Shown: positions 1 through 64,000 of the stretch, piece after piece
How the letters are laid out: the number at the start of each line of letters is the position of its first letter
How positions within the stretch are numbered: the stretch's first letter is position 1
Assembly: GCF_014201505.1 (NCBI RefSeq)
Contig: NZ_JACHEO010000003.1
Location: 1 to 64,000 of the forward strand
From: Desulfoprunum benzoelyticum
GTDB taxonomy: Bacteria > Desulfobacterota > Desulfobulbia > Desulfobulbales > Desulfocapsaceae
Direction: 5' to 3'
Length of the DNA stretch: 64,000 nt
The notes under the pieces: model-generated
What the model was told of the DNA's origin: nothing
What the model saw: only the letters and a program-made list of their open reading frames with translations
The model's database searches: none
Translations under genes and position numbers: made by a program

Positions 1-600
1 AAGCTGAAGGGGCATGAACCAGGGGGTTGGTCGAGATGACGGAAGCTGAAGGGGCATGAACCAGGGGGTTGGTCGCGATGACGGAAGCTGAAGGGGCATG
101 GATCAGGGGGTTGGTCGCGATGACGGAAACTGAAGGGCATGAATCAGGGGGTTGGTCGAGGCGACAGTGCTCGATGTTCCCGATAGGGCGAAGGCCACGC
201 CCCCGCCCCCGCTGTCATTTCGAAGCGCAGCGAGAAATCTTGTCATTCCATGGCAAAAGAAGATCTCTCCCTGCGGTCGAGATGACAGCGGGGGTTGGTC
301 GAGATGACGGAAGCTGAAGGGGCATGAACCAGGGGGTTGGTCGAGATGACGGAAGCTGAAGGGGCATGAACCAGGGGGTTGGTCGCGATGACGGAAGCTG
401 AAGGGACATGAATCAGGGGGTTGGTCGAGGCGACAGTGCTCGATGTTCCCGATAGGGCAAAGGCCACGCCCCCTCCCCCGCTGTCATTTCGAAGCGCAGC
501 GAGAAATCTCATCATTCCCGATAGGGCAAAGGCCACGATCCCGCCCCCGCCGTCATTTCGAAGCGCAGCGAGAAATCTTGTCGTTCCCGGCAGAAGATCT
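1..600. repeat. 42-bp tandem repeats plus dispersed palindromic repeat units
   Basis: A 42-bp unit (core GAAGCTGAAGGGGCATGAAC, then a run of G and GGTCGAGATGACG) is repeated about four times at 1-168 and three times at 311-436 with a near-exact 42-bp period. Both blocks are followed by the same sequence (from 158 and 427, offset 269 bp), so a larger unit is duplicated too. Copies of the dispersed unit TCATTTCGAAGCGCAGCGAG start near 214, 483 and 552, and one copy of its partner unit lies in reverse at 262-297. ORFs across this stretch carry repeat-derived peptides (CHFEAQREI, VISTAGRDL types) and are not considered genes. Confidence 0.9.
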
Positions 601-601
601 C

Positions 602-1978
602 TCACCTGTTCTCCCATCCCCCACCCAAAGCCAGATACAGCTGCACCGCCGCCGTCCGCCGCCCCAGTTCCGACTGGGCCCGGTCGGTCTCGGCGGCATA
701 AAGCTGGCGCTGGGCATCGAGGACCTCGAGGTAGCTGACGACCCCGGCCCGGTAGCGCATCTCCGCCAGCCGCAGCCCTTCCCGGGCCGCGGTCTCCCGC
801 CGCCGCTGGGCCGCGATCTCGTCGCCACTGCGACCGTAGCGGCCCAAGGCATCGGCCACCTCGCGCAGGGCGTTGAGCCCGGTCTGGCGATAGGTCAGCC
901 CGGCCTGTTGCAGCCGGGCCAGGGCCGCCCGGTAGTTGGCGGTCAGGCTGCCGCCGACGTAGAGCGACTGCAGCAGGTCAAAGCCCGGCGAGGCGACGGT
1001 GGCCCCCTCGCCGCTGACCAGGTCGCCGAGTTCGGTGCTGACCGCGCCGAAGGTCCCGGTCAGGCTGATGCTGGGGAAAAACAGCGCCTTGGCCTCGCCG
1101 ACCTTGGCATTGGCAGCGATCAGCTGCTGCTCGGCCTGGCGCAGGTCGGGGCGGCGCTCGAGCAGCGCCGACGGCAGCCCCGCCGGCACCGGCGGCGGCA
1201 GCGCCGGTTCGGCCGGGGTCCCGAGGGCCACCGGGCCCGGCGGCCGGCCGAGGAGGATCGACAACGAATTCTCGGTCGCAGCAATATTGGTGAGCAGGCC
1301 CGGCAGCAGCGATTCGGTGGTCGCCAGCTGGTTTTCGGCCTGGCGCTCCTCGGCGGCGGAACTGACCCCGGCCGCGGCCAGGCGGCTGACCAGGCGCAGG
1401 GATTCGCGCTGGGCGGCGATCGTCCGCCGGGTGATCGCCGCCGTTTCGGCCAGGCTCTGCAACTGGAAATAACTCTGGGCGACGCTGGCCACCAGCGAGG
1501 CATAGACCCCGTCCTGCGCCGCCTTCGTCGCCAGCAGCTGGGCCCGGGCGGCCTCGGTGGCCCGGCCGTAGCGGCCCCAGAGATCGATCTCCCAGGCCAG
1601 GAACAGCCCGCCGAGGAAGCTGGTGGTGAAGTCATCGCCCGGCTGGCGGGCCGTGGGTGAAGCGGTCACCCCCGCCGCCAGCGACGGCAGGGCCGGCGAT
1701 CGGGCCCCGGCCAGCAGGGCCCGAGCCTCCTGCACCCGGGCGGCGGCCAGCTGGACGTCGAGGTTGCCGGCGAGGGCGGACTGTATCAGCCCCTTGAGGG
1801 TCGGGTCGCCGTAGACCTGCCACCACGGCAGCGCCGCCACCGCCGCCTGCTCCGGCGGGGCGACGGCGTCGCGGTAGTCGGCCGGCAGATCGAGATCGGG
1901 GCGGCGGTAATCGAGGCCGACGCTGCAGCCGGCGAGGAACAGGGCGAGAAGCAGGATGACGAACGGCAAGCGCATCAT
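602..1978 (-). CDS. RND efflux outer-membrane lipoprotein, NodT/OprM family
   Basis: 458-residue outer-membrane factor, the exit duct of the tripartite pump encoded just upstream. The start is the ATG at 1978, which overlaps the pump stop codon (ATGA); it gives a lipoprotein signal peptide with the lipobox LAGC at about residues 15-18. The open frame continues upstream but lacks a signal there. The family pattern of two repeated OEP halves is visible, for example RRPDLRQAEQQLIAANAKVG and a C-terminal RYRAGVVSYLEVLDAQRQLY. Family members form trimeric channels with a periplasmic alpha-barrel. The substrate cannot be told from sequence. The gene ends right at the repeat cluster at 1-600. Confidence 0.93.
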   Translation of the reverse strand: MMRLPFVILLLALFLAGCSVGLDYRRPDLDLPADYRDAVAPPEQAAVAALPWWQVYGDPTLKGLIQSALAGNLDVQLAAARVQEARALLAGARSPALPSLAAGVTASPTARQPGDDFTTSFLGGLFLAWEIDLWGRYGRATEAARAQLLATKAAQDGVYASLVASVAQSYFQLQSLAETAAITRRTIAAQRESLRLVSRLAAAGVSSAAEERQAENQLATTESLLPGLLTNIAATENSLSILLGRPPGPVALGTPAEPALPPPVPAGLPSALLERRPDLRQAEQQLIAANAKVGEAKALFFPSISLTGTFGAVSTELGDLVSGEGATVASPGFDLLQSLYVGGSLTANYRAALARLQQAGLTYRQTGLNALREVADALGRYGRSGDEIAAQRRRETAAREGLRLAEMRYRAGVVSYLEVLDAQRQLYAAETDRAQSELGRRTAAVQLYLALGGGWENR

Positions 1979-4900
1979 GACTCCCCCTCCCCGGCCCCGG
2001 TAGTTACCGGCGACCCTTTCCGCCCGCGCACCCGCCCCACCACCCGGTCGACGGTCACATACAGCGCCGGGACGAAGAACACCGCCAGCAGGGTGGCGGC
2101 CAGCATCCCCCCGACGACGGTGATTCCCATCGACACCCGCGACGCCGCCCCCGCCCCTCTGGCCAGGACCAGCGGCATGACCCCGAGGATGAAGGCGAAG
2201 GAGGTCATCAGGATCGGTCGCAGCCGCAGCCGGGCCGCCTCCACCGCCGCCTCGACCGCCGCCATGCCGCCGTCGCGCCGCATCTTGGCGAACTCGACGA
2301 TGAGGATGGCGTTCTTGGCCGCCAGGCCGATCAGCAGCACCAGGCCGATCTGGGCGTAGATGTTGAGGGCCAGGCCGACGGCCTGCAGCGCCAGCATCGC
2401 CCCGAACACCCCGAGCGGCACGGCGAACAGCACCGCCAGCGGTACCGCCCAGCTCTCGTACATCGCCGCCAGGAACAGGAAGACGAAGACGATCGCCAGC
2501 GCGAAGATCACCGGCGCCTGGCCGGCCGAGGCCTTCTCCTGCAGGCTGATCCCCGACCACTCATAGCCGTAGCCCGGCGGCAGGACCGCCGCCGCCACCG
2601 CCTCCATCGCCGCGATCGCCTGGCCGGAGCTGTAGCCGGGGGCGGCATCGCCGCCGATATCGGCGGTGCGGAACATGTTGTAGCGCTGCAGGGTGCTCGG
2701 TGAGCTGATCGGCACCGGGGCGACGAAGGTGGACAGCGGGATCATCAGGCCGGCGCCACTGCGGACATGATAGAGGCCGATGTTGGTGATATCGCCCCGG
2801 AATTCGGCCTCGGCCTGCATCGTCACCTTGTAGGTGCGGCCGAAGCGGTTGAAATCGTTGACGTTGAGGCCGCCGAGAAAGGTCTGCAGGGCGGTCGTGA
2901 TATCGTTGACCTGGACCCCCAGTTTCTTGGCCTTTTCCCGGTCGACCTCGAGCTGGTAGGCGGGATTGCGGGGATTGAACTTCGAGTAGACCGAGCCGAT
3001 CTCCGGCCGCTTCCTGGCCTCGGCGACAAACATATTGGCCACCTCGGCCAGGGCCTGCGGCGTGCCGCCGCCGCGATCCTGGAGCTTGAACGAGAAGCCG
3101 CCGGTGGCCCCCAGGCCGGGGATCGGCGGCGGGTTGAAGACCAGCACCGCCGCCTCGGGGTTCTGCGCCCCCCGCTGGTACAGCGATAGCAGGATCGCGC
3201 GCAGCGACAGCTCTTTGGTGGTGCGCTCCTCCCACGGCGCCAGGCCGGCGACGAACATGGCGCTGTTCGACTGCGGCACGCCGCTGAGGATGTTGTAGCC
3301 GTTGACCATCAGCCGCCGGGCGATACCCGGGGTATCGGCGACCAGGGCGTCGACCTTCTCCGCCGCGGCGATCGTCCGCCGCATCGCCGCCCCTTCCGGC
3401 AGCTGCAGCGAGCCGATGAAGTAGCCCTGGTCCTCGGCCGGGACGAAGCCGCCGGGGACACTCTGCAGCAGCCACCCGGCCGAAACGAGAATCACCGCCA
3501 GCGTCGCCAGGGTCAGGGCCAGCAGGCGGATGACCCGCCGCACCCCGTTGGTGTAGCCGGCCGTCAGCCGGTCGAAGCCCCGGTTGAACAGGCGGAAGAA
3601 ACGGGCCAGCGGGCCGCGGCCGACCGCCACGGTGTTGGGCCGCAGCAGCAGGGCGCACAGGGCCGGAGTCAGCGACAGGGCGACGAAGCACGACAGGCCG
3701 ACGGAGACGGCGACGGTGATCGCAAACTGCTTGTACATGACCCCGGCGATGCCGCCGAGGAAGGCCACCGGCACGAACACCGCCGCCAGCACCAGGGCGA
3801 TCGCCACGACCGGCCCGGCGACTTCGTCCATCGCCTTGAGCGTCGCCGCGCGCGGGCCGAGACCGCCGTGGTGCATATGGTACTCGACCGCCTCGACGAC
3901 GACGATGGCGTCGTCGACGACAATGCCGATCGCCAGCACCATCCCGAACAGGGTCAGGGTGTTGATCGAGAACCCGAGCACGGTGAAGGCGGCGAAGGTC
4001 GCGACCAGCGACACCGGCACCGCCAGCATCGGGATCAGGGTGGCGCGCCAGCTCTGGAGGAAGAGATAGACAACGATCAGCACCAGCACCAGGGCCTCGA
4101 ACAGGGTCTTGACGACTTCGCGCAGCGACTCGACGACGAAGACCGTGTTGTCGATGACGAAATCGCAGGCGATGTCGGCGGGAAAGCGCCGGGTCAGCTG
4201 CTCCAGCTCGGCGTGGATCAGGGCCGAGGTCTCGATCGCGTTGGCGTCGGGGGTCAGGTTGACCGAGAAGGCGGTGGCGTCGCGGCCGTTGTAGCGGACA
4301 CTGAAGGTGTAGTCCCTGGCCCCGAGTTCGACCCGGGCCAGATCGCGCAGGCGGATGAAGGAGCCGTCGGCCTGGGCGCGGACGATGATGTTCTCGAACT
4401 CGGCCGGTTCGGTCAATCGGCCGCGGACCTGGACCCCGTACTGGAACTGCTGCTCGGCAGGGGCCGGGAACTGCCCGACCTGGCCGGCCGGGGCCTGGAC
4501 GTTCTGTTCCTTGATCGCCGCCAGGACGTCGCTCGGGGTGACGCCGAGGCGTGCCATCCGGTCGGGCTTGAGCCACACCCGCATCCCGAACTCGGAGCCG
4601 AACAGGGTGACGTTGCCGACCCCCTTGACCCGCTTGATCGCCTCGATGATGTTGATCGCCGTGTAGTTGGTCAGAAACAGCGAGTCGTAGGTCCCCTTCG
4701 GCGAGTGGATGGCGATGTACATCAGGGTGTCGGGGGTGCTCTTCTTGGTCGTCAGGCCGGTCGCCAGCACCTCCTGCGGCAGCTGGGCGTTGGCCTGGGC
4801 GGTGCGGTTCTGGACCTGGACCGAGGCGATGTCGGGGTCGGCCTCGAGGTTGAAGGTGACATCGAGGGTGTACTGGCCGTTTTCGGCCGAGGTCGAGCTC

Positions 4901-5133
4901 ATGTAGAGCATCTGTTCGACGCCGTTGACCTGCTGCTCGATCGGCAGGGCGACGCCGTCCTCGACGACCTGGGCGTTGGCGCCGGGATAGGTGCCGCTGA
5001 CCCGCACCGTCGGCAGGGTGATCTGCGGGAACTGGGCGATCGGCAGGGTCAGGCCGGCGATGATCCCGGCCAGCAGCAGGAACAGCGAGACGACGATGGC
5101 GAAGACGGGGCGGTTGATGAAGAACCTGGCCAT
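1975..5133 (-). CDS. RND multidrug efflux permease, AcrB/MexB (HAE1) family
   Basis: 1052 residues, the normal length for the HAE1 inner-membrane proton-antiport drug pump. It begins MARFFINRPVFAIVVSL, the classic AcrB-type start, followed by IAQFPQITLP and the porter-domain region. The transmembrane-4 motif GIVVDDAIVVVEA carries the conserved paired aspartates of the proton relay. Twelve membrane segments in two halves are evident, the second half ending PILMTSFAFILGVMPL. The gene lies 12 nt downstream of the adaptor and overlaps the outer-membrane factor by 4 nt, so the three are one operon. The substrate range is unknown; the hydrophobe/amphiphile class is inferred from family resemblance. 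Confidence 0.96.
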   Translation of the reverse strand: MARFFINRPVFAIVVSLFLLLAGIIAGLTLPIAQFPQITLPTVRVSGTYPGANAQVVEDGVALPIEQQVNGVEQMLYMSSTSAENGQYTLDVTFNLEADPDIASVQVQNRTAQANAQLPQEVLATGLTTKKSTPDTLMYIAIHSPKGTYDSLFLTNYTAINIIEAIKRVKGVGNVTLFGSEFGMRVWLKPDRMARLGVTPSDVLAAIKEQNVQAPAGQVGQFPAPAEQQFQYGVQVRGRLTEPAEFENIIVRAQADGSFIRLRDLARVELGARDYTFSVRYNGRDATAFSVNLTPDANAIETSALIHAELEQLTRRFPADIACDFVIDNTVFVVESLREVVKTLFEALVLVLIVVYLFLQSWRATLIPMLAVPVSLVATFAAFTVLGFSINTLTLFGMVLAIGIVVDDAIVVVEAVEYHMHHGGLGPRAATLKAMDEVAGPVVAIALVLAAVFVPVAFLGGIAGVMYKQFAITVAVSVGLSCFVALSLTPALCALLLRPNTVAVGRGPLARFFRLFNRGFDRLTAGYTNGVRRVIRLLALTLATLAVILVSAGWLLQSVPGGFVPAEDQGYFIGSLQLPEGAAMRRTIAAAEKVDALVADTPGIARRLMVNGYNILSGVPQSNSAMFVAGLAPWEERTTKELSLRAILLSLYQRGAQNPEAAVLVFNPPPIPGLGATGGFSFKLQDRGGGTPQALAEVANMFVAEARKRPEIGSVYSKFNPRNPAYQLEVDREKAKKLGVQVNDITTALQTFLGGLNVNDFNRFGRTYKVTMQAEAEFRGDITNIGLYHVRSGAGLMIPLSTFVAPVPISSPSTLQRYNMFRTADIGGDAAPGYSSGQAIAAMEAVAAAVLPPGYGYEWSGISLQEKASAGQAPVIFALAIVFVFLFLAAMYESWAVPLAVLFAVPLGVFGAMLALQAVGLALNIYAQIGLVLLIGLAAKNAILIVEFAKMRRDGGMAAVEAAVEAARLRLRPILMTSFAFILGVMPLVLARGAGAASRVSMGITVVGGMLAATLLAVFFVPALYVTVDRVVGRVRGRKGSPVTTGAGEGES

Positions 5134-5145
5134 GGCTGCCCCCGC

Positions 5146-6321
5146 TTACGGCTGAACCGCCGGTTCCACTGGCGGAGCTGCACCAGGCGTGCCTTCCTCG
5201 GTGATCAGGGTCGGGGCGACGACGGTCCCGGCCTGGACCTTCTGCAGCCCATCGACCACGATCCGCTCCTCCCCGCTCAGCCCGGCCGCGACCACCCACA
5301 GCTCGCCGCTCCGGCTGCCCATCGTCACAGGCCGCACCTCGATCGTGTTGTCCGGCCTCAGGACGTTGACGAATTCCTTGCCGAGGAGCTCGGTCACCGC
5401 CTTCTGCGGCACCAGCCGGGCGTCCTTGATCAGGTCATAGGTGATGCGGATGCGGCCGTTCATCCCCGGCAGCAGGAAATGGGAGGGGTTGGCGAATTTG
5501 GCCCGCAGCAGCAGGGTGCCGGTGGCGGCGTCGATGGCCCGATCGGCGAAATCGATGGCGCCGGGCTGGTCATAGCTGCCGCCGTCCGAAAACAGGAACT
5601 CGACCTTGACGTTGGCCGCTTCGGGGCTGTCTTTCTGCGCCAGGGCCGGTCTTTGCCGCATCCGTTCCAGAAGGGAGGTTTCGGAGACACTGAAGTAGAC
5701 GTAGACCGGATCGAGGGTCGACACCGTCGCCAATACCGTCTGGCCGGCACTGACGACACTGCCGACCTCGACATTCTGCAGGCCGATCTGGCCGGTTATC
5801 GGCGAGAGGATTTCGGCATAGGAGCGATCCAGCTTTGCCCGATCGAGCAGGGCCTTTTTCGAGGCGACAACCGAAACAGCCTGTTTTTCCTGGGCAACAG
5901 CCAGATCATAGGTCTGCCGGGGAATGGCATTGTCCACCAGCAGCGGCCTGTACCGCTCCACGTCCTGCCGGGCCCGGATCATGTTCGCTTCGGCCTCCGC
6001 CAGTTTGGCCGCCGCATCGGCTACCGCCGCATCAAAAGGAAGCGGATCGATGGCGAACAGCAGGTCCCCCTTGCGGACCCGGTGCCCTTCCCGGAACGCC
6101 ACCCGGTCGAGCATGCCGCCGACCCGGGAACGGATCTCCACCTCCTGGAAGGCCTTGACCCCGGCGATGACCTCCGTTGCCACCGGGGTGTCGCGGCGGA
6201 TGACCTGCATCGCCGTGACCGTCGGCGGCGCCGGCGCCACCGGAGGGGCGGGACGATCGCAGGCCCCGCACAGCACCACCACCAGACCGATTCCAATCCC
6301 CCACCAGTATCCGTTGATCAC
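5146..6321 (-). CDS. RND efflux periplasmic adaptor (membrane fusion protein)
   Basis: 391-residue AcrA/MexA-type adaptor linking the permease to the outer-membrane duct. The N-terminus is a signal peptide ending near LCGAC, a slightly atypical lipobox, so lipid anchoring is likely but not certain. The barrel-sandwich halves read GGMLDRVAFREGHRVRKGD and ILSPITGQIGLQNVEVGS, flanking a coiled-coil hairpin, followed by the beta-barrel and a C-terminal VVAAGLSGEERIVVDGLQKV. First gene of the adaptor-pump-duct operon. No regulator gene is adjacent; the HD-GYP gene upstream on the same strand is 151 nt away and probably separate. Confidence 0.94.
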   Translation of the reverse strand: MINGYWWGIGIGLVVVLCGACDRPAPPVAPAPPTVTAMQVIRRDTPVATEVIAGVKAFQEVEIRSRVGGMLDRVAFREGHRVRKGDLLFAIDPLPFDAAVADAAAKLAEAEANMIRARQDVERYRPLLVDNAIPRQTYDLAVAQEKQAVSVVASKKALLDRAKLDRSYAEILSPITGQIGLQNVEVGSVVSAGQTVLATVSTLDPVYVYFSVSETSLLERMRQRPALAQKDSPEAANVKVEFLFSDGGSYDQPGAIDFADRAIDAATGTLLLRAKFANPSHFLLPGMNGRIRITYDLIKDARLVPQKAVTELLGKEFVNVLRPDNTIEVRPVTMGSRSGELWVVAAGLSGEERIVVDGLQKVQAGTVVAPTLITEEGTPGAAPPVEPAVQP

Positions 6322-6472
6322 GGCACCTTCCCCCCACGGTGATGGTTGCGCAGGAAAACGACGGCAATGTCACGTCGCGGTAGTTGCTGCAGCACACAAC
6401 CGCTGCTGGGCAATGATAGCATGGCGATGAAGTGAAAAGCAAATCGACGGACGACCGCGGCGGCGGATACAA

Positions 6473-7798
6473 TCAATCCAGCAGGATCTCGCCGGTACTG
6501 AAATAGCGGGTGATGACGGTTTTCAATTCGTCCCGCAGGCCCTGGTCGTCACGGCCGGCATAGCGGCGGTGGAGATCGCCGCCGATAGAGAGAAAGGCAT
6601 CGACGACCTCCGGGTCGAAATGGCGGCCCCGCCCTTCCGCCACCAGGGCGACCGAGGCTTCGCAGGACAGGGGCTCCTTGTACGGGCGCCGCGAGGTCAG
6701 GGCGTCGAAGACGTCGGCGACGGCGAAGATCCGGGCCGGCAGCGGGATCGCCTGCCCCGCCAGTCCCTCCGGATAGCCGCTGCCGTCGAACTTTTCATGG
6801 TGCGAGCCGACGATCTGGGCGGCATCGTTGAGCCACATCGCCCCCTTGACGATGTCGAGGCCATGGCGGACGTGGTCCTTCATCTCGGAGAATTCCTGTT
6901 CGTCGAGGCTGCCGGGTTTGAGGAGGATGCTGTCGCGGACACCGATCTTGCCGACATCGTGAAGAAACGCCCCCTTGATCAGGGTCTGGATGTCCTGGTG
7001 CGGCAGTTTCAGTTGTTCCGCGAGGCGGACGGCGTAAAGGGTGACCCGGAAGTTGTGGATATCGGTATCGCTGTCGCGCTTGGCGATGGCGCCGGCCAGG
7101 ATCGCCAGCGATTCGAGGTTGGCCTGCAGCAGGTTGCGCGAAAAGGTCACCAGTTTGCGGGCCAGCAGCAGGATGACCGGGTAGAGCAGGGCGCTGGTGA
7201 CCACGACGACCAGGATCGTGATGACGGCGCTGCGCCGCAGATCTCTGCTGATGCCGGCCTGGACCGCCGCCGCCGGGGCGAAGACGGCCTGGGTGACACC
7301 GACCCGCTCCGCCCGGTACGTCACCGGCAGCACAGTGTAGATGTGCATTGCCCCGGCGATCATGACGATCCTGGTTTTCTGGGTGATCTCGGCCCCGGCC
7401 AGGGGGTGGGCGCCGATGAATGCCAGCACCGGCCCGATCCGGGCATAGCCGTCATCCCGCCGTTCTTCGCGGTCGTTCGTTGCGGCGCCGTGAAAACGGA
7501 CGTAGACGAACTCGCCGCTCTGCCGGCCCAGGTTGGCCGCCATCCATTCGTCCAGGGCCCGGCGAAAGGCGGCGCGCTGATCGCCCTCCCCTTCATTGAC
7601 AATCTCCATGGTCCGCAGAGTGATCGACCGGACATCGGCCTGCACCTCCTTCGCCACCAGATTGCGGAGATTGCGGCCTTCGATGACATAGACGGCGGCC
7701 GTGGTCGCCACGGCGACGAGCGCGGCCATGACCGCCAGCCGGATCGCCAGGGTGCGGTAAACGAAGGTCTGCAGGGTCTGGGGCCGGGATCGGGCCAT
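6473..7798 (-). CDS. Membrane-anchored HD-GYP domain protein (probable c-di-GMP phosphodiesterase)
   Basis: 441 residues. One transmembrane helix lies at about 17-40 and another at about 185-210, bracketing a roughly 145-residue extracytoplasmic sensor region of no recognised family. The cytoplasmic half is an HD-GYP domain with the metal motif HDVGKIG, the HHEKFDGSGYPEGL segment and a downstream DVFDALTSRRPYK, all residues expected for an active enzyme. HD-GYP proteins hydrolyse cyclic di-GMP. AGGAGA lies just upstream of the ATG. Divergent in sequence and sensor from the two cache-PAS-HD-GYP genes that follow on the other strand. Confidence 0.9.
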   Translation of the reverse strand: MARSRPQTLQTFVYRTLAIRLAVMAALVAVATTAAVYVIEGRNLRNLVAKEVQADVRSITLRTMEIVNEGEGDQRAAFRRALDEWMAANLGRQSGEFVYVRFHGAATNDREERRDDGYARIGPVLAFIGAHPLAGAEITQKTRIVMIAGAMHIYTVLPVTYRAERVGVTQAVFAPAAAVQAGISRDLRRSAVITILVVVVTSALLYPVILLLARKLVTFSRNLLQANLESLAILAGAIAKRDSDTDIHNFRVTLYAVRLAEQLKLPHQDIQTLIKGAFLHDVGKIGVRDSILLKPGSLDEQEFSEMKDHVRHGLDIVKGAMWLNDAAQIVGSHHEKFDGSGYPEGLAGQAIPLPARIFAVADVFDALTSRRPYKEPLSCEASVALVAEGRGRHFDPEVVDAFLSIGGDLHRRYAGRDDQGLRDELKTVITRYFSTGEILLD

Positions 7799-7967
7799 GG
7801 TCGATCTCCTGAAAAACGGGCGGGCGAAAGGCGGGCCGGGGCGGAATTGCCGGCCCGATTGGACATCCTCACTGCGAATGGTATTATATATCAGAGCTTG
7901 TTAAAAAAGGAGGAATGTCTGCCCTGTCCTGATGACCTGCCCTCTGGCTTGTCGCCCTTTTTTCTCT

Positions 7968-8077
7968 GTCGCCTCGACCTGCCCCGGCTGTCGCCTCGAC
8001 CTGCCCCGGCTGTCGCCTCGACCTGCCCCGGCTGTCGCCTCGACCTGCCCCCGCTGTCGCCTCGACCTGCCCCCGCT
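7968..8077. repeat. 22-bp tandem repeat, five copies
   Basis: Five consecutive copies of GTCGCCTCGACCTGCCCC plus GGCT or CGCT start at 7968, 7990, 8012, 8034 and 8056, spaced exactly 22 bp, with a sixth partial copy running into the palindromic element at about 8070. The unit resembles the GTCATCTCGACC end of the dispersed element, so the array probably arose by local expansion of that end. No spacers are present, so it is not a CRISPR. Confidence 0.9.
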
Positions 8078-8172
8078 GTCATCTCGACCGCAGGGAGAGA
8101 TCTTAAACCGGACTTGGAGTGGGCTCATGGACAGGAAAACCGAGATTTCTCGCTTCGCTTCGAAATGACGGA
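8070..8172. repeat. MITE/REP-like palindromic element
   Basis: About 100 bp bounded by imperfect inverted ends. The left end reads CCGCTGTCATCTCGACCGC and continues AGGGAGAGATCTT; the right end is the complement of a TCATTTCGAAGCG...GAGAAATCT unit. The ends would pair into a long hairpin across a short middle (roughly AAACCGGACTTGGAGTGGGC). The same arrangement recurs at about 10146-10250 and 12976-13085. No transposase is inside. It sits just before the first cache-PAS-HD-GYP gene. Confidence 0.75.
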
Positions 8173-8212
8173 ACAAAACACAACCTCATCCAACACCTGC
8201 CGGTAAACCGCC

Positions 8213-9955
8213 ATGCCAGAAAAACAACTGCAACGGATTTCCAACACGATCTCCTTCCGGATCGCCCTGCCGGCGTTTCTGACCATTCTCCTCTTCGTCG
8301 TCGCCATCTTCTACGTCGTCCTGCCGCAGTTGGAGCAGAGCCTGCTGAATCGCAAGCAGGAGATGATCATGGAGTTGACGGAAACGACCTGGAGCCTGAT
8401 CGGCGATTACCATGAGCGGGAACTGCGCGGTGAACTGAGCCCCGACGAGGCGAAGCGGCGCGCCGTGCTGCGGATCGGCAAGCTGCGCTACGGCCCGGAA
8501 AAAAAAGATTATTTCTGGATCAACGACATGACCCCGCGGATGATCATGCACCCGTACCGCAGCGATCTCGACGGCAAGGATATCTCCGACTTCAGGGATC
8601 CTAAAGGCAAGCGCCTCTTTGTCGAATTTGTAAAGACCGTGGAAAAACAGGGCGCCGGCTACGTCGACTACATGTGGCAGTGGAAGGACGATTCGGACAA
8701 GATCGTCCCCAAGATCTCGTACGTCAAGGGCTACGAGCCCTGGGGGTGGATCGTCGGCACCGGGATGTACATCGATGACGTCAAGGCCGAGATCGCCGCG
8801 ATCCGCAACCATCTAGCCGCCGTTTCCGCCGGCATCCTGGTGATCATCTCCCTGCTCGCCCTCTACTCCATCCGCCAGAGCCTGCTGGCCGACCGCGAGC
8901 GGCAGCGGATCTTCGCCGAGCGGGGGGAATTGTTGAAGTCGCTGGAGCAGAGCACGGAGCGGTTCCGCAACCTGATCGAGACCACCAGCGACTGGATCTG
9001 GGAGATCGACCGCGACGGCCGCTGCACTTACTCCAGCCCGCGGGTCGAGAATCTGCTCGGCTTTGAGCCGGTGGAGATCCTCCACGCCTCGCTGACCACG
9101 TTCGCGCCGCCCGACCAGGCCGCCGAGGCCGGCGCCGCCTTCGCGAAACTGCTCGCCGCCGGCAAGCCCTTCACCGGCTTCGAGATCACCTCGCTGGGCA
9201 AGGACGGCCAGGTCGTCGTCCTCGAGTGCAACGCCGTGCCGATCTTCGATGAGCGGGGACAGCTGGCGGGTTACCGCGGGGTCGCCCGTGATATCACCGA
9301 GCGCAAGACGGCGATGGAGGTCCTGAAGAAGAGCCGCGACGATCTCCATGCCAGCCTCGAGGAGACGGTGGCCTCGCTGGCTTCGACCGCCGAAAAGCGC
9401 GACCCCTACACCGCCGGGCACCAGCAGCGGGTCGACCGCCTGGCCTGCGCCATCGCCCGGGAGATCGGCTACCCCGAGGACAAGATCGAGGGGCTCCACA
9501 TCGCGGCGCTGCTGCACGACATCGGCAAGATCACCCTGCCGTCGGAGTATCTCGCCAAGCCGACCCGGTTGTCGTCGGAGGAAAAGGCCCTGTTCAAACT
9601 CCATCCCGAGGTCGGCTACGAGATCCTCAAGCGGATCCAGTTCCCGTGGCCGGTGGCGGAGATCGTCCTCCAGCACCACGAGCACCTGGACGGCACGGGC
9701 TACCCGCAGGGGCTGAAGGATGACGAGATACTGCTCGAGGCCCAGATCCTCGCCGTCGCCGACGTGGTCGAGGCGATGTCGTCGCACCGCCCCTACCGGC
9801 CTTCGCTCGGCATCGACATCGCCCTCGACGAGATCCGCGCCGGACAGGGCATCCGCTATCATGCCGAAAGCGTCGATGCCTGTCTCAACCTGATCCTGGA
9901 AAAGCGATACGACCTGAGCTACACCATGGAGGAAGGCGGCGGCGGGGTCGGGTGA
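8213..9955 (+). CDS. Cache-PAS-HD-GYP sensor phosphodiesterase, copy A
   Basis: 580 residues. A transmembrane helix at about 17-40, then a single-cache (sCache_2/smp_2-like) periplasmic domain with the typical KKDYFWINDM and PWGWIVGTGMY motifs, a second membrane helix at about 195-213, a PAS domain at about 245-365 (RFRNLIETTSDWIWEIDRDG ... GVARDITERK) and a C-terminal HD-GYP domain at about 385-565 with LLHDIGKITLP and HHEHLDGTGYPQGL. Expected role: sense a small ligand outside the cell and adjust cyclic di-GMP. Almost identical to the gene at 10589-12331, the same length to the base, except in part of the cache domain. Bounded on both sides by repeat clusters. Confidence 0.93.
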   Translation: MPEKQLQRISNTISFRIALPAFLTILLFVVAIFYVVLPQLEQSLLNRKQEMIMELTETTWSLIGDYHERELRGELSPDEAKRRAVLRIGKLRYGPEKKDYFWINDMTPRMIMHPYRSDLDGKDISDFRDPKGKRLFVEFVKTVEKQGAGYVDYMWQWKDDSDKIVPKISYVKGYEPWGWIVGTGMYIDDVKAEIAAIRNHLAAVSAGILVIISLLALYSIRQSLLADRERQRIFAERGELLKSLEQSTERFRNLIETTSDWIWEIDRDGRCTYSSPRVENLLGFEPVEILHASLTTFAPPDQAAEAGAAFAKLLAAGKPFTGFEITSLGKDGQVVVLECNAVPIFDERGQLAGYRGVARDITERKTAMEVLKKSRDDLHASLEETVASLASTAEKRDPYTAGHQQRVDRLACAIAREIGYPEDKIEGLHIAALLHDIGKITLPSEYLAKPTRLSSEEKALFKLHPEVGYEILKRIQFPWPVAEIVLQHHEHLDGTGYPQGLKDDEILLEAQILAVADVVEAMSSHRPYRPSLGIDIALDEIRAGQGIRYHAESVDACLNLILEKRYDLSYTMEEGGGGVG

Positions 9956-9984
9956 ATTTGAGCAGGCAGTGGACAACTATCTGT

Positions 9985-10560
9985 GGTTGTAACAAGGGGC
10001 AACCAGGGAACATAAGATTTCTCGCTGCGCTTCGAAATGACAGCGGGGACGGGATCTTGGCTTTGGCCCTATCGGGAACAGCAGCACTGTCATCGCGACC
10101 TGCCCCTGCCTTGTCGCCTTTCATGCTCTGTAATCGCGACCTTCCCCCGCTGTCATCTCGACCGCAGGGAGAGATCTCAAACAGGATTTGGAATGGGCTC
10201 CGGCAAAGGAACAACAAGATTTCTCGCTGCGCTTCGAAATGACAGCGGGGGCGGAATCTTGACCTTCGCCCTACCGGGAACAACGAGATTTCTCGCTTCG
10301 CTTCGAAATGACAACGGGGGCAGAATCTTGACCTTCGCCCTACCGGGAACAACAAGATTTCTCGCTGCGCTTCGAAATGACAGCGGGGACGGGATCTTGG
10401 CTTTGGCCCTATCGGGAACAGCAGCACTGTCATCGCGACCTGCCCCTGCCTTGTCGCCTTTCATGCTCTGTAATCTCGACCTGCCCCCGCTGTCATCTCG
10501 ACCGTAGGGAGAGATCTCAACCAGGCCTGGGAGTGGACTCCTGCCAGAATAAAAACAAAA
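9985..10560. repeat. Repeat cluster between the twin HD-GYP genes, with a 340-bp-spaced direct repeat
   Basis: The roughly 630-bp gap between the two paralogues is filled by repeats. The unit AGATTTCTCGCTGCGCTTCG (reverse orientation) starts near 10014, 10214, 10288 and 10354. The stretch 10014-10180 recurs at 10354-10520 with a constant 340-bp offset, including GGCTTTGGCCCTATCGGGAA and the CCGCTGTCATCTCGACCG end. No gene is seen here; short ORFs across it are repeat-derived. Confidence 0.88.
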
Positions 10561-10588
10561 ACATCCCGCTATCCATCAGTGGACCGCC

Positions 10589-12331
10589 ATGCCAGAAAAA
10601 CAACTGCAACGGATCTCCAGCACCATCTCCTTCCGGATCGCCCTGCCGACGTTTCTGACCATTCTCCTGTTCGTCATCACCATCTTCTCCATCGCCCTGC
10701 CGCAGTTGGAACAGAGCCTGCTCAATCGCAAGCAGGAGATGATCATGGAGTTGACCGAAACCGCCTGGAGCCTGCTCGAGGATTACCATGCCCGCGAACT
10801 GCGCGGCGAGCTGAGCCCCGACGAGGCGAAGCGGCGGGCTATTCTGCGGATCGGCAAGCTGCGCTACGGCCCGGGAAAAAAGGATTATTTCTGGATCAAC
10901 GACATGACCCCGGTGATGATCATGCACCCCTACCGGCCCGATATCGAGGGCAAGGATGTTGCCACCTTTGAAGATCCGAACCTGAAAAATATTTTAACCA
11001 AGATCGTCGAGGTGGTGCGGCAACAGGAGGCGGGATTTGTCGACTACGAGTGGCAGTGGAAGGACGAAACGCAGAGAATCGCGCCCAAGATCTCGTACGT
11101 CAAGGGCTACGAGCCCTGGGGCTGGGTCATCGGCACCGGGATGTACAGCGATGACGTCAAGGCCGAGATCGCCGCGATCCGCAACCACCTGGCCGCCGTC
11201 TCCGCCGGGATCCTGGTGATCATCTCCCTGCTCGCCCTCTACTCCATCCGCCAGAGCGTGCTGGCCGACCGCGAGCGGCAGCGGATCTTCGCCGAGCGTG
11301 GCAGGTTGATGAAGTCGCTGGAGATGAGCACGGAGCGGTTCCGCAACCTGATCGAGACCACCAGCGACTGGATCTGGGAGATCGACCGCGACGGCCGCTG
11401 CACCTACTCCAGCCCGCGGGTCGAAAACCTGCTCGGCTTCGAGCCGGAGGAGATCCTGCATGCCCCGCTGACCGCCTTCGCCGCGCCCGGCCAGGCCGCC
11501 GCGATCAACGCCGCCTTCACAAAACTGCTCGCCGCCGGCAAGCCCTTCAACGGCTTCGAGATCACCTCGCTGGGCAAGGACGGCCGGGTCGTCGTCCTCG
11601 AATGCAACGCCGTGCCGATCTTCGATGAGCGGGGACAGCTGGCGGGATACCGCGGGGTCGCCCGGGATATCACCGAGCGCAAGACGGCGATGGAGATCCT
11701 CAGAAAGAGCCGCGACGATCTCCATGCCAGCCTCGAAGAGACGGTGGCCTCGCTCGCCTCCGCCGCCGAAAAGCGCGATCCCTACACCGCCGGGCACCAG
11801 CAGCGGGTCGAGCGTCTGGCCTGCGCCATCGCCAGGGAGATCGGCTACCCCGAGGACAAGATCGAGGGGCTGCACATCGCGGCGCTGCTGCACGACATCG
11901 GCAAGATCACCCTGCCGTCGGAGTATCTCGCCAAGCCCACCCGGTTGTCGACGGAGGAAAAGGCCCTGTTCAAGCTCCACCCCGAGGTCGGCTACGACAT
12001 CCTCAAGCGGATCCACTTCCCCTGGCCGGTGGCGGAGATGGTCCTCCAGCACCACGAGCATCTCGACGGCACGGGCTACCCGCGGGGCCTGAAGGACGAC
12101 GAGATCCTGCTGGAGGCGAATATCCTCGCCGTCGCCGACGTGGTCGAGGCGATGTCGTCGCACCGCCCCTACCGGCCGTCGCTCGGCATCGACATCGCCC
12201 TCGACGAGATCCGTGCCGGGCGGGGCATCCGTTATCATGCCGCAAGCGTCGATGCCTGCATCGACCTGATCCTGGAAAAGGGATTCGACCTGAGCTACAC
12301 CAGGGACGAGGACGGGGGCGGGGTCGGGTGA
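10589..12331 (+). CDS. Cache-PAS-HD-GYP sensor phosphodiesterase, copy B
   Basis: 580 residues with the same order as copy A: membrane helix, cache domain, membrane helix, PAS, HD-GYP (LLHDIGKITLP, HHEHLDGTGYPRGL). Leader and start (GACCGCCATGCCAGAAAAAC) match copy A. The proteins differ mostly in the membrane-distal half of the cache domain: copy A has ISDFRDPKGKRLFVEFVKTV where copy B has VATFEDPNLKNILTKIVEVV. Output domains are nearly unchanged, so the duplicates probably differ in ligand or sensitivity but share c-di-GMP hydrolysis. The last 37 nt overlap the convergent AhpD-like gene. Confidence 0.93.
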   Translation: MPEKQLQRISSTISFRIALPTFLTILLFVITIFSIALPQLEQSLLNRKQEMIMELTETAWSLLEDYHARELRGELSPDEAKRRAILRIGKLRYGPGKKDYFWINDMTPVMIMHPYRPDIEGKDVATFEDPNLKNILTKIVEVVRQQEAGFVDYEWQWKDETQRIAPKISYVKGYEPWGWVIGTGMYSDDVKAEIAAIRNHLAAVSAGILVIISLLALYSIRQSVLADRERQRIFAERGRLMKSLEMSTERFRNLIETTSDWIWEIDRDGRCTYSSPRVENLLGFEPEEILHAPLTAFAAPGQAAAINAAFTKLLAAGKPFNGFEITSLGKDGRVVVLECNAVPIFDERGQLAGYRGVARDITERKTAMEILRKSRDDLHASLEETVASLASAAEKRDPYTAGHQQRVERLACAIAREIGYPEDKIEGLHIAALLHDIGKITLPSEYLAKPTRLSTEEKALFKLHPEVGYDILKRIHFPWPVAEMVLQHHEHLDGTGYPRGLKDDEILLEANILAVADVVEAMSSHRPYRPSLGIDIALDEIRAGRGIRYHAASVDACIDLILEKGFDLSYTRDEDGGGVG

Positions 12332-12672
12332 GAGGCCTCGAACTGCTCCAGCGCCTCCAGCGCCTCGCAGCCGTAGATCACCGCCGGGCCGCCGCCCATG
12401 AGGACCGCGACGCCGATGGTCTCGAGGATCTCCTCCCTCGAGGCGCCGGCGCGGAGGGCGTCATGGACGTGGTAGGCGATGCAGCCGTCGCAGCGGACCG
12501 TGATCCCGATCCCCAGGGCGATCAGCTGCTTGGTCCTGGCGTCGAGGGCGCCGGCCGTCGTCGCCGCGGCGCTGAGCTGGGCGAAGGCCGTCATCGGCCC
12601 GCGCAGGTTTCTCGCCAGCCGGGCGTAGATCTGCTGCAGCCGCCGGTGGTAGTCGGGGTAATTGTCATGCAC
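12295..12672 (-). CDS. Carboxymuconolactone decarboxylase/AhpD-like protein
   Basis: 125 residues from a GTG start at 12672, chosen because AAGGAG lies seven bases upstream and the family domain begins right after it; the frame is open further upstream through repeat DNA. It holds the AhpD/CMD core: LDARTKQLIALGIGITVRCD followed by GCIAYHVHDALRAGAS. The redox/catalytic motif reads CDGCIAYH, matching the family CxxC...H pattern, then EEILETIGVAVLMGGGPAVI. Such proteins act in peroxide defence or as small disulfide-dependent enzymes; the exact function is open. The 3' end overlaps the end of the convergent HD-GYP gene by 37 nt, which fixes a repeat-free junction. Confidence 0.88.
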   Translation of the reverse strand: MHDNYPDYHRRLQQIYARLARNLRGPMTAFAQLSAAATTAGALDARTKQLIALGIGITVRCDGCIAYHVHDALRAGASREEILETIGVAVLMGGGPAVIYGCEALEALEQFEASHPTPPPSSSLV

Positions 12673-12759
12673 TGTTCGTCTCCTTGTTGCGGGGGTTGCG
12701 CCGGTTGGCGGTTGGACCTCCGTGCGTCGAGGTGACTTCACTCCCTGTCATCGCGACCT

Positions 12760-13150
12760 GCTCCCTGCCACGAACGACAAGATTTCTCGCTGCGCTTCGA
12801 AATGACAGCGGGGGCGGCATCGCGCCCTTCGCCCTACCGGGAACCGCCGGATTTCTCGCTGTCCCCTCGACCTGCCCCCGCTGTCATCGCGACCTGCCCC
12901 TTGGCTTGCCGCCCTTTCATGCCGTGTCATCTCGACCTGCCCCTTGGCTTGCCGCCCTTTCATGCCGCGTCATCTCGACCTGCCCCCGCTGTCATCTCGA
13001 CCGCAGGGAGAGATCTTAAACTGGTCTTGGAATGATCCCCCGCAGGGAACAGCAAGATTTCTCGCTGCGCTTCGAAATGACAGCGGGGCCGGCATCGCGC
13101 CCTTCGCCCTACCGGGAACATGAAGATTTCTCGCTTCACCCGAAATGACA
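12760..13150. repeat. Palindromic repeat cluster
   Basis: Contains reverse-orientation units at about 12778-12806 and 13054-13081, a degenerate one at 13126-13148, and a left-end unit (CCGCTGTCATCTCGACCGC) near 12976, so 12976-13085 is a complete inverted-end element. Also two tandem copies, about 53 bp apart, of a stretch including CTCGACCTGCCCCTTGGCTT and CGCCCTTTCATGCCG (about 12890-12970). No gene is seen. Confidence 0.85.
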
Positions 13151-13179
13151 GAATAGCGATCGAAAAACACGATCCACCA

Positions 13180-13425
13180 TCACTGCACCCGCGCCGCCAG
13201 GTAGCGGACGATCTCCGCCAGGGTGTGCAACCGGCCGTAGTCGGCCTCGGGCACGCTGACTCCCAGTTCCTCGTCGAGGCGGATGAAGAAATTGAGGGCG
13301 TCGAAGGAATCGATGTCGAGCGTCCGCCGGATGTTGTCGTCCGGGCCGAGGGCGGCCGGGTCCGATTCCGGGGCGATCCGCCGGAGAATCGTCAACACCA
13401 CCTCCCTGATCTGTTCGTCGGTCAT
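13180..13425 (-). CDS. Acyl carrier protein-like phosphopantetheine carrier
   Basis: 81 residues, the standard ACP length. It has the four-helix pattern and the attachment motif [11 protein letters not shown], with Ser40 as the expected 4'-phosphopantetheine site. Its ATG overlaps the E2 stop codon (ATGA), so it is the last cistron of the dehydrogenase operon rather than part of a fatty-acid locus. Dedicated ACPs carry acyl thioesters for specialised synthases. Its partner here is unknown; the position suggests it accepts or donates an acyl group connected with the dehydrogenase or with the acyl-CoA synthetase five genes upstream. Confidence 0.9.
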
Positions 13426-14699
13426 AATTTTTCAGGCTCCTGCAGGTAGCGGTTGAGGGCGTCGAGGAACTGGGCGCCGCGATGGCCGTCGGTGGCGCGG
13501 TGGTCGGCGGCCAGGGTGGCGGTCAGCACCGGCCGCACCGCCAGCATGCCGTTCTCGGCCCAGGGCTGCTCCATGATCCGGCCGAAGCCGACCAGGGCCA
13601 CCTGGGGCGGGTAGATGACCCCGTACACCGTTTCGACCCCGAGGTCGCCGAGGCTGGTGACGGTGACGGTGGCCTCGGTCAGCTCCGAACTGCGCAGGCC
13701 GCCGGAGCGGGCCCGGGTGATGAGATCGCGCAGCGCCGCCATCAGCTCGTCGAGGCTCTGCAGATCGGCGTTGAGGAGCGCCGGGGTGATCAGCCCGCCC
13801 TGGCGCAGGGCGATGGCGAAGCCGATATTGATCGCCTCCTGCGGCTGGAACCGGTCGTCGACCCAGTAGCCGTTGAGCTCCGGCGCCTCGCCCAGGGCCA
13901 AGGCGACGGCCTTGATGAGCGGCACCACGGGCAGGATCCGCTCCCGGATCGGCCGTTTGAGGTTCTCCGCCTCCAGCCGGCGCAGGGTGCGGCTCAGGTC
14001 GATCCGCAACCCCAGGTAGTAGTGGGGAATTTCGCGGTTGGAGCGGGCCATGGCGGCGGCGATCGCCCGGCGCATCCCGGCCTGGAAATCCTTGGCCGGT
14101 GGCGCTGCCGCAGCCGGCGGGACAGGCGCCGGTTCCGCCACGACCGGTGCCGCTTGCTCCGTTCCCGGCCGCAGAACCTGCGGGGCGACGCCGCCCGCGA
14201 CATCGGCCGCCCGGATGACCCCGCCCGGCCCCGTTCCCGGCAGCTGACTCAGATCGAGGCCACGCTCGGCCGCCAGCCGGCGGGCATAGGGCGAGGCCTT
14301 GATCCGGGCCGCCGCCGGCCCGGGCGCCGAGGGCACCGAAACGGCAGGCTCGGGCTTTGCCGGCGCCGCTGCGACCTTGATTGCCGCGCTTTCGGCCGGG
14401 ACCGGAGCCCCGCCGGTACCGGCAGCTGGCTCCCGCCTCTGCTGAGGGGAGGCGGCCGCCTCGCCCTCGCTGCGGATCACTGCCAGGACGGTCCCCACCG
14501 GCACCTTCTGCCCCGGCTCGACCACCAGTTCCTCGACCACCCCGTCCTCGTAGACCTCGATCTCGATCGCCGCCTTGTCGGTCTCGACGACGGCGATGAC
14601 ATCACGGCGCTTGACCTCGTCGCCGGCCTTGACCAGCCACTCGACCAGCGTCCCCTCCTGCATATCCGCGCCCAGGCTGGGCATGCAAAAATCAGCCAT
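13422..14699 (-). CDS. Dihydrolipoamide acyltransferase (E2) of a 2-oxoacid dehydrogenase complex
   Basis: 425 residues from the ATG at 14699 (an alternative GTG lies six bases upstream). Order: one N-terminal lipoyl domain with the attachment motif [10 protein letters not shown] (lysine about residue 42), an Ala/Pro-rich linker, an E3/E1-binding domain around [20 protein letters not shown] and [13 protein letters not shown], a second linker, and the CoA-dependent acyltransferase core ending [17 protein letters not shown], where the DHRxxDG motif is catalytic. It transfers the acyl group from lipoamide to CoA. Overlaps E1 beta by 8 nt and the ACP gene by 4 nt. No E3 gene is in the window. Confidence 0.94.
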
Positions 14700-15696
14700 G
14701 GCCACCCACCATTTTTTTCACCAGCGCGACGATCCCCGCCACCTGCGGCAGGGCCGCCTCTTCGAGGTGTTTCGCATACGGCAGCGGCACCTCGGCGGTG
14801 CACAGCCGCGCTACCGGGGCATCGAGATCGTAGAAGGCGCCCTCCATGATCCGGGCGCTGATCTCGGCGGCGAGGCTGCCGCTCCGCCACCCCTCGTCGA
14901 CGACCAGCGCCCGGTGGGTCCGGGCCACCGAGGCGAGGAAGGTCGCCTCATCGAGCGGCCGCAGGGTCCGCAGGTCGACGACCTCGACCTCGATCCCGTC
15001 TTTAGCCAGGATCTCGGCCGCCTCCAGCGCCTTGAACAGACTCGCCCCGTAGCTGATGATCGTGATGTCCCGGCCGTCCCGCCGCACCCGGGCCCGGTCG
15101 ATATCGACCGCCCCGGCCTCGACCGCCAGCGGCCCCTCCATATTGTAGAGGTTGCTGTTCTCGAAGATCAGCACCGGGTCCGGGTCCTCGAGGGCGGTCC
15201 ACAGCATGCCGCGGGCGTCGTTGACGGTGGCCGGGGCCAGCACCTTGATCCCGGGGATGTGGGCGAACCAGCCCTCGAGGGAGCGGGAATGCTGGGCCGC
15301 CACCTGGCGGCCGCCGCCGGTCGCCAGGCGGATGACCACCGGGACGTTGAACTGGCCGCCGGACATGTGGAGCAGCACCGCGGCGGTATTGATGATCTGA
15401 TCGGCCGCCAGCAGGCTGAAGTTGCCGGTCATGATCTCGACGATCGGCCGCATCCCGCCCAGGGCGGCACCGATCCCGGCCCCGGTGAACCCCGATTCCG
15501 CCAGCGGGGTGTCGCGGATCCGCTCGGGCCCGAATTCCTCGAGCAGGCCCTTGCTGACGGCGAAACAGCCGCCGTAGCGGCCGACATCCTCGCCCATCAG
15601 AAAGACCCGCTCGTCCTTGTGCATCGCCTCGCGGATGGCCTCGCGCACCGCCTCGCGGTAGGTCAGCTTGCGCATGGTGCCGGCAGTGGTGGTCAT
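14692..15696 (-). CDS. 2-oxoacid dehydrogenase E1 component, beta subunit
   Basis: 334 residues from the ATG at 15696, which overlaps the E1 alpha stop (ATGA); a longer upstream frame runs antisense-like through E1 alpha and is rejected. Typical PdhB/AcoB features: [33 protein letters not shown] with the conserved [24 protein letters not shown], and a C-terminal [15 protein letters not shown]. With E1 alpha it forms the thiamine-diphosphate decarboxylase that acylates the E2 lipoyl group. Pyruvate or acetoin are the likely substrates; sequence alone does not separate them. Confidence 0.94.
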
Positions 15697-16696
15697 GGCA
15701 GCCTCCGTTCCGAATAGACGAAGCGGGTCAGGTCCTCGACCGGCTCGAGGCTGCCGGCCTCGGCGAAGGCGACAGCCTCGTTGATCTCCCGGGCGACCTC
15801 GGCCTCGATCGCCTCGAGATCGCCATCGCTGACCAGCCCGGCGCCCCGCAGCCGCTCGGTGAAGGACGCAATCGGGCAGCGCTGTTTCCATTGCTCGACC
15901 TCGGCGCGGGTCCGGTACAGTTCGGCGTCGTACATCGAGTGGGCGCGGAAACGGTAGGTGCGGCATTCGAGGAACTGCGGCCCCTCGCCGGCCCGGATCG
16001 CCGCTGCCGCCTGGTGTGCCGCCGCCTCCACCGCCAGCACGTCCATCCCGTCGACCGCGGCGGCCGCCATGCCGTAGCTTGCGGCCCGGGCGGCGAGATC
16101 GGTGGCCGCCTGGGCGTAGCGCAGCGCCGTCCCCATCGCGTAGAGGTTGTTCTCACAGACGAACAGCACCGGCAGCCGCCACAGGGCGGCGAGGTTGAGG
16201 CTCTCGTGGAACTCGCCCTCGGCGACGGCGCCGTCGCCGAAAAAGCAGCAGGTGACGCGCCGCTTCTGCTGCATCGTGTCGGCCAATGCCAGGCCGACCG
16301 CCAGCGGCAGGCCGCCGCCGACGATGGCGTTGCCGCCGTAAAAGCGGGTCCGGGCGTCGAACAGGTGCATCGACCCGCCCCGGCCGCGGCTGCAGCCCTC
16401 CTGGCGGCCGTACATCTCGGCCAGGATGGCGCCGGCGGCCACACCCCGGACCAGGGCATGGCCGTGCTCGCGGTAGGTGGCGACGACGGCGTCATCGGCG
16501 GTCAGGGCCTCCAGCACCCCCACCGCCACCGCCTCCTCGCCGTCGTAGAGGTGGAGAAAACCGCGGATCTTGGTGGCGGTGTACAGTTCGGCGCATTTGT
16601 CCTCGAAGCGGCGGATCCGGACCATCGAGCGCAGCAGGTGCAGGCCGTGCTCGCGTTCGACCGGCGCCGCCGTGGTCTTGGCGCTTTTTCTGGGTG

Positions 16697-16700
<4 letters not shown>
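15693..16700 (-). CDS. 2-oxoacid dehydrogenase E1 component, alpha subunit (pyruvate or acetoin type)
   Basis: 335 residues. Holds the thiamine-diphosphate motif [18 protein letters not shown] (GDG start) closing with [10 protein letters not shown], plus [35 protein letters not shown] and the phosphorylation-loop-like [21 protein letters not shown] and the RAHSMYD loop favour a PdhA-like pyruvate enzyme; the compact one-lipoyl complex with a linked acyl-CoA synthetase also recalls acetoin-cleaving Aco clusters. Overlaps both neighbours by 4 nt, so expression is coupled along the operon. Confidence 0.93.
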
Positions 16701-18457
<1,757 letters not shown>

Positions 18458-18496
18458 TGTCTCACCTCACTTCACGCGGCGGTGAACGAGAAGGGT

Positions 18497-18576
18497 GCAG
18501 CCCCCGCGGATCGAACCGGAGGGGCTGCCTGTCAGGACTGTACCGGGAGCTCGGCCCAACCGTCGCCGAGCCTCCC
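18497..18576 (-). promoter_or_regulatory. Two strong hairpins in the leader of the synthetase-dehydrogenase operon
   Basis: Upstream of the synthetase start on the minus strand, 18545-18576 forms a near-perfect stem (GGGAG-GCTCGGC pairing with GCCGAGC-TCCC, about 8-nt loop), and 18497-18528 forms a second (GCAGCCCC pairing with GGGGCTGC, extended by CCGG/CCG). They lie 40-120 nt before the GTG, inside the likely mRNA leader. Neither is followed by a U-run, so simple termination is unlikely. No known riboswitch family was recognised. Confidence 0.5.
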
Positions 18577-18639
18577 TGTGGTAAGACTATCAAAACGGCG
18601 CCGGCGAAGCAAATTTTTCCCCTTCCAGCAGGGGTGATG

Positions 18640-18725
18640 TCCCACTGCCTTCGTCGTTCCCGGCAGGGCAAACGCCATAATCCCGATCCCCACCGTCATT
18701 TCGAAGCGAAGCGAGAAATCTTTAT
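18640..18725. repeat. Dispersed palindromic repeat unit
   Basis: A forward copy of the dispersed unit, TCATTTCGAAGCGAAGCGAG followed by AAATCTTT, preceded by the companion segment GTTCCCGGCAGGGCAAACGC that also precedes copies at 171-240 and 440-510. It lies between the riboswitch locus and the dehydrogenase operon leader. No gene is seen from 18577 to 18815. Confidence 0.8.
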
Positions 18726-18815
18726 GTTCCCTCGCAGCCATGGCAAAGGAGCGCTCTCCCCTGCCGGTGGTGGCCAGGGGAGAGGGTTGAGGTCAGGCGC
18801 GCAGCGGCTACCCCC

Positions 18816-19004
18816 TTACCGGGCAACCGCCGGCGGCCGTCCGGCGACGGCGGCGGTGATCACCGCCGTTTTCCGGGGCACACCGGAACAGTTCGGGGCC
18901 GGTCTCCCCTGCCCCAGACACCGCCGCAGGATCAACTGGTAGGTGTCCCAATCCCTTGTGCTCAGTGCATTCTGCCGTGCAAAACTTAATTCTGCATTGC
19001 CCAT
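18816..19004 (-). CDS. Small ORF downstream of the cobalamin riboswitch
   Basis: 62 codons, unknown function. AAGGAGG lies at ideal spacing before the ATG at 19004, immediately after the riboswitch terminator, so it is the first possible target. The first 30 residues (MGNAELSFARQNALSTRDWD ...) look protein-like; the rest (PRKTAVITAAVAGRPPAVAR) is low in information and may be out-of-frame sequence after a truncation. It resembles none of the usual B12-regulated genes I can recognise (btuB, cbi/cob, cobalt transport). Either a novel small protein or the stump of a deleted gene. Confidence 0.45.
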   Translation of the reverse strand: MGNAELSFARQNALSTRDWDTYQLILRRCLGQGRPAPNCSGVPRKTAVITAAVAGRPPAVAR

Positions 19005-19038
19005 TACAGCCTCCTTGGAAAAGGTGCCGGCCCAGGAC

Positions 19039-19077
19039 AAAAAAAGCCCCCGGACCAATGAAAATTGATCTGGGGGC
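19039..19077 (-). terminator. Rho-independent terminator of the cobalamin riboswitch
   Basis: On the minus strand GCCCCCAGATCAAT, loop TTTC, then ATTGGTCCGGGGGC followed by seven T. It lies about 60 nt after the aptamer and 35 nt before the downstream ATG, the standard layout of a transcriptional off-switch. Confidence 0.85.
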
Positions 19078-19135
19078 CCTGATTTCTCCACAGATACGCC
19101 TCGACCATCCCTGATCCACGGGGATATGTCTTCCT

Positions 19136-19293
19136 GTTCAGGCAGGTCTTCTGACTTCCGGCTCATCCTACTCGTTGCGTCTTCCCGATCCAATGGATCA
19201 GTGACATGGGTGCAACGTTCGTCCCCGGTTACAGCGGCGGGCCCGTCTCCGATTCACACGGAGTTCCCTTTTCTTCCTTTACGGAACCTGAAC
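19136..19293 (-). ncRNA. Cobalamin (AdoCbl) riboswitch aptamer
   Basis: Read on the minus strand the region holds the conserved blocks of the cobalamin riboswitch in order: GTGTGAATCGGAGACGGGCC, CGCCGCTGTAACCGGGGACG, a B12-box-like GTCACTG, GGGAAGACGCAACGAGTAGG and GATGAGCCGGAAGTCAGAAG with ACCTGCC. GTTCAGG at the 5' end pairs perfectly with CCTGAAC at the 3' end as stem P1. These motifs are diagnostic for the family. A terminator follows, so cobalamin is expected to switch transcription off. The only downstream ORF is the 62-codon one. Confidence 0.95.
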
Positions 19294-19730
19294 GATACGA
19301 TTTGACCAGATAGCGGGCGGGAAAGCAAGGGATAACGGGTGTTGATGGTCGACTGCCCAAGATGGTCGATCGGGGCCGCGATGACTGCGGGAGATTTGCC
19401 TGTTTCGAAAGGTGTTCACCCCTATGTCCCCCGATTTCGAGCATCCCCCTGTCATATCGGGCGAAGCGAAAAACCTGGTTGTTCCCGGCAGGGCGGAGGC
19501 CATGGTCCCGCCCCCGCTGTCATATAAAGGAAAAAACTGAAAAACAAGATAAGTTGGGGTGGGGAGAAGAGACGAACTGTCAACGGCATACAGCCTCTCG
19601 AAATGCAAAAATCTCTTCTCACCCCGGCGCCTTTGAAGCCTCCTTCAACGGGTATGGCAATAAGTCCCCTTAACGAATATGAAACGGCAAAAGGCATCCC
19701 TTCGCTTATCTAACTAAAAGAGAATACTCA
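19294..19730. other. Intergenic, degenerate repeat remnants
   Basis: Promoter region of the riboswitch transcript (minus) and upstream flank of the IS110-type element. A degraded copy of the dispersed unit is visible around 19440-19530 (GTCATATCGGGCGAAGCGAA; GTTCCCGGCAGGGCGGAGGC). No supportable gene. Confidence 0.6.
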
Positions 19731-20761
19731 ATGAATTTCAAGAAAGTTTCTACTTGGCAGGAATTCACCAATTGTCCCGCGATTGGAGTCGATGTCTGCA
19801 AAAAGTACCTGGATCTCGTGGGGCTGTCCGGATCCACCAGCTTTTACAGGAGGATCGACAATACCGCCCAAGCCATCGGTGAATTTGCCAAAGCACTTGG
19901 TCAACAGGAATTTAAAGGCACAATATTGTGTGAAGCAACAAGTCACTATCATCTTGTTTTGGCCGTTATGTCCTGCGAGGCCGGACTGGATATCCGGGTT
20001 ATCAATCCTCTCATGTCGAGCAAGCACGCCAAAAGTGCTATTCGTAAAACCAAAACCGACAGGGTTGATGCCCATGTGCTGGCAACTATGGTCTTGACCG
20101 AGCCCAACCTGCCACCACCACTGAAGCTGAGCCGCAGTCATTGTCTGGTCCGCCATACCTTAGGCCTCATTCATTCTCAGGAACAGCATCTTCAAGGAAT
20201 CAAAAGGTCGCTCGACAGTTACCTGGAACGACTCAGCCAGTTGAACCTTGAGGCCGGTAATGCCTATAAACAGGCCGTTGAGGTGTTCAAGCAGTTTAAA
20301 GACTGTCATAAACACCTGCTGTCCGAATTGGAATCCTATCTGCTGGAAACCCAGCCGGAGCGACAGGAAGCGATTGAACGTGTCTGTGCAGTTCGGGCAT
20401 CACACGTCGTAACGCTGCGCTCTTCACCTTTGTTCTCGATCCTAAGGTATCCAGCGCAAAATCCTGGATAGCCTATGCGGGCCTGGATGTAGCGATCAAA
20501 GAAAGCGGCACTTGGCGCGGTCATGGCAAGATAACCAAACGCGGCCCTTCCTGGCTGAGAAAGAGGCTGTTCCAGTCTGCCTGGGGTACAACCATGGCGG
20601 ACTCCCAGGGGCGGCTCTATTACGATACCTTGAAGGCAAACGGACGCAAACATAAAGAAGCCCTGGTCATAATGGCCAAAAAACTGTTGAGCATTATGCA
20701 TGCACTCATCGTGCACCAAAAAACGTTCGATAATTCAAAGGCATTTCAAGTTACACCTTGA
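19731..20761 (+). pseudogene. IS110-family transposase, frameshifted
   Basis: The first 247 codons (19731-20471) give an N-terminal DEDD/RuvC-like domain with IGVDVCKKYLDL, ILCEATSHYH, INPLMSSKHAKSAIRKTKTD and RVDAHVLA, typical of IS110-type transposases. The C-terminal Transposase_20 part continues in the next frame (SAKSWIAYAGLDVAIKESG, HGKITKRGPSWLRKRLFQSA) to a stop at 20759-20761. At 20388-20395 the expected Val-Pro-Gly-Ile would need GTTCCGGGCATC but the sequence has GTTCGGGCATC, so a single missing C explains the shift. IS110 elements often lack inverted ends; none were found. Probably inactive. Confidence 0.87.
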
Positions 20762-20777
20762 CTATTCCCTTTAACGG

Positions 20778-20890
20778 GCATTTCGAAGCGTAGCGAGAAA
20801 TCTTGCTTTTCATGGCCAAAGCCCACCCCTCACAAACGGTTTAAGATCTCTCCCTGCGGTCGAGATGACAGCGGGGGCAGGTCGACGCGA
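20778..20890. repeat. Palindromic repeat pair downstream of the IS110 remnant
   Basis: A forward unit CATTTCGAAGCGTAGCGAGA is followed about 60 bp later by AGATCTCTCCCTGCGGTCGA plus GATGACAGCGGGGG. Together they make one complete inverted-end element like those at 8070-8172 and 12976-13085, in reverse order, ending in the CAGGTCGACGCGAC type of tail seen in the 22-bp array. Confidence 0.8.
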
Positions 20891-20952
20891 CAGAGTAAAA
20901 AATAGCGATAAGCTTTGAAAAAGCTAAGAAGTGTTTCCAATTATCAGTATTA

Positions 20953-21393
20953 TCATCGGACACTCGCTTTCCTTAATATTTCCACAATTTCTTCATGCCC
21001 TTTTTCTATTGCAATATCAAGCGGCAGTTGGCCTTTCTTTGTTTTCTTTATTACATTAGCACCATATAGAATCAAAGTTTTGACAATTTCCGTATGCCCA
21101 TAATATGCCGCCCAGAAAATAGCAGTGTTACCACCATCTTCCCGTGCGTTGACATCTGCATTTGCCTCCAATAAAATCTTCACCACATCCAAATAACCTC
21201 CACTTGCAGCTGCAGTCAGTGGTGTCCAACCATCAATAGCATACGCATCAACGTCAGCCCCACGCTGAATTAAAAAATTCACCTTGGACACATCACCAAT
21301 ACCAGCGGCAGAAACCAAATCCTTGTCGATTTCAGGAGTACATCCGCATGCATAAACAATAAAAAATACCCATATCAATATTTTATTTTGCAT
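20953..21393 (-). CDS. Ankyrin-repeat lipoprotein, candidate immunity protein for the adjacent RHS toxin
   Basis: 146 residues from the ATG at 21393, chosen because it yields a signal sequence with a lipobox-like ACGC at about 16-19; the longer frame runs back into the RHS gene. About three ankyrin repeats follow: DGWTPLTAAASGGYLDVVKI, GNTAIFWAAYYGHTEIVKTL and GQLPLDIAIEKGHEEIVEIL. The gene starts 10 nt after the RHS stop on the same strand and shares the AT-rich composition of the RHS tip. Ankyrin proteins are known immunity partners in several polymorphic-toxin systems; that role is inferred from position and matching composition, not from family membership. Confidence 0.85.
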   Translation of the reverse strand: MQNKILIWVFFIVYACGCTPEIDKDLVSAAGIGDVSKVNFLIQRGADVDAYAIDGWTPLTAAASGGYLDVVKILLEANADVNAREDGGNTAIFWAAYYGHTEIVKTLILYGANVIKKTKKGQLPLDIAIEKGHEEIVEILRKASVR

Positions 21394-21403
21394 ATTTCGT
21401 CTC

Positions 21404-24400
21404 TCAAGGATTAAAAGACCTGAAAATTTCTGAATTATGACTACGAAAAGGAATTGCAATGCTATGTGCTCCACCTTGAAGTTCCAAACTTTTTAGAGAT
21501 CGGATTATTGATGCTGGAAATGCAGTTATAGGCAATGAAATTCCTGGGATCAATGGGTCGCTAAGATCTACTCCACCAGCCCCAAGTGCACCACCAACAC
21601 GAGCCGCACAATTATCAGGAAATGCCTCAGTCTTCGTAGTTTTTCCTTTCATAAAATTTATAATTTTTTCCTCTTGAGCAGATGTTGTTGGTAAAATAAA
21701 TGCTAGTGATTCACGTCGCTTTGATTCTTTTTCGATGTACTCGGTGACACTGCTACCAGCATAATTCAAATTTTTTGCATTAGGATTATTTCCGGGGCTA
21801 TAAAGACCCGATCCAGTAGTTGCAATTGCTGTATGTCCAAATGGATTTCTAGGAGTAGGTCCATTTATGATTACCAAAGTTTCTAACCCATCAAAATCAA
21901 TAAAATTCACCGGGTCATTAGCAACATACCCATACAGATTACTATCCCCGCCGGCAAAATCAATCGGATCCTTGGCCGTCCACTTGCCGATCTCCGGCAG
22001 ATAGTCCCGAAAGCCGAAGCGGACCAGGCCGGTATCCCTGTCATACAGGCCGCCGGCGAAGCCGAAGGGGATGGTGAAACCGGGGTTGCTGTCGCTGAGG
22101 ATATTGCCGAAGGAATCGTAGTCGATCCGCTTGACGATCGCGCCGCCGCTGTCGACCACCAGCCGGAGTGAGCCGACCTGGTCATAGGCCAGATAGTAGG
22201 TTGCACCCCCCGTCGTCATGGCCAAGGGCATCCTGTCATCGGCATAATGAAAGCGCTGGCGGAGAGTGTCGTTGCCGTCGTAGACCGCCAGCAGGGTCGT
22301 CCGCCCCGACCACAGGTATTTCTCCACCGTGGCGCCGTTGACCTGCTTGGCGATCCTCCGCCCCAGCGGATCGTGGACATAGGCGATGACGGCGCCGTCG
22401 GGCCGGACAACCCGCAGCAACTCCCCGGCGGCGGAGTAGGTGTACCGCGTCGTCGCCCCGTCCTCGAACCGCGCCGCCAGATTGCCGTCCTCGTCAAACT
22501 GGTAGCTGACCGGGCCGGCGGTCAGGGTATGGTCGGCGATGGAGTGGCTGAAGGTCCGGCCGGCAATGCCCAGATCGGCGTTCATCTGGTAGCTGCGATT
22601 GCCGTTGCCGTCATAGCGGTACTCCTCCACCAGAATGCCGTCCCTGGTGACGGTCTGCAGCCGGCCGAGGGGGTCGTAGCCGTACTGGAACCGGCGGCTC
22701 GCCCCGGCCACGGTTTCGGTCCGGCTCTCGATCCGGCCGCCGTCATCGCGGGTGAGGTCGTAGCTGTAGACCGCACCTGCAACGTCAATGGCGCTGCCGT
22801 CGACCTCGCCGTAGTCGTTGAACCTTCGACTGAGAGTAAATGACGAATCGGTGACCTTTTCCGCCAGTCCGTTGCCGCTGTTGCGGCCGATAACGAAACC
22901 GCCGGAACCGGTCAGCAACCCGTCCTTGTCGTACTCCATTTTCTCGGTCGCGCCGCCGTAGGTCAGGGTGGCGAGCCGGAAGTCGTTGTTGTAGCTCAAC
23001 CCCAGGGCAGCGGCCAGGGTGCCGCTCTGGGAAACGCCGGTGACCAGGCTGCCGTCATAGCTGTAATCGATGACCTCCGTCCCCCGGGTGATGGTGTCGA
23101 CATTGGCGCCGCAGGCATAGCTATAGACGTTGACCCATTCGGGGGTGGCAGTTTTCGTCAACCGACCCGAGCTGTAGGTGTTGGTGATCGTCCGGGTCGA
23201 GGGCAGGGTCACCCGGGTCAGCTGCCGCTCCTCGTTGTAGGCATAGCCGGTGGCGCCGCCCAGCGGGGAGGTGAACGCGGCGCGGTTGTTGACCCGGTTG
23301 TAGCCGAAACCGTTATCGGCCGGATTCGGGGTCCGGTAGAGGGTCATATTGCCGTTGGCATCATAGGCGAACTGCAGGATGGTGCTGTCGGGTCGCACGA
23401 TCTTCTTCACCCGGCCGACCCCGTCGTATTCGGCGAACCTGGTCACCCGATCGAGCGGATCGGTGATGGTGGCGATATTGCCGCTGGAATCGTAGCTGTA
23501 ACTGGTTCGGCGGGCGCCGCTGGTGACCGCGACCAGCCGGCCGTCGCTGCGGTAGTCGTAGGTGGTGGCCAGCAGCCCGGGCACGGCGATGCTGCGGGGC
23601 TGCAGGGTGTCGGGATCGTAGGTGGTGGTGACGGTCCGGCCTTCGGCCGAGGTCACGGTGGTGGCAGCCTGGGCGATGTCGTGCCGGGCCGTGGCCGTGG
23701 TGCCGTTGACGGTCGTCGTCGTGGTGACCGCTTCGAGCCGGCCGTCGGCATCGGCATCGACATAGGCCCGGTCGATGGCGGTGACCCGGCTCAGCCCGGC
23801 CGGGGTGGTGGTTCTGGTGGAGCGCACCGCGGTATGGTCGAACCAGTAGTCGAGATCGCTGGAACTTTCCACCTTCGCCCCGCAACTGGAGGTGGTGGTC
23901 GAGTCAAGACCGTCGGCCGAGGTCGCGGTGGTGACAACCTCGCCGGAGGTGGCTGTGACCGTGCTGTCGACCGCGCCGGTCGACCGGGCCAGCCGCTTGA
24001 CGCTCGCGGAGGTGTTGGGGGTGGAGGTGGTGCTGGTGACCAGCCCCGCGGCGATCGCTTCCCGGGCAAATTGCCAGATCCCGCCCTCCTGGTTCGTCGT
24101 CCTGGAGACCCGGCCGGTATCGTCGAACAGGTGTTCGAAGCGGTTGCCGTTCGGTTCGACTTTCGCCGTCAGCAGGCCGTCGCTGTTGAGATATTCGAAG
24201 GTATAGCTGCTGCCGTCGGGAGTGGTCAGCGCCTCGAGCTGGTTCTGCTCGTCGATGACCAGTCCGGTCCGCAGACCATCGGCAGAAACTATCGCCGTCG
24301 CCACCCCGAGCGTTCTTTCGATTGTCACGCTCTTGCCGAACTGATCGGTGATGGTGCTGAGCCGGCCGTCGTCGTCGTAACCGAACTCGAGCAGCGCCAC

Positions 24401-27400
24401 CCCGGTCTCGAGGTCATAGGTGAGACGGTGCCGCCCTTCGGCCGAGATCAGGTACCCCAGGCCATTGCCTTCAGTGAAGTGGACTTCCTCCTGGCTGTAG
24501 CTCTTGACGGCGACCCGGCGGATGCGGCGGTTGCCGCGATCGGGGATGACGATACGTCCGCGGGCATCGAGGCTGAGCCGCTGCGGCTGCATCAGCAGGG
24601 CCCGGGTGGCGGCGCCGTCGTCGCCGGCCAGCCCCGGCTCACCCTTGCCGGCGACGGTCGAGATGTAGCCGTCGCTGCCCACCCTGCGGATGACGTCGCC
24701 GTTGCCGTAGTACTGGGAAAAATAGAAATTGCCCTGGTGGTCGAAGGCCATGCCGGCCGCCTGGGTGATCCGGGCCAGGGTTGCCGGTCCGCCGTCGCCG
24801 GAATAGCCGGAGGTACCGTTCCCCGCCACGGTGGTGATGTTGCCGCTGGGGTTGACCTTCCTGATCCTGGCGCCGTCGGCGATGTAGAGGTTGCCGTCAC
24901 GGTCGACGCTGACCGAGGTCGGGCCGCTGAGATAGGCCTGGTCGGCCGGACCGCCGTCGCCATTCGAGCCATGCACCTGGGGGTCGTACTGGTCGCCGGT
25001 TCCGGCCACCGTCCGGACGATACCGTCGGTGGCGATCCGCCGCACCCGGTAGCTGCTCTCGACGATCTCGCCGCCGCTGCACACCCCGGTGATCGGGTCG
25101 ACCTCGCCGCCGACACAGGACGTGGCTTCGGCGAAGTAGATGCTGCCAGCATCGTCGACGGCGATGCTCGACGGCATGATCCCGGCGGCCAGGGCCGGGC
25201 CGCCGTCACCGCTCGATTCCTGGCGGCCGTTGCCGGCGATGGTGGTGATGATGCCGTCGGCATCGATCCGGCGGATCCGGTTGCTCCCCATATCGGCGAC
25301 ATAGAGGTTGCCGCGGCCATCGAGGGCGAGATCGTTGGGGATGTGGAGGCGGGCCTCCCTGGCGGCGATGCCGTCCTCGTCGGCAGTGCCGTCGGGGCCG
25401 CCGGCGACGATCTCGATCGTTCCCGTTGGCGCGATCTTGAGGATCGCGGGATGGACCTGGTTGGCCACATAGATGTTGCCCGCCGGATCGATGACAGTGC
25501 TGACCGGGTTGCTGATCGGGGTCTCGCGCGCCACCGCCCCGGCGCTCGCCCAGCCCTCCTCGCCGTTGCCGGCGACGGTGGCGATGACCGGGGTAGCGTT
25601 GCGGATCACCGTGCCGTCGCCCTTGTGCAGTGTCGTCGGGTCGGTCGGGCTGAGCCTGTGGTGGGCTGAAATCGACCAGCCCTGGGCCAGGCCGTGGCCC
25701 TTCTCCGCCGGGTTGATCACCAGTTGACTGCGCCGCCAGTTGATGACCTCGTCCCGGGTCGGCACCGCTGTCGGCGTGGTGCCGAACCAGCCGAAGGCCA
25801 TCGCCAGATAACCGGAGTCCATATAGTACGAATCGTAGACATAGCCGATGTCGACCTCGGCGGTGACCTTGTGCAGGACCCGGTTGTTCAGCAGATCGCG
25901 GCCATCCCAGACGAACTCGGTCACCTGATTGGGAGACGGTTCCAGGGTTCTGGTGAGCTTACGGCCGGCGATATGGAGCTCGACCTCGATCCGTTTGACA
26001 CTGGCCGGGACCTCCGCCCCGCTGACCGGCACGGAGATGACCTGGCGGTAGCCGTCGGCCCGGTCACTGGCATAGGCGAGGCTCAGACCGGTGCCGGGAA
26101 TGGCGATATTCTCATAGTATATCTGACTCGCATCACCGACCGATGAGCCGGTGGCCGACTGCGGACAGTCGGGGCACAGTTGTTCCTGCAGGCTGGGAGG
26201 ATTGAAGCCGAGCATGTTCAACAGGCTGATCAGCGAGCACCAGTTGAAGTCCCAGGGGGAGAAATGGTCGACCTCGACCCGCCAGAATTCAGCCCCGGGC
26301 CGGTAAAATTGGGGATCGGCCAGGCCGAAGGCCTCGTCACGGAGATCGCCGTCACCGTCGATATCATCGGCCTGGCCATCGCCGTCGCGGTCGACCCCGT
26401 CGACTGCGCCGTCGCCGTCGCTATCGACCAGGGTCACGACCACGCCGTTGCGGGAGGGGACCCAGATCCCCCTGTCCCGGTCATAATAGCCGACCGGCAC
26501 CGCCGCCCCGACCTCGAAACCGAGAAAGTTGTCGACCCAGGTCACCACCGGCCTGTCGAATCGGACCCGGTCGGCGCCGTCGATCTCCAGTTCGGCGCAG
26601 TAGGTATAGGCCGAGGTCTTCGGCAACTCGGCCGGCATCGACGCCGAGGTGGGATACTCGGTGGCGCGGACGGTGAAATTCCTGAGCTCGCGCACGACCC
26701 GGCCGTCCTCATCGACGGCAAAGGCACGGTTGTCACCCTGGAACACCATCGTCAGCGCCCGCGAGCCGGAGTCATCGGTGACGAGTGAACTGCGATGGGT
26801 GGTGATCGTGGCGGGGTCGCCATCGAGGCGGACCGTGGTGGTCAGCCCATCCTGTTTCAGCAGTTGGACGGTCGGGGCTATGGCGATGTCGTTGACCGGG
26901 ACATAGAGCTGGCGCTGGAGCGGCAGGAAGCCGGCGCCGCCATAGTCGAGGGTGTAGGTGGCGCCGCCCTCGACCGGCAGCACGAATCGGCCGCCGGCGT
27001 CGGTGACCGCCGTGCCGTACTCGGGGTGGTGCAGGACGGTGACCGCCACGCCGGCGACGGGGGTGCCGGCGCGATTGTTGACCGCGCCGGTGGCCAGGGC
27101 GAACCGTGCCGGATCATAATTTTCTACCGTGGCATCGGTTGGGATGCTGGAATTGTACAGGGCGCCGAAGGATCCGGCCGGCTGGGGCGGCGGTTCGCCG
27201 GTGACCAGGACCCGGACCCGGGCGTTGGCCACCCCGCCCGGACTGACCGCGGTCAGGGTGTAGGTGGTCGAGTGATCGGGGGCGACCGTCACCGAGCCGT
27301 TGAGGGCGACGGCGCCGACACCGTTATCGATATGGACACCCTGGGCATCGGTCGTCGTCCAGGACAGGGTCGTCGCTTCGCCCTTGGCGACCGTCAGCGG

Positions 27401-30400
27401 CGCGGCGGAGAAGGCGATGGTGGGCTGAACGATAAATTCACTGACATAGACCGTGGCGGTGGCGGTGACGGTCCCGCCTCTGCCCGTGACCGTGAGGGTA
27501 TAAGTGGTGGTTTCCGCCGGGGCCACGGCCACCGCGCCGTTGACCGGCAGATAGCCGATGCCGTTGTCGATGGCGGCGTACCGGGCATCGGTGGTGGTCC
27601 ATTCCAGCCAGGTCGTCTGCCCCGGCCGTACCGCCTGGTCCCGGCTGGTGAACTGCAGCGTGGGCGGATGGTCGACAAACATCCCGACCTCGAAGTCGTG
27701 CTTGAGGTTGGCGCCTGCCATCGTGATCTGCCGACTCAGGGTGCGGCCGTCGGCCAGGCTGACCTCGATGGTATGGTCGCCGTCGGCCAGCGGCAGCGAG
27801 TAGCCGCCGGCCGCCGCCGAATAGGTCATGGCGCCGCTGGTGCGGTCGCGGACCAGGACCTGGCCCACCCCCTCGCCGCCATCGTAGACCTGATCGCCAT
27901 CGGCATCGGCGTAAACCACGCCCAGCAGGACATGACCGCCATCACCGTTGGCGCCGAAATTACAGGTGATCACCCCGCCGTAGGGGGCATCGGCCTGGAC
28001 GCTGTCGTGGAGATAGCCGATCCCGATTTCGCTCCACTCGGCGCCGAGGATGTTGAGGCGATGGCCGCGACCGGAATAGTCGGCGTCGACAAACAGATTG
28101 TCGTGCAGTTGCAGCGCGGTCCGGACGGGGTCCATGGGGTCGCTCGCGGTCACCGCGGCGATGTTTTCGCCGGTGCTCCCCACGTATCCGGCCGCCAGAC
28201 AACGGTCGGCCGGGGAACTGCCATCGCTGCCCTCGTGGGCGAAGTAGTGGTTGATGACCATATCTTCGCTGTGACCGCGGGCCGCCCGGGCCAAGGTGGC
28301 GTTGAAGGTCAACGGCGGCAGGGGCGCAGCGTCGATCACCGCCTCGGGCGGGCCCTCGTTGAGATCGATGCCCAGGCGGGCCGCCTCCGCCGCCGGGTTG
28401 GCCCGGGCCCGGTTGATGGCCTCGAGGTGGGCCTGCTCTTCCGCGCTCGGATCGCCGTAGGGATCGGCAACGACGACAATGACGCCGGCCCTGGCGATCT
28501 TGTCTGCATCACCCCGGGCGCTGATGATGTACTCGGTGGTGACGGCCGGGGATACTTGGGCTGTTCCCGTGCACTCGACCTCGCCCGGATCAGGTGTGAT
28601 GGCGGCGCTGAGACAGTTTTCACCGCTCCAGGTGAGGGTAACGGTGTCGCCGGCGGCTATCCGGCGCCGGTCGGCAGCGATGGCGACCGTCGGGATCGCC
28701 ATATAGAAAATGGTCACCGTGACTGCTTGTCGCCGGCCGTAACGGTCGACGGCCTCGACATCAAGGTTGTGTTCCCCCTCCGTCGCCAGCACGACCTCGG
28801 CGCTGAAGCCGGCCCCGAGCACCGTCGCCGGCTCGCCGTTGACGGTGACGGCGGCGCCCGTCGTCACCCGCCCACTGACCGCCACCGTCGGGGTTGCCGT
28901 CACCGCCCCGGCAACCGGGCTGTCAACTTGCAGCACCAGTTCCGGGTAGACCGTGATCTCGACGCTCTCCTCCACCGTCCCACCCGGGCCGGTGGCGCTC
29001 AGGGTGTAGGTGGTGGTGGCGGTCGGGGTCACCGCCATGGCGCCGGTGGTCGCGACCGTGCCGATGTCCGGGCTGATCGTAACCGTGTCGGCATTGGCGG
29101 TAGTCCAGCTCAACTCCGTCGGCTGCCCCGCCGGCACCGCCAATGGCGCCGCGGACAGGGTTGCCGTCGGCTGGGGCTGACTCACGGTGACGGTGACATT
29201 TTTCGCCACCGTCCCGCCCGGTCCGGTCGCGGTGGCGATATAGGTCGTGGTCTGGCCGGGACTGACGGCCAGCGAGCCCTCGGCCCCCACCGCGCCGATC
29301 CCCTGGTTGAACACCACCTGGTCGGCGTTGGTGCTGGCCCAGTTCAGCTGGGCCGAATCGCCGCCGGCGATGGCGGCGGGGACGGCATGGAGGCTCAGGA
29401 TCGGCGCCGGTTGCAGCACGGTGATGGTCCGGGCGGCGGTGGCGGCGCCGCCGGGGCCGGTGGCGGTGGCGGTGTAGATCGTCGTCGTTTCCGGGGCGAC
29501 GGTGGTGGAGCCGGAGACCGCCACCGCCCCAATGCCGGGCGCTATGGTCACGGCATCGGCGTAGCTGCTGTCCCAGCTGAGGGTAGTGGCGCTGCCGCGG
29601 AGGATGATGTTTTCCCCAGCCGTCAGCGTCATCGTCGGCGGCGGATTGGCGGGAATGACGGTGATGGTGACGCTGTCCCGGGCAACCCCGCCCGGTCCGG
29701 TCGAGGTCATCGTGTAGGTCGTGGTGACCGCCGGGGTCACCGTAATCTCGCCGCCCAGTTCGACCGCGCCGATATTCTGATCGATGACGCAACTGGTGGC
29801 ATTGGCATAGACCCAGGTCAACCGCACGCTTTCCCCCTCCTTGATCGTCGTCGCCGAGGCCTTGAGATCGGCGACCGGGGCGACGAATGACACCGCCACC
29901 TTGCGATAGGCGGTCCCGCCCGGCCCCACCATCTTGAGGCTGTAGGTCGTCGGCCGGGTCGGGGTGATCGTGATCGACCCGTTGCAATCGACCTCACCGA
30001 CATCCGGGGTGATGGCGCAGGAGGTGGCCCGGGTGCTCGACCAGGTCAGCGTCGTGCTGTCGCCGACCTTCAAGACGGCCGGATCGGCGGCCAGCGTCCC
30101 GGCGGGACCGATCGGGGCGATCGTGACGCTGCGACTCACCGGGCCCCGTTCGTTGGCGGCGGTGATCGTATAGGTGAGCGGCAGACTGGGCGGGGTCACG
30201 GTGAGATTGCCCTGGGCCGCCACCGTGCCGATCCCCTGGTTGATGACGACCGTGTCGGCGCAGCCGGCGCTCCAGCGCAGATCGACGCTGTCACCGGGAT
30301 CGATGGAATAGGTCGAGGCCGAGAATGAGACACCGGGGTAATTGGGATAGGCCACCGTCCGGCTGCGGATTCCGCCATCGCCGGTCGCCTCCAGCGTATA

Positions 30401-32782
30401 ACTGCCGGCCGTCGTCGGTGTTACCTGCTGGGAGCCGGCCAGCGGCACCTCGCCGATATCGGGGCTGATGACGGCACTGGTCGCGTTGCTGGTCGACCAC
30501 GTCAGAGTCAGCGGCTCACCGGGGGTCAGATTGCAGGTCGGAGAAATCGAAAAATTGATACTCGGCGGCGATGGCGGCGGCGGTTCGACGACATACACCG
30601 TTGCCGCATAATTTCTGCTCCCGGCGGCGTTGCCGACCTGCATATTGTACGTCGTTGTTGCTGTCGGGGTCAGGTTCTGCGAGCCGGCAGCGGTCACCGT
30701 CCCGATATCGTGATCGATGACCGCCTCGTTGGCGCAGGACGGCGTCCAGCGCAGCGTCGTGCTCTGCCCCTTGTACACCCGATTCGGCGAAAAATAAAAC
30801 GAGGCCGACGGCAACCCCGGCACCGTCCGTTTGGTCAAAGCGGCATCATTGAAGGCGGTGAGGGTATAGACCGTTGGTTCCGCCGGTGAAGGAATGGTCA
30901 AGGCACCGTTTTTCTCGACCACGCCGATGCCCGGCTCGATCAGGACGGTCGCGGCCAGCGTCGTGCTCCACTTCAGGGTGATGTCTCCGCCCGGGTTGGA
31001 GCCGGAACAGGGATCGACGCTGAACTGGGCGGTGGGTTGGGAATAGACGTAGATCGTGAAGCTCTGTACGGCTTCGCCGCAGCGGTCATCGGTGACCTTG
31101 ACCGCCACGTCATAGCGGCCGCTCTGCGCCCCCGACGGCCGCCACTGGACCAGTCCGGTCGCGGCGTCGATGGTCATCCCGGCCGGGGCCTTGTCGAGGG
31201 CGTAGACCAGGGGATCGTTATCCGGGTCGGTGGCCTGCACCTGGTAGGTATAAAGGCTATCCCAGTAGGCACGACCACCGGGAGAGGAGGTAATCACCGG
31301 GTAATCGATCTTGCCCGGCTCGGACTGATTCGACAACGCATGGACCGGGACGATCTCACCGGTTTCGCCGTTCAAGTCGAAGACGTGCCAGACATTGCCG
31401 TAGCCGCCCGGGACGGTGAAGATCAGCGGCTCATGGTTGCCGGCATAGACCTTGACCTGCGCCCCCGACAGCGACAGCCAGCGGCTGTTGGCGTAGCGGT
31501 TGGTGAAGTCGTGGACGTAATAGCGGTATGTTCCCGGAATTTTGTCGGTGATGGTGATCGTCTCGGGGCCGAAACCGTTGCGGTCATCGAGATCGAGACT
31601 GGCGGTCGGGATCGTCTTGTTGAAATAATAGCAGTGGTAGCGGCAGCCGACGTCATTGGGCTGGGTGAGATGGGCCTCGAGATCGGCCGGGCTCTGGTTC
31701 CAGGTCAGGACGATACGGATCTCATTGTCGGCGAGAACCGGCGACAGCACCAGGTCCTGATCCGCCAGATCCACACCTTCACCAAGGACGACAGTCTTGC
31801 TGTTGTCGATATAGCCCTGGTGCACGGCCGCGATCTGGTACGTTCCGGCGGCCAGTCCGGCAAAGAGGAAGGCCCCGCTTGCATCCGAGCGGGCAGTGGC
31901 GACGGCGGCGCCGGCAGTGCCGTTGTCTTCCGGGCGGAGGACGAGCTGAACATCACCGAGCCCGGCGCCGCTGACGGCGTCAATGACCTTGCCGGCAATT
32001 GAACTGTCTCCGGACGGCATCTCCCGGCACAGGCTGAGCTCGGCCGCGACCAGGTTGTTGAGTTCATCGATTTCTTCAATGTGCCCGACCCCGGAGCCGT
32101 CATCGTCGACCCGGGCAAAAATGGCGACATCCCCTGTCGGGGGATCGCTCCAGCGATAGACCACCGTCTCTGTTTCCGTCGGCAGCAGTTTTTCCGTAGT
32201 TTCGCTCCAGCCGATGAGTTGCCCGCCGTCTTCCGGATCGCCGTTGTACAACGCGACCCGGACCCCGGCCGGGATTTCGGCCTCTCCCTGGTTGGTAATG
32301 TCAACAGTGAGATCGATGGTTTGTGGACAGTTGGTTACATCCCCCGCCAGGTTGGCGGCCAGCAGGTCGTTCAGGGGATCGGCGACCGTCCGGATGATTT
32401 CGAGCGCGAGATAGGAGCCGGGTTTGCTTTCAAGTTCGACGCGGATCTCGTTATCGCCACTCAAGATCACCGGGGTCTCGAGAATATAGGTCTGGTGCTT
32501 GAAATCGTCATGGGTGAAGAGGACGACGCCATTGAGGCGAACGACGCCTGAAGTGACGCGATCGTCGGCATTTGATTTCTGTCCTTCGCGGCCATTGCGG
32601 ATGGTGAGCCGCGCCTCTCCCGGTTCGGCGGCGAAGGTATCCTGGTAGACATTGGGCGCCCCGGTGGTACGGAGGTATTTTTTCGGACCAAAGGCGCTGA
32701 TCTCACCGCCGGTCGCCGTCGAGGCGACGACAACACAGCTCACCAGCACCACCAGAGTACAAAGACGCAATACCAGAGCCAT
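21404..32782 (-). CDS. Giant exported RHS/YD-repeat protein with CAP, Ig-like and NHL domains and a C-terminal toxin-like tip
   Basis: 3792 residues; ATG preceded by GGAGGGG. Approximate order: signal peptide 1-26; CARDB-like and carboxypeptidase-regulatory-like domains about 135-345; a YfaP/DUF2135-like segment to about 480; a cadherin-like domain, then roughly a dozen Ig-like repeats (TTYTLTATGPGG pattern) about 585-1420; a CAP/SCP domain about 1444-1610 (EAINRARANPAAEAARLG, GHSEDMVINHYFAHEGSDG, STGENIAAV); two more Ig-like domains; an Asp-rich calcium-loop run (DSDGDGAVDGVDRDGDGQAD); NHL repeats about 2410-2740; YD repeats about 2750-3600; the RHS core ending GLVRFGFRDYLPEIGKWTAKDPID about 3600. 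The last roughly 165 residues, after NLYGYVANDP, are AT-rich and unrelated to the rest. They carry FGHTAIATTG and later DNCAARVG, a His-then-Cys order like permuted NlpC/P60 folds. Likely a surface or secreted polymorphic toxin. Confidence 0.9.
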   Translation of the reverse strand: MALVLRLCTLVVLVSCVVVASTATGGEISAFGPKKYLRTTGAPNVYQDTFAAEPGEARLTIRNGREGQKSNADDRVTSGVVRLNGVVLFTHDDFKHQTYILETPVILSGDNEIRVELESKPGSYLALEIIRTVADPLNDLLAANLAGDVTNCPQTIDLTVDITNQGEAEIPAGVRVALYNGDPEDGGQLIGWSETTEKLLPTETETVVYRWSDPPTGDVAIFARVDDDGSGVGHIEEIDELNNLVAAELSLCREMPSGDSSIAGKVIDAVSGAGLGDVQLVLRPEDNGTAGAAVATARSDASGAFLFAGLAAGTYQIAAVHQGYIDNSKTVVLGEGVDLADQDLVLSPVLADNEIRIVLTWNQSPADLEAHLTQPNDVGCRYHCYYFNKTIPTASLDLDDRNGFGPETITITDKIPGTYRYYVHDFTNRYANSRWLSLSGAQVKVYAGNHEPLIFTVPGGYGNVWHVFDLNGETGEIVPVHALSNQSEPGKIDYPVITSSPGGRAYWDSLYTYQVQATDPDNDPLVYALDKAPAGMTIDAATGLVQWRPSGAQSGRYDVAVKVTDDRCGEAVQSFTIYVYSQPTAQFSVDPCSGSNPGGDITLKWSTTLAATVLIEPGIGVVEKNGALTIPSPAEPTVYTLTAFNDAALTKRTVPGLPSASFYFSPNRVYKGQSTTLRWTPSCANEAVIDHDIGTVTAAGSQNLTPTATTTYNMQVGNAAGSRNYAATVYVVEPPPPSPPSINFSISPTCNLTPGEPLTLTWSTSNATSAVISPDIGEVPLAGSQQVTPTTAGSYTLEATGDGGIRSRTVAYPNYPGVSFSASTYSIDPGDSVDLRWSAGCADTVVINQGIGTVAAQGNLTVTPPSLPLTYTITAANERGPVSRSVTIAPIGPAGTLAADPAVLKVGDSTTLTWSSTRATSCAITPDVGEVDCNGSITITPTRPTTYSLKMVGPGGTAYRKVAVSFVAPVADLKASATTIKEGESVRLTWVYANATSCVIDQNIGAVELGGEITVTPAVTTTYTMTSTGPGGVARDSVTITVIPANPPPTMTLTAGENIILRGSATTLSWDSSYADAVTIAPGIGAVAVSGSTTVAPETTTIYTATATGPGGAATAARTITVLQPAPILSLHAVPAAIAGGDSAQLNWASTNADQVVFNQGIGAVGAEGSLAVSPGQTTTYIATATGPGGTVAKNVTVTVSQPQPTATLSAAPLAVPAGQPTELSWTTANADTVTISPDIGTVATTGAMAVTPTATTTYTLSATGPGGTVEESVEITVYPELVLQVDSPVAGAVTATPTVAVSGRVTTGAAVTVNGEPATVLGAGFSAEVVLATEGEHNLDVEAVDRYGRRQAVTVTIFYMAIPTVAIAADRRRIAAGDTVTLTWSGENCLSAAITPDPGEVECTGTAQVSPAVTTEYIISARGDADKIARAGVIVVVADPYGDPSAEEQAHLEAINRARANPAAEAARLGIDLNEGPPEAVIDAAPLPPLTFNATLARAARGHSEDMVINHYFAHEGSDGSSPADRCLAAGYVGSTGENIAAVTASDPMDPVRTALQLHDNLFVDADYSGRGHRLNILGAEWSEIGIGYLHDSVQADAPYGGVITCNFGANGDGGHVLLGVVYADADGDQVYDGGEGVGQVLVRDRTSGAMTYSAAAGGYSLPLADGDHTIEVSLADGRTLSRQITMAGANLKHDFEVGMFVDHPPTLQFTSRDQAVRPGQTTWLEWTTTDARYAAIDNGIGYLPVNGAVAVAPAETTTYTLTVTGRGGTVTATATVYVSEFIVQPTIAFSAAPLTVAKGEATTLSWTTTDAQGVHIDNGVGAVALNGSVTVAPDHSTTYTLTAVSPGGVANARVRVLVTGEPPPQPAGSFGALYNSSIPTDATVENYDPARFALATGAVNNRAGTPVAGVAVTVLHHPEYGTAVTDAGGRFVLPVEGGATYTLDYGGAGFLPLQRQLYVPVNDIAIAPTVQLLKQDGLTTTVRLDGDPATITTHRSSLVTDDSGSRALTMVFQGDNRAFAVDEDGRVVRELRNFTVRATEYPTSASMPAELPKTSAYTYCAELEIDGADRVRFDRPVVTWVDNFLGFEVGAAVPVGYYDRDRGIWVPSRNGVVVTLVDSDGDGAVDGVDRDGDGQADDIDGDGDLRDEAFGLADPQFYRPGAEFWRVEVDHFSPWDFNWCSLISLLNMLGFNPPSLQEQLCPDCPQSATGSSVGDASQIYYENIAIPGTGLSLAYASDRADGYRQVISVPVSGAEVPASVKRIEVELHIAGRKLTRTLEPSPNQVTEFVWDGRDLLNNRVLHKVTAEVDIGYVYDSYYMDSGYLAMAFGWFGTTPTAVPTRDEVINWRRSQLVINPAEKGHGLAQGWSISAHHRLSPTDPTTLHKGDGTVIRNATPVIATVAGNGEEGWASAGAVARETPISNPVSTVIDPAGNIYVANQVHPAILKIAPTGTIEIVAGGPDGTADEDGIAAREARLHIPNDLALDGRGNLYVADMGSNRIRRIDADGIITTIAGNGRQESSGDGGPALAAGIMPSSIAVDDAGSIYFAEATSCVGGEVDPITGVCSGGEIVESSYRVRRIATDGIVRTVAGTGDQYDPQVHGSNGDGGPADQAYLSGPTSVSVDRDGNLYIADGARIRKVNPSGNITTVAGNGTSGYSGDGGPATLARITQAAGMAFDHQGNFYFSQYYGNGDVIRRVGSDGYISTVAGKGEPGLAGDDGAATRALLMQPQRLSLDARGRIVIPDRGNRRIRRVAVKSYSQEEVHFTEGNGLGYLISAEGRHRLTYDLETGVALLEFGYDDDGRLSTITDQFGKSVTIERTLGVATAIVSADGLRTGLVIDEQNQLEALTTPDGSSYTFEYLNSDGLLTAKVEPNGNRFEHLFDDTGRVSRTTNQEGGIWQFAREAIAAGLVTSTTSTPNTSASVKRLARSTGAVDSTVTATSGEVVTTATSADGLDSTTTSSCGAKVESSSDLDYWFDHTAVRSTRTTTPAGLSRVTAIDRAYVDADADGRLEAVTTTTTVNGTTATARHDIAQAATTVTSAEGRTVTTTYDPDTLQPRSIAVPGLLATTYDYRSDGRLVAVTSGARRTSYSYDSSGNIATITDPLDRVTRFAEYDGVGRVKKIVRPDSTILQFAYDANGNMTLYRTPNPADNGFGYNRVNNRAAFTSPLGGATGYAYNEERQLTRVTLPSTRTITNTYSSGRLTKTATPEWVNVYSYACGANVDTITRGTEVIDYSYDGSLVTGVSQSGTLAAALGLSYNNDFRLATLTYGGATEKMEYDKDGLLTGSGGFVIGRNSGNGLAEKVTDSSFTLSRRFNDYGEVDGSAIDVAGAVYSYDLTRDDGGRIESRTETVAGASRRFQYGYDPLGRLQTVTRDGILVEEYRYDGNGNRSYQMNADLGIAGRTFSHSIADHTLTAGPVSYQFDEDGNLAARFEDGATTRYTYSAAGELLRVVRPDGAVIAYVHDPLGRRIAKQVNGATVEKYLWSGRTTLLAVYDGNDTLRQRFHYADDRMPLAMTTGGATYYLAYDQVGSLRLVVDSGGAIVKRIDYDSFGNILSDSNPGFTIPFGFAGGLYDRDTGLVRFGFRDYLPEIGKWTAKDPIDFAGGDSNLYGYVANDPVNFIDFDGLETLVIINGPTPRNPFGHTAIATTGSGLYSPGNNPNAKNLNYAGSSVTEYIEKESKRRESLAFILPTTSAQEEKIINFMKGKTTKTEAFPDNCAARVGGALGAGGVDLSDPLIPGISLPITAFPASIIRSLKSLELQGGAHSIAIPFRSHNSEIFRSFNP

Positions 32783-33259
32783 AACCCCTCCAATCCAATC
32801 ACCAGGCCAAAACGAATCGCAACCGCCTCATTGATCGCAGCAGTCCGCCGGACCGTCCTACCATACACAGGGAGGATGACATTTCTCAGACATGACGCCA
32901 TCAGCTTGTCAGACAACAAATGACAAAGAGGACAAGGGGGGAAAGATACGGTGTCAGCATGGTCGGAAATATTGCATTCGATGACGGCGGCGGTCATCGG
33001 AGGCAGGCGGTGCAGCAGGCAGCCGACAACCTTCCCTGCCGCACAGACAACGTTACTCTTTGAGATGGGTGCACAGACTGTTATACTCATCCCGGCACGT
33101 CCGGCAGAGTGTATGCGGACGTGCCGGACATGGCGGTTTGAACAGGCGGACTACGGTTTGTTGCTTTTGGAAAAACCAGATACGACCCAGAACCGTTGAG
33201 TGCATTGCAATACCCGCTCAATCGCAGTTGCATGATCTCCATTCGAGGGTGATTACAGC
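32783..33259. other. Divergent intergenic region
   Basis: 477 bp between the start of the RHS gene (minus) and the thioesterase gene (plus); both promoters must lie here. A ribosome-binding GGAGGGG for RHS is at the left edge and GAGGGTG for the thioesterase at the right edge. No clear promoter hexamers, repeat or RNA structure was recognised. Confidence 0.5.
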
Positions 33260-33700
33260 ATGGTCGAACACAAAAAAATTGTAACGAAGATACAGATCAG
33301 ATTCAGAGATATCGACGCAATGGGACATGTCAACAACGCCGTCTATCTGACCTATTTTGAAGAAGGGAGAAAGGAATTCGTCCGTTCACTGTTCGGGATC
33401 GTTCAGCCGGACGAATACAATTTCATCCTCGCCCACATCGCCTGTGATTTTCTCAGGCCCATCACAATAAGCGACACAGTGATTCTAGAGATATGGGTCG
33501 GAGAAATCGGCAAAAAACGCTTTGATTTTATCTATCGATTGCTCAAGCAAGGCGTTGATGAAAATGATTCGTCAATCTGCGCCAACGGGCGATCCGTCCA
33601 GGTCTTTTATGATTATCAGCAGAACACCACCCTTGCTATTCCCGCGCATATCCGCGAAAAACTGACGGAGTACTCCGGCGAGGCAACAGCCGACCGATAG
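33260..33700 (+). CDS. Acyl-CoA thioesterase, 4HBT/YbgC-like hot-dog fold
   Basis: 146 residues. The N-terminal RFRDIDAMGHVNNAVYLTYF carries the family signature with the catalytic Asp of the DxDxxGHVNNxxY motif, followed by EEGRKEF on the long helix and a five-stranded sheet region. Hydrolyses acyl-CoA thioesters; chain length cannot be read from sequence. Stands alone, divergent from the RHS gene and convergent with the cytochrome gene. Confidence 0.92.
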   Translation: MVEHKKIVTKIQIRFRDIDAMGHVNNAVYLTYFEEGRKEFVRSLFGIVQPDEYNFILAHIACDFLRPITISDTVILEIWVGEIGKKRFDFIYRLLKQGVDENDSSICANGRSVQVFYDYQQNTTLAIPAHIREKLTEYSGEATADR

Positions 33701-33726
33701 CCCGGCCTGTCGTTTTCCCGCCGCGA

Positions 33727-33758
33727 GCGAGCCTGTTATCCGACGTGAGCAGGCTCGC
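33727..33758. terminator. Candidate bidirectional terminator hairpin between convergent genes
   Basis: GCGAGCCTG and CAGGCTCGC form a perfect 9-bp stem with a 14-nt loop, between the stop codons of the thioesterase (plus) and the cytochrome (minus). There is no T-run on either side, so intrinsic termination is only possible, not shown. Confidence 0.35.
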
Positions 33759-33860
33759 CCTGTTGTCGCCAACCGCATAACGCAGTGAAGATACCGTCGG
33801 CGCTCATTTCAGACCGGCACGGGCGGAACGCTTCAACCGCCGCTCCAGCCCGTTTCCTCG

Positions 33861-35153
33861 TTACTTCTTCTCGACATGCGTTGCCCGCATGGTCTTCGCC
33901 AACTCCTTGATTTCCCCAAGATCCTTCGTCATCTCGTTCCAGCCGTACCAGTAGGCATAGTCCGGGTTGACATGGAAAAAGGCCTGATAGGCCCGCATCC
34001 GGTGTTTCATGTACATCTGCACCAGGACCTGATCGATAAAGGACAGATCGTCGAGCTTTTCATTCCAGTTGGCGCCGTTGGTGTGCATGAAGGTCAACAG
34101 GAAGGGATAGTTGAACGGATATCCTTCGGGTTTCTTGATGATGCCGTCCTTGTACAGGGCGGCGACCGTCTCGATGGCATCGGCCATCAGCCGGTCCGAC
34201 TTCTGGAGGATGGCGTCACCCATTTCCAGCTGTTTCCTGGCATATTGTTCCGAGTGGCAGCCGGCACAGGTCTTGATCATCTTGTTGCGGTGCTTCTCCC
34301 AGGATTCCTGGTCGAGCCGGACCATGTCGACGGCCTTGACGGCATCGAGGATGGGGGTGGCCTCACCGGATTCCGGGTTCAGCACGCCGAGGGCCTTGAG
34401 AATCGTCACCCGATCGGCCGCGGCCTGTTTGTCCTCGGGCAGGGGCAGCCGCACGCCGAGGAAGCCCCAGGCGGTATGGTTGGCATGGTTGCCGTCCGGC
34501 ATATGACATTGCTGGCAGCTGGGTGCAGCCGCCTCATTCGGCAGATCCCCCTCTTTCTGGATGTAATAGCGCGCCCCGTGCTTGGAACTGGACCACATTT
34601 CCCATTGCGGATGGTCGTATCCCATGTGGCACTGCTGGCAAGCCCTCGGATTCTGGGCTTCTTTCTTGGAAAAGGCGTGCCGGGTATGGCACTCGTCGCA
34701 GGAATTGGTCTGGTAGCGATAGCCCTTGTCCCGCAGTTCCTTCTTCTGCTCCTCGGTCTTGATCCCCATGTTGTGGCAGCCGCCGCACCCGCGGCCGCCC
34801 TCGATCAGCTCGTCGGGGGCAAGGTGGGTGGCCGGGATCGCATTCAGCGAGGTCCAGCCGTAATTGTGTTTGCCGCTGGCAAACTGGTTGAACTGCTCTT
34901 CATGGCATTCGGCACACACCTTTTCATCCGGCATCTGCGCCAGGGCGGCGTCTTCCGCCTTCATGTGCTTGTCGCCATGACAGGTGGAACAGGTCACGTC
35001 ATTCCCGGAATGCTTGCTGACCTGCCAATCCTTGACCTGGCCGGGGGAAATCGTGGTATGGCAATCGACACAGGGATCGCCGGCAGACACTCCCCCGGCG
35101 TAACCTATGATTGCCATGGCCAACAATCCCACAACCGACATCTTGATCCGCAT
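33861..35153 (-). CDS. Octahaem c-type cytochrome, hydroxylamine oxidoreductase (HAO)-like
   Basis: 430 residues; the start at 35153 is supported by GGAGGAGG just upstream and gives a Sec signal ending near GVSAGDP. Eight CxxCH haem sites are present: CVDCH, CSTCH, CAECH, CGGCH, CDECH, CQQCH, CQQCH and CAGCH, with further His candidates for axial ligation. A helical C-terminal domain (KHRMRAYQAFFHVNPDYAYW then YGW) follows, as in the HAO family. The family covers hydroxylamine-oxidising enzymes of ammonia oxidisers and reductive forms in anaerobes acting on nitrite or hydroxylamine. No haoB or quinol-oxidase subunit is beside it. A periplasmic role in nitrogen-oxide reduction or detoxification is the likeliest reading. 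Confidence 0.9.
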   Translation of the reverse strand: MRIKMSVVGLLAMAIIGYAGGVSAGDPCVDCHTTISPGQVKDWQVSKHSGNDVTCSTCHGDKHMKAEDAALAQMPDEKVCAECHEEQFNQFASGKHNYGWTSLNAIPATHLAPDELIEGGRGCGGCHNMGIKTEEQKKELRDKGYRYQTNSCDECHTRHAFSKKEAQNPRACQQCHMGYDHPQWEMWSSSKHGARYYIQKEGDLPNEAAAPSCQQCHMPDGNHANHTAWGFLGVRLPLPEDKQAAADRVTILKALGVLNPESGEATPILDAVKAVDMVRLDQESWEKHRNKMIKTCAGCHSEQYARKQLEMGDAILQKSDRLMADAIETVAALYKDGIIKKPEGYPFNYPFLLTFMHTNGANWNEKLDDLSFIDQVLVQMYMKHRMRAYQAFFHVNPDYAYWYGWNEMTKDLGEIKELAKTMRATHVEKK

Positions 35154-36042
35154 TTTTCCTCCTCCTTTGCGATGGGTACAATAAACTCTCATAGGGCCGC
35201 AACACCGGGATAGATGCCGAATCGGATCAGGAAATCACCAGCACAACGTCTGACAGCGCCGGGATATCCCCCGGCTTCATCCCTTTTTGCCGCACGCCCC
35301 TCCCCCAGGCAATCCGCCTGTTTTGCCATCCGGCAAATCACTTTCACCTTGCATCGAAAATTCAAACCCTGACGGCACATTTTATCCTCGAATGTGTTGC
35401 GAAGTCAAGCCGGCCCAGGTTGACATCATCGACCTCATGTTCCTCAAACATCTGCCGTAAAAACAGGTCCATCGCTATGTTTAGACGCCCCCGCAAACGG
35501 ATGGGTAGACGGCGGTTTTATCAACCCGGTACTCCCGGAGTTCACCACCTGCCTGTGGCGAAACAATGCACCGAACGCCGCCCCGCCGCACCTGTAGGCG
35601 GCGGCAGTCGCCACCGGGACCGATGGCGCTTATCCACGCAAATCGAAATTTTCTATAATTATTGATCGATTTGAACGAACAAACGACGCAGGGAAATAAA
35701 AATATCAGAATAAATAAACAAAAAATGACCGTCGTACAAATTACGCCAACACTCCGAGGTCTCAGGCGAAAATTGCCGTTGCGATGTCTACCCCGACCGG
35801 GTCGGCCCGGGTCGGGGGGTTGACATAATGGCTTGTATTCGTTACATGTTATTCAGTCGATATGTAAGTGGTTAATTTAACGAAAAAATGATCCACCATC
35901 CCTGTTTTATTCGTTTTTTTTCCACCAATCCAGGCCCTGCAGAGGATTGCGCCAGGCTGCCGGTACCACTAGTTCCAGACCTGTCGGCGGTGTGCGTCGG
36001 CCTGTCTTATCCATCATGCACAACATAACCGAGAAAAACTTT
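35154..36042. other. Long intergenic region upstream of the betaine transporter
   Basis: About 890 bp, divergent between the cytochrome gene and proV. It holds a GC hairpin at about 35791-35818 (CCCCGACC ... GGTCGGGG) and a TTGACA at 35820-35825 with a weak TACATG 17 bp later, a low-grade promoter candidate for the transporter operon. 35641-35720 and 35820-35900 are AT-rich. No supportable gene: a plus-strand ORF at 35420-35665 has no family signature. Confidence 0.4.
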
Positions 36043-37365
36043 ATGCCACTGATATCTATCAGAAATTTATCTAAAATTTTTGGCCCCAACCCGAAGCGGG
36101 CCCTGCCCCTGCTCGCCAAGGGTCTGTCGAAGAGCGAGATCCTCGCCAAAACCGGCTGCACGGTCGCGATCAACGGTGCCAGCTTCGACATCGAAAAGCG
36201 GGAGACCTTCGTGGTCATGGGCCTGTCCGGCAGCGGCAAGTCCACCATGATCCGCTGCCTGAATCGGCTGATCGAACCCACCGCTGGCGAGATCCTCTTC
36301 GACGGCAAGGACATCATGCAGCTCGACCGGGAGGCGCTCCGCAACCTGCGCCGCTACAAGATGTCGATGGTCTTCCAGCACTTCGGCCTGCTGCCTCACC
36401 GCAGCGTGCTCGACAACGTCGAGTTCGGGCTGGAGATCGGCGGCCTGGACAAGGCCACCCGCACGGAAAAGGCCATGAACGCCATCGAACTGGTCGGCCT
36501 GAAAGGGTTCGAACAGAGCCGGCCCTCCGAGCTTTCCGGCGGCATGCAGCAGCGCGTGGGCCTCGCCCGGGCCCTGGCCAACGACCCGGAGGTGCTGCTG
36601 ATGGACGAGGCCTTCAGCGCCCTTGACCCGCTCATCCGCACCCAGATGCAGGATGAGCTCATCGACCTGCAGGCCCGCATGCACCGGACCATCGTGTTCA
36701 TCACCCATGACCTGGACGAGGCCCTCAAGCTGGGCGACCGCATCGCCATCCTCGGCCCCGAAGGACGGGTGCAGCAGATCGGCACGCCCGAGGAGATCCT
36801 CTGCGACCCGGCCGACGACTATGTGCGCGCCTTTGTCCAGAACGTGGACCGCACCAAGGTCATCACCGCCTCGGCGATCATGCAGAAACACGCCACCGTG
36901 ACCATCCCCAAGGACGGTCCCGGCACGGCCACCCGGCTCATGGAAAAGAAACGAACGGACGTGGTGTTCGTCACCGACACGGACCGCAAGCTCATGGGCA
37001 TCGTCACCATCGACGATGCCGCCCGGCTGGCCCGCAGGAACCAGCGCGACCTGACCCCGGTGATCAGCGACCGGGTGTTCACCACCACACCGGACACGGC
37101 CATCTCCGACCTGCTGGACACGGCCGTCACCTCCCGCTACCCCATTGCCGTGATCGACGAGGACCGGGTGCTGCTGGGCGTGGTCGACCACGGCGCGGTC
37201 CTCGCCGAGGTGCGCGTCGGGGTGGATGACGAGGCTGCGCCGGTGCGGCTGAGCGACATCGAGAACGCCACCGTTGATCCGGACGCAACCTTTCCCGAGG
37301 CCGGAAGCGACCAGGCCGCCGGTGCCGTGAATCTTCACAAACAGACCGAGGAGGCTGTCAGTTAA
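36043..37365 (+). CDS. proV: Glycine betaine/proline ABC transporter ATPase with CBS domains
   Basis: 440 residues from the ATG at 36043 (MPLISIRNLSKIFG); an upstream ATG at 36016 is possible, and neither has a strong ribosome site. Walker A GLSGSGKST, Q-loop VFQHFGLLPHRSVLDN, signature LSGGMQQRVGLARAL, Walker B VLLMDEAFSALD and switch His in FITHDLDEAL are all intact. Tandem CBS domains follow (about residues 285-405), which in the OpuA/ProV group respond to ionic strength. Energises uptake of compatible solutes. It abuts the permease gene with no gap. Confidence 0.95.
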   Translation: MPLISIRNLSKIFGPNPKRALPLLAKGLSKSEILAKTGCTVAINGASFDIEKRETFVVMGLSGSGKSTMIRCLNRLIEPTAGEILFDGKDIMQLDREALRNLRRYKMSMVFQHFGLLPHRSVLDNVEFGLEIGGLDKATRTEKAMNAIELVGLKGFEQSRPSELSGGMQQRVGLARALANDPEVLLMDEAFSALDPLIRTQMQDELIDLQARMHRTIVFITHDLDEALKLGDRIAILGPEGRVQQIGTPEEILCDPADDYVRAFVQNVDRTKVITASAIMQKHATVTIPKDGPGTATRLMEKKRTDVVFVTDTDRKLMGIVTIDDAARLARRNQRDLTPVISDRVFTTTPDTAISDLLDTAVTSRYPIAVIDEDRVLLGVVDHGAVLAEVRVGVDDEAAPVRLSDIENATVDPDATFPEAGSDQAAGAVNLHKQTEEAVS

Positions 37366-38199
<834 letters not shown>

Positions 38200-38306
38200 G
38201 CGTGACCGGGACAATGAGGCAACCAGATACTGAAGACGCGATCCATCGCGCTGACCAGGCCCCGGGCACCCGGCCCGCGGCTGAAGACAACACGTACAGG
38301 AGGACA

Positions 38307-39218
38307 ATGATGACAGAAACATCCTACAGAAAAAACGGCCTGCGACTGCTGATGACCTGCCTGCTGTTCGCGCTGGCGCTCGCGCCGGCGTGGTCCGGCA
38401 GTGCCCGGGCCGCGGACGCCAAAACCGCGGACCTGGTCTACGCCAACTGGGAGGAAGGCATCGCCTACACCCACCTGGCCCAGGCCGTGCTGGAGGACAA
38501 GATGGGCTACAAGGTGACCATCACCGCGGCCGACGTGGCCCCGGCGTATGCGGCCGTGGCCCAGGGCGACAAGGACGCCTTCATGGAGACCTGGCTGCCG
38601 GTGCTGCACAAGGACTACATCGAGCGCTACAAAAACGACGTGATCGACCTCGGCCACGTGTTCGAGGGCACGGAGAGCGGCCTGGTGGTGCCCCGCTACA
38701 TGGTGGAGGCCGGCGTCCGCACCATCTCCGACCTGCTCAAGGACGAGGCGAAGAAGAAGCTCCGGCAGACCATCACCGGCATCGATGCCGGCGCGGGCGT
38801 CATGGTCACCACGGAAAACGAGGTCATGCCCGCCTACGGCCTGACCGCTGCCGGCTACACCCTGCTGCCCTCCTCGGGCCCGGCCATGATGGCCGCGCTC
38901 AAGCAGGCCATCGCCAAGAAGGAGTGGATCGTGGTCACCGGCTGGAAACCGCACTCCATGTTCGGCTACTGGGACCTGGCCTTCCTCGAGCAGGACAAGG
39001 ACAAGGTCTGGGGCGTAGGCAACATCCACATCATGGGCCGCAAGACCCTGCGTGAGGACAAGCCCGAGCTGGCCACGTTCCTGGAAAAGATGCGGCTGAC
39101 CAACAGCGAACTGGGCTCGCTGATGGTGGCCATCAACGAATCCAAAAAGGACACCCTGGACGCGGCCCGCGACTGGATGCAGGCCAACGACAAGGTGGTC
39201 GCCAGGTGGATCCCGTAA
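38307..39218 (+). CDS. proX: Glycine betaine-binding periplasmic protein
   Basis: 303 residues from the first ATG of an ATGATG pair, six bases or so after AGGAGG; the longer frame overlaps proW and is rejected. Signal peptide to about residue 36 (SGSARAADA). The OpuAC fold is recognisable from LVYANWEEGIAYTHLAQAVL, PAYAAVAQGDKDAFMETWLP and VTGWKPHSMFGYWDLAFLE, with tryptophans that in the family cage the trimethylammonium group. Third gene of the transporter operon, followed by a strong terminator. Confidence 0.94.
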   Translation: MMTETSYRKNGLRLLMTCLLFALALAPAWSGSARAADAKTADLVYANWEEGIAYTHLAQAVLEDKMGYKVTITAADVAPAYAAVAQGDKDAFMETWLPVLHKDYIERYKNDVIDLGHVFEGTESGLVVPRYMVEAGVRTISDLLKDEAKKKLRQTITGIDAGAGVMVTTENEVMPAYGLTAAGYTLLPSSGPAMMAALKQAIAKKEWIVVTGWKPHSMFGYWDLAFLEQDKDKVWGVGNIHIMGRKTLREDKPELATFLEKMRLTNSELGSLMVAINESKKDTLDAARDWMQANDKVVARWIP

Positions 39219-39252
39219 GGCATCCCCCATTCCACTCGAGGACAGAATCCCG

Positions 39253-39285
39253 AAACCCCGTCATGTCAGACATGACGGGGTTTTT
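39253..39285 (+). terminator. Rho-independent terminator after the betaine transporter operon
   Basis: AAACCCCGTCATGT, loop CAG, ACATGACGGGGTTTTTG: a 14-bp stem with a T-run, 35 nt after the proX stop. Confidence 0.93.
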
Positions 39286-39635
39286 GTTTGCCCGCCATGG
39301 CGGAAGTCGAACCCAGTGTTTTGAAAGGTCAATGTCCTTTGCCGGATAGCCGATATGGTCACGCTGCAGGTCGAGGTTGCAAGCAGGCGGCATGCTCGAA
39401 AATACGCAACTCGAAAGATTGACGGGCAGTTCGCGACAGCTGAGGGACGGACAACACCGGAACGCCTTTATCCGAAGCCATACTTGTTACATGATCCCCG
39501 TTTTATTTTCCTGTCATCACGACAGTAACGGGTTTATATACAGAGGATCCGCACCCCGCAAGATCACGCCCATACAGGGCGGACCTCATCGTTTCAGCGG
39601 GAAAACCGCTGAAATTCAACGGTAGGCGCTTCCAC
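39286..39635. other. Intergenic, nothing recognised
   Basis: About 350 bp between the operon terminator and the next gene. No repeat, RNA or family-like ORF was found. Confidence 0.4.
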
Positions 39636-40139
39636 ATGACGAAAACGATCATCGTTAACGATATGATGCAGAGTGACTACAGGTACACTCTGTCTGAACC
39701 CGCAGGGAAGAACTTCTCACTGGATTTTCGTCCTGAATTGACACCGGCCCAAATGCTGAAATTAGGGATCTTTGGCGGCAAATACATGACGGATTGCAGG
39801 GACGAATTCCCGAAGACATGGTTTAAGAACGCCGAATTTTGTCATCAAAGACATGATCCGGAATTAAACTTCTTTAAAATCAATGCATCCCAGCCCTTAT
39901 CGTACTGGAGAAAGAAAGGGTGGATCTACTGGGAAGATCCTCGAGGGTGGTTCCAATGGTACTGCAGGTATTACATGGGACGAAGATGCCCCGATGACAC
40001 CCGGCAAATTGAACGTTGGACGGCGATGCGGCGTCATGTGGCTCAAGTCAGGAAAAACTGTGCTCCAGGAGATTGGTCGTGCCGTCGCAGGCAAAGACAA
40101 GCACTTCTCCATTGGGCATACGATAGCCGAAAAATATAG
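39636..40139 (+). CDS. Conserved hypothetical protein
   Basis: 167 residues with a well-ordered, Trp/Tyr/Arg-rich sequence: LTPAQMLKLGIFGGKYMTDC, ASQPLSYWRKKGWIYWEDPR, GWFQWYCRYYMGRRCPDD, RQIERWTAMRRHVAQVRKNC and RRRQRQALLHWAYDSRK. It seems a coherent family protein, possibly nucleic-acid-binding given the many Arg/Trp, but I cannot name a function. It lies just outside the tRNA-derived attachment site, so it belongs to the chromosome side of the island. Confidence 0.75.
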   Translation: MTKTIIVNDMMQSDYRYTLSEPAGKNFSLDFRPELTPAQMLKLGIFGGKYMTDCRDEFPKTWFKNAEFCHQRHDPELNFFKINASQPLSYWRKKGWIYWEDPRGWFQWYCRYYMGRRCPDDTRQIERWTAMRRHVAQVRKNCAPGDWSCRRRQRQALLHWAYDSRKI

Positions 40140-40354
40140 CGACCAATCGGACAGTTGGGAACTGTACTGTGGTGACGCTGCGAAGAGAGCGAAACCACTG
40201 ATTATAAATCATGGCCGGCATCGATCAGGTTGTCGAGCATGGGATCATCTTCCTCTTCGATGGAACCTTCTCTGGCATCCTGAGGCCTCTGCCCGTATCT
40301 GTAGCTTGGAAAATCAAAAAGGCGGGATAAATGGGGGACAAAACCATTGAAACG
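40140..40354. other. Intergenic left flank of the island
   Basis: About 215 bp between the conserved hypothetical gene and the tRNA-type terminator. On the minus strand a frame ends in an acidic tail (EEEDDPMLDNLIDAGHDL), but it has no start or family signature and is not called. Confidence 0.3.
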
Positions 40355-40390
40355 AAAAAAGCGCCCAGAGTCTTGAAACTCTAAGCGCTT
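40355..40390 (-). terminator. Terminator of the disrupted tRNA gene
   Basis: Minus strand: GCGCTTAGAGTTT, loop CAAG, ACTCTGGGCGC followed by six T. It lies 8 nt after the CCA end of the tRNA fragment and is the natural terminator of that tRNA transcript. Confidence 0.8.
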
Positions 40391-40398
40391 ATATTTGC

Positions 40399-40427
40399 TG
40401 GTGCCGGGACCAGGAATTGAACCAGGG
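40399..40427 (-). other. tRNA 3'-end fragment, probable island attachment site
   Basis: Minus strand reads a T-arm and acceptor 3' end with encoded CCA: GGTTCAATTCCTGG then TCCCGGCACCA. The rest of a tRNA is absent: the integrase start codon is only 8 nt further on. Tyrosine-recombinase islands commonly insert at tRNA 3' ends, leaving such a fragment on the integrase side. The intact tRNA would be expected at the other island border, at higher coordinates, but no second copy was found in the window. Confidence 0.7.
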
Positions 40428-40435
40428 ATGCACGG

Positions 40436-41680
40436 ATGGTGAAAGAATGGGTCTCGGTCGGCAAATACGGATTGCGATATAGCGAAGACAATACGCGGTC
40501 GGTTGGTGTCGGAAGGAGTAAGCGGCCGACCCGGAATTATGTGGCGGTCTACAAATGGCAGGGCCGGACCACCACCGACACATACGGGTGGGAGGGAGAT
40601 GATTTCAGGAATGAAGACGACATCGTCTCCACCGCGCTTGAGCTCCGGCAGAACCGCCGGAACATGTCCCCACCCTTCACCCTGGCCGAACTCAAGGCGC
40701 TGAGAAAAGCCGATCTTGACGAGGTAGAGCGGCAACGCCAGGAGGAAGAGCGCCGGCAGATCCGGGAGAACCGGATCATCTTCGACAACGTCTTTGAGCA
40801 GTATTGCGAATCGAACGAGCACAAGAAGAGCTTGAAGGACGAGGCCAACTATTACAAGAATTGGATAGCGCCCACCATCGGCAAGAAGCGCCTCGACCAG
40901 ATCCTGTTGTTCGACCTGGAGAAGATCCGGGCGAAGATGACCAAAGCGGGAAAGGCGCCTCGATCGATTGGCTACACCAAGAGTATCGTCCGGCAGGTCT
41001 ATCACTTCGCATTGAAGCACAAAATCTATGCCGGCGATGTGCCCACCACCCACTTCCTCGAACGCCAGAAGATCGACAACAAGAGGCAGCGGTACTTGTC
41101 GCCGGCGGAGGCAGCGGAACTCCTGGCCGATATCAAAGCGCACTCCCTGACGACCTGGCGCATCTCCCTGCTGTCTCTGAATACAGGGATGCGATTCTCC
41201 GAGATTGCCAATCTCCGATGGCAGCACATCAACATTCAGAACAGGGAAATGCTGGTGCTCGAACCCAAGAACGGAGAAACCAGAGCAGTCTACCTGACCG
41301 ATACCGTTCTCGACATGTTCGATGAGATGCAACCAGGGCGGCCGGACGACCTCGTTTTCGTTGACGCCAACGGGCGGAAGATGGCGCGGGTATCCAACAC
41401 CTTCATGGACGGCGTGAACCGGCTGGGGCTGAATGATGGCATCGACGACCGGCGCCTGAAAGTGGTCTTCCACTCCCTGCGGCACTCGTGCGCCTCGACC
41501 CTCGTCAACGCCGGTGTCGAGATTCCAGTTATAGCCAAGATCCTTGGACACAAAACGCTGACAATGACGATGCGCTACAGCCATATCAACGACGACAGCA
41601 TCAAGTCAGCAATGGCGGTCCTCGACCGGCAGCAGGGCGGAAAGATTACACGGATGAGGCGACAGAGCAACGGACAATGA
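40436..41680 (+). CDS. Tyrosine-recombinase integrase of the island
   Basis: 414 residues. An N-terminal DUF4102/SAM-like arm- and core-binding region is followed by the catalytic domain with all hallmark residues: Arg in LNTGMRFSEIANLRW, HxxR in VVFHSLRHSCAST, His in ILGHKTLTMTMRYSH and the nucleophile Tyr in MRYSH. It starts next to the tRNA fragment, as is usual for integrases of genomic islands and prophages. Downstream genes (HicAB, primase-polymerase, SSB) form its cargo. Confidence 0.94.
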   Translation: MVKEWVSVGKYGLRYSEDNTRSVGVGRSKRPTRNYVAVYKWQGRTTTDTYGWEGDDFRNEDDIVSTALELRQNRRNMSPPFTLAELKALRKADLDEVERQRQEEERRQIRENRIIFDNVFEQYCESNEHKKSLKDEANYYKNWIAPTIGKKRLDQILLFDLEKIRAKMTKAGKAPRSIGYTKSIVRQVYHFALKHKIYAGDVPTTHFLERQKIDNKRQRYLSPAEAAELLADIKAHSLTTWRISLLSLNTGMRFSEIANLRWQHINIQNREMLVLEPKNGETRAVYLTDTVLDMFDEMQPGRPDDLVFVDANGRKMARVSNTFMDGVNRLGLNDGIDDRRLKVVFHSLRHSCASTLVNAGVEIPVIAKILGHKTLTMTMRYSHINDDSIKSAMAVLDRQQGGKITRMRRQSNGQ

Positions 41681-41748
41681 CCTTCTCCAAAAAGCCGTTT
41701 GCCTGGCAGCCATTGACCTATCACTAGCGAGTGTGTACTATACACAAT

Positions 41749-41943
41749 ATGAACAGCAGGGAATTGATTCGACGACTTGAGGATGCCGGGTGGACCGTGC
41801 AGCGGGTGAAAGGTTCGCACCATATTCTCACACATCCGAACAGGCCAGGGCATATCACCATTCCCCATCCCAAGAAAGACCTTGGCTCGGGGCTGGTTAC
41901 GAAGATCCTAAAACAAGCAGGAATTCACGAGGTGGCTTCATGA
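41749..41943 (+). CDS. hicA: HicA-type mRNA interferase toxin
   Basis: 64 residues from the ATG at 41749 (an in-frame start 18 nt upstream is less likely). The double-stranded-RNA-binding-like HicA fold is clear: MNSRELIRRLEDAGWTVQRV, then KGSHHILTHPNRPGHITIPH with the catalytic His, and a C-terminal GLVTKILKQAGI. It cleaves mRNA in ribosome-independent fashion in the known family. Its stop overlaps the hicB start (ATGA). It probably stabilises the island. Confidence 0.93.
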   Translation: MNSRELIRRLEDAGWTVQRVKGSHHILTHPNRPGHITIPHPKKDLGSGLVTKILKQAGIHEVAS

Positions 41944-42344
41944 AATATCCAATCGCTATTGAGGAAGGTTCTGAGACCACGGCATTCGGCGTTGTCGTGC
42001 CGGATCTTCCCGGATGTTTTTCCGCCGGCGATACGATGGACGAGGCGGTCGAAAACAGCCGGGAGGCAATCGCTCTGTGGATCGAGGCAGCCCTTGATGC
42101 CGGAGAGACCATACCGGCACCGGGAAGGCTTGCTGATCACGTCCACAATTCCGAGTATGCCGGGATGGTCTGGGCGATTGTCGATATTGACAGCGCCCTG
42201 CTTGACGACAAGACTGAACGGATCAACATCAGCGTACCGCGCCGGGTCCTCTCCCGGATCGACAGGTATGTCTCAGCCAGGGGAGAAACCCGCAGCGGTT
42301 TCCTGGTCAATGCCGCTCTTGAGCGGATCGCCCATGGATGTTGA
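41940..42344 (+). CDS. hicB: HicB-type antitoxin
   Basis: 134 residues. The N-terminal partially degraded RNase H-like fold (FGVVVPDLPGCFSAGDTMDE then AVENSREAI) neutralises HicA; the C-terminal ribbon-helix-helix (RINISVPRRVLSRIDRYVSA) would bind the operon promoter for autoregulation. Overlaps hicA by 4 nt, toxin first, as in the classic order. Confidence 0.93.
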   Translation: MKYPIAIEEGSETTAFGVVVPDLPGCFSAGDTMDEAVENSREAIALWIEAALDAGETIPAPGRLADHVHNSEYAGMVWAIVDIDSALLDDKTERINISVPRRVLSRIDRYVSARGETRSGFLVNAALERIAHGC

Positions 42345-42445
42345 ATCGTACAGGGCAACGGAACATTAAACCGGCATTCACCGGGCCATGCTGATCACCG
42401 GAAAAGCACGACCCTGACGGACCAACCAAGCGGAGGTATTGGGCA

Positions 42446-42565
42446 ATGCAGGGGAAGAAGGATCAGGAGGACGTTCTGAAACTGAGCTTCGAGGACGATC
42501 CGCGGGTGAGGTGGATTCCGCCGGAGGAATGGCCGAAGCAGGGACGGTCCCTGAACAGGGACTGA
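42446..42565 (+). CDS. Small hypothetical protein (39 residues)
   Basis: Short ORF MQGKKDQEDVLKLSFEDDPR continuing VRWIPPEEWPKQGRSLNRD, with GGAGG upstream and its stop 2 nt before the next gene. Strongly charged, compact and without a known domain. It could be the partner of the antidote-like gene or a truncated toxin. Composition and coupling suggest it is translated, but no family was recognised. Confidence 0.4.
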   Translation: MQGKKDQEDVLKLSFEDDPRVRWIPPEEWPKQGRSLNRD

Positions 42566-42567
42566 AC

Positions 42568-42885
42568 ATGACAGAAAAATTCACCCGATGGGACGCCTCG
42601 GACCATCTCAAAACGGAAGAGGATATCATGGCCTACTTCGAAGCGTGTCTTGATGACGATCCCGGTGACGGTAGCCTCGTGCGTGCAGCCTTGGGAGATA
42701 TCGCCAAGGCCGGCAACATGTCGAAGCTGGCCAGAGAAATCGGGCTTTCTCGGGAGGTTTTGTATCGGGCGCTGAGCACCGACGGCAATCCGGAGTTTGC
42801 TACGATAATGAAGGTAATAAAAGGGTTGGGTTTACGTTTGCATGCCGGCAGAACTCGCCACTCCAATTATCGCGATGAAGGATAA
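42568..42885 (+). CDS. Addiction-module antidote-like transcriptional regulator
   Basis: 105 residues from the ATG at 42568. It matches the family of probable addiction-module antidote proteins: TRWDASDHLKTEEDIMAYFE, LGDIAKAGNMSKLAREIGLS and REVLYRALSTDGNPEF, a helix-turn-helix of Cro/HigA type, then FATIMKVIKGLGLRLHA. Normally such a protein follows a RelE/HigB-type toxin gene; here only a 39-codon ORF precedes it, so the toxin is missing or reduced. Confidence 0.85.
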   Translation: MTEKFTRWDASDHLKTEEDIMAYFEACLDDDPGDGSLVRAALGDIAKAGNMSKLAREIGLSREVLYRALSTDGNPEFATIMKVIKGLGLRLHAGRTRHSNYRDEG

Positions 42886-43125
42886 TAGACATACAATCCT
42901 TGTTGGTAAACGGCGTTTTTCTCAACTGGCAATAGAACGGAAAAATCACAAGAATCATGTGACAGAACGGTTGATCACTCATCATTGCCGAAGTCGTATC
43001 ATGCAACATAGATTTCGTTTGCATTCGGTTTAACAAATGATGTATATTCAATTAATGAGAGTAGCCGTTTAACAACGACATTCTCATAACGTAGGTGTCG
43101 AGCTGGCCTTTAACAGAGGTCTGCA
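42886..43125. other. Intergenic within the island
   Basis: Roughly 240 bp of lower-GC DNA between the antidote-like gene and a terminator. No gene or repeat recognised. Confidence 0.4.
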
Positions 43126-43177
43126 GGCCCGGTAATTGAGGTGAGTAATGCCCCTCTATTGCCGGGCCTTTTTTTTT
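43126..43177 (+). terminator. Strong terminator in the island
   Basis: GGCCCGGTAA pairs with TTGCCGGGCC (one G-U), an inner GAGG/CCTC hairpin sits in between, and nine T follow. It could also be the 3' end of a small RNA, since no plus-strand gene ends close upstream. Confidence 0.8.
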
Positions 43178-43274
43178 TGCTTTTTTCGAGATTCGACAAT
43201 CGATTTACCGCACGGTCTGAACCGGCTGCCTTTTCACTGGGGGCAGCCAACAAGCCGATTCCAGGAGGGGAATT

Positions 43275-43526
43275 ATGAAAAAGTCTGATAACGACGCCAA
43301 AGAAGCCGCAATTGCAACCATTATGAAGGCGGCAGACAAATGGCCGACAAGTTTTGTGCCGAGATCGCGAGTACCGGAGTTCACCGGCGGACTGATTGCC
43401 GTGGGGACGATGGCCAATCGAGATTCAGCGGGCACTGGCCCGGAAGGAGCCTTCAAAATCGGCCGCCAACAGTGTTATTCCGTCGAAGGCCTGCTGAGGT
43501 GGTTGATCGAGCGGATGGAGGCATAG
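43275..43526 (+). CDS. Excisionase/AlpA-like small DNA-binding protein
   Basis: 83 residues, GGAGGGG upstream. The C-terminal MANRDSAGTGPEGAFKIGRQ plus QCYSVEGLLRWLIERM matches the winged-helix type found in phage and island excisionases and AlpA-like regulators, where the GPEG...GR...Y segment contacts DNA. It would direct excision by the integrase or regulate the replication genes that follow. Confidence 0.65.
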   Translation: MKKSDNDAKEAAIATIMKAADKWPTSFVPRSRVPEFTGGLIAVGTMANRDSAGTGPEGAFKIGRQQCYSVEGLLRWLIERMEA

Positions 43527-43547
43527 GCTAATGCCCGCCAAAACAAA

Positions 43548-43584
43548 AGCGGTCCCCTGTGTGGCTGGCAGGCCGGAGACCGCT
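43548..43584 (+). promoter_or_regulatory. Hairpin upstream of the primase-polymerase gene
   Basis: AGCGGTC and GACCGCT form a perfect 7-bp stem around a 23-nt loop, 140 nt before the replication gene. It has no T-run; it may be a leader structure or part of an origin or operator. The rest of 43527-43726 shows nothing else. Confidence 0.35.
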
Positions 43585-43726
43585 TCAACAATACAGTTCC
43601 AACCTAACCGATTTTTGCTAAAGACTCAACGCCTTATCCGCCGAACCATCAAGCGCGTCGTCCCTCCTTCGTGTTTCGGGGCCTGTGCCCAGGCGCCGCT
43701 GTCGATTGGTTAACCGGGAGGTGGCC

Positions 43727-45820
43727 ATGATTGAGGAGATCAATACTTTTATCGAACTGGGCCTGTCAGTCATTCCGACATTTCCAGCCGATCACCCTGA
43801 CCGACCGAAGAGGCCGACCTGCAAATGGAAGCAATACCAGGATCATGCCCCCACTCTGGCAGAGATCCAGCACCTGTTCCCAACCGAAAAAGATTATGCG
43901 GTCGCAGTTGTCGCTGGCCGGGTATCTGGAAATTTCGAAATTCTCGACTTCGACGCACCGGAACTTTTCCAGCCATTCATGGACCAGCTACGAGCGGCGC
44001 GGCCCGAGTTGGCTAGCCTGTTGTTGACGCAGCAGACCCCGAGCGGCGGATACCATTTACTCTATCGTTCCTGTGAGCCGGTACAGGGCAACCTGAAACT
44101 GGCGCGGTCGGCGGATGGCCGGGAAACCAAGATCGAGACCCGGGGAGAAGGCGGTTACGCTCTCGTTGCCCCGAGTCCAGGGTATCGGTTGGAGTCCGAT
44201 ATATCCACCCTGGCGACGATCACAGCAGCAGACCGGGCTTTCCTTCATGGCCTGGCGCGATCCTTCGATCGTCACACCGAACAGGCTCGAGAGCCGAAGC
44301 TGGAGGCCTGTAGCCACACCGATGGTGAACGTCCTGGCGATGTGCTGGAGCGGGTTGCAGATTGGCACGACTTGTTGACCACCGATGGATGGAAATATCT
44401 CCAGAAGGTAGGCGACCGACATCATTACTCCCGGCCCGGCAAGACCCCGCCGGGTACAAGCGCCACGGTAAACGAGAGGGGGCTGTACGTCTTCTCCAGC
44501 AGCACTCCGCTACCAGCAGAGCAGCCGATCAAAAAATTCGGCTATGTAACGCATTTCCGTTTCAATGGAGATTTTAAAGCGGCGGCACGGTGGGTTGTCG
44601 AGACTTACCCGGAACACTTCCCAAAAAGCAGGACATCGATGATTGAGGAACCACCATTTCCCAGCGATGACGACTATCAAACTAATTCCGGACATTCCGG
44701 ACATTCCGGACATTCCGGACAAAACGGACAAAACGGACAGTCCGAAAGTCAATTCGGACAAAATCCCGGACAATCTGAACGGAAATGGGGCGGTATCGCT
44801 GGAGATGTGCGGGAGTATGTCGACGGACACCCTGGAGAGGTAAAATATAGTCAGTTATGTCAGGATATTGGGATATTTACAAGGCGCGACAAGAAGACCG
44901 CGAACGATGCTTTGAATTACCTGGTGAAAACCGGGGTCATCGAAAAACACCCTGCAAAAAGAGGTGTGTATCTTCCAACCGAGCCAGGGCTTGAATTCAT
45001 GCAGCCGGTAATCGAGAAGGGTATCCCGTTACCACTCCCCTTTCCGCTCGGATTACACAATCATTTCAATGTCATGCCTGGCACGGTTATCGTCATCGGC
45101 GGCGCAACCAACAGCGGAAAAACCCTCATGGCGATGGACCTTTTGAGAAGATGGACTGGCCAGTTGTCCGGAATTGGGGCCGACCCTCTTGTCTCACCCC
45201 CCCACTCTCTTCGTTCGTTTAGTGGGGGGGTGCCAGCGCCGGGGGAGGTTGACCAGCGTTTAGTTGAAATCGCCCGGACCGGCATCCGATACCTGAACTC
45301 CGAGATGACATCCGAGGAGTTGGGGGCGCTCCTGGCAGAGATGGGGCCTGATGGCGACATGCTCTGTCATCACGTCCAATGGGTGAGCCGACAATATGAC
45401 TTTCCCCGCGCCGTCCTCACCGATGGTATCACTATCCTCGATTTTCTCCAGATCCACCGGGATTTCTACGAGATCGGCGAGACCATCGCACAGATGGCCG
45501 ACCGGGTAGGCGCCGGGTTGCTCGTGATCCTGATCCAGAAGAAGTCCGGGGAATCGTTCCCGCGCGGCGGAGAGTTTGCCCTGGAACGCGCCAGGATCGC
45601 CTTGTTACTCGATTCAGTGACCCAGAACGTGAAGTCATGCTACCTGCGGAAAATCAAGTATCCACGCGATGCCCGGAATCATCCGGAGCGTAAGGAGATC
45701 GAATACCGGATCGGGGACGGGTTGACTATCAAGCCTGTTTCTGACCTCCGGTGGCTGGACGGCAAGCAGCGCGACCGCGTCCACAAGGATTATCAATACA
45801 AAACTTTTTCGGAGAACTGA
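43727..45820 (+). CDS. Bifunctional primase-polymerase with helicase-like ATPase domain
   Basis: 697 residues from the ATG at 43727, preceded by GGGAGGT. The N-terminal Prim-Pol (archaeo-eukaryotic primase) domain shows LGLSVIPTF, the catalytic FEILDFD acidic pair, SGGYHLLYR with the conserved His and KIETRGEGGYALVAPSPGY. A linker (about 320-338) is made of GHS/GQN triplets. A winged-helix-like segment follows (GDVREYVDGHPGEVKYSQL), then a RepA/DnaB-type AAA ATPase with Walker A VIGGATNSGKT and Walker B ITILDFLQI. Such proteins prime and unwind the origin of islands and phage satellites. An 11-bp perfect inverted repeat interrupts the ATPase domain (see findings). Confidence 0.9.
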   Translation: MIEEINTFIELGLSVIPTFPADHPDRPKRPTCKWKQYQDHAPTLAEIQHLFPTEKDYAVAVVAGRVSGNFEILDFDAPELFQPFMDQLRAARPELASLLLTQQTPSGGYHLLYRSCEPVQGNLKLARSADGRETKIETRGEGGYALVAPSPGYRLESDISTLATITAADRAFLHGLARSFDRHTEQAREPKLEACSHTDGERPGDVLERVADWHDLLTTDGWKYLQKVGDRHHYSRPGKTPPGTSATVNERGLYVFSSSTPLPAEQPIKKFGYVTHFRFNGDFKAAARWVVETYPEHFPKSRTSMIEEPPFPSDDDYQTNSGHSGHSGHSGQNGQNGQSESQFGQNPGQSERKWGGIAGDVREYVDGHPGEVKYSQLCQDIGIFTRRDKKTANDALNYLVKTGVIEKHPAKRGVYLPTEPGLEFMQPVIEKGIPLPLPFPLGLHNHFNVMPGTVIVIGGATNSGKTLMAMDLLRRWTGQLSGIGADPLVSPPHSLRSFSGGVPAPGEVDQRLVEIARTGIRYLNSEMTSEELGALLAEMGPDGDMLCHHVQWVSRQYDFPRAVLTDGITILDFLQIHRDFYEIGETIAQMADRVGAGLLVILIQKKSGESFPRGGEFALERARIALLLDSVTQNVKSCYLRKIKYPRDARNHPERKEIEYRIGDGLTIKPVSDLRWLDGKQRDRVHKDYQYKTFSEN
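44686..44739 (+). repeat. 9-bp coding microsatellite in the primase linker
   Basis: Four copies of TTCCGGACA followed by two of AAACGGACA with exact 9-bp spacing keep the frame and encode the GHS/GQN linker between the primase and helicase parts. Copy number could vary without a frameshift. Confidence 0.9.
45195..45232. repeat. Perfect 11-bp inverted repeat inside the helicase domain
   Basis: CACCCCCCCAC and GTGGGGGGGTG flank a 16-nt loop. It lies in frame between the Walker A helix and the strand GIRYLNSEM, where the encoded stretch VSPPHSLRSFSGGVPAPGE looks foreign to the family. It may be a small inserted element or a structural pause site. Confidence 0.75.
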
Positions 45821-45824
45821 GTCG

Positions 45825-46088
45825 ATGGAGGCCCCCACAGACACAACCTGGCTGGCTGCAAACAAAGGGGATCGGGATACCCCCATGTCTATCCCGCCCC
45901 CCTGCCTAAACTGTTCGAGGGTTGAGATTTTGACCATCATGGGTGAGGCCGTGCCCGGTTGCCTCTACCAAGCCGAGGGGGAGTTTTCGGAAGGCTGGCG
46001 GCGGATACCTGCAGGAATTGCAGGGTGCATTTGGACACTTGCCGGGGAAAGTCGGCGGACATCGAGAGGCAAGGCGAACATTCACTAA
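45825..46088 (+). CDS. Hypothetical island protein
   Basis: 87 residues, starting 4 nt after the helicase stop. Contains PPCLNCSRVEILTIMGEAVP and GCLYQAEGEFSEGWRRIPAG with three cysteines and a coherent core, so it is probably real and co-transcribed. A metal-binding or small regulatory role is possible; no family was named with confidence. Confidence 0.6.
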   Translation: MEAPTDTTWLAANKGDRDTPMSIPPPCLNCSRVEILTIMGEAVPGCLYQAEGEFSEGWRRIPAGIAGCIWTLAGESRRTSRGKANIH

Positions 46089-46109
46089 GAGACCACTACG
46101 AGGTTGAAA

Positions 46110-46340
46110 ATGAAAAATCAGAACACTGAACCAGAGAAAGTAACTTGCACCATCTGCGACACTCCCGAAGTGGATTTTACAGGAGTCCTGATAAACAACT
46201 CCCGAGGAGACGTGAAGAGTTTTGCCTTCTGCTTTAACTGTGCTCTTACCTTCAACATCTTCGAACTTGATGAGGAACTTTATTTACAGGCAAACGGCAG
46301 CAATACAAGCCTAAGCCCATTTGATGGAGACGAGGAATGA
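46110..46340 (+). CDS. Small CxxC-type zinc-ribbon-like protein
   Basis: 76 residues from the ATG at 46110 (GAGG seven bases upstream). Two cysteine pairs, CTICDTPE and CFNCALTF, spaced about 30 residues apart, suggest a zinc ribbon. The stop overlaps the SSB start (ATGA), placing it in the replication operon. Function unknown. Confidence 0.65.
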   Translation: MKNQNTEPEKVTCTICDTPEVDFTGVLINNSRGDVKSFAFCFNCALTFNIFELDEELYLQANGSNTSLSPFDGDEE

Positions 46341-46747
46341 GAGATCTGAACGAGTTTCGATTCTCCGGCACGGTCCAGAGATTCGACCGGATACAGACCA
46401 AGACCGGCATGGCGATGGTTTCATTTTCGGTGCTGTGCTGGAAGGAACGAATCAGGAACGTTGCCTTCAAGGCCCTGGCGGAACAAACCGAGCTTTCCCC
46501 CGGCGACCGGATCGAGGTTCGAGGTCACATCCAGTCAACCGAGTGGCAAGACAAGGATGGGAATCGGCGGACCGGCTGGCAGGTCATCGCTCATGAGATC
46601 AGCCGGGCCGAGAACATGACCGGGCTGAACCAGGGACAACCAACCCCACCGGCACGGCTGCAACCAGCGCGCCAGTCGGGAATGTTCCCGGAGGAGCGGA
46701 GGCCGGACACCAATGAGCAGTTCTCTTACCAGGGAGGGCCTTTCTGA
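46337..46747 (+). CDS. Single-stranded DNA-binding protein (OB-fold), island type
   Basis: 136 residues. The OB-fold segment runs from NEFRFSGTVQRFDRIQTKTG through MAMVSFSVLCWKER and LSPGDRIEVRGHIQSTEWQD, then a Pro/Gln-rich tail ends in QGGPF, reminiscent of the SSB tip that recruits partner proteins. It would coat single strands made by the primase-helicase encoded upstream in the same run of genes. Confidence 0.85.
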   Translation: MRDLNEFRFSGTVQRFDRIQTKTGMAMVSFSVLCWKERIRNVAFKALAEQTELSPGDRIEVRGHIQSTEWQDKDGNRRTGWQVIAHEISRAENMTGLNQGQPTPPARLQPARQSGMFPEERRPDTNEQFSYQGGPF

Positions 46748-47074
46748 TGGGGATATGCGCCGCCCCAGAGAACATTGCGTGCCCCTCGTCGTCGCGGTCT
46801 CGTCTGCGCCTGCGCCATTGTGGAAAAGTCCAACCCCTACGCTGGCCCGCATGGACTCAGGTAGGATTATTTCGATATTATCGAGGTTATCGCACTCAAC
46901 CCGGAACATGGAATAATCGGTGTCCAGTCATGTGGCCAGGACTTCGCCGGGCATCGCGTTAATCAACAGAACGCGGCTTACCGTGCGGACACTTGTGCGG
47001 ACAAATTCATTACTCCCTCTGCAGGGTGCGTACTTCAGTGCGAACTTCACTCCAGTAAATATCAATATTACTGA
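46747..47074 (+). pseudogene. Decayed island gene (phage/island nuclease-like family)
   Basis: In the frame with codons at 46814 onward the sequence reads AIVEKSNPYAGPHGLR, a TAG at 46862-46864, then DYFDIIEVIALNPEHGIIGV and QSCGQDFAGHRVNQ, ending at 47072-47074. This resembles the small VEKxNPYA...D-type proteins common in phages and islands. One base change (CAG to TAG) would explain the stop, and the 5' part before 46805 lies in another frame, so at least two lesions are present. The family name is recalled from pattern only. Confidence 0.65.
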
Positions 47075-47205
47075 TGAATTTCGAGATTCTTCAATGTTCC
47101 TAAGATGTTCTGACATCGCTGCACACAAGATTACTACTTACCAATTTCCCCTCTCCACTGCGTACTTCTTTTGCCCTTGTGCGAGGTGCGGACCTGTGTG
47201 CGGAC
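46983..47205. repeat. Paired GTGCGNAC repeats with 12-bp period (iteron-like)
   Basis: GTGCGGAC occurs at 46983, 46995, 47186 and 47198, and variants GTGCGTAC and GTGCGAAC at 47026 and 47038. The six form three pairs, each with exactly 12 bp between starts. They lie just after the primase-helicase-SSB genes, where replication origins with iterons are often found. Confidence 0.7.
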
Positions 47206-47418
47206 CATTCCCATGTTGGACGCAACGCGCAACGCAACGCAACAGCGCAACGCCGATAACAAAACTGGTTAGTGAGCCCTGGCTGGCCAGCGGGATAAAT
47301 TTGAATCAGGGGAGGTGATCGGGACATTATGTGATCTCCATGGAATAATACAATGACAGCCGGACTCTCCCGGTCAAAATACCCTGCCATTCAGAATTTT
47401 CCATCGTCATCCCTGTGC
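47206..47418. other. Intergenic with GCAAC short repeats
   Basis: A run of GCAAC pentamers at 47222-47250 (CGCAACGCGCAACGCAACGC) follows the iteron-like pairs. No gene is supported up to the pseudogene at 47419. Confidence 0.5.
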
Positions 47419-47807
47419 TTATTTGGAAAGAAAGAGCAGCAGGCGGTCGGCAATGTTTTCCGCCTGATCGGAGATGCTGCCGAGTCGGTGGATGAGCTTG
47501 TACCAGAACATCACCGAAATCGGGTCGAGCTCTTTCTCCTGCGTGAACATGGTCCGGCGCAGCCGGTGCATGATCGCGTCGATATTGTGCTCGTCGCGGC
47601 GAAGGCCGGAGATCATCGCCGAGACCTTATCCACCTCCAGGCCGTTGAAACCCACTTCCAGCACAATTCATCGAGCTGTTCGATGATCGCCTTGACCTCA
47701 GAGTCAGGCGCAGGGAACTGACACCGGAGCAGTTGGTTGATGAGCGTCAGAACAAAGCCAAGCCGATATTGAAAGAGATACGTATAGGTTCCCTTCAGCT
47801 GGATCAA
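47419..47807 (-). pseudogene. DUF47/PhoU-like phosphate-transport accessory protein remnant
   Basis: The C-terminal part is intact in one frame: NGLEVDKVSAMISGLRRDEH, then IMHRLRRTMFTQEKELDPIS and FWYKLIHRLGSISDQAENIA, matching the end of DUF47 (TIGR00153-like) proteins. The preceding segment (SEVKAIIEQLDEL) is in a different frame, joined near 47655, and the N-terminal half is not recognisable. No adjacent Pit transporter gene exists. Confidence 0.65.
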
Positions 47808-48098
47808 CCAGTACCAATTATCTTTTTAAGCAAACGTCAACTTTGCCATGGTTGACAACTCCGCACCATCCAGCTGGATTGACAACTCGCTCGACACGGT
47901 GTCCTTGTACCTCCAGTTCTTCGCCAAGGATTGCCGTGGTGCGATAGACATGGTGCAGGATGCTGTTGTCGACGCCACCAGAGGCGTCCCCCCTTCCCCA
48001 GACACCGGAGTTGCGGGCGAATCCGGAAATGCACAACCGATGCAGAATGGTAGAAAATTGGCCCGCTCTACCTCGAACCCGAATTGCAATGGATCGGA
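47808..48098. other. Intergenic, nothing recognised
   Basis: About 290 bp between the DUF47 remnant and the GtrA gene; ORFs here have no family-like features. Confidence 0.35.
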
Positions 48099-48569
48099 TC
48101 ATCCCTGGAAGATCAAATACTTCCGCATTACGTAATTGATCATCACCGCTGCTACCAGGTTGGCGCCGAAGGCGAAGGTCGTGAGCAGACGCAGACGCCG
48201 GATCAGCAGTCCCATCAGCACGGTGCCGATGGCCATGCTGATCCCCGAGACCAGGTAGAACAGCACGACCTCGACCAGCAGGGAATGGCGTCCTCGTTCG
48301 AAGACCCAGAAGATGTTGATCAGATAGGCGACCATGTTCGAGAAGACAAAGGCGATGACGTTGCCGAGCATCGAGTTGCGGGCGCGGCTGTAATCGTTGA
48401 CTTCCCGGATCTTCAGCCCAAAAAACCGGACGGCGTAATCGTTCGCCTGCAGCGACGGAAATACCTTCCAGGCGACCAGGTGAAACAGGACGATATGGGC
48501 GGCGGTGGCGACGCCTCCGGCGATGACGTACCGGATAAACTGGAGGAGGGCGGGATGAGTGCCGAGCAT
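48099..48569 (-). CDS. GtrA-family membrane protein (polyprenyl-phosphate-sugar flippase type)
   Basis: 156 residues, four predicted membrane helices. QFIRYVIAGGVATAAHIVLF opens like GtrA, and the C-terminus NLVAAVMINYVMRKYLIFQG matches the family end (N-x-x-x-R-K/R-x-x-x-F). GtrA-like proteins are thought to move lipid-linked sugars across the inner membrane. Last gene of a minus-strand glycosylation cluster with GT2 and ArnT-like genes. An insertion between helices two and three (about residues 47-65) is longer than usual. Confidence 0.88.
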   Translation of the reverse strand: MLGTHPALLQFIRYVIAGGVATAAHIVLFHLVAWKVFPSLQANDYAVRFFGLKIREVNDYSRARNSMLGNVIAFVFSNMVAYLINIFWVFERGRHSLLVEVVLFYLVSGISMAIGTVLMGLLIRRLRLLTTFAFGANLVAAVMINYVMRKYLIFQG

Positions 48570-48614
48570 GGGTTGCCTTCAACATTTCGATGTAATTTTC
48601 CGGGCGAATCCCGA

Positions 48615-50207
48615 CTACTCCGAGGGATACAATCGACGACTGAACATGAGCCATTTATCCCTGTAGGGCCGGGCTCCTTGATCCTGACCAAACTGAGCGA
48701 GGAATTCTCTGTCGGCAAAGACCAGGCAGTAACCGGTCGGATTCCGTCTCGACCAGCCCTGCAGTTCCGGAACCGTATCCAATGCCGTGACCGGTCGCGT
48801 CAGACGGGCGGCGAAGTGGAACTGATCCGCAAGATCCTTGGGATAGACAGCGATTGGTTTTCCCTCTCTCTCGACCTGAGATACCACGGTGATCATGTCG
48901 CTCGGGTTGAACAGCGTGGCAATCGATTGAGACAACACCAAGTGTAACACAATGAGATGGAGAAGCACCGAGGCGGCGATGATCTGAGGCCCATGATCGG
49001 GCTTCGAACCGACGAGCCATACCAGGATGCAGCCGGTGAGGAGTGGGACGAATGCCGCCGACCATGGGATATAGTGTACGATGGTCGCTTCCCGTCCCAG
49101 AACCGGCAGGGTCGGAAGCACCACCAGGGCCACGGCCAGAATCGTAAAAAACAGCAGATAGGGCCATCGATCATACCGTTTTGGCCCAGGTGAAGCGGCT
49201 GCAATCCGACCCAGGACGATTGCGGCTATTGGCAGCAGGGGCAGGAGATAATGGATCTGTTTGCCGCTGACGATGGAGAGCGTAACAAAGGACGGGACCA
49301 GAATGGAAAGGCAGAATCGCAGTGAATTATCACCCTGGATTTTCCAACCCCGCCAGAAAGGCAGCCATAGAGACCATGGAAACAGCACCAGAGGCAGCAG
49401 CAGGAGATACCAGTACACAGGCCGACGATGGGCGAACGACTGCACCATCCGCCCGGCGGTCTGGCTGAACAGAATGGCCTGGCCATATTCCTCTCCCCCT
49501 GCCACAGCGGCCGGGATTGCCCAGGCCAGGGCGACCACAACGCCGATGCACAGAGCAAGGACAAAGCCGCCGTACCAACGCCACCAGTTGGCGGTAAAGG
49601 TCCACAGCGGGGCGAGGAGTATCGGTGGGGCGACATAGACGAAAATCACCGGTCCTTTTGTCAACAAACCCAGCCCGAGCACCAGACCAAGAACGAGCCA
49701 TAAACCGCGGCCACCGTTTTCTGCCCGGGTCAGAACCAGAAGATAAGCGGCAAGAGTGAAGAAAACGATCAGTGTGTCGAACATGGTGAGTGTAGAGAAG
49801 ATGCTCCATACACCCATGCTGAGAAGGATCAGAGGGGCAGTCTGCCCGACAGCGGGAAGGGCAGGCCACAGAACTGTCGCGATACGTCTTGTCAGGAACA
49901 GAGAGGCGAGCCCAAACAGTGGCGGCGTCAGTCGTGCCGACCATTCATTGACGCCGAAGAGCCACCAGCCAAAATGAATCAGCCAGAACAGCAATGGAGG
50001 CTTGTGGCTGTAGGGGACGCCATTGCTATGCGGGACGAGAAATTGATTGCTGTGCCACATCTCCCAGGCGACGGAAAGATAGCGGGTTTCATCGATTGGC
50101 AATGGCGGGCGTGAAAGAATGGCGGAAACCACCAGCCCTGCCCACAGAAGCAGCCAGAACCAATTGGTTTTCAGGAGATTAATGGCCACACTGCCTGAAA
50201 TCAGCAT
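48615..50207 (-). CDS. ArnT-like glycosyltransferase (GT39/GT83, PMT_2)
   Basis: 530 residues from the ATG at 50207; an upstream TTG at 50276 would overlap the previous gene. Multi-spanning membrane protein with the catalytic first-loop motif PPLPIDETRYLSVAWEMW, then YSHKPPLLFWLIHFGWWLFG and LLTKGPVIFVYVAPP, and a soluble C-terminal domain. The family moves a sugar from undecaprenyl phosphate to lipid A, protein or polysaccharide. The neighbouring GT2 would make the lipid-linked donor and GtrA would flip it. A role in lipid A decoration is plausible but the acceptor is not known. Confidence 0.9.
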   Translation of the reverse strand: MLISGSVAINLLKTNWFWLLLWAGLVVSAILSRPPLPIDETRYLSVAWEMWHSNQFLVPHSNGVPYSHKPPLLFWLIHFGWWLFGVNEWSARLTPPLFGLASLFLTRRIATVLWPALPAVGQTAPLILLSMGVWSIFSTLTMFDTLIVFFTLAAYLLVLTRAENGGRGLWLVLGLVLGLGLLTKGPVIFVYVAPPILLAPLWTFTANWWRWYGGFVLALCIGVVVALAWAIPAAVAGGEEYGQAILFSQTAGRMVQSFAHRRPVYWYLLLLPLVLFPWSLWLPFWRGWKIQGDNSLRFCLSILVPSFVTLSIVSGKQIHYLLPLLPIAAIVLGRIAAASPGPKRYDRWPYLLFFTILAVALVVLPTLPVLGREATIVHYIPWSAAFVPLLTGCILVWLVGSKPDHGPQIIAASVLLHLIVLHLVLSQSIATLFNPSDMITVVSQVEREGKPIAVYPKDLADQFHFAARLTRPVTALDTVPELQGWSRRNPTGYCLVFADREFLAQFGQDQGARPYRDKWLMFSRRLYPSE

Positions 50208-50256
50208 GATACGGGGGACAAGATGTCGGCGGAGTGTCTTTTTACGAGGCTGACAC

Positions 50257-51981
50257 TCATGGTTTCGGAAGTTCAATCTCGTACACCAGCATTCTACTCT
50301 CCTTGGCGGCCAAAAAACTCAGGAAAGTACTGCCAGGGACCTGCCCGACATACAGTTGCGCGTTGGTTTTCCGAGAATCCTTCTGCGTGCCGGCAGGAGG
50401 CAGAATGAAACTGTAATCAGAGATATAACCAGGAATTGTACTGGTATGCCAGACCTCTTTCAACTCCGATTCCCGCCAGCTGAGACAGGCAATGTCGCCT
50501 CCGTCATATTCCCGGTAATTCCGGAGGTACCGTGGGGAATTCCGCTTATTCCTGCCGATGATAATCTCCTGCTGGCGATCATTGTCGATATCCTGCACCA
50601 GCAGTCTGGTCGGCACAAACACCATATCTCTACTCGAGCCCTGTTCTGTTTTGCCGCCGGTTGGCTCACCGATGTTTTCCTCGCCCTTCACCGGCCCCAG
50701 ATAATTTCTGCTGCCGCCGAAATTGCCTTCACTGACCCACAGCAGATTATTCTGATTGTCATAGACCAGGAGTTTTTCATTTCTGTCTATGGCCACCGTC
50801 TCGACAGTCCCGTTGCCGTCAAGGTCCGCCTGGACGAAATCAAAAAGATTGAGCGAGCCGGGAAGCGGCAGTTTGGCGCCGCGACGGACAGAAGCCCGGG
50901 ATCCGCCGATCTCAAGACGATAAATTCCAGACCCGACGAATCCCTTGCCGGCCTCATTGCTGCCGATCTGTCCGGCCAGGATCATCCCTTCGCCCGGCAA
51001 CAGGATCGGCCGGAGAAACCAGGCGATATTCTCGTGTAGAATCTTCACACCCTCGCCGGCGGACCACTCGGCAATCAGCGAGGAAACCCTGAAACGCTCG
51101 TTGGCACTGATATATATCTCTGATTTTCCGTCTTTATCGAGATCTGCGATATTCAGGGCATGGATTTTGAAGGTCGGCCTCAGCCTGTAGTCGCCGATCT
51201 TTTGAAACCGTCCGTCATTGTAATGAAAAATCTCCAGTGCAGTTCTCGAGCTAAAAACGATCTCCTGTTCCCCATCCCCATCGAGATCGCCGACGTCCAT
51301 GGCGACCATGACGACAGGGATTGTCGAGCTTTTTTTCAACCCCTTTGCCGTGACCGCGACGTCACTCCCTTCGCTGCCGACGATGGAACCTCCGCCAAAG
51401 AGGCCCTTCTTGTACTCCTTCTCCGGATGTTCGGTGCGAAAACCGACCACCCCGCTCTCGTCCTGTACCGCTGCCTGCTGAGAGCCGGCTGTGGCGGGAG
51501 TGCGCAGGATCTTCGCGTAGATCTCCTCACTCAAGGTTCCGATCACCGGAATGACCTGTTCTTCGTTTTCAGCTGTTGTGGAAAAATTCTGCTGCTTATC
51601 TGCTGAGTCGGCGGCGGACACGACAACCTGAATCTTAAGACCATTGTTTGTGGCATACAACGCCCCTGAGACCAGATAATCGGCCTGCAGCCTGCTGAAG
51701 TCGACCCTGGCATCCCCCTCTCCCCTGCCGGCAGCCTCCAATTTTTTCACCTCTGATGCCTGCATGGCATAATCGACAAGCTGCACCCCATCCTTTGCCG
51801 CCAGGCGGCTGGCCAGCATGGTGCGAACCCCATAGGCGAGATAGGTGTATTTACCTGCGGAACTGCTGTCAAAAGGCAAGAAGAGGAATCGCGAGGTCCG
51901 GCCCTCCGCATCGTTTTGGGCTACCGCATTTCCAATCATGATCAACTGCAACGTCAGAACCAAAAATCCGCTTTTCAACAT
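50257..51981 (-). CDS. Exported FG-GAP/VCBS repeat protein with N-terminal FlgO/TolB-like region
   Basis: 574 residues from the ATG at 51981 (AGGTGA upstream), with a signal peptide ending near GNAVAQND. The N-terminal FLFLPFDSSSAGKYTYLAYG then VRTMLASRLA resembles CsgG/FlgO-type domains that bind periplasmic partners. The rest is a beta-propeller of FG-GAP repeats with calcium-loop motifs: DVGDLDGDGEQEIVFSSRTA, IADLDKDGKSEIYI, VQADLDGNGTVETVAIDR and VQDIDNDRQQEIII. It sits inside the glycosylation cluster between the LAB_N and ArnT-like genes; its precise role is unknown. Confidence 0.85.
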   Translation of the reverse strand: MLKSGFLVLTLQLIMIGNAVAQNDAEGRTSRFLFLPFDSSSAGKYTYLAYGVRTMLASRLAAKDGVQLVDYAMQASEVKKLEAAGRGEGDARVDFSRLQADYLVSGALYATNNGLKIQVVVSAADSADKQQNFSTTAENEEQVIPVIGTLSEEIYAKILRTPATAGSQQAAVQDESGVVGFRTEHPEKEYKKGLFGGGSIVGSEGSDVAVTAKGLKKSSTIPVVMVAMDVGDLDGDGEQEIVFSSRTALEIFHYNDGRFQKIGDYRLRPTFKIHALNIADLDKDGKSEIYISANERFRVSSLIAEWSAGEGVKILHENIAWFLRPILLPGEGMILAGQIGSNEAGKGFVGSGIYRLEIGGSRASVRRGAKLPLPGSLNLFDFVQADLDGNGTVETVAIDRNEKLLVYDNQNNLLWVSEGNFGGSRNYLGPVKGEENIGEPTGGKTEQGSSRDMVFVPTRLLVQDIDNDRQQEIIIGRNKRNSPRYLRNYREYDGGDIACLSWRESELKEVWHTSTIPGYISDYSFILPPAGTQKDSRKTNAQLYVGQVPGSTFLSFLAAKESRMLVYEIELPKP

Positions 51982-52151
51982 ATTTTCACCTGCTGTATCC
52001 TGGTTTGTTTCAAGGGAATTTTGAATAATCACCAATCCCGCCATAAAGCTGCAACGTTAATCAAAATCAGTCTGTCGAAGGCTACACAAGAGGCCGATCA
52101 GGATGATTATCTCGATATTCTCCATTTAAGACGAAATTATTCAAGGAACTC

Positions 52152-52433
52152 TCATGTTAATGTTCTTGTCTGCCGTGCTTCTTCCCGGACAAAATGGAGA
52201 TTTCGCAAATAAATAAAGATACCGGTCAGCTGCCCTACAATGAAAACAGGGTCACGGCGATTCAGGGCATAGGCCAGGAGGATCGTGCCCCCGAGCAGGC
52301 TTAAATACCAGAATGCCGTCGGGACAACGCTTTTTTTCAGTCTCTCGCTCGCAAACCATTGCACGAGAAACCTGCTGGTGAAAAAGGCCTGCCCGAAAAA
52401 ACCGACAATCAGCCAGATCGTTGTCTTGTCCAT
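52152..52433 (-). CDS. LAB_N (lipid-A-disaccharide synthase N-terminal domain) membrane protein
   Basis: 93 residues, three predicted helices. GFFGQAFFTSRFLVQWFASE and RLKKSVVPTAFWYLSLLGG followed by FIVGQLTGIFIYLRNL match the stand-alone LAB_N domain found beside DPM-like GT2 genes. It has no known catalytic activity; a helper role in lipid-sugar synthesis or transfer is inferred from conserved neighbourhood. 12 nt downstream of the GT2 stop. Confidence 0.92.
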   Translation of the reverse strand: MDKTTIWLIVGFFGQAFFTSRFLVQWFASERLKKSVVPTAFWYLSLLGGTILLAYALNRRDPVFIVGQLTGIFIYLRNLHFVREEARQTRTLT

Positions 52434-52445
52434 GTCCCTGTCCTT

Positions 52446-53255
52446 TTATTTGACAGCCTCATTGTCAATCCTTCGATACCCCAGCCACACAACCCCTAAC
52501 AGGTCGATAATTCCTTCCATCAGCCGATCGAGCGATCCGTAATGTGACGCCCCGCTTTTGCGAGGGCGATGATGCACATCCAGGGAAACAACTGTTCCTC
52601 CCCTTTGACAGGCTAAAGCCGGGAGAAACCGGTGCATATGGTCAAACGCTGGAAATTCGAGAAAAAAATCACGGGGAAAGGCCTTGATGCCGCAGCCGCT
52701 GTCCGGCGTTTTATCACGTAAGATGCTCCCGCGGACACTATTCGCTATTTTCGAAGAAAATTTCTTCCACATCGAATCACGCCGCCGGTACCGGTTACCG
52801 ATGATCAGGCAACGGGGAGTTCTGGAGGATGTCTGCCGGTAACACGCCACAAGTGCATCGATATCAGCGGGATCGTTCTGGCCATCACCGTCGAGGGTTA
52901 CGATAAGTGGATAACCGGCCGCCCGTACCCCCTGCAGGACTGCGCCGCTCTGGCCGCCTCTTCTCATCAGCCGGATGATTCTCAAGACCGGATACTCGTC
53001 AACTGACTTTCTCAGCAGTAATTCCGTGTTATCGGTGGAGTGATCATCGACGACAATCACCTCATAGTCGTATTTTCCGTCCAGATATTGACGAATTTCC
53101 ACCAACAGAGGAATGATATTGGCCTCCTCGTTGTGGACAGGGATGACAATCGTCAACCCGGGATGTGCTCTCCGGCTATCTGGCACAGCCATAACCTGTT
53201 GAGCCAACTGTTGCGGATAGGCACATGGGACGAGTATGCCGGCGGGGGTATTCAT
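52446..53255 (-). CDS. GT2 polyprenyl-phosphate sugar synthase (DPM1-like)
   Basis: 269 residues. GT-A fold with LTIVIPVHNEEANIIPLLVE, VIVVDDHSTDNTELLL, metal-binding TLDGDGQNDPADIDAL and the acceptor loop DSGCGIKAFPR; the end lacks the long membrane tail of some relatives. Enzymes of this type build dolichyl- or undecaprenyl-phosphate sugars. First gene of the cluster GT2, LAB_N, FG-GAP protein, ArnT-like, GtrA, which together cover donor synthesis, flipping and transfer. Confidence 0.92.
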   Translation of the reverse strand: MNTPAGILVPCAYPQQLAQQVMAVPDSRRAHPGLTIVIPVHNEEANIIPLLVEIRQYLDGKYDYEVIVVDDHSTDNTELLLRKSVDEYPVLRIIRLMRRGGQSGAVLQGVRAAGYPLIVTLDGDGQNDPADIDALVACYRQTSSRTPRCLIIGNRYRRRDSMWKKFSSKIANSVRGSILRDKTPDSGCGIKAFPRDFFLEFPAFDHMHRFLPALACQRGGTVVSLDVHHRPRKSGASHYGSLDRLMEGIIDLLGVVWLGYRRIDNEAVK

Positions 53256-53374
53256 TGTTCAAACAGTTCCTTACGCGTCGATCTGTGTCAATGTCCGGTC
53301 CGGCATAACCTGCCAGTATCCGTTACGCCTTCAGTAATGGCCGGCAGCCGATGATGCGGCAACGCGCCACACGG

Positions 53375-53535
53375 TTTCCGGGATACATTACCAACCGAAA
53401 ATGAAGATTTGATGAAGGCCCGGTGACGAATCGGCGCCGGGATCATCGAACACCGGTCTGATCGAATATCCCACAAATTCAACGTCAATTATCATTCCAA
53501 GCAGAAATAAACGGGGCAATATCGTCTCCTTACTG
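53375..53535 (+). pseudogene. Decayed copy of the leader and start of the GT2-fusion gene
   Basis: 53375-53422 matches the leader of the fusion gene at 57209-57254 (GTTTCCGGGATA, ATGAAGATTTGATGAAGGC). Further on, codons from 53476 read NSTSIIIPSRNKRGNIVSLL, close to the first residues of the fusion (NSISIIIPTRNERDNIVPLL), but the start codon has become ACA and similarity stops after about 20 codons. So a duplicated segment has been lost down to a stump, and the leader-to-start distance is shorter here. Confidence 0.75.
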
Positions 53536-54100
53536 TCACGGGGCACCGCCGGCCAACTGGCCAATGCCCGTAAACAGCAGGAGATCGGCAAGCCGCGGTT
53601 CGGCTGCCCGACCGGCGATTGGGATCTGATCCATAAGGGACTAGTGACATTTGCCGACCCCAGCGCGATCTGCCGCCCACCGACCGGATGGAAGAGTTGT
53701 GCCCTGCTTCGCAGTGGCATCCCTTCGGGTCTCGCCTTGAAGGCTCGCGCTCTGTTTGCCACGCAAGCCATAGTCCGCCGCGACGGGCACAGAGCATGTA
53801 CCAGTGGGTGATGGTGGCTGTGCTGTGTGATTGCATCTCGATTCCAGCCTGGTCCTGCTGGGTGCCGCGCATTGATAACGGCACTCGGGTCGGCATTGGC
53901 GTCTGGAATGTGCCTCTTTAAAATTATTTTTGTTATTTCAGATGGTAAAGCATTTCATATTAAAAAAAATCGGTCCACTGCTTTCCCGTTCATCATCTCT
54001 TCATGTTAGCGTTTTATGATCGGGTCCAACGGTAGGAGCAAGACGTTGGTCGTCTTGCCGGTATTACTGCCGAAATAACCTAATAGCTGGAGGTAGCGTC
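53536..54100. other. Degraded intergenic DNA
   Basis: About 565 bp, probably old gene remnants: an open stretch NARKQQEIGKPRFGCPTGDW is visible near 53570-53630, but no start, no full domain and no recognised family. AT-rich from about 53920 up to the PepSY gene. Confidence 0.4.
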
Positions 54101-54445
54101 ATGCAGAAGAAATGGATTGTTATCATTGGAAGTGGGGTTTTGGTCTCAGGCCTTGCTGTTGCCGGAGCGAGTTTCGCGAAATCAGAGAATGGCGAAGTCA
54201 GCGGGGGCACCATCCGAATCGAAAAGCAGTCCAAGGCGGAGTTTCCTTCGATGGCCAAGATATCGATGGTTCAGGCTGTTCAGACAGCCTTGGCCTCGGT
54301 TCAAGGGCAAGTCTTGGAGGCTGAGCTCGAGGATGAAGACGGCTTTCTGGTGTATGGGATCGAGGTGGTCTCCGCCGACAAGACTGTCATGGATGTGACG
54401 GTGGACGCCGGTACCGGAAAGGTGCTGGCCATGGAAGAGGATTAA
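54101..54445 (+). CDS. Small exported PepSY-domain protein
   Basis: 114 residues, GGAGG eight bases before the ATG. Signal peptide to about residue 26 (VAGASFAKSE), then one PepSY domain: ISMVQAVQTALASVQGQVLE, AELEDEDGFLVYGIEVVSAD and VDAGTGKVLAMEED. Stand-alone PepSY proteins are periplasmic and often linked to two-component systems or metal/redox stress; none is directly adjacent here. Confidence 0.9.
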   Translation: MQKKWIVIIGSGVLVSGLAVAGASFAKSENGEVSGGTIRIEKQSKAEFPSMAKISMVQAVQTALASVQGQVLEAELEDEDGFLVYGIEVVSADKTVMDVTVDAGTGKVLAMEED

Positions 54446-54500
54446 GCGGACGACGAGGACTGATCCAGCCAACGTTTATGAACAAACCGGATCAACATAG

Positions 54501-54740
54501 CACTGTGAGGCCTATGCCACAATCGACATTGAATATCTGCGGTTAACGATTGAGGGGAAGGAAATCCTCAAGGACATCGATCTCCGCCTGCGCCCCGGCG
54601 ACACCTGTGGCCTCCTGGGGCCGAACGGTGCAGGAAAGGCCACCATCATCTTTGCCATTCTGGGGTTGCCCGCATACCTCCGAAGGGCATGTTTGAAGGT
54701 CCATTCCCGGAATGCAGTCCGCTTCAGCGCACCTGGGTAG
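54501..54740 (+). pseudogene. ABC-transporter ATPase fragment
   Basis: In one frame: [40 protein letters not shown] then [11 protein letters not shown], an N-terminal ABC ATPase up to Walker A and the following helix. The Walker A serine/threonine is Ala (GAGKAT instead of GAGKST), there is no start codon in frame after the stop at 54498-54500, and similarity ends at about 54675. A truncated, inactive remnant. Confidence 0.8.
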
Positions 54741-54793
54741 GAAATTGAGGTACATAGCCCGCTAGAATCCTTAACTTCTATATTTTAATTGTA

Positions 54794-56029
54794 ATGCTGC
54801 GAATCGGATTTCTTTTTAATCATTATTTTCCGCACCAGGTGCCCCATGCGGCGCCGTATGCCTTTGAACTGTCCAGGGGTTATCCGGATATTGATGTCGT
54901 CGTTGCCTGCTCCTCCCGGCAGGAGATGGATCTTGTCGAGGCCATAGGGGCGCTGTACCCGGGTCATCGCTGTACATTCAAAATGTTGATGGTCCCATGG
55001 TATTACAGAATGATCGACCCGGTGGTATCGAAGTGGTCGTTTATGCGCAAGCAGATCGTTCTATGGCATAATCTTGATTTTTTCAGGGGATTGAACGCCC
55101 TGGTGTCGCCCGAGGTCAATTGCGCCGATTTGCGTAAAGAACGTGGTTTGGAAAATCTGACCATGATCCGTACCCGTCATGGTGCGGGGGACCGGGATGG
55201 CGTGTTCGATGATCGGTTGTTGGCCTTTGATTTTATGCTCCTGCCGGGTCAAAAGTATGTGGACCGCCTCAACGATCAGGGATTGTTGCGGAAGGATTGC
55301 TTCGCCGTGCCAGGCTATCCAAAATTCGATGTCGTCATGGGTCTGAAAAGGAAAATTCCGCGATTATTTGCCAATGACAATCCGATCGTGGTCTATAACC
55401 CTCACTTCGACCAGTCGCAATCCTCCTGGGGCCCCATGGGCCTGCAGGTTCTTGAATTCTTTTTCCAACACCGGGAGTTCAATCTGATTTTCGCCCCCCA
55501 CGTGGTGCTATTCAAAAGGAGCCTGCGCCATGGCGCATTCCTGCCCGGGAAGTACCGCCGGACGCCGAATATCCATGTCGACACGGGCAGCGCCGCGTCA
55601 ATAGATATGACCTACTTGCTGGCAGCCGATATCTATCTCGGTGACGTGAGCAGCCAGGTCTATGAATTTTTGCTCGAACCTCGCCCCTGTCTTTTCCTCA
55701 ACGGTCATCATGTCGCCTGGCGGGGCAATCCGTCCTATTACCATTGGAGAATGGGGCAGGTCGTCGACAACATCGAGCCTGGACTCAGTCAGGCGCTGGG
55801 GCAGGTATTTACGACCCATCAGCGGTATCTGGAAAAACAACGCGAGGCCTTAGCCTATACTTTTCATACCGAGGCTGGATCCACGGCGGCTGAGAGAGGA
55901 GCGAAGACCATCGCTGATTTCGTCTCCCGGAAGGCCGGGGGGTACCCGTTTCGCACAGGAAGGTCGTTCCAGGAAAAAACTGAGCGGACAGTATCTCGGC
56001 CGATGCGTCAAAGTGGTTCCGTTGGATAA
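54794..56029 (+). CDS. CDP-glycerol glycerophosphotransferase-like (GT-B fold) protein
   Basis: 411 residues. N-terminal IGFLFNHYFPHQVPHAAPYA, then MIRTRHGAGDRDGVFDDRLL and AFDFMLLPGQKYVDRL, and the donor half VVYNPHFDQSQSSWGPMGLQ and DIYLGDVSSQVYEFLLEPRP followed by CLFLN, where the D-x-S-S-x-x-x-E/D block is characteristic of the CDP-glycerol polymerase/GT-B family. It probably transfers a polyol-phosphate or sugar-phosphate onto an envelope polymer. The codon use and moderate GC differ from the flanking high-GC genes, which suggests transfer. Confidence 0.8.
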   Translation: MLRIGFLFNHYFPHQVPHAAPYAFELSRGYPDIDVVVACSSRQEMDLVEAIGALYPGHRCTFKMLMVPWYYRMIDPVVSKWSFMRKQIVLWHNLDFFRGLNALVSPEVNCADLRKERGLENLTMIRTRHGAGDRDGVFDDRLLAFDFMLLPGQKYVDRLNDQGLLRKDCFAVPGYPKFDVVMGLKRKIPRLFANDNPIVVYNPHFDQSQSSWGPMGLQVLEFFFQHREFNLIFAPHVVLFKRSLRHGAFLPGKYRRTPNIHVDTGSAASIDMTYLLAADIYLGDVSSQVYEFLLEPRPCLFLNGHHVAWRGNPSYYHWRMGQVVDNIEPGLSQALGQVFTTHQRYLEKQREALAYTFHTEAGSTAAERGAKTIADFVSRKAGGYPFRTGRSFQEKTERTVSRPMRQSGSVG

Positions 56030-56044
56030 AGAAAGAGGTTTCAG

Positions 56045-56281
56045 TTGCAGGACTTACGGTCGAGAACTTTCACTTCTCGACCTGACAGGGATGGAGATGT
56101 GGTCTACCTGATTGCCTACGCCATCAAAGATGGTGATTACATCAAGTGCTCGAAATGCGGTCAGCAACTTTGGGTGCCGAAAATTTATTCGCCTGATTGT
56201 CTTCAAGAAGACCCGAAAACGTCATGGGGACAGGGAAATGGGAGCGCATTGAGATGTTTCATCATTTTGTCGTCTGGCTGA
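56045..56281 (+). CDS. Possible short CxxC-containing ORF
   Basis: 78 codons from a TTG. It contains [19 protein letters not shown], which looks like half of a zinc ribbon, but the tail overlaps the DedA start and shows no protein-like character. Either the remnant of a small zinc protein or chance. Confidence 0.25.
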
Positions 56282-56883
56282 CCGATACCATCGGCCAATG
56301 GGGTTATCCGGGCATCGTGATGCTCATGGCCTTGGAATCTTCTTTCTTTCCGTTTCCCAGTGAAGTGGTCATTCCGCCTGCCGCCTACCTTGCTGCGAGC
56401 GGGAAGATGAATATCGGAATGGTCGTCCTTTGCGGCACATTGGGGAGCCTGCTGGGGGCTGTGTTCAACTATTGGTTCGCCCTGAAGTTTGGAAGGTTGT
56501 TTTTTGAAAAATATGGGCGATACCTGCTGGTCAGCCCCAAGTCCCTGGAAAAGGCCGACCGGTTTTTTGAGCGTCATGGGCATATCAGCACCTTTATCGG
56601 CCGTTTGCTGCCGGGAATTCGGCAGTATATTTCCTTGCCTGCAGGGTTGGCCCGTATGAATATCTTTATCTTTTGCACGGCCACGGCATTGGGCGCCGGA
56701 ATATGGGTATTGATCCTGGCGAGCATGGGCTACTGGTTCGGACGCAACGAGCAACTGGTGTTGCAAAACCTGCACTGGGCCACACTGATTTTGATGGTCG
56801 GATGCGGCGTCATTGTGTTTTTTTACTGGCGCACATGGCAAAGCCATATCAGGCGGACACAGGAACTTGAGACCAGGTTATGA
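56254..56883 (+). CDS. DedA-family membrane protein
   Basis: 209 residues from the ATG at 56254. Family motifs: [20 protein letters not shown] (the amphipathic E...P-P-E segment), GALFGA-like [18 protein letters not shown] and [20 protein letters not shown] with the conserved G-R-x-x-P-x-x-R. DedA proteins are phospholipid or undecaprenyl-phosphate flippases needed for envelope homeostasis and for polymyxin resistance in several species. That fits the lipid-sugar genes on either side. Confidence 0.93.
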
Positions 56884-56979
56884 AGATGACCACGCCGCTC
56901 ATACGTATCCCAATCAGCGGCTGGGTACTCGGCCTTGTGAGCATATGGGGTCTGTCGACAGTAATGGAGACCAAAATGA

Positions 56980-57150
56980 TCACGCAATACGCTGCCGCTT
57001 GTAATATTTGCGTTTAAATGCGGCCGACGGGAGATGGCCGAGTTTCTTCTGGCGGCGCTGCCGATTGTAGAAGATCTCAATGTACTCTCTGAACTTCTTG
57101 GTGCGCATCCTGTTGGAGATTCTCCTCATTGGACACAACTTGGCTGGTTC
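56980..57150 (-). pseudogene. IS3-family transposase OrfB C-terminal remnant
   Basis: Minus strand reads RMRTKKFREYIEIFYNRQRR then QKKLGHLPSAAFKRKYY to a TGA at 56980-56982. The YIEIFYNRQRR...LG motif is the typical end of the IS3-group integrase core. Upstream similarity fades after about 50 codons. No partner OrfA or terminal repeats were found. Confidence 0.8.
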
Positions 57151-57431
57151 TTGCCAATTCTGCTTTTGTATCGGCTATTTTGAACTTACCTCATCAAATT
57201 GCTACATCGTTTCCGGGATATATTGTCAACCGAAATTGAAGATTTGATGAAGGCGCCAGCACCCATCCGCCCTTGAGTTCATCCCCCTTCAGTCAATTCC
57301 AGCGTTCATACTTCCCGTCCGAAAAACCGGCCTTCGCCGGTCATTGCGGTTCATCATTTCTTCATCTTCATCGATTACCCTGTCATCCGTAGCACGCAAG
57401 GCATACGGTAACCAATGCAGAGAGGTAATCC
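57151..57431. promoter_or_regulatory. Leader region of the GT2-GtrA-ArnT fusion gene
   Basis: Contains the 46-bp segment (57209-57254) that is duplicated at 53375-53422 and the GAGAGGTAATCC ribosome-binding region before the ATG. No clear promoter hexamers or RNA elements. The rest of 57151-57431 shows no gene. Confidence 0.5.
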
Positions 57432-60131
57432 ATGAATTCAATCTCAATCATTATCCCGACCAGGAACGAACGGGACAACATCGTCCCCTTGCTGGAGCGG
57501 ATAACCGCGGCTGTCTCCACTTTGGCGCATGACACTGAAATTGTCTTTGTTGACGACGGCTCAACCGACGGCACCCGTTCCGAAATCAACGGCTACAAGG
57601 GGCCGCTGCCGGTGCGGCTGATCTGCCGTGACGATGAAACCGGCCTGGCCAGCGCGGTCTGCGCCGGCGCCCGGGCGGCGGCCGGTGATCTGCTGGTGGT
57701 GATGGATGCCGATCTCAGCCACCCGCCCGAGGTCATCCCCGACCTGCTCCAGCCCCTGCTCGATGGCAGCCGGGATATGATCGTCGGCAGCCGCTACATC
57801 CCCGGCGGCTCGACCCCGGAGTGGCCCTGGACGAGGAAGGTCGCCTCACGCCTCGCCACCCTGCCGGCCCGCCTGTTCACCGCGATCCATGATCCTCTGG
57901 CCGGCTTTTTCTCGATCCGCCGGGAGTTCCTGCTCGCCGTCCGGCAACCGGTCACCGGTTTCAAGATCGCCCTGCAAATCCTGGCCACCAGTCCGGACCT
58001 GCGCGCTGCCGAGGTCCCGATCACCTTTATCGACAGGACACAGGGCAGCTCCAAGATGAACGGCGCGGTCATCCTCGAGTATCTCAAGCAGTTGGCCGCC
58101 CTCGGCGGGCTGCCGCTCGAGGCGGTCGGCAAAAAGGAGCTGACCACCCTGGCGACCAGCGTCGTCATCCTCGATTTCCTCATATTTCACCTGCTGCAGT
58201 ACAATGGCTTCGAACTCGCGGTCGTCCATATCTTCAGTTTTCTTCTGGCCTGCAATCTCGGCTACATCATCACCGCCACCACCACCGACGATCCCCTCTC
58301 CTATTTCCGGCCCGCCGCCCTGCTGCGCTACCAGTGTATCCTTCTGCCGGTCCTGTTCCTCCGTGGCGGCATCATGGCCGCCATGGCGCCATGGTTCCCA
58401 GACTGGTCATGGCTGCTGTCGGTGGCGGCCGCCTGTTACAGTCTGTGCGCTGCGACGGCAGGGTTTCTCCTGGTCTCAGGCAACAGGAACAGGGCCTGCG
58501 GCCCGGTGAACTGGCGCTTGGCGACGCTGTTCATCGTCGCCTATACCGTCATCCTGCGGCTCGTCTACTTCGGGACCTTCGAACTCACCCAGGAGGAGGC
58601 CTATTATTGGAACTACAGCCAGCACATGGCCATGGGCTATCTCGATCATCCACCGATGGTCGCCCTGATGATCTGGGTCGGCACCCACCTGTTTGGCAAT
58701 TCCGAGGCAGGCGTCCGTGTCGGGGCCCTGGTGTGCTGGATCATCACCGCCTGGTTCAGCTACCGCCTCACCCTTTCGGCCTTCGACAGGAAGATCGCCC
58801 TCAACAGTCTGGTGCTGATCGCCGCTCTGCCGCTGTTTTTCGGGACGGCCCTGATCATGACCCCCGACGCGCCCCTGATCGCCTGCTGGGCCGGGACCCT
58901 GTTTTACCTTCATCGCGCCCTGATCGATGGCGACCAGCGCTCCTGGATCGGAGTCGGGATCTGGCTCGGCCTCGGTCTGCTCTCGAAATACACCATCATA
59001 CTCCTCGGACCGGCGACCATCCTGTTCATGGTGAGCGACCGCCGCTCCCGCCGCTGGTTCGCCAGCCCCCGGCCCTATCTCGCGGCCGCGCTGGCGATGG
59101 TGATTTTTTCGCCGGTTATCTTCTGGAACTATCGTCATGCCTGGGCGTCGTTTCTGTTTCAGAGTCAACACCGGCTTGCCGATCAGTTCATGTTTTCCAC
59201 CCCGGAACTGTTAGGCTCCATACTCCTGCTGCTGACCCCGACGGGTCTGTTCGCCGTCTGGGCTGTTGGTTACACCCACCGCAAACTGGAACCGGGTGTT
59301 ACCGCCCTTGTGGCTGATCGCCGCCGTCGCCACCGGCTGTTCGCCCTCTGCATGGCGCTAGTGCCCCTCTCCGTCTTCGTCTTCTTCAGCTTTTCCAGGG
59401 AGGTCAAGCTGAGTTGGGCCGGCCCCTTGTGGCTGGCCTGCATTCCGCTGATGGCCTCGTCACTGCCGACCAGTGATGCAGGCGGCAGGATTCGATCTGT
59501 CGTCCAGCGGGCCTGGTCGGTCACCCTTGTTTGCCTGGTCCTGGGCTATGGTCTGATTCTCCATTATTTCTCTCTTGGTATTCCCGGTATCCCGTTCAAC
59601 ACCGGCGCCTTCCTGTTCGGCGGTGAAGATCTGGCCGACCGGGTCGAACAGACCGTCAGGCGGGTCGAGGCCAAAAGAGGTGCGCCCCCCGTCGTCGTCG
59701 GCATGGACAAGTACCAAATTGCCAGCGGCCTGGCGTTTTACCGGGTGAAGACGTTCAATCCCTCGGAACGGGGTTCGTCGCCCCAATCGGCTCCGGAAAC
59801 AACCGGACGACATCTCTTCAACCTGGGCTCGTTGATGTACGCCTTCTGGCAGGCACCGGCGGCACTGACGGGCAGGGATCTGCTGGTCATCGCCGACGAA
59901 GAGGAGAAACTCGACAATCGGCTCTTTGTCGGGAGGGTAAAAGAACTCGGCAAAATTCGTTCTTTCCCGGTAAAAAAACACGGCAAGGAGGTCGGCGTGT
60001 ATTATTATCGGCTGTTAACCCGGTATCGTCCCAACGGGCCTGTCGACAACGGCGCCAGAACCACCCCTCGCTCCGCCATTGCCGTCAGGCCAATTTTTAC
60101 GGCAGCAGCCACCAACACCAGGCGATTATGA
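57432..60131 (+). CDS. Triple fusion: GT2 polyprenyl-phosphate sugar synthase, GtrA-like flippase and ArnT-like transferase
   Basis: 899 residues. Residues 1-225: GT-A synthase with SISIIIPTRNERDNIVPLLE, EIVFVDDGSTDGTRSEI and VVMDADLSHPPEVIPDL. About 240-355: four membrane helices with VVILDFLIFHLLQYNGFELA and VVHIFSFLLACNLGYII, like a GtrA flippase. About 370-880: PMT/GT83-type transferase with TQEEAYYWNYSQHMAMGYLD and HPPMVALMIWVGTHLFGNSE, then KYTIILLGPATILFMVSDRR. One polypeptide could therefore make, flip and transfer a lipid-linked sugar. The stop overlaps the response-regulator start (ATGA), so sensor and enzyme are co-expressed. The acceptor is inferred to be lipid A. Confidence 0.88.
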   Translation: MNSISIIIPTRNERDNIVPLLERITAAVSTLAHDTEIVFVDDGSTDGTRSEINGYKGPLPVRLICRDDETGLASAVCAGARAAAGDLLVVMDADLSHPPEVIPDLLQPLLDGSRDMIVGSRYIPGGSTPEWPWTRKVASRLATLPARLFTAIHDPLAGFFSIRREFLLAVRQPVTGFKIALQILATSPDLRAAEVPITFIDRTQGSSKMNGAVILEYLKQLAALGGLPLEAVGKKELTTLATSVVILDFLIFHLLQYNGFELAVVHIFSFLLACNLGYIITATTTDDPLSYFRPAALLRYQCILLPVLFLRGGIMAAMAPWFPDWSWLLSVAAACYSLCAATAGFLLVSGNRNRACGPVNWRLATLFIVAYTVILRLVYFGTFELTQEEAYYWNYSQHMAMGYLDHPPMVALMIWVGTHLFGNSEAGVRVGALVCWIITAWFSYRLTLSAFDRKIALNSLVLIAALPLFFGTALIMTPDAPLIACWAGTLFYLHRALIDGDQRSWIGVGIWLGLGLLSKYTIILLGPATILFMVSDRRSRRWFASPRPYLAAALAMVIFSPVIFWNYRHAWASFLFQSQHRLADQFMFSTPELLGSILLLLTPTGLFAVWAVGYTHRKLEPGVTALVADRRRRHRLFALCMALVPLSVFVFFSFSREVKLSWAGPLWLACIPLMASSLPTSDAGGRIRSVVQRAWSVTLVCLVLGYGLILHYFSLGIPGIPFNTGAFLFGGEDLADRVEQTVRRVEAKRGAPPVVVGMDKYQIASGLAFYRVKTFNPSERGSSPQSAPETTGRHLFNLGSLMYAFWQAPAALTGRDLLVIADEEEKLDNRLFVGRVKELGKIRSFPVKKHGKEVGVYYYRLLTRYRPNGPVDNGARTTPRSAIAVRPIFTAAATNTRRL

Positions 60132-60808
60132 ACATCCTGATCATCGACGACGAACCCTATCTGCTCGAAAAACTCGGCTCGGTGCTAACCGATGAGTTTT
60201 ACTCCGTCGCAACGGCGGGGGACGGAAGGGAAGGGTTGGACAAAATCTGGAATGATACCTACGATCTGATCCTTCTCGACATCATGCTGCCGGGCATGAG
60301 CGGCCTCGAGATTCTGGCGGAGATCCGGGCCGCCGGGATCCAGACTCCCGTCCTAATGCTGACTGCCAAGGGCGACATCGACGATAAGGTCAAGGGGCTC
60401 AATCTCGGTGCCGACGACTATCTTGCCAAGCCGTTCTCCCTGGCCGAACTGCTGGCCAGGGTGCGGGCCCTGATCCGGAGGGGAAAAACCGGCAGTCCAA
60501 TGATCGAGATCGGCACTCTCCGCCTCAATACGATCAGCCGGGAGGTCACCAGAAACGGCGTACCCCTCATCCTCACCGCCAAGGAGTTCGCCATCCTTGA
60601 ATTCCTGCTGCACAACCAGGGCCGGGCGGTATCGCGCTTCACCCTGGCCGAGCATGTCTGGGGCGACAATTTCGATCCGTTCAGCATGTCGAACTTCATC
60701 GATGTCCATATGAGCAAGCTGCGGAAAAAACTGAACACTCCGGAGAACGAACCGTTGATCAGGACGGTCCGGGGGGTCGGCTATCGCATCGACAAGGAAG
60801 GGACATGA
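60128..60808 (+). CDS. OmpR/PhoB-family response regulator
   Basis: 226 residues. Receiver domain with acidic pocket IDDE, phospho-acceptor Asp in LILLDIMLPGMSGLEIL, LMLTAKGD and LAKPFSLAELLARVRAL with the conserved Lys. A winged-helix DNA-binding domain follows: LTAKEFAILEFLLHNQGRAV, HVWGDNFDPFSMSNFIDVHM then SKLRKKL and IRTVRGVGYRI. Overlaps both the fusion gene and the kinase gene by 4 nt, so the enzyme and its regulator form one coupled operon. Related to regulators that control lipid A modification (PmrA/PhoP/CprR types) by position, not by proof. Confidence 0.95.
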   Translation: MNILIIDDEPYLLEKLGSVLTDEFYSVATAGDGREGLDKIWNDTYDLILLDIMLPGMSGLEILAEIRAAGIQTPVLMLTAKGDIDDKVKGLNLGADDYLAKPFSLAELLARVRALIRRGKTGSPMIEIGTLRLNTISREVTRNGVPLILTAKEFAILEFLLHNQGRAVSRFTLAEHVWGDNFDPFSMSNFIDVHMSKLRKKLNTPENEPLIRTVRGVGYRIDKEGT

Positions 60809-62211
60809 GAATCCGAACGAAGTTCACCCTCTGGATCTCGCTGGTTTCTCTGTCGACGACGATCGTTGCCGCGTTCTTCGTCTACATCGAGTTGCTCGAA
60901 GAACCGTACAAACTGATCGATCGCGAACTGTACGAAGTGGCCGGTGCCGCCCTCAACGTAGTGGATTTTTCCCATCCCGCCGAGATCGGAGGGAGGCTGC
61001 AGAAACTGGACTACCATATCAACAGGTACTGGTTCAAAATGATCGATAGCAACGGCAAAGCGCTTTTTTCTTCGCCACTGGCCCGGCTGTTCGATATCCC
61101 GCGCCGATCGGATAAAGGGAAATTTTTCATCAGGCAGAAAATATCTCTGGCTCAATTGTGGATAGATCCTGGAGATCTTGACGAATTAAACGAGGTTACC
61201 GATGATGTCGTCAATTTTCGGGTGGTGACGGTGTCGCGGGACACGCCGAGCGGAACCTTTACGGTGATGATCGCCAAGCCGCTGCTGTTTTTCGATATTG
61301 AACTGCAGGAGTTGCGGTCAAGTGTTGCCTGGGGTATCTGCGTCGCCGTCGTCTTGGTCTTTCTGGCCAGTTATTTCCTGGCGGGACGGATGCTGCGGCC
61401 GATATCGACGATCAACCACCATATCCGGATGATCCGTGAACAGTCGCTTGATCGGAGGATCCCGCTGGGCGACAGTCGCGATGAGCTGCACGTCCTGTCG
61501 ACCTCGCTCAACATGATGTTCGATCGCCTGCAGTATTCGTTCACCCAGCAAAAAGAGTTCATCGGCAATGCCGCCCACGAACTGAAGAGTCCGCTGACCA
61601 TCCTGATGCTCGGCCATGAAGAGTTGCTGGCCGGCGACCCCCCGGAAAAGGTTCGCCAGGAGTTGGAAAAACAGCTCAACACCATGCGCCGGCTGAGCCG
61701 ACTGGTCCGCGACCTCCTCGATATCTCGAGGTTGGAGCAGGGAGAGACCTGCCACCGTCAACCCGTCCGGCTCGATCAGCTGATCGGTCAGGTGGTCGAG
61801 GATTACCAGGAAATGCTGCAGGCGCGGCGGATCAGCGTCGAGATCGACACGGCTGCGGCGAGTCTTGCCGGTGACCCGGAACAGCTGCTGCGGCTGCTGA
61901 TCAACCTGATCGACAATGCCATCAAGTACAATCTGGCGGCCGACGGCCGCATCGTGATCAGGACGGAGAAGAACAACGGGCAGATGGTGTTGACCATCGC
62001 CAATACCGGGCTATCGATCCCCGCCGCTGATCTGCCGAGGATCTTCGATCAATTTTACCGGGTGGAAAAGTCGCGCTCCCAGGCGTATGGCGGCTCGGGC
62101 CTGGGCCTGACCATCGTCAAACGGATCGTCGAACTGCATGGCGGATCGATCGAGGCGGCCAGTCACGACGGCTGGATCACGTTCACCATTGTTTTACCCG
62201 AGATGTCCTGA
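60805..62211 (+). CDS. Sensor histidine kinase
   Basis: 468 residues: membrane helix 1 at about 8-30, a roughly 140-residue periplasmic sensor, helix 2 at about 170-195 (AVVLVFLASYFLAGRMLRP), HAMP, HisKA with the phospho-His in GNAAHELKSPLTIL, and a HATPase domain with N-box IDNAIKYNLA, G1 box FDQFYRVEKSRSQAYGGSGL and GLTIVKRIVELHGG. It pairs with the regulator encoded immediately upstream. The sensor domain has no recognised family; antimicrobial peptides or divalent cations are typical signals for such lipid-A-linked kinases but are not shown here. Confidence 0.95.
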   Translation: MRIRTKFTLWISLVSLSTTIVAAFFVYIELLEEPYKLIDRELYEVAGAALNVVDFSHPAEIGGRLQKLDYHINRYWFKMIDSNGKALFSSPLARLFDIPRRSDKGKFFIRQKISLAQLWIDPGDLDELNEVTDDVVNFRVVTVSRDTPSGTFTVMIAKPLLFFDIELQELRSSVAWGICVAVVLVFLASYFLAGRMLRPISTINHHIRMIREQSLDRRIPLGDSRDELHVLSTSLNMMFDRLQYSFTQQKEFIGNAAHELKSPLTILMLGHEELLAGDPPEKVRQELEKQLNTMRRLSRLVRDLLDISRLEQGETCHRQPVRLDQLIGQVVEDYQEMLQARRISVEIDTAAASLAGDPEQLLRLLINLIDNAIKYNLAADGRIVIRTEKNNGQMVLTIANTGLSIPAADLPRIFDQFYRVEKSRSQAYGGSGLGLTIVKRIVELHGGSIEAASHDGWITFTIVLPEMS

Positions 62212-62307
62212 CTCGAAAGCCATATGTATCGCAGCGTTCCGACCAAATTCCGGCCGCCAGTTTGGCTGTGCCGCCAACACCTGGCATCCACTCGCCCTGT
62301 CGCCGCC

Positions 62308-62919
62308 ATGAGGTCGCTGTACCATCTCACTGTCATGATGCTGCTCTTCTGTCTGTTTGCAAACGGTGTAAACGCGAGCGAAAATGACAGTCTCTGGGAA
62401 CGATCGCTTACGGCCGTGAACGACACCACTCCCTTCGCCATCGCTGATCCGGAAGACCAGGAAAAAGGCTGGTTCCACGGGGCCTGGGGCGGAATCAAAC
62501 AGATATGGGACAAGGGAAATTCGGATTTCTACCTCTCCGGCCGATACTGGCACACCTCCTTGGGTTTCACGGACGAGGACCGGGACCGGTACGACGACTG
62601 GGGACTCGGCGGCGGCTACGGCCGAAGCCTCACTGACGAGAAGGGCAACCAGCGGATGCTGTACGCCCTGATCGCCCAAGACTCCTTCGAAAAACCGATG
62701 TACCTCACGGGCGTCGGCTGGTTGGCGCAATGGCGGATGCCCGGGGACCTGCGCGTCGGCGCCGGCTACTCGGTGGCAATCATTGCCAACAGCATCGCCA
62801 CCGACTATATTCCTTTTCCCGCTCCGGCCCCCCTGGTGAGCATCGGCAACGAAAAAGTCTCCCTCTACTGCACCTTCTTCAATTCTATCCTCTACTTCTT
62901 CGCGAAGACGAGCTTCTAG
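62308..62919 (+). CDS. pagP: PagP-like outer-membrane lipid A acyltransferase
   Basis: 203 residues from the ATG at 62308, chosen because it yields a signal peptide ending near FANGVNASEND; an upstream ATG at 62224 adds a basic stretch. PagP features: an N-terminal amphipathic start followed by SDFYLSGRYWHTSLGFTDED with the catalytic-site His, YDDWGLGGGYGRSLTDEKGN, the Asp-Ser pair in LIAQDSFEKPMYLTGVGW and strands ending PFPAPAPLVSIGNEKVSLYC. PagP transfers a palmitate from phospholipid to lipid A. It lies 97 nt after the kinase, so the operon probably combines sugar and acyl modification of lipid A. The call rests on motif order; the exact acyl specificity is unknown. Confidence 0.85.
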   Translation: MRSLYHLTVMMLLFCLFANGVNASENDSLWERSLTAVNDTTPFAIADPEDQEKGWFHGAWGGIKQIWDKGNSDFYLSGRYWHTSLGFTDEDRDRYDDWGLGGGYGRSLTDEKGNQRMLYALIAQDSFEKPMYLTGVGWLAQWRMPGDLRVGAGYSVAIIANSIATDYIPFPAPAPLVSIGNEKVSLYCTFFNSILYFFAKTSF

Positions 62920-63212
62920 CCTTCCAGTGTTGCCGATTTGCGGCGAGAGACCGGCCAGTGCCGGCGAGGGTTTTCAGTCTGTTCCGGCCCGCAATCGACA
63001 TCACCTCTTCCACCTCCCGGGCGTTTTTTCGACGGCTGCGCGATGGTTTTCCATCCCTCTATCCATTGCAATGACCCGTCCGATTGATGGGGGGCCCCAC
63101 GGGATTCTCCCAATTTTTATGGTGCACGCCACTTAGCTGATGTTATATGTGATGATTAGCTTGGGACAGTCTTTGTGTGGCCAAGGGTTTCCTGGGCATA
63201 AAGGCTGAGCAG
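62920..63212. other. Intergenic, nothing recognised
   Basis: About 290 bp downstream of pagP with no RNA, repeat or gene signature. No clear terminator was found. Confidence 0.35.
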
Positions 63213-63535
63213 ATGAATACGACCGTTCAGAGGTTGAAGGAAGAACAGACCGCGCGCCCTTGAACTGCTGAGCCGCAGCAAACCGGAGCTGCAGGCCCGG
63301 TTCGGCAGGCATGACCCGGCTGTCGTTGTTCGGCTCGACCGCCCGCGATACGGCGACCAGCGGCAGCGATGTCGATATTCTGGTAGCTTTCGACGGCCCG
63401 GCTACCCCCAAACGTTATTTCGGGGTGCAGTTCTGCCCCGAGGATCTGCTCGGCGGCCCGGTCGATCTGTTGACAGAAATGGCCCTGCGGTCGGAGTTGC
63501 GCCCCTACATCGAACAGGAGCGGGTCGATGTCTGA
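63213..63535 (+). pseudogene. Nucleotidyltransferase (MNT-type antitoxin), frameshifted
   Basis: A start at 63213 gives MNTTVQRLKEEQTARP, then a stop; the next frame supplies LELLSRSKPELQARFG; the third, from 63311, gives RLSLFGSTARDTATSGSDVD, ILVAFDGPATPKRYFGVQFC and the normal end LRPYIEQERVDV. The GS...SDVDILV motif is the catalytic core of minimal nucleotidyltransferases paired with HEPN toxins. Two shifts within about 70 bp break the 5' part, though the ORF from 63311 could still be translated. Confidence 0.75.
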
Positions 63536-63602
63536 TGCCAAACAGCGCGAACGGCGTTTATCTCTCGGCGATTTGATATCGACATCCTCATCGCTCCGGT
63601 AA
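63528..63602 (+). pseudogene. HEPN toxin N-terminal stump
   Basis: MSDAKQRERRLSLGDLISTS and SSLR then stop. It begins at an ATG overlapping the MNT stop, the usual HEPN-MNT coupling, and starts like HEPN-family proteins (MSDxKR...L.D.I), but is truncated after about 24 codons. The module is dead. Confidence 0.55.
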
Positions 63603-63715
63603 TATGGCTTCAGGTGTTGAATCATCGGGCTTGCCTTTCGCATCGGAAAAAGCGGTTACGGATGCCGACGGACAAGTCATATGTGTCGTTGTAGGGATAA
63701 TCGAAAAAGCAACCG

Positions 63716-63958
63716 ATGAACGGTTTAAAAGAAATGGAAGAGTTATTCGATGAGTTCTTGAGAAAGTACGAAAGCGGCGAGATCCATAAAGAAGAGTGGG
63801 AGACCAGGCCACCGGCAGAATTACACCTGTTCAGGTGTCGGAGCCCGAGAACCGTGCCGTCCAGTCTCTTGCAGGAATTTTCGGGAAGCGAGTCGTCTTC
63901 ATCCGCAACGACAGCGACCTCGAAGACAGGGATTTCGTTTGCTCCCCCTGAAGGGTGA
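63716..63958 (+). CDS. Hypothetical short ORF near the window end
   Basis: 80 codons. The first 30 (MNGLKEMEELFDEFLRKYES then GEIHKEEWE) look like a helical protein start; the rest is Ser-rich and less convincing. An overlapping frame at 63604-63753 (MASGVESSGLPFASEKAV) also lacks recognisable features. The region appears to be decayed; the call is weak. Confidence 0.25.
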   Translation: MNGLKEMEELFDEFLRKYESGEIHKEEWETRPPAELHLFRCRSPRTVPSSLLQEFSGSESSSSATTATSKTGISFAPPEG

Positions 63959-64000
63959 GCAAAGACCGGCGGAAAGATATGTGTTGAATATAACTTCCCA

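Follow-up and report, generated by a model that had tools for sequence, protein, structure and literature searches.

What does a cobalamin riboswitch control when no familiar gene lies behind it? Few RNA switches have been studied as thoroughly as the cobalamin riboswitches, which as a rule control named B12 genes. The window, by which the whole analysed stretch of 64,000 nucleotides from Desulfoprunum benzoelyticum is meant (contig NZ_JACHEO010000003.1, positions 1 to 64,000), carries on its minus strand such a riboswitch, a terminator and a 62-codon ORF. A sequence-only reading of this locus had left two possibilities, either a new small B12-regulated protein or an orphan switch whose original target was deleted. 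The features on which the analysis is based are the following.

19124..19306 (-): complete cobalamin riboswitch aptamer (RF00174 covariance model, 121.7 bits)
about 19039..19080 (-): intrinsic terminator, a GC-rich hairpin with a T-run, between the aptamer and the Shine-Dalgarno sequence
19010..19016 (-): Shine-Dalgarno sequence AAGGAGG, 5 nt before the ATG at 19004, read from the sequence
18816..19004 (-): 62-codon ORF encoding the small protein (sequence and profile searches)
18912..19004 (-): conserved core, residues 1-31, predicted to form a helical hairpin of H3-15 and H19-30 (profile matches over residues 1-31, codon test, AlphaFold2)
18819..18911 (-): variable, basic and probably disordered C-terminal tail (no conservation among relatives, pLDDT 51-57)

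The switch and its surroundings

The riboswitch matched the full RF00174 model (positions 1-189) far above the cut-off of 31.5 bits, and its end was placed at 19306, the previously given 19293 being slightly short. By its sequence it is an ordinary member of RF00174, for which binding of adenosylcobalamin and repression are predicted. The terminator was not listed by a generic promoter/terminator pattern scan of the window; the RNA fold of a 72-nt stretch containing it gave -29.6 kcal/mol with z = -3.0, and of 60 related loci most have an equivalent terminator before the peptide. A good Shine-Dalgarno sequence was found in nearly all relatives of the ORF. The description of an intact aptamer and terminator on the minus strand, followed by AAGGAGG and a 62-codon ORF, was thus borne out. 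A search of the source genome revealed four further cobalamin riboswitches, located before two intact CbiK genes (L001, L002), a ThiC-family gene (L004) and a gene of the glycosyl/phosphoribosyl-transferase family 3 (L005). Since these four precede ordinary genes, only the switch in the window resembles an orphan.

Several other features of the window were recorded. Imperfect dispersed repeats at 18653-18731 and 19461-19515 (38 nt at 79% and 26 nt at 81% identity) lie about 0.8 kb apart on either side of the riboswitch-ORF unit, and a fragment of an IS110-family transposase, probably a remnant (246 aa against a 343-position profile), is found beside the riboswitch at 19731-20471 (+). Further away, an ORF of 3792 residues with YD/RHS-type repeats in its translation occupies 21404-32782 (-), and after it comes an ORF with ankyrin repeats (20953-21474). 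At 8213-9955 and 10589-12331 (+), two PAS/HD-type sensory proteins of 580 aa each are encoded next to each other; they match the same profiles and appear to be duplicates. The product of 43685-45820 (+) is a protein of 711 aa that has a Prim-Pol domain at its N-terminus and may stem from a mobile element.

The short ORF as a member of a protein family

No match to the window ORF was obtained in Pfam, NCBIfam or PHROGs, the CbiK domain PF06180 was not found in it by Pfam, and a profile search of PDB sequences returned chance matches only. In contrast, a protein search of 58 relatives revealed similar short ORFs in many of them, with a best E value of 2.7e-10 and with the similarity confined mainly to residues 1-40. 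They share, within the first 31 residues or so, the motif M-x3-E-x4-[KR]-x7-DWD-x-[FY]Q-x2-[MIL]R, of which the window ORF carries E5, R10, D18-W19-D20, Y22, Q23, L26 and R27. Judged from these sequences, the first ~31 residues of the window ORF define a new small-protein family. No description of it was found in the domain libraries or in the literature searched, which lay mostly outside subscription journals. The earlier statement that the ORF has no B12-related similarity therefore stands for the domain libraries; it does not hold for the first 30 residues, relatives of which are fused elsewhere to the CbiK cobaltochelatase.

A profile of 32 positions detected the family in 110 of the 258 genomes of the order Desulfobulbales, and an improved profile in 117 (75 of the 149 good-quality genomes), nearly always as a single copy per genome. 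In about 385 genomes from elsewhere in the phylum, the first profile gave no match and the second only two weak partial ones (L142 and L143, E 0.006-0.01), which were not counted. Carriers in a public genome collection, searched with a tighter alignment than the full divergent one, were Desulfofustis, Desulfopila, Desulfosediminicola, Desulfobulbaceae and Desulfocapsaceae; Desulfofustis glycolicus DSM 9705 is one of them. One candidate from Patescibacteria (L136) was rejected as a chance match, having no riboswitch and lying inside a longer nucleoside-kinase-like frame. About half of the Desulfobulbales genomes have no detectable copy, although 250 of the 258 carry cobalamin riboswitches, so that B12 control as such does not depend on the small protein.

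The codons of the core appear to have evolved as those of a protein, and on this sequence evidence ORFs of the window type are real genes. Over 27 aligned codons of 61 sequences, pN was lower than pS in 1829 of 1830 pairs, with means of 0.35 and 0.79, respectively, whereas in the two shifted frames of the same codons the ratio was reversed (pS 0.39-0.41, pN 0.45). D20 and Q23 are invariant and E5, W19 and R27 nearly so, while position 10 is nearly always K and otherwise R. At the nucleotide level, the riboswitch and, as a rule, the core were highly similar within the groups compared, and in most groups identity was reduced beyond the stop codon; this drop was most clearly missing in the pair L087/L089, and in group f4 the ungapped comparison of the core is unreliable because the peptides start at slightly different points.

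AlphaFold2, run with 16 sequences, predicted helices at residues 3-15 and 19-30, a block with pLDDT 83-88, and a tail of low confidence; the model as a whole had a mean pLDDT of 68.7 and a pTM of 0.40. The core is accordingly modelled as a two-helix hairpin. A Foldseek search of the PDB with this hairpin returned generic helical hairpins only, none of them significant (E >= 3.8).

Genomic contexts and alternative explanations

The family is tied closely to its switch. In a first scan of 20 loci, the window's included, 19 had a co-oriented RF00174 match immediately before the ORF. The exception was the spurious locus L025 (G003), which was rejected as a weak match lacking a riboswitch and missed by the profiles. 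Direct upstream linkage on the same strand held for 61 of 63 family loci scanned. Of the two loci with no covariance match, L080/G254, when read by eye, proved to contain the motifs typical of the riboswitch together with a long insert, and L111/G055 lies on a contig that begins 71 bases before the ATG, so that the terminator alone is kept. Even several of the weakest profile matches (G197, G223, G224, G225, G112) have a riboswitch just upstream. This constant linkage, together with the conserved family and the selection at the protein level, speaks well for the suggestion that the ORF encodes a new small B12-regulated protein.

Three contexts were distinguished. In the tree set, 42 of 60 loci were stand-alone, and in 21 of these 42 the next predicted gene was on the opposite strand; the neighbours of stand-alone copies include FeoB, a SerB-like phosphatase and an aminotransferase. 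In the operon context the peptide is the first cistron before a TonB-dependent (BtuB-like) receptor, ExbB/ExbD, TonB, a periplasmic binding protein and a FecCD permease, and in five loci (L101, L102, L104, L105, L109) its frame overlaps the BtuB-like gene by 4 nt. In six genomes (L064, L081, L082, L085, L096, L097) the peptide is located N-terminally to CbiK in one frame, ahead of an apparent signal peptide; PF06180 was confirmed on two of the fusions, and the others were assigned by a shared BLAST cluster. For hand-chosen pairs, pN/pS was 0.23 in the stand-alone set with a convergent next gene, 0.21 in the btuB-coupled set and 0.33 in the CbiK-fused set. A tree of the riboswitch and core nucleotides, a quick one with no support values and with gene calls that are simple longest-ORF picks, mixed the contexts, with the CbiK fusions nested among stand-alone forms and the window copy grouping with Desulfofustis-like stand-alone copies. 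At one locus (L108, G249, 1267-3316) there are three cobalamin riboswitches on the same strand, located before the peptide, a frame of 389 residues that gave no match in Pfam, and a CbiK-cluster gene; peptide and next gene are thus each preceded by a separate riboswitch.

Two further arrangements were seen among the relatives. A TPP riboswitch lies divergently beside the cobalamin riboswitch of a CbiK-fused member (L008, 763-1210). In L065, L083 and L084, from two genera, a class II ribonucleotide reductase gene is co-oriented 0.5-0.9 kb downstream of the peptide; this adjacency was rejected as a functional clue, not being seen outside these three loci.

The strongest rival explanation, unlikely in our estimate, is that the peptide is a cis-acting leader which tunes the next gene, btuB or cbiK, by coupling or by termination-reinitiation, and that the stand-alone copies either no longer have a partner or have one elsewhere in the genome. 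The 4-nt stop/start overlaps with the BtuB-like gene and the in-frame fusions to CbiK would fit such a role, and there is a precedent behind a B12 riboswitch, uPPE2 of Mycobacterium tuberculosis (PMC11260477). Two of the three contexts also count against action in trans, since the peptide there stands, like a leader, before a larger B12 gene or is fused to it. However, for no fewer than twelve conserved copies the following gene is convergent, which leaves nothing downstream in cis, and yet pN/pS for such copies is 0.23. In the window, the short ORF neither abuts nor overlaps the next gene in the manner of uPPE2; its stop codon is separated by 358 nt from the next co-oriented gene, which is not a B12 gene. 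Since many stand-alone copies with nothing behind them in cis are still under selection, action in trans is likelier than that of a pure leader.

Transcription could also read through the ORF into the acetate-CoA ligase and pyruvate dehydrogenase genes (18457 down to 13422), these being the real target. They lie on the same strand at the distance just given, and no terminator was found between the ORF and them, but this neighbour was not found in the relatives examined, where the downstream genes vary widely between genomes, and the explanation is improbable. Similarly small is the chance that the transcript is chiefly a regulatory or antisense RNA under riboswitch control, with the peptide secondary to it. 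Antisense-acting riboswitches are known (PMC9943018) and many copies do face a convergent gene, but these genes differ (feoB, serB-like, aminotransferase) and no conserved antisense target was found among the genomes compared; moreover, conservation drops past the stop codon in most groups and selection acts at the level of amino acids.

The deletion or truncation of an original B12 target, with the ORF left as a meaningless frame or a remnant of cbiK, has very little probability: the fusions to CbiK in six genomes and the dispersed repeats flanking the locus could be taken in its favour, but it is contradicted by the codon test. Further points against it are the conservation of the riboswitch-peptide unit across the order, mainly with a stand-alone ORF, the grouping of the window ORF with such forms, the lack of any CbiK remnant seen downstream of it and the presence of intact CbiK genes after two further riboswitches in this genome. 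Longer homologues of the first 30 residues, which the sequence-only reading had proposed to look for, do exist as CbiK fusions, but they are a minority nested among stand-alone forms under purifying selection. Therefore the window ORF, in which PF06180 is absent, is not a truncated cbiK, and the suspicion that it was a truncated copy of a common B12 gene was not upheld.

Proposed role and relation to known systems

We favour the explanation, with a probability of about 0.6, that the intact switch targets the small ORF and that the protein is made when adenosylcobalamin is low and acts in trans on corrinoid or cobalt acquisition. Cobalamin riboswitches that work through a terminator usually allow expression of the downstream gene when adenosylcobalamin is scarce, and the terminator architecture suggests the same direction here. 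With adenosylcobalamin bound, the terminator would stop transcription; with adenosylcobalamin scarce, the mRNA would extend and a protein of 30-65 residues (62 in the window) would be made. This protein may then act in trans by binding to a protein that takes part in acquiring corrinoids or cobalt, which would raise uptake or cobalt insertion when B12 is low. A role in acquisition is suggested by the fusion to CbiK and the coupling to btuB operons, and the cytoplasm is the likely site of action, as the hairpin precedes the apparent signal peptide in the fusions. A more specific version, that the stand-alone hairpin of about 30 residues is a dedicated, order-wide output of cobalamin riboswitches and a trans-acting post-translational regulator of corrinoid or cobalt acquisition, is put forward tentatively, at a little under even odds.

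If true, the output of a riboswitch would here be a small effector protein in place of an enzyme or transporter. That many genera retain a switch for a single tiny protein would suggest that a participant in B12 or cobalt homeostasis has so far been overlooked, and the CbiK fusions together with the btuB coupling provide a direct list of candidate partners. Apparent orphan riboswitches would deserve a search for very short downstream ORFs.

Among known systems, the cbiK and btu switches of the delta-proteobacteria belong to the same riboswitch family. The B12-element survey of this group names cbiK and transport targets (PMC545781). Genes of the CbiK and BtuB types are what such switches usually control, and CbiK is also a target elsewhere in the source genome. 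Here, in contrast, a small-protein gene is added as the first target or is the sole one, and no mention of it was found in the passages of the survey consulted. The antisense-acting cobalamin riboswitches (PMC9943018) are alike in having no conventional metabolic gene behind the switch, whereas here there is a protein product under selection and no conserved antisense target. Also comparable are the uORFs of Mycobacterium tuberculosis, which are translated behind B12 riboswitches and act in cis on metE or ppe2 (PMC11260477). They share with the present family a short ORF under a B12 riboswitch, and the 4-nt overlap of uPPE2 and PPE2 also occurs in some relatives here. In contrast to these uORFs, the peptide described here has no known relation to them, is conserved across an order and is often the sole gene behind its switch.
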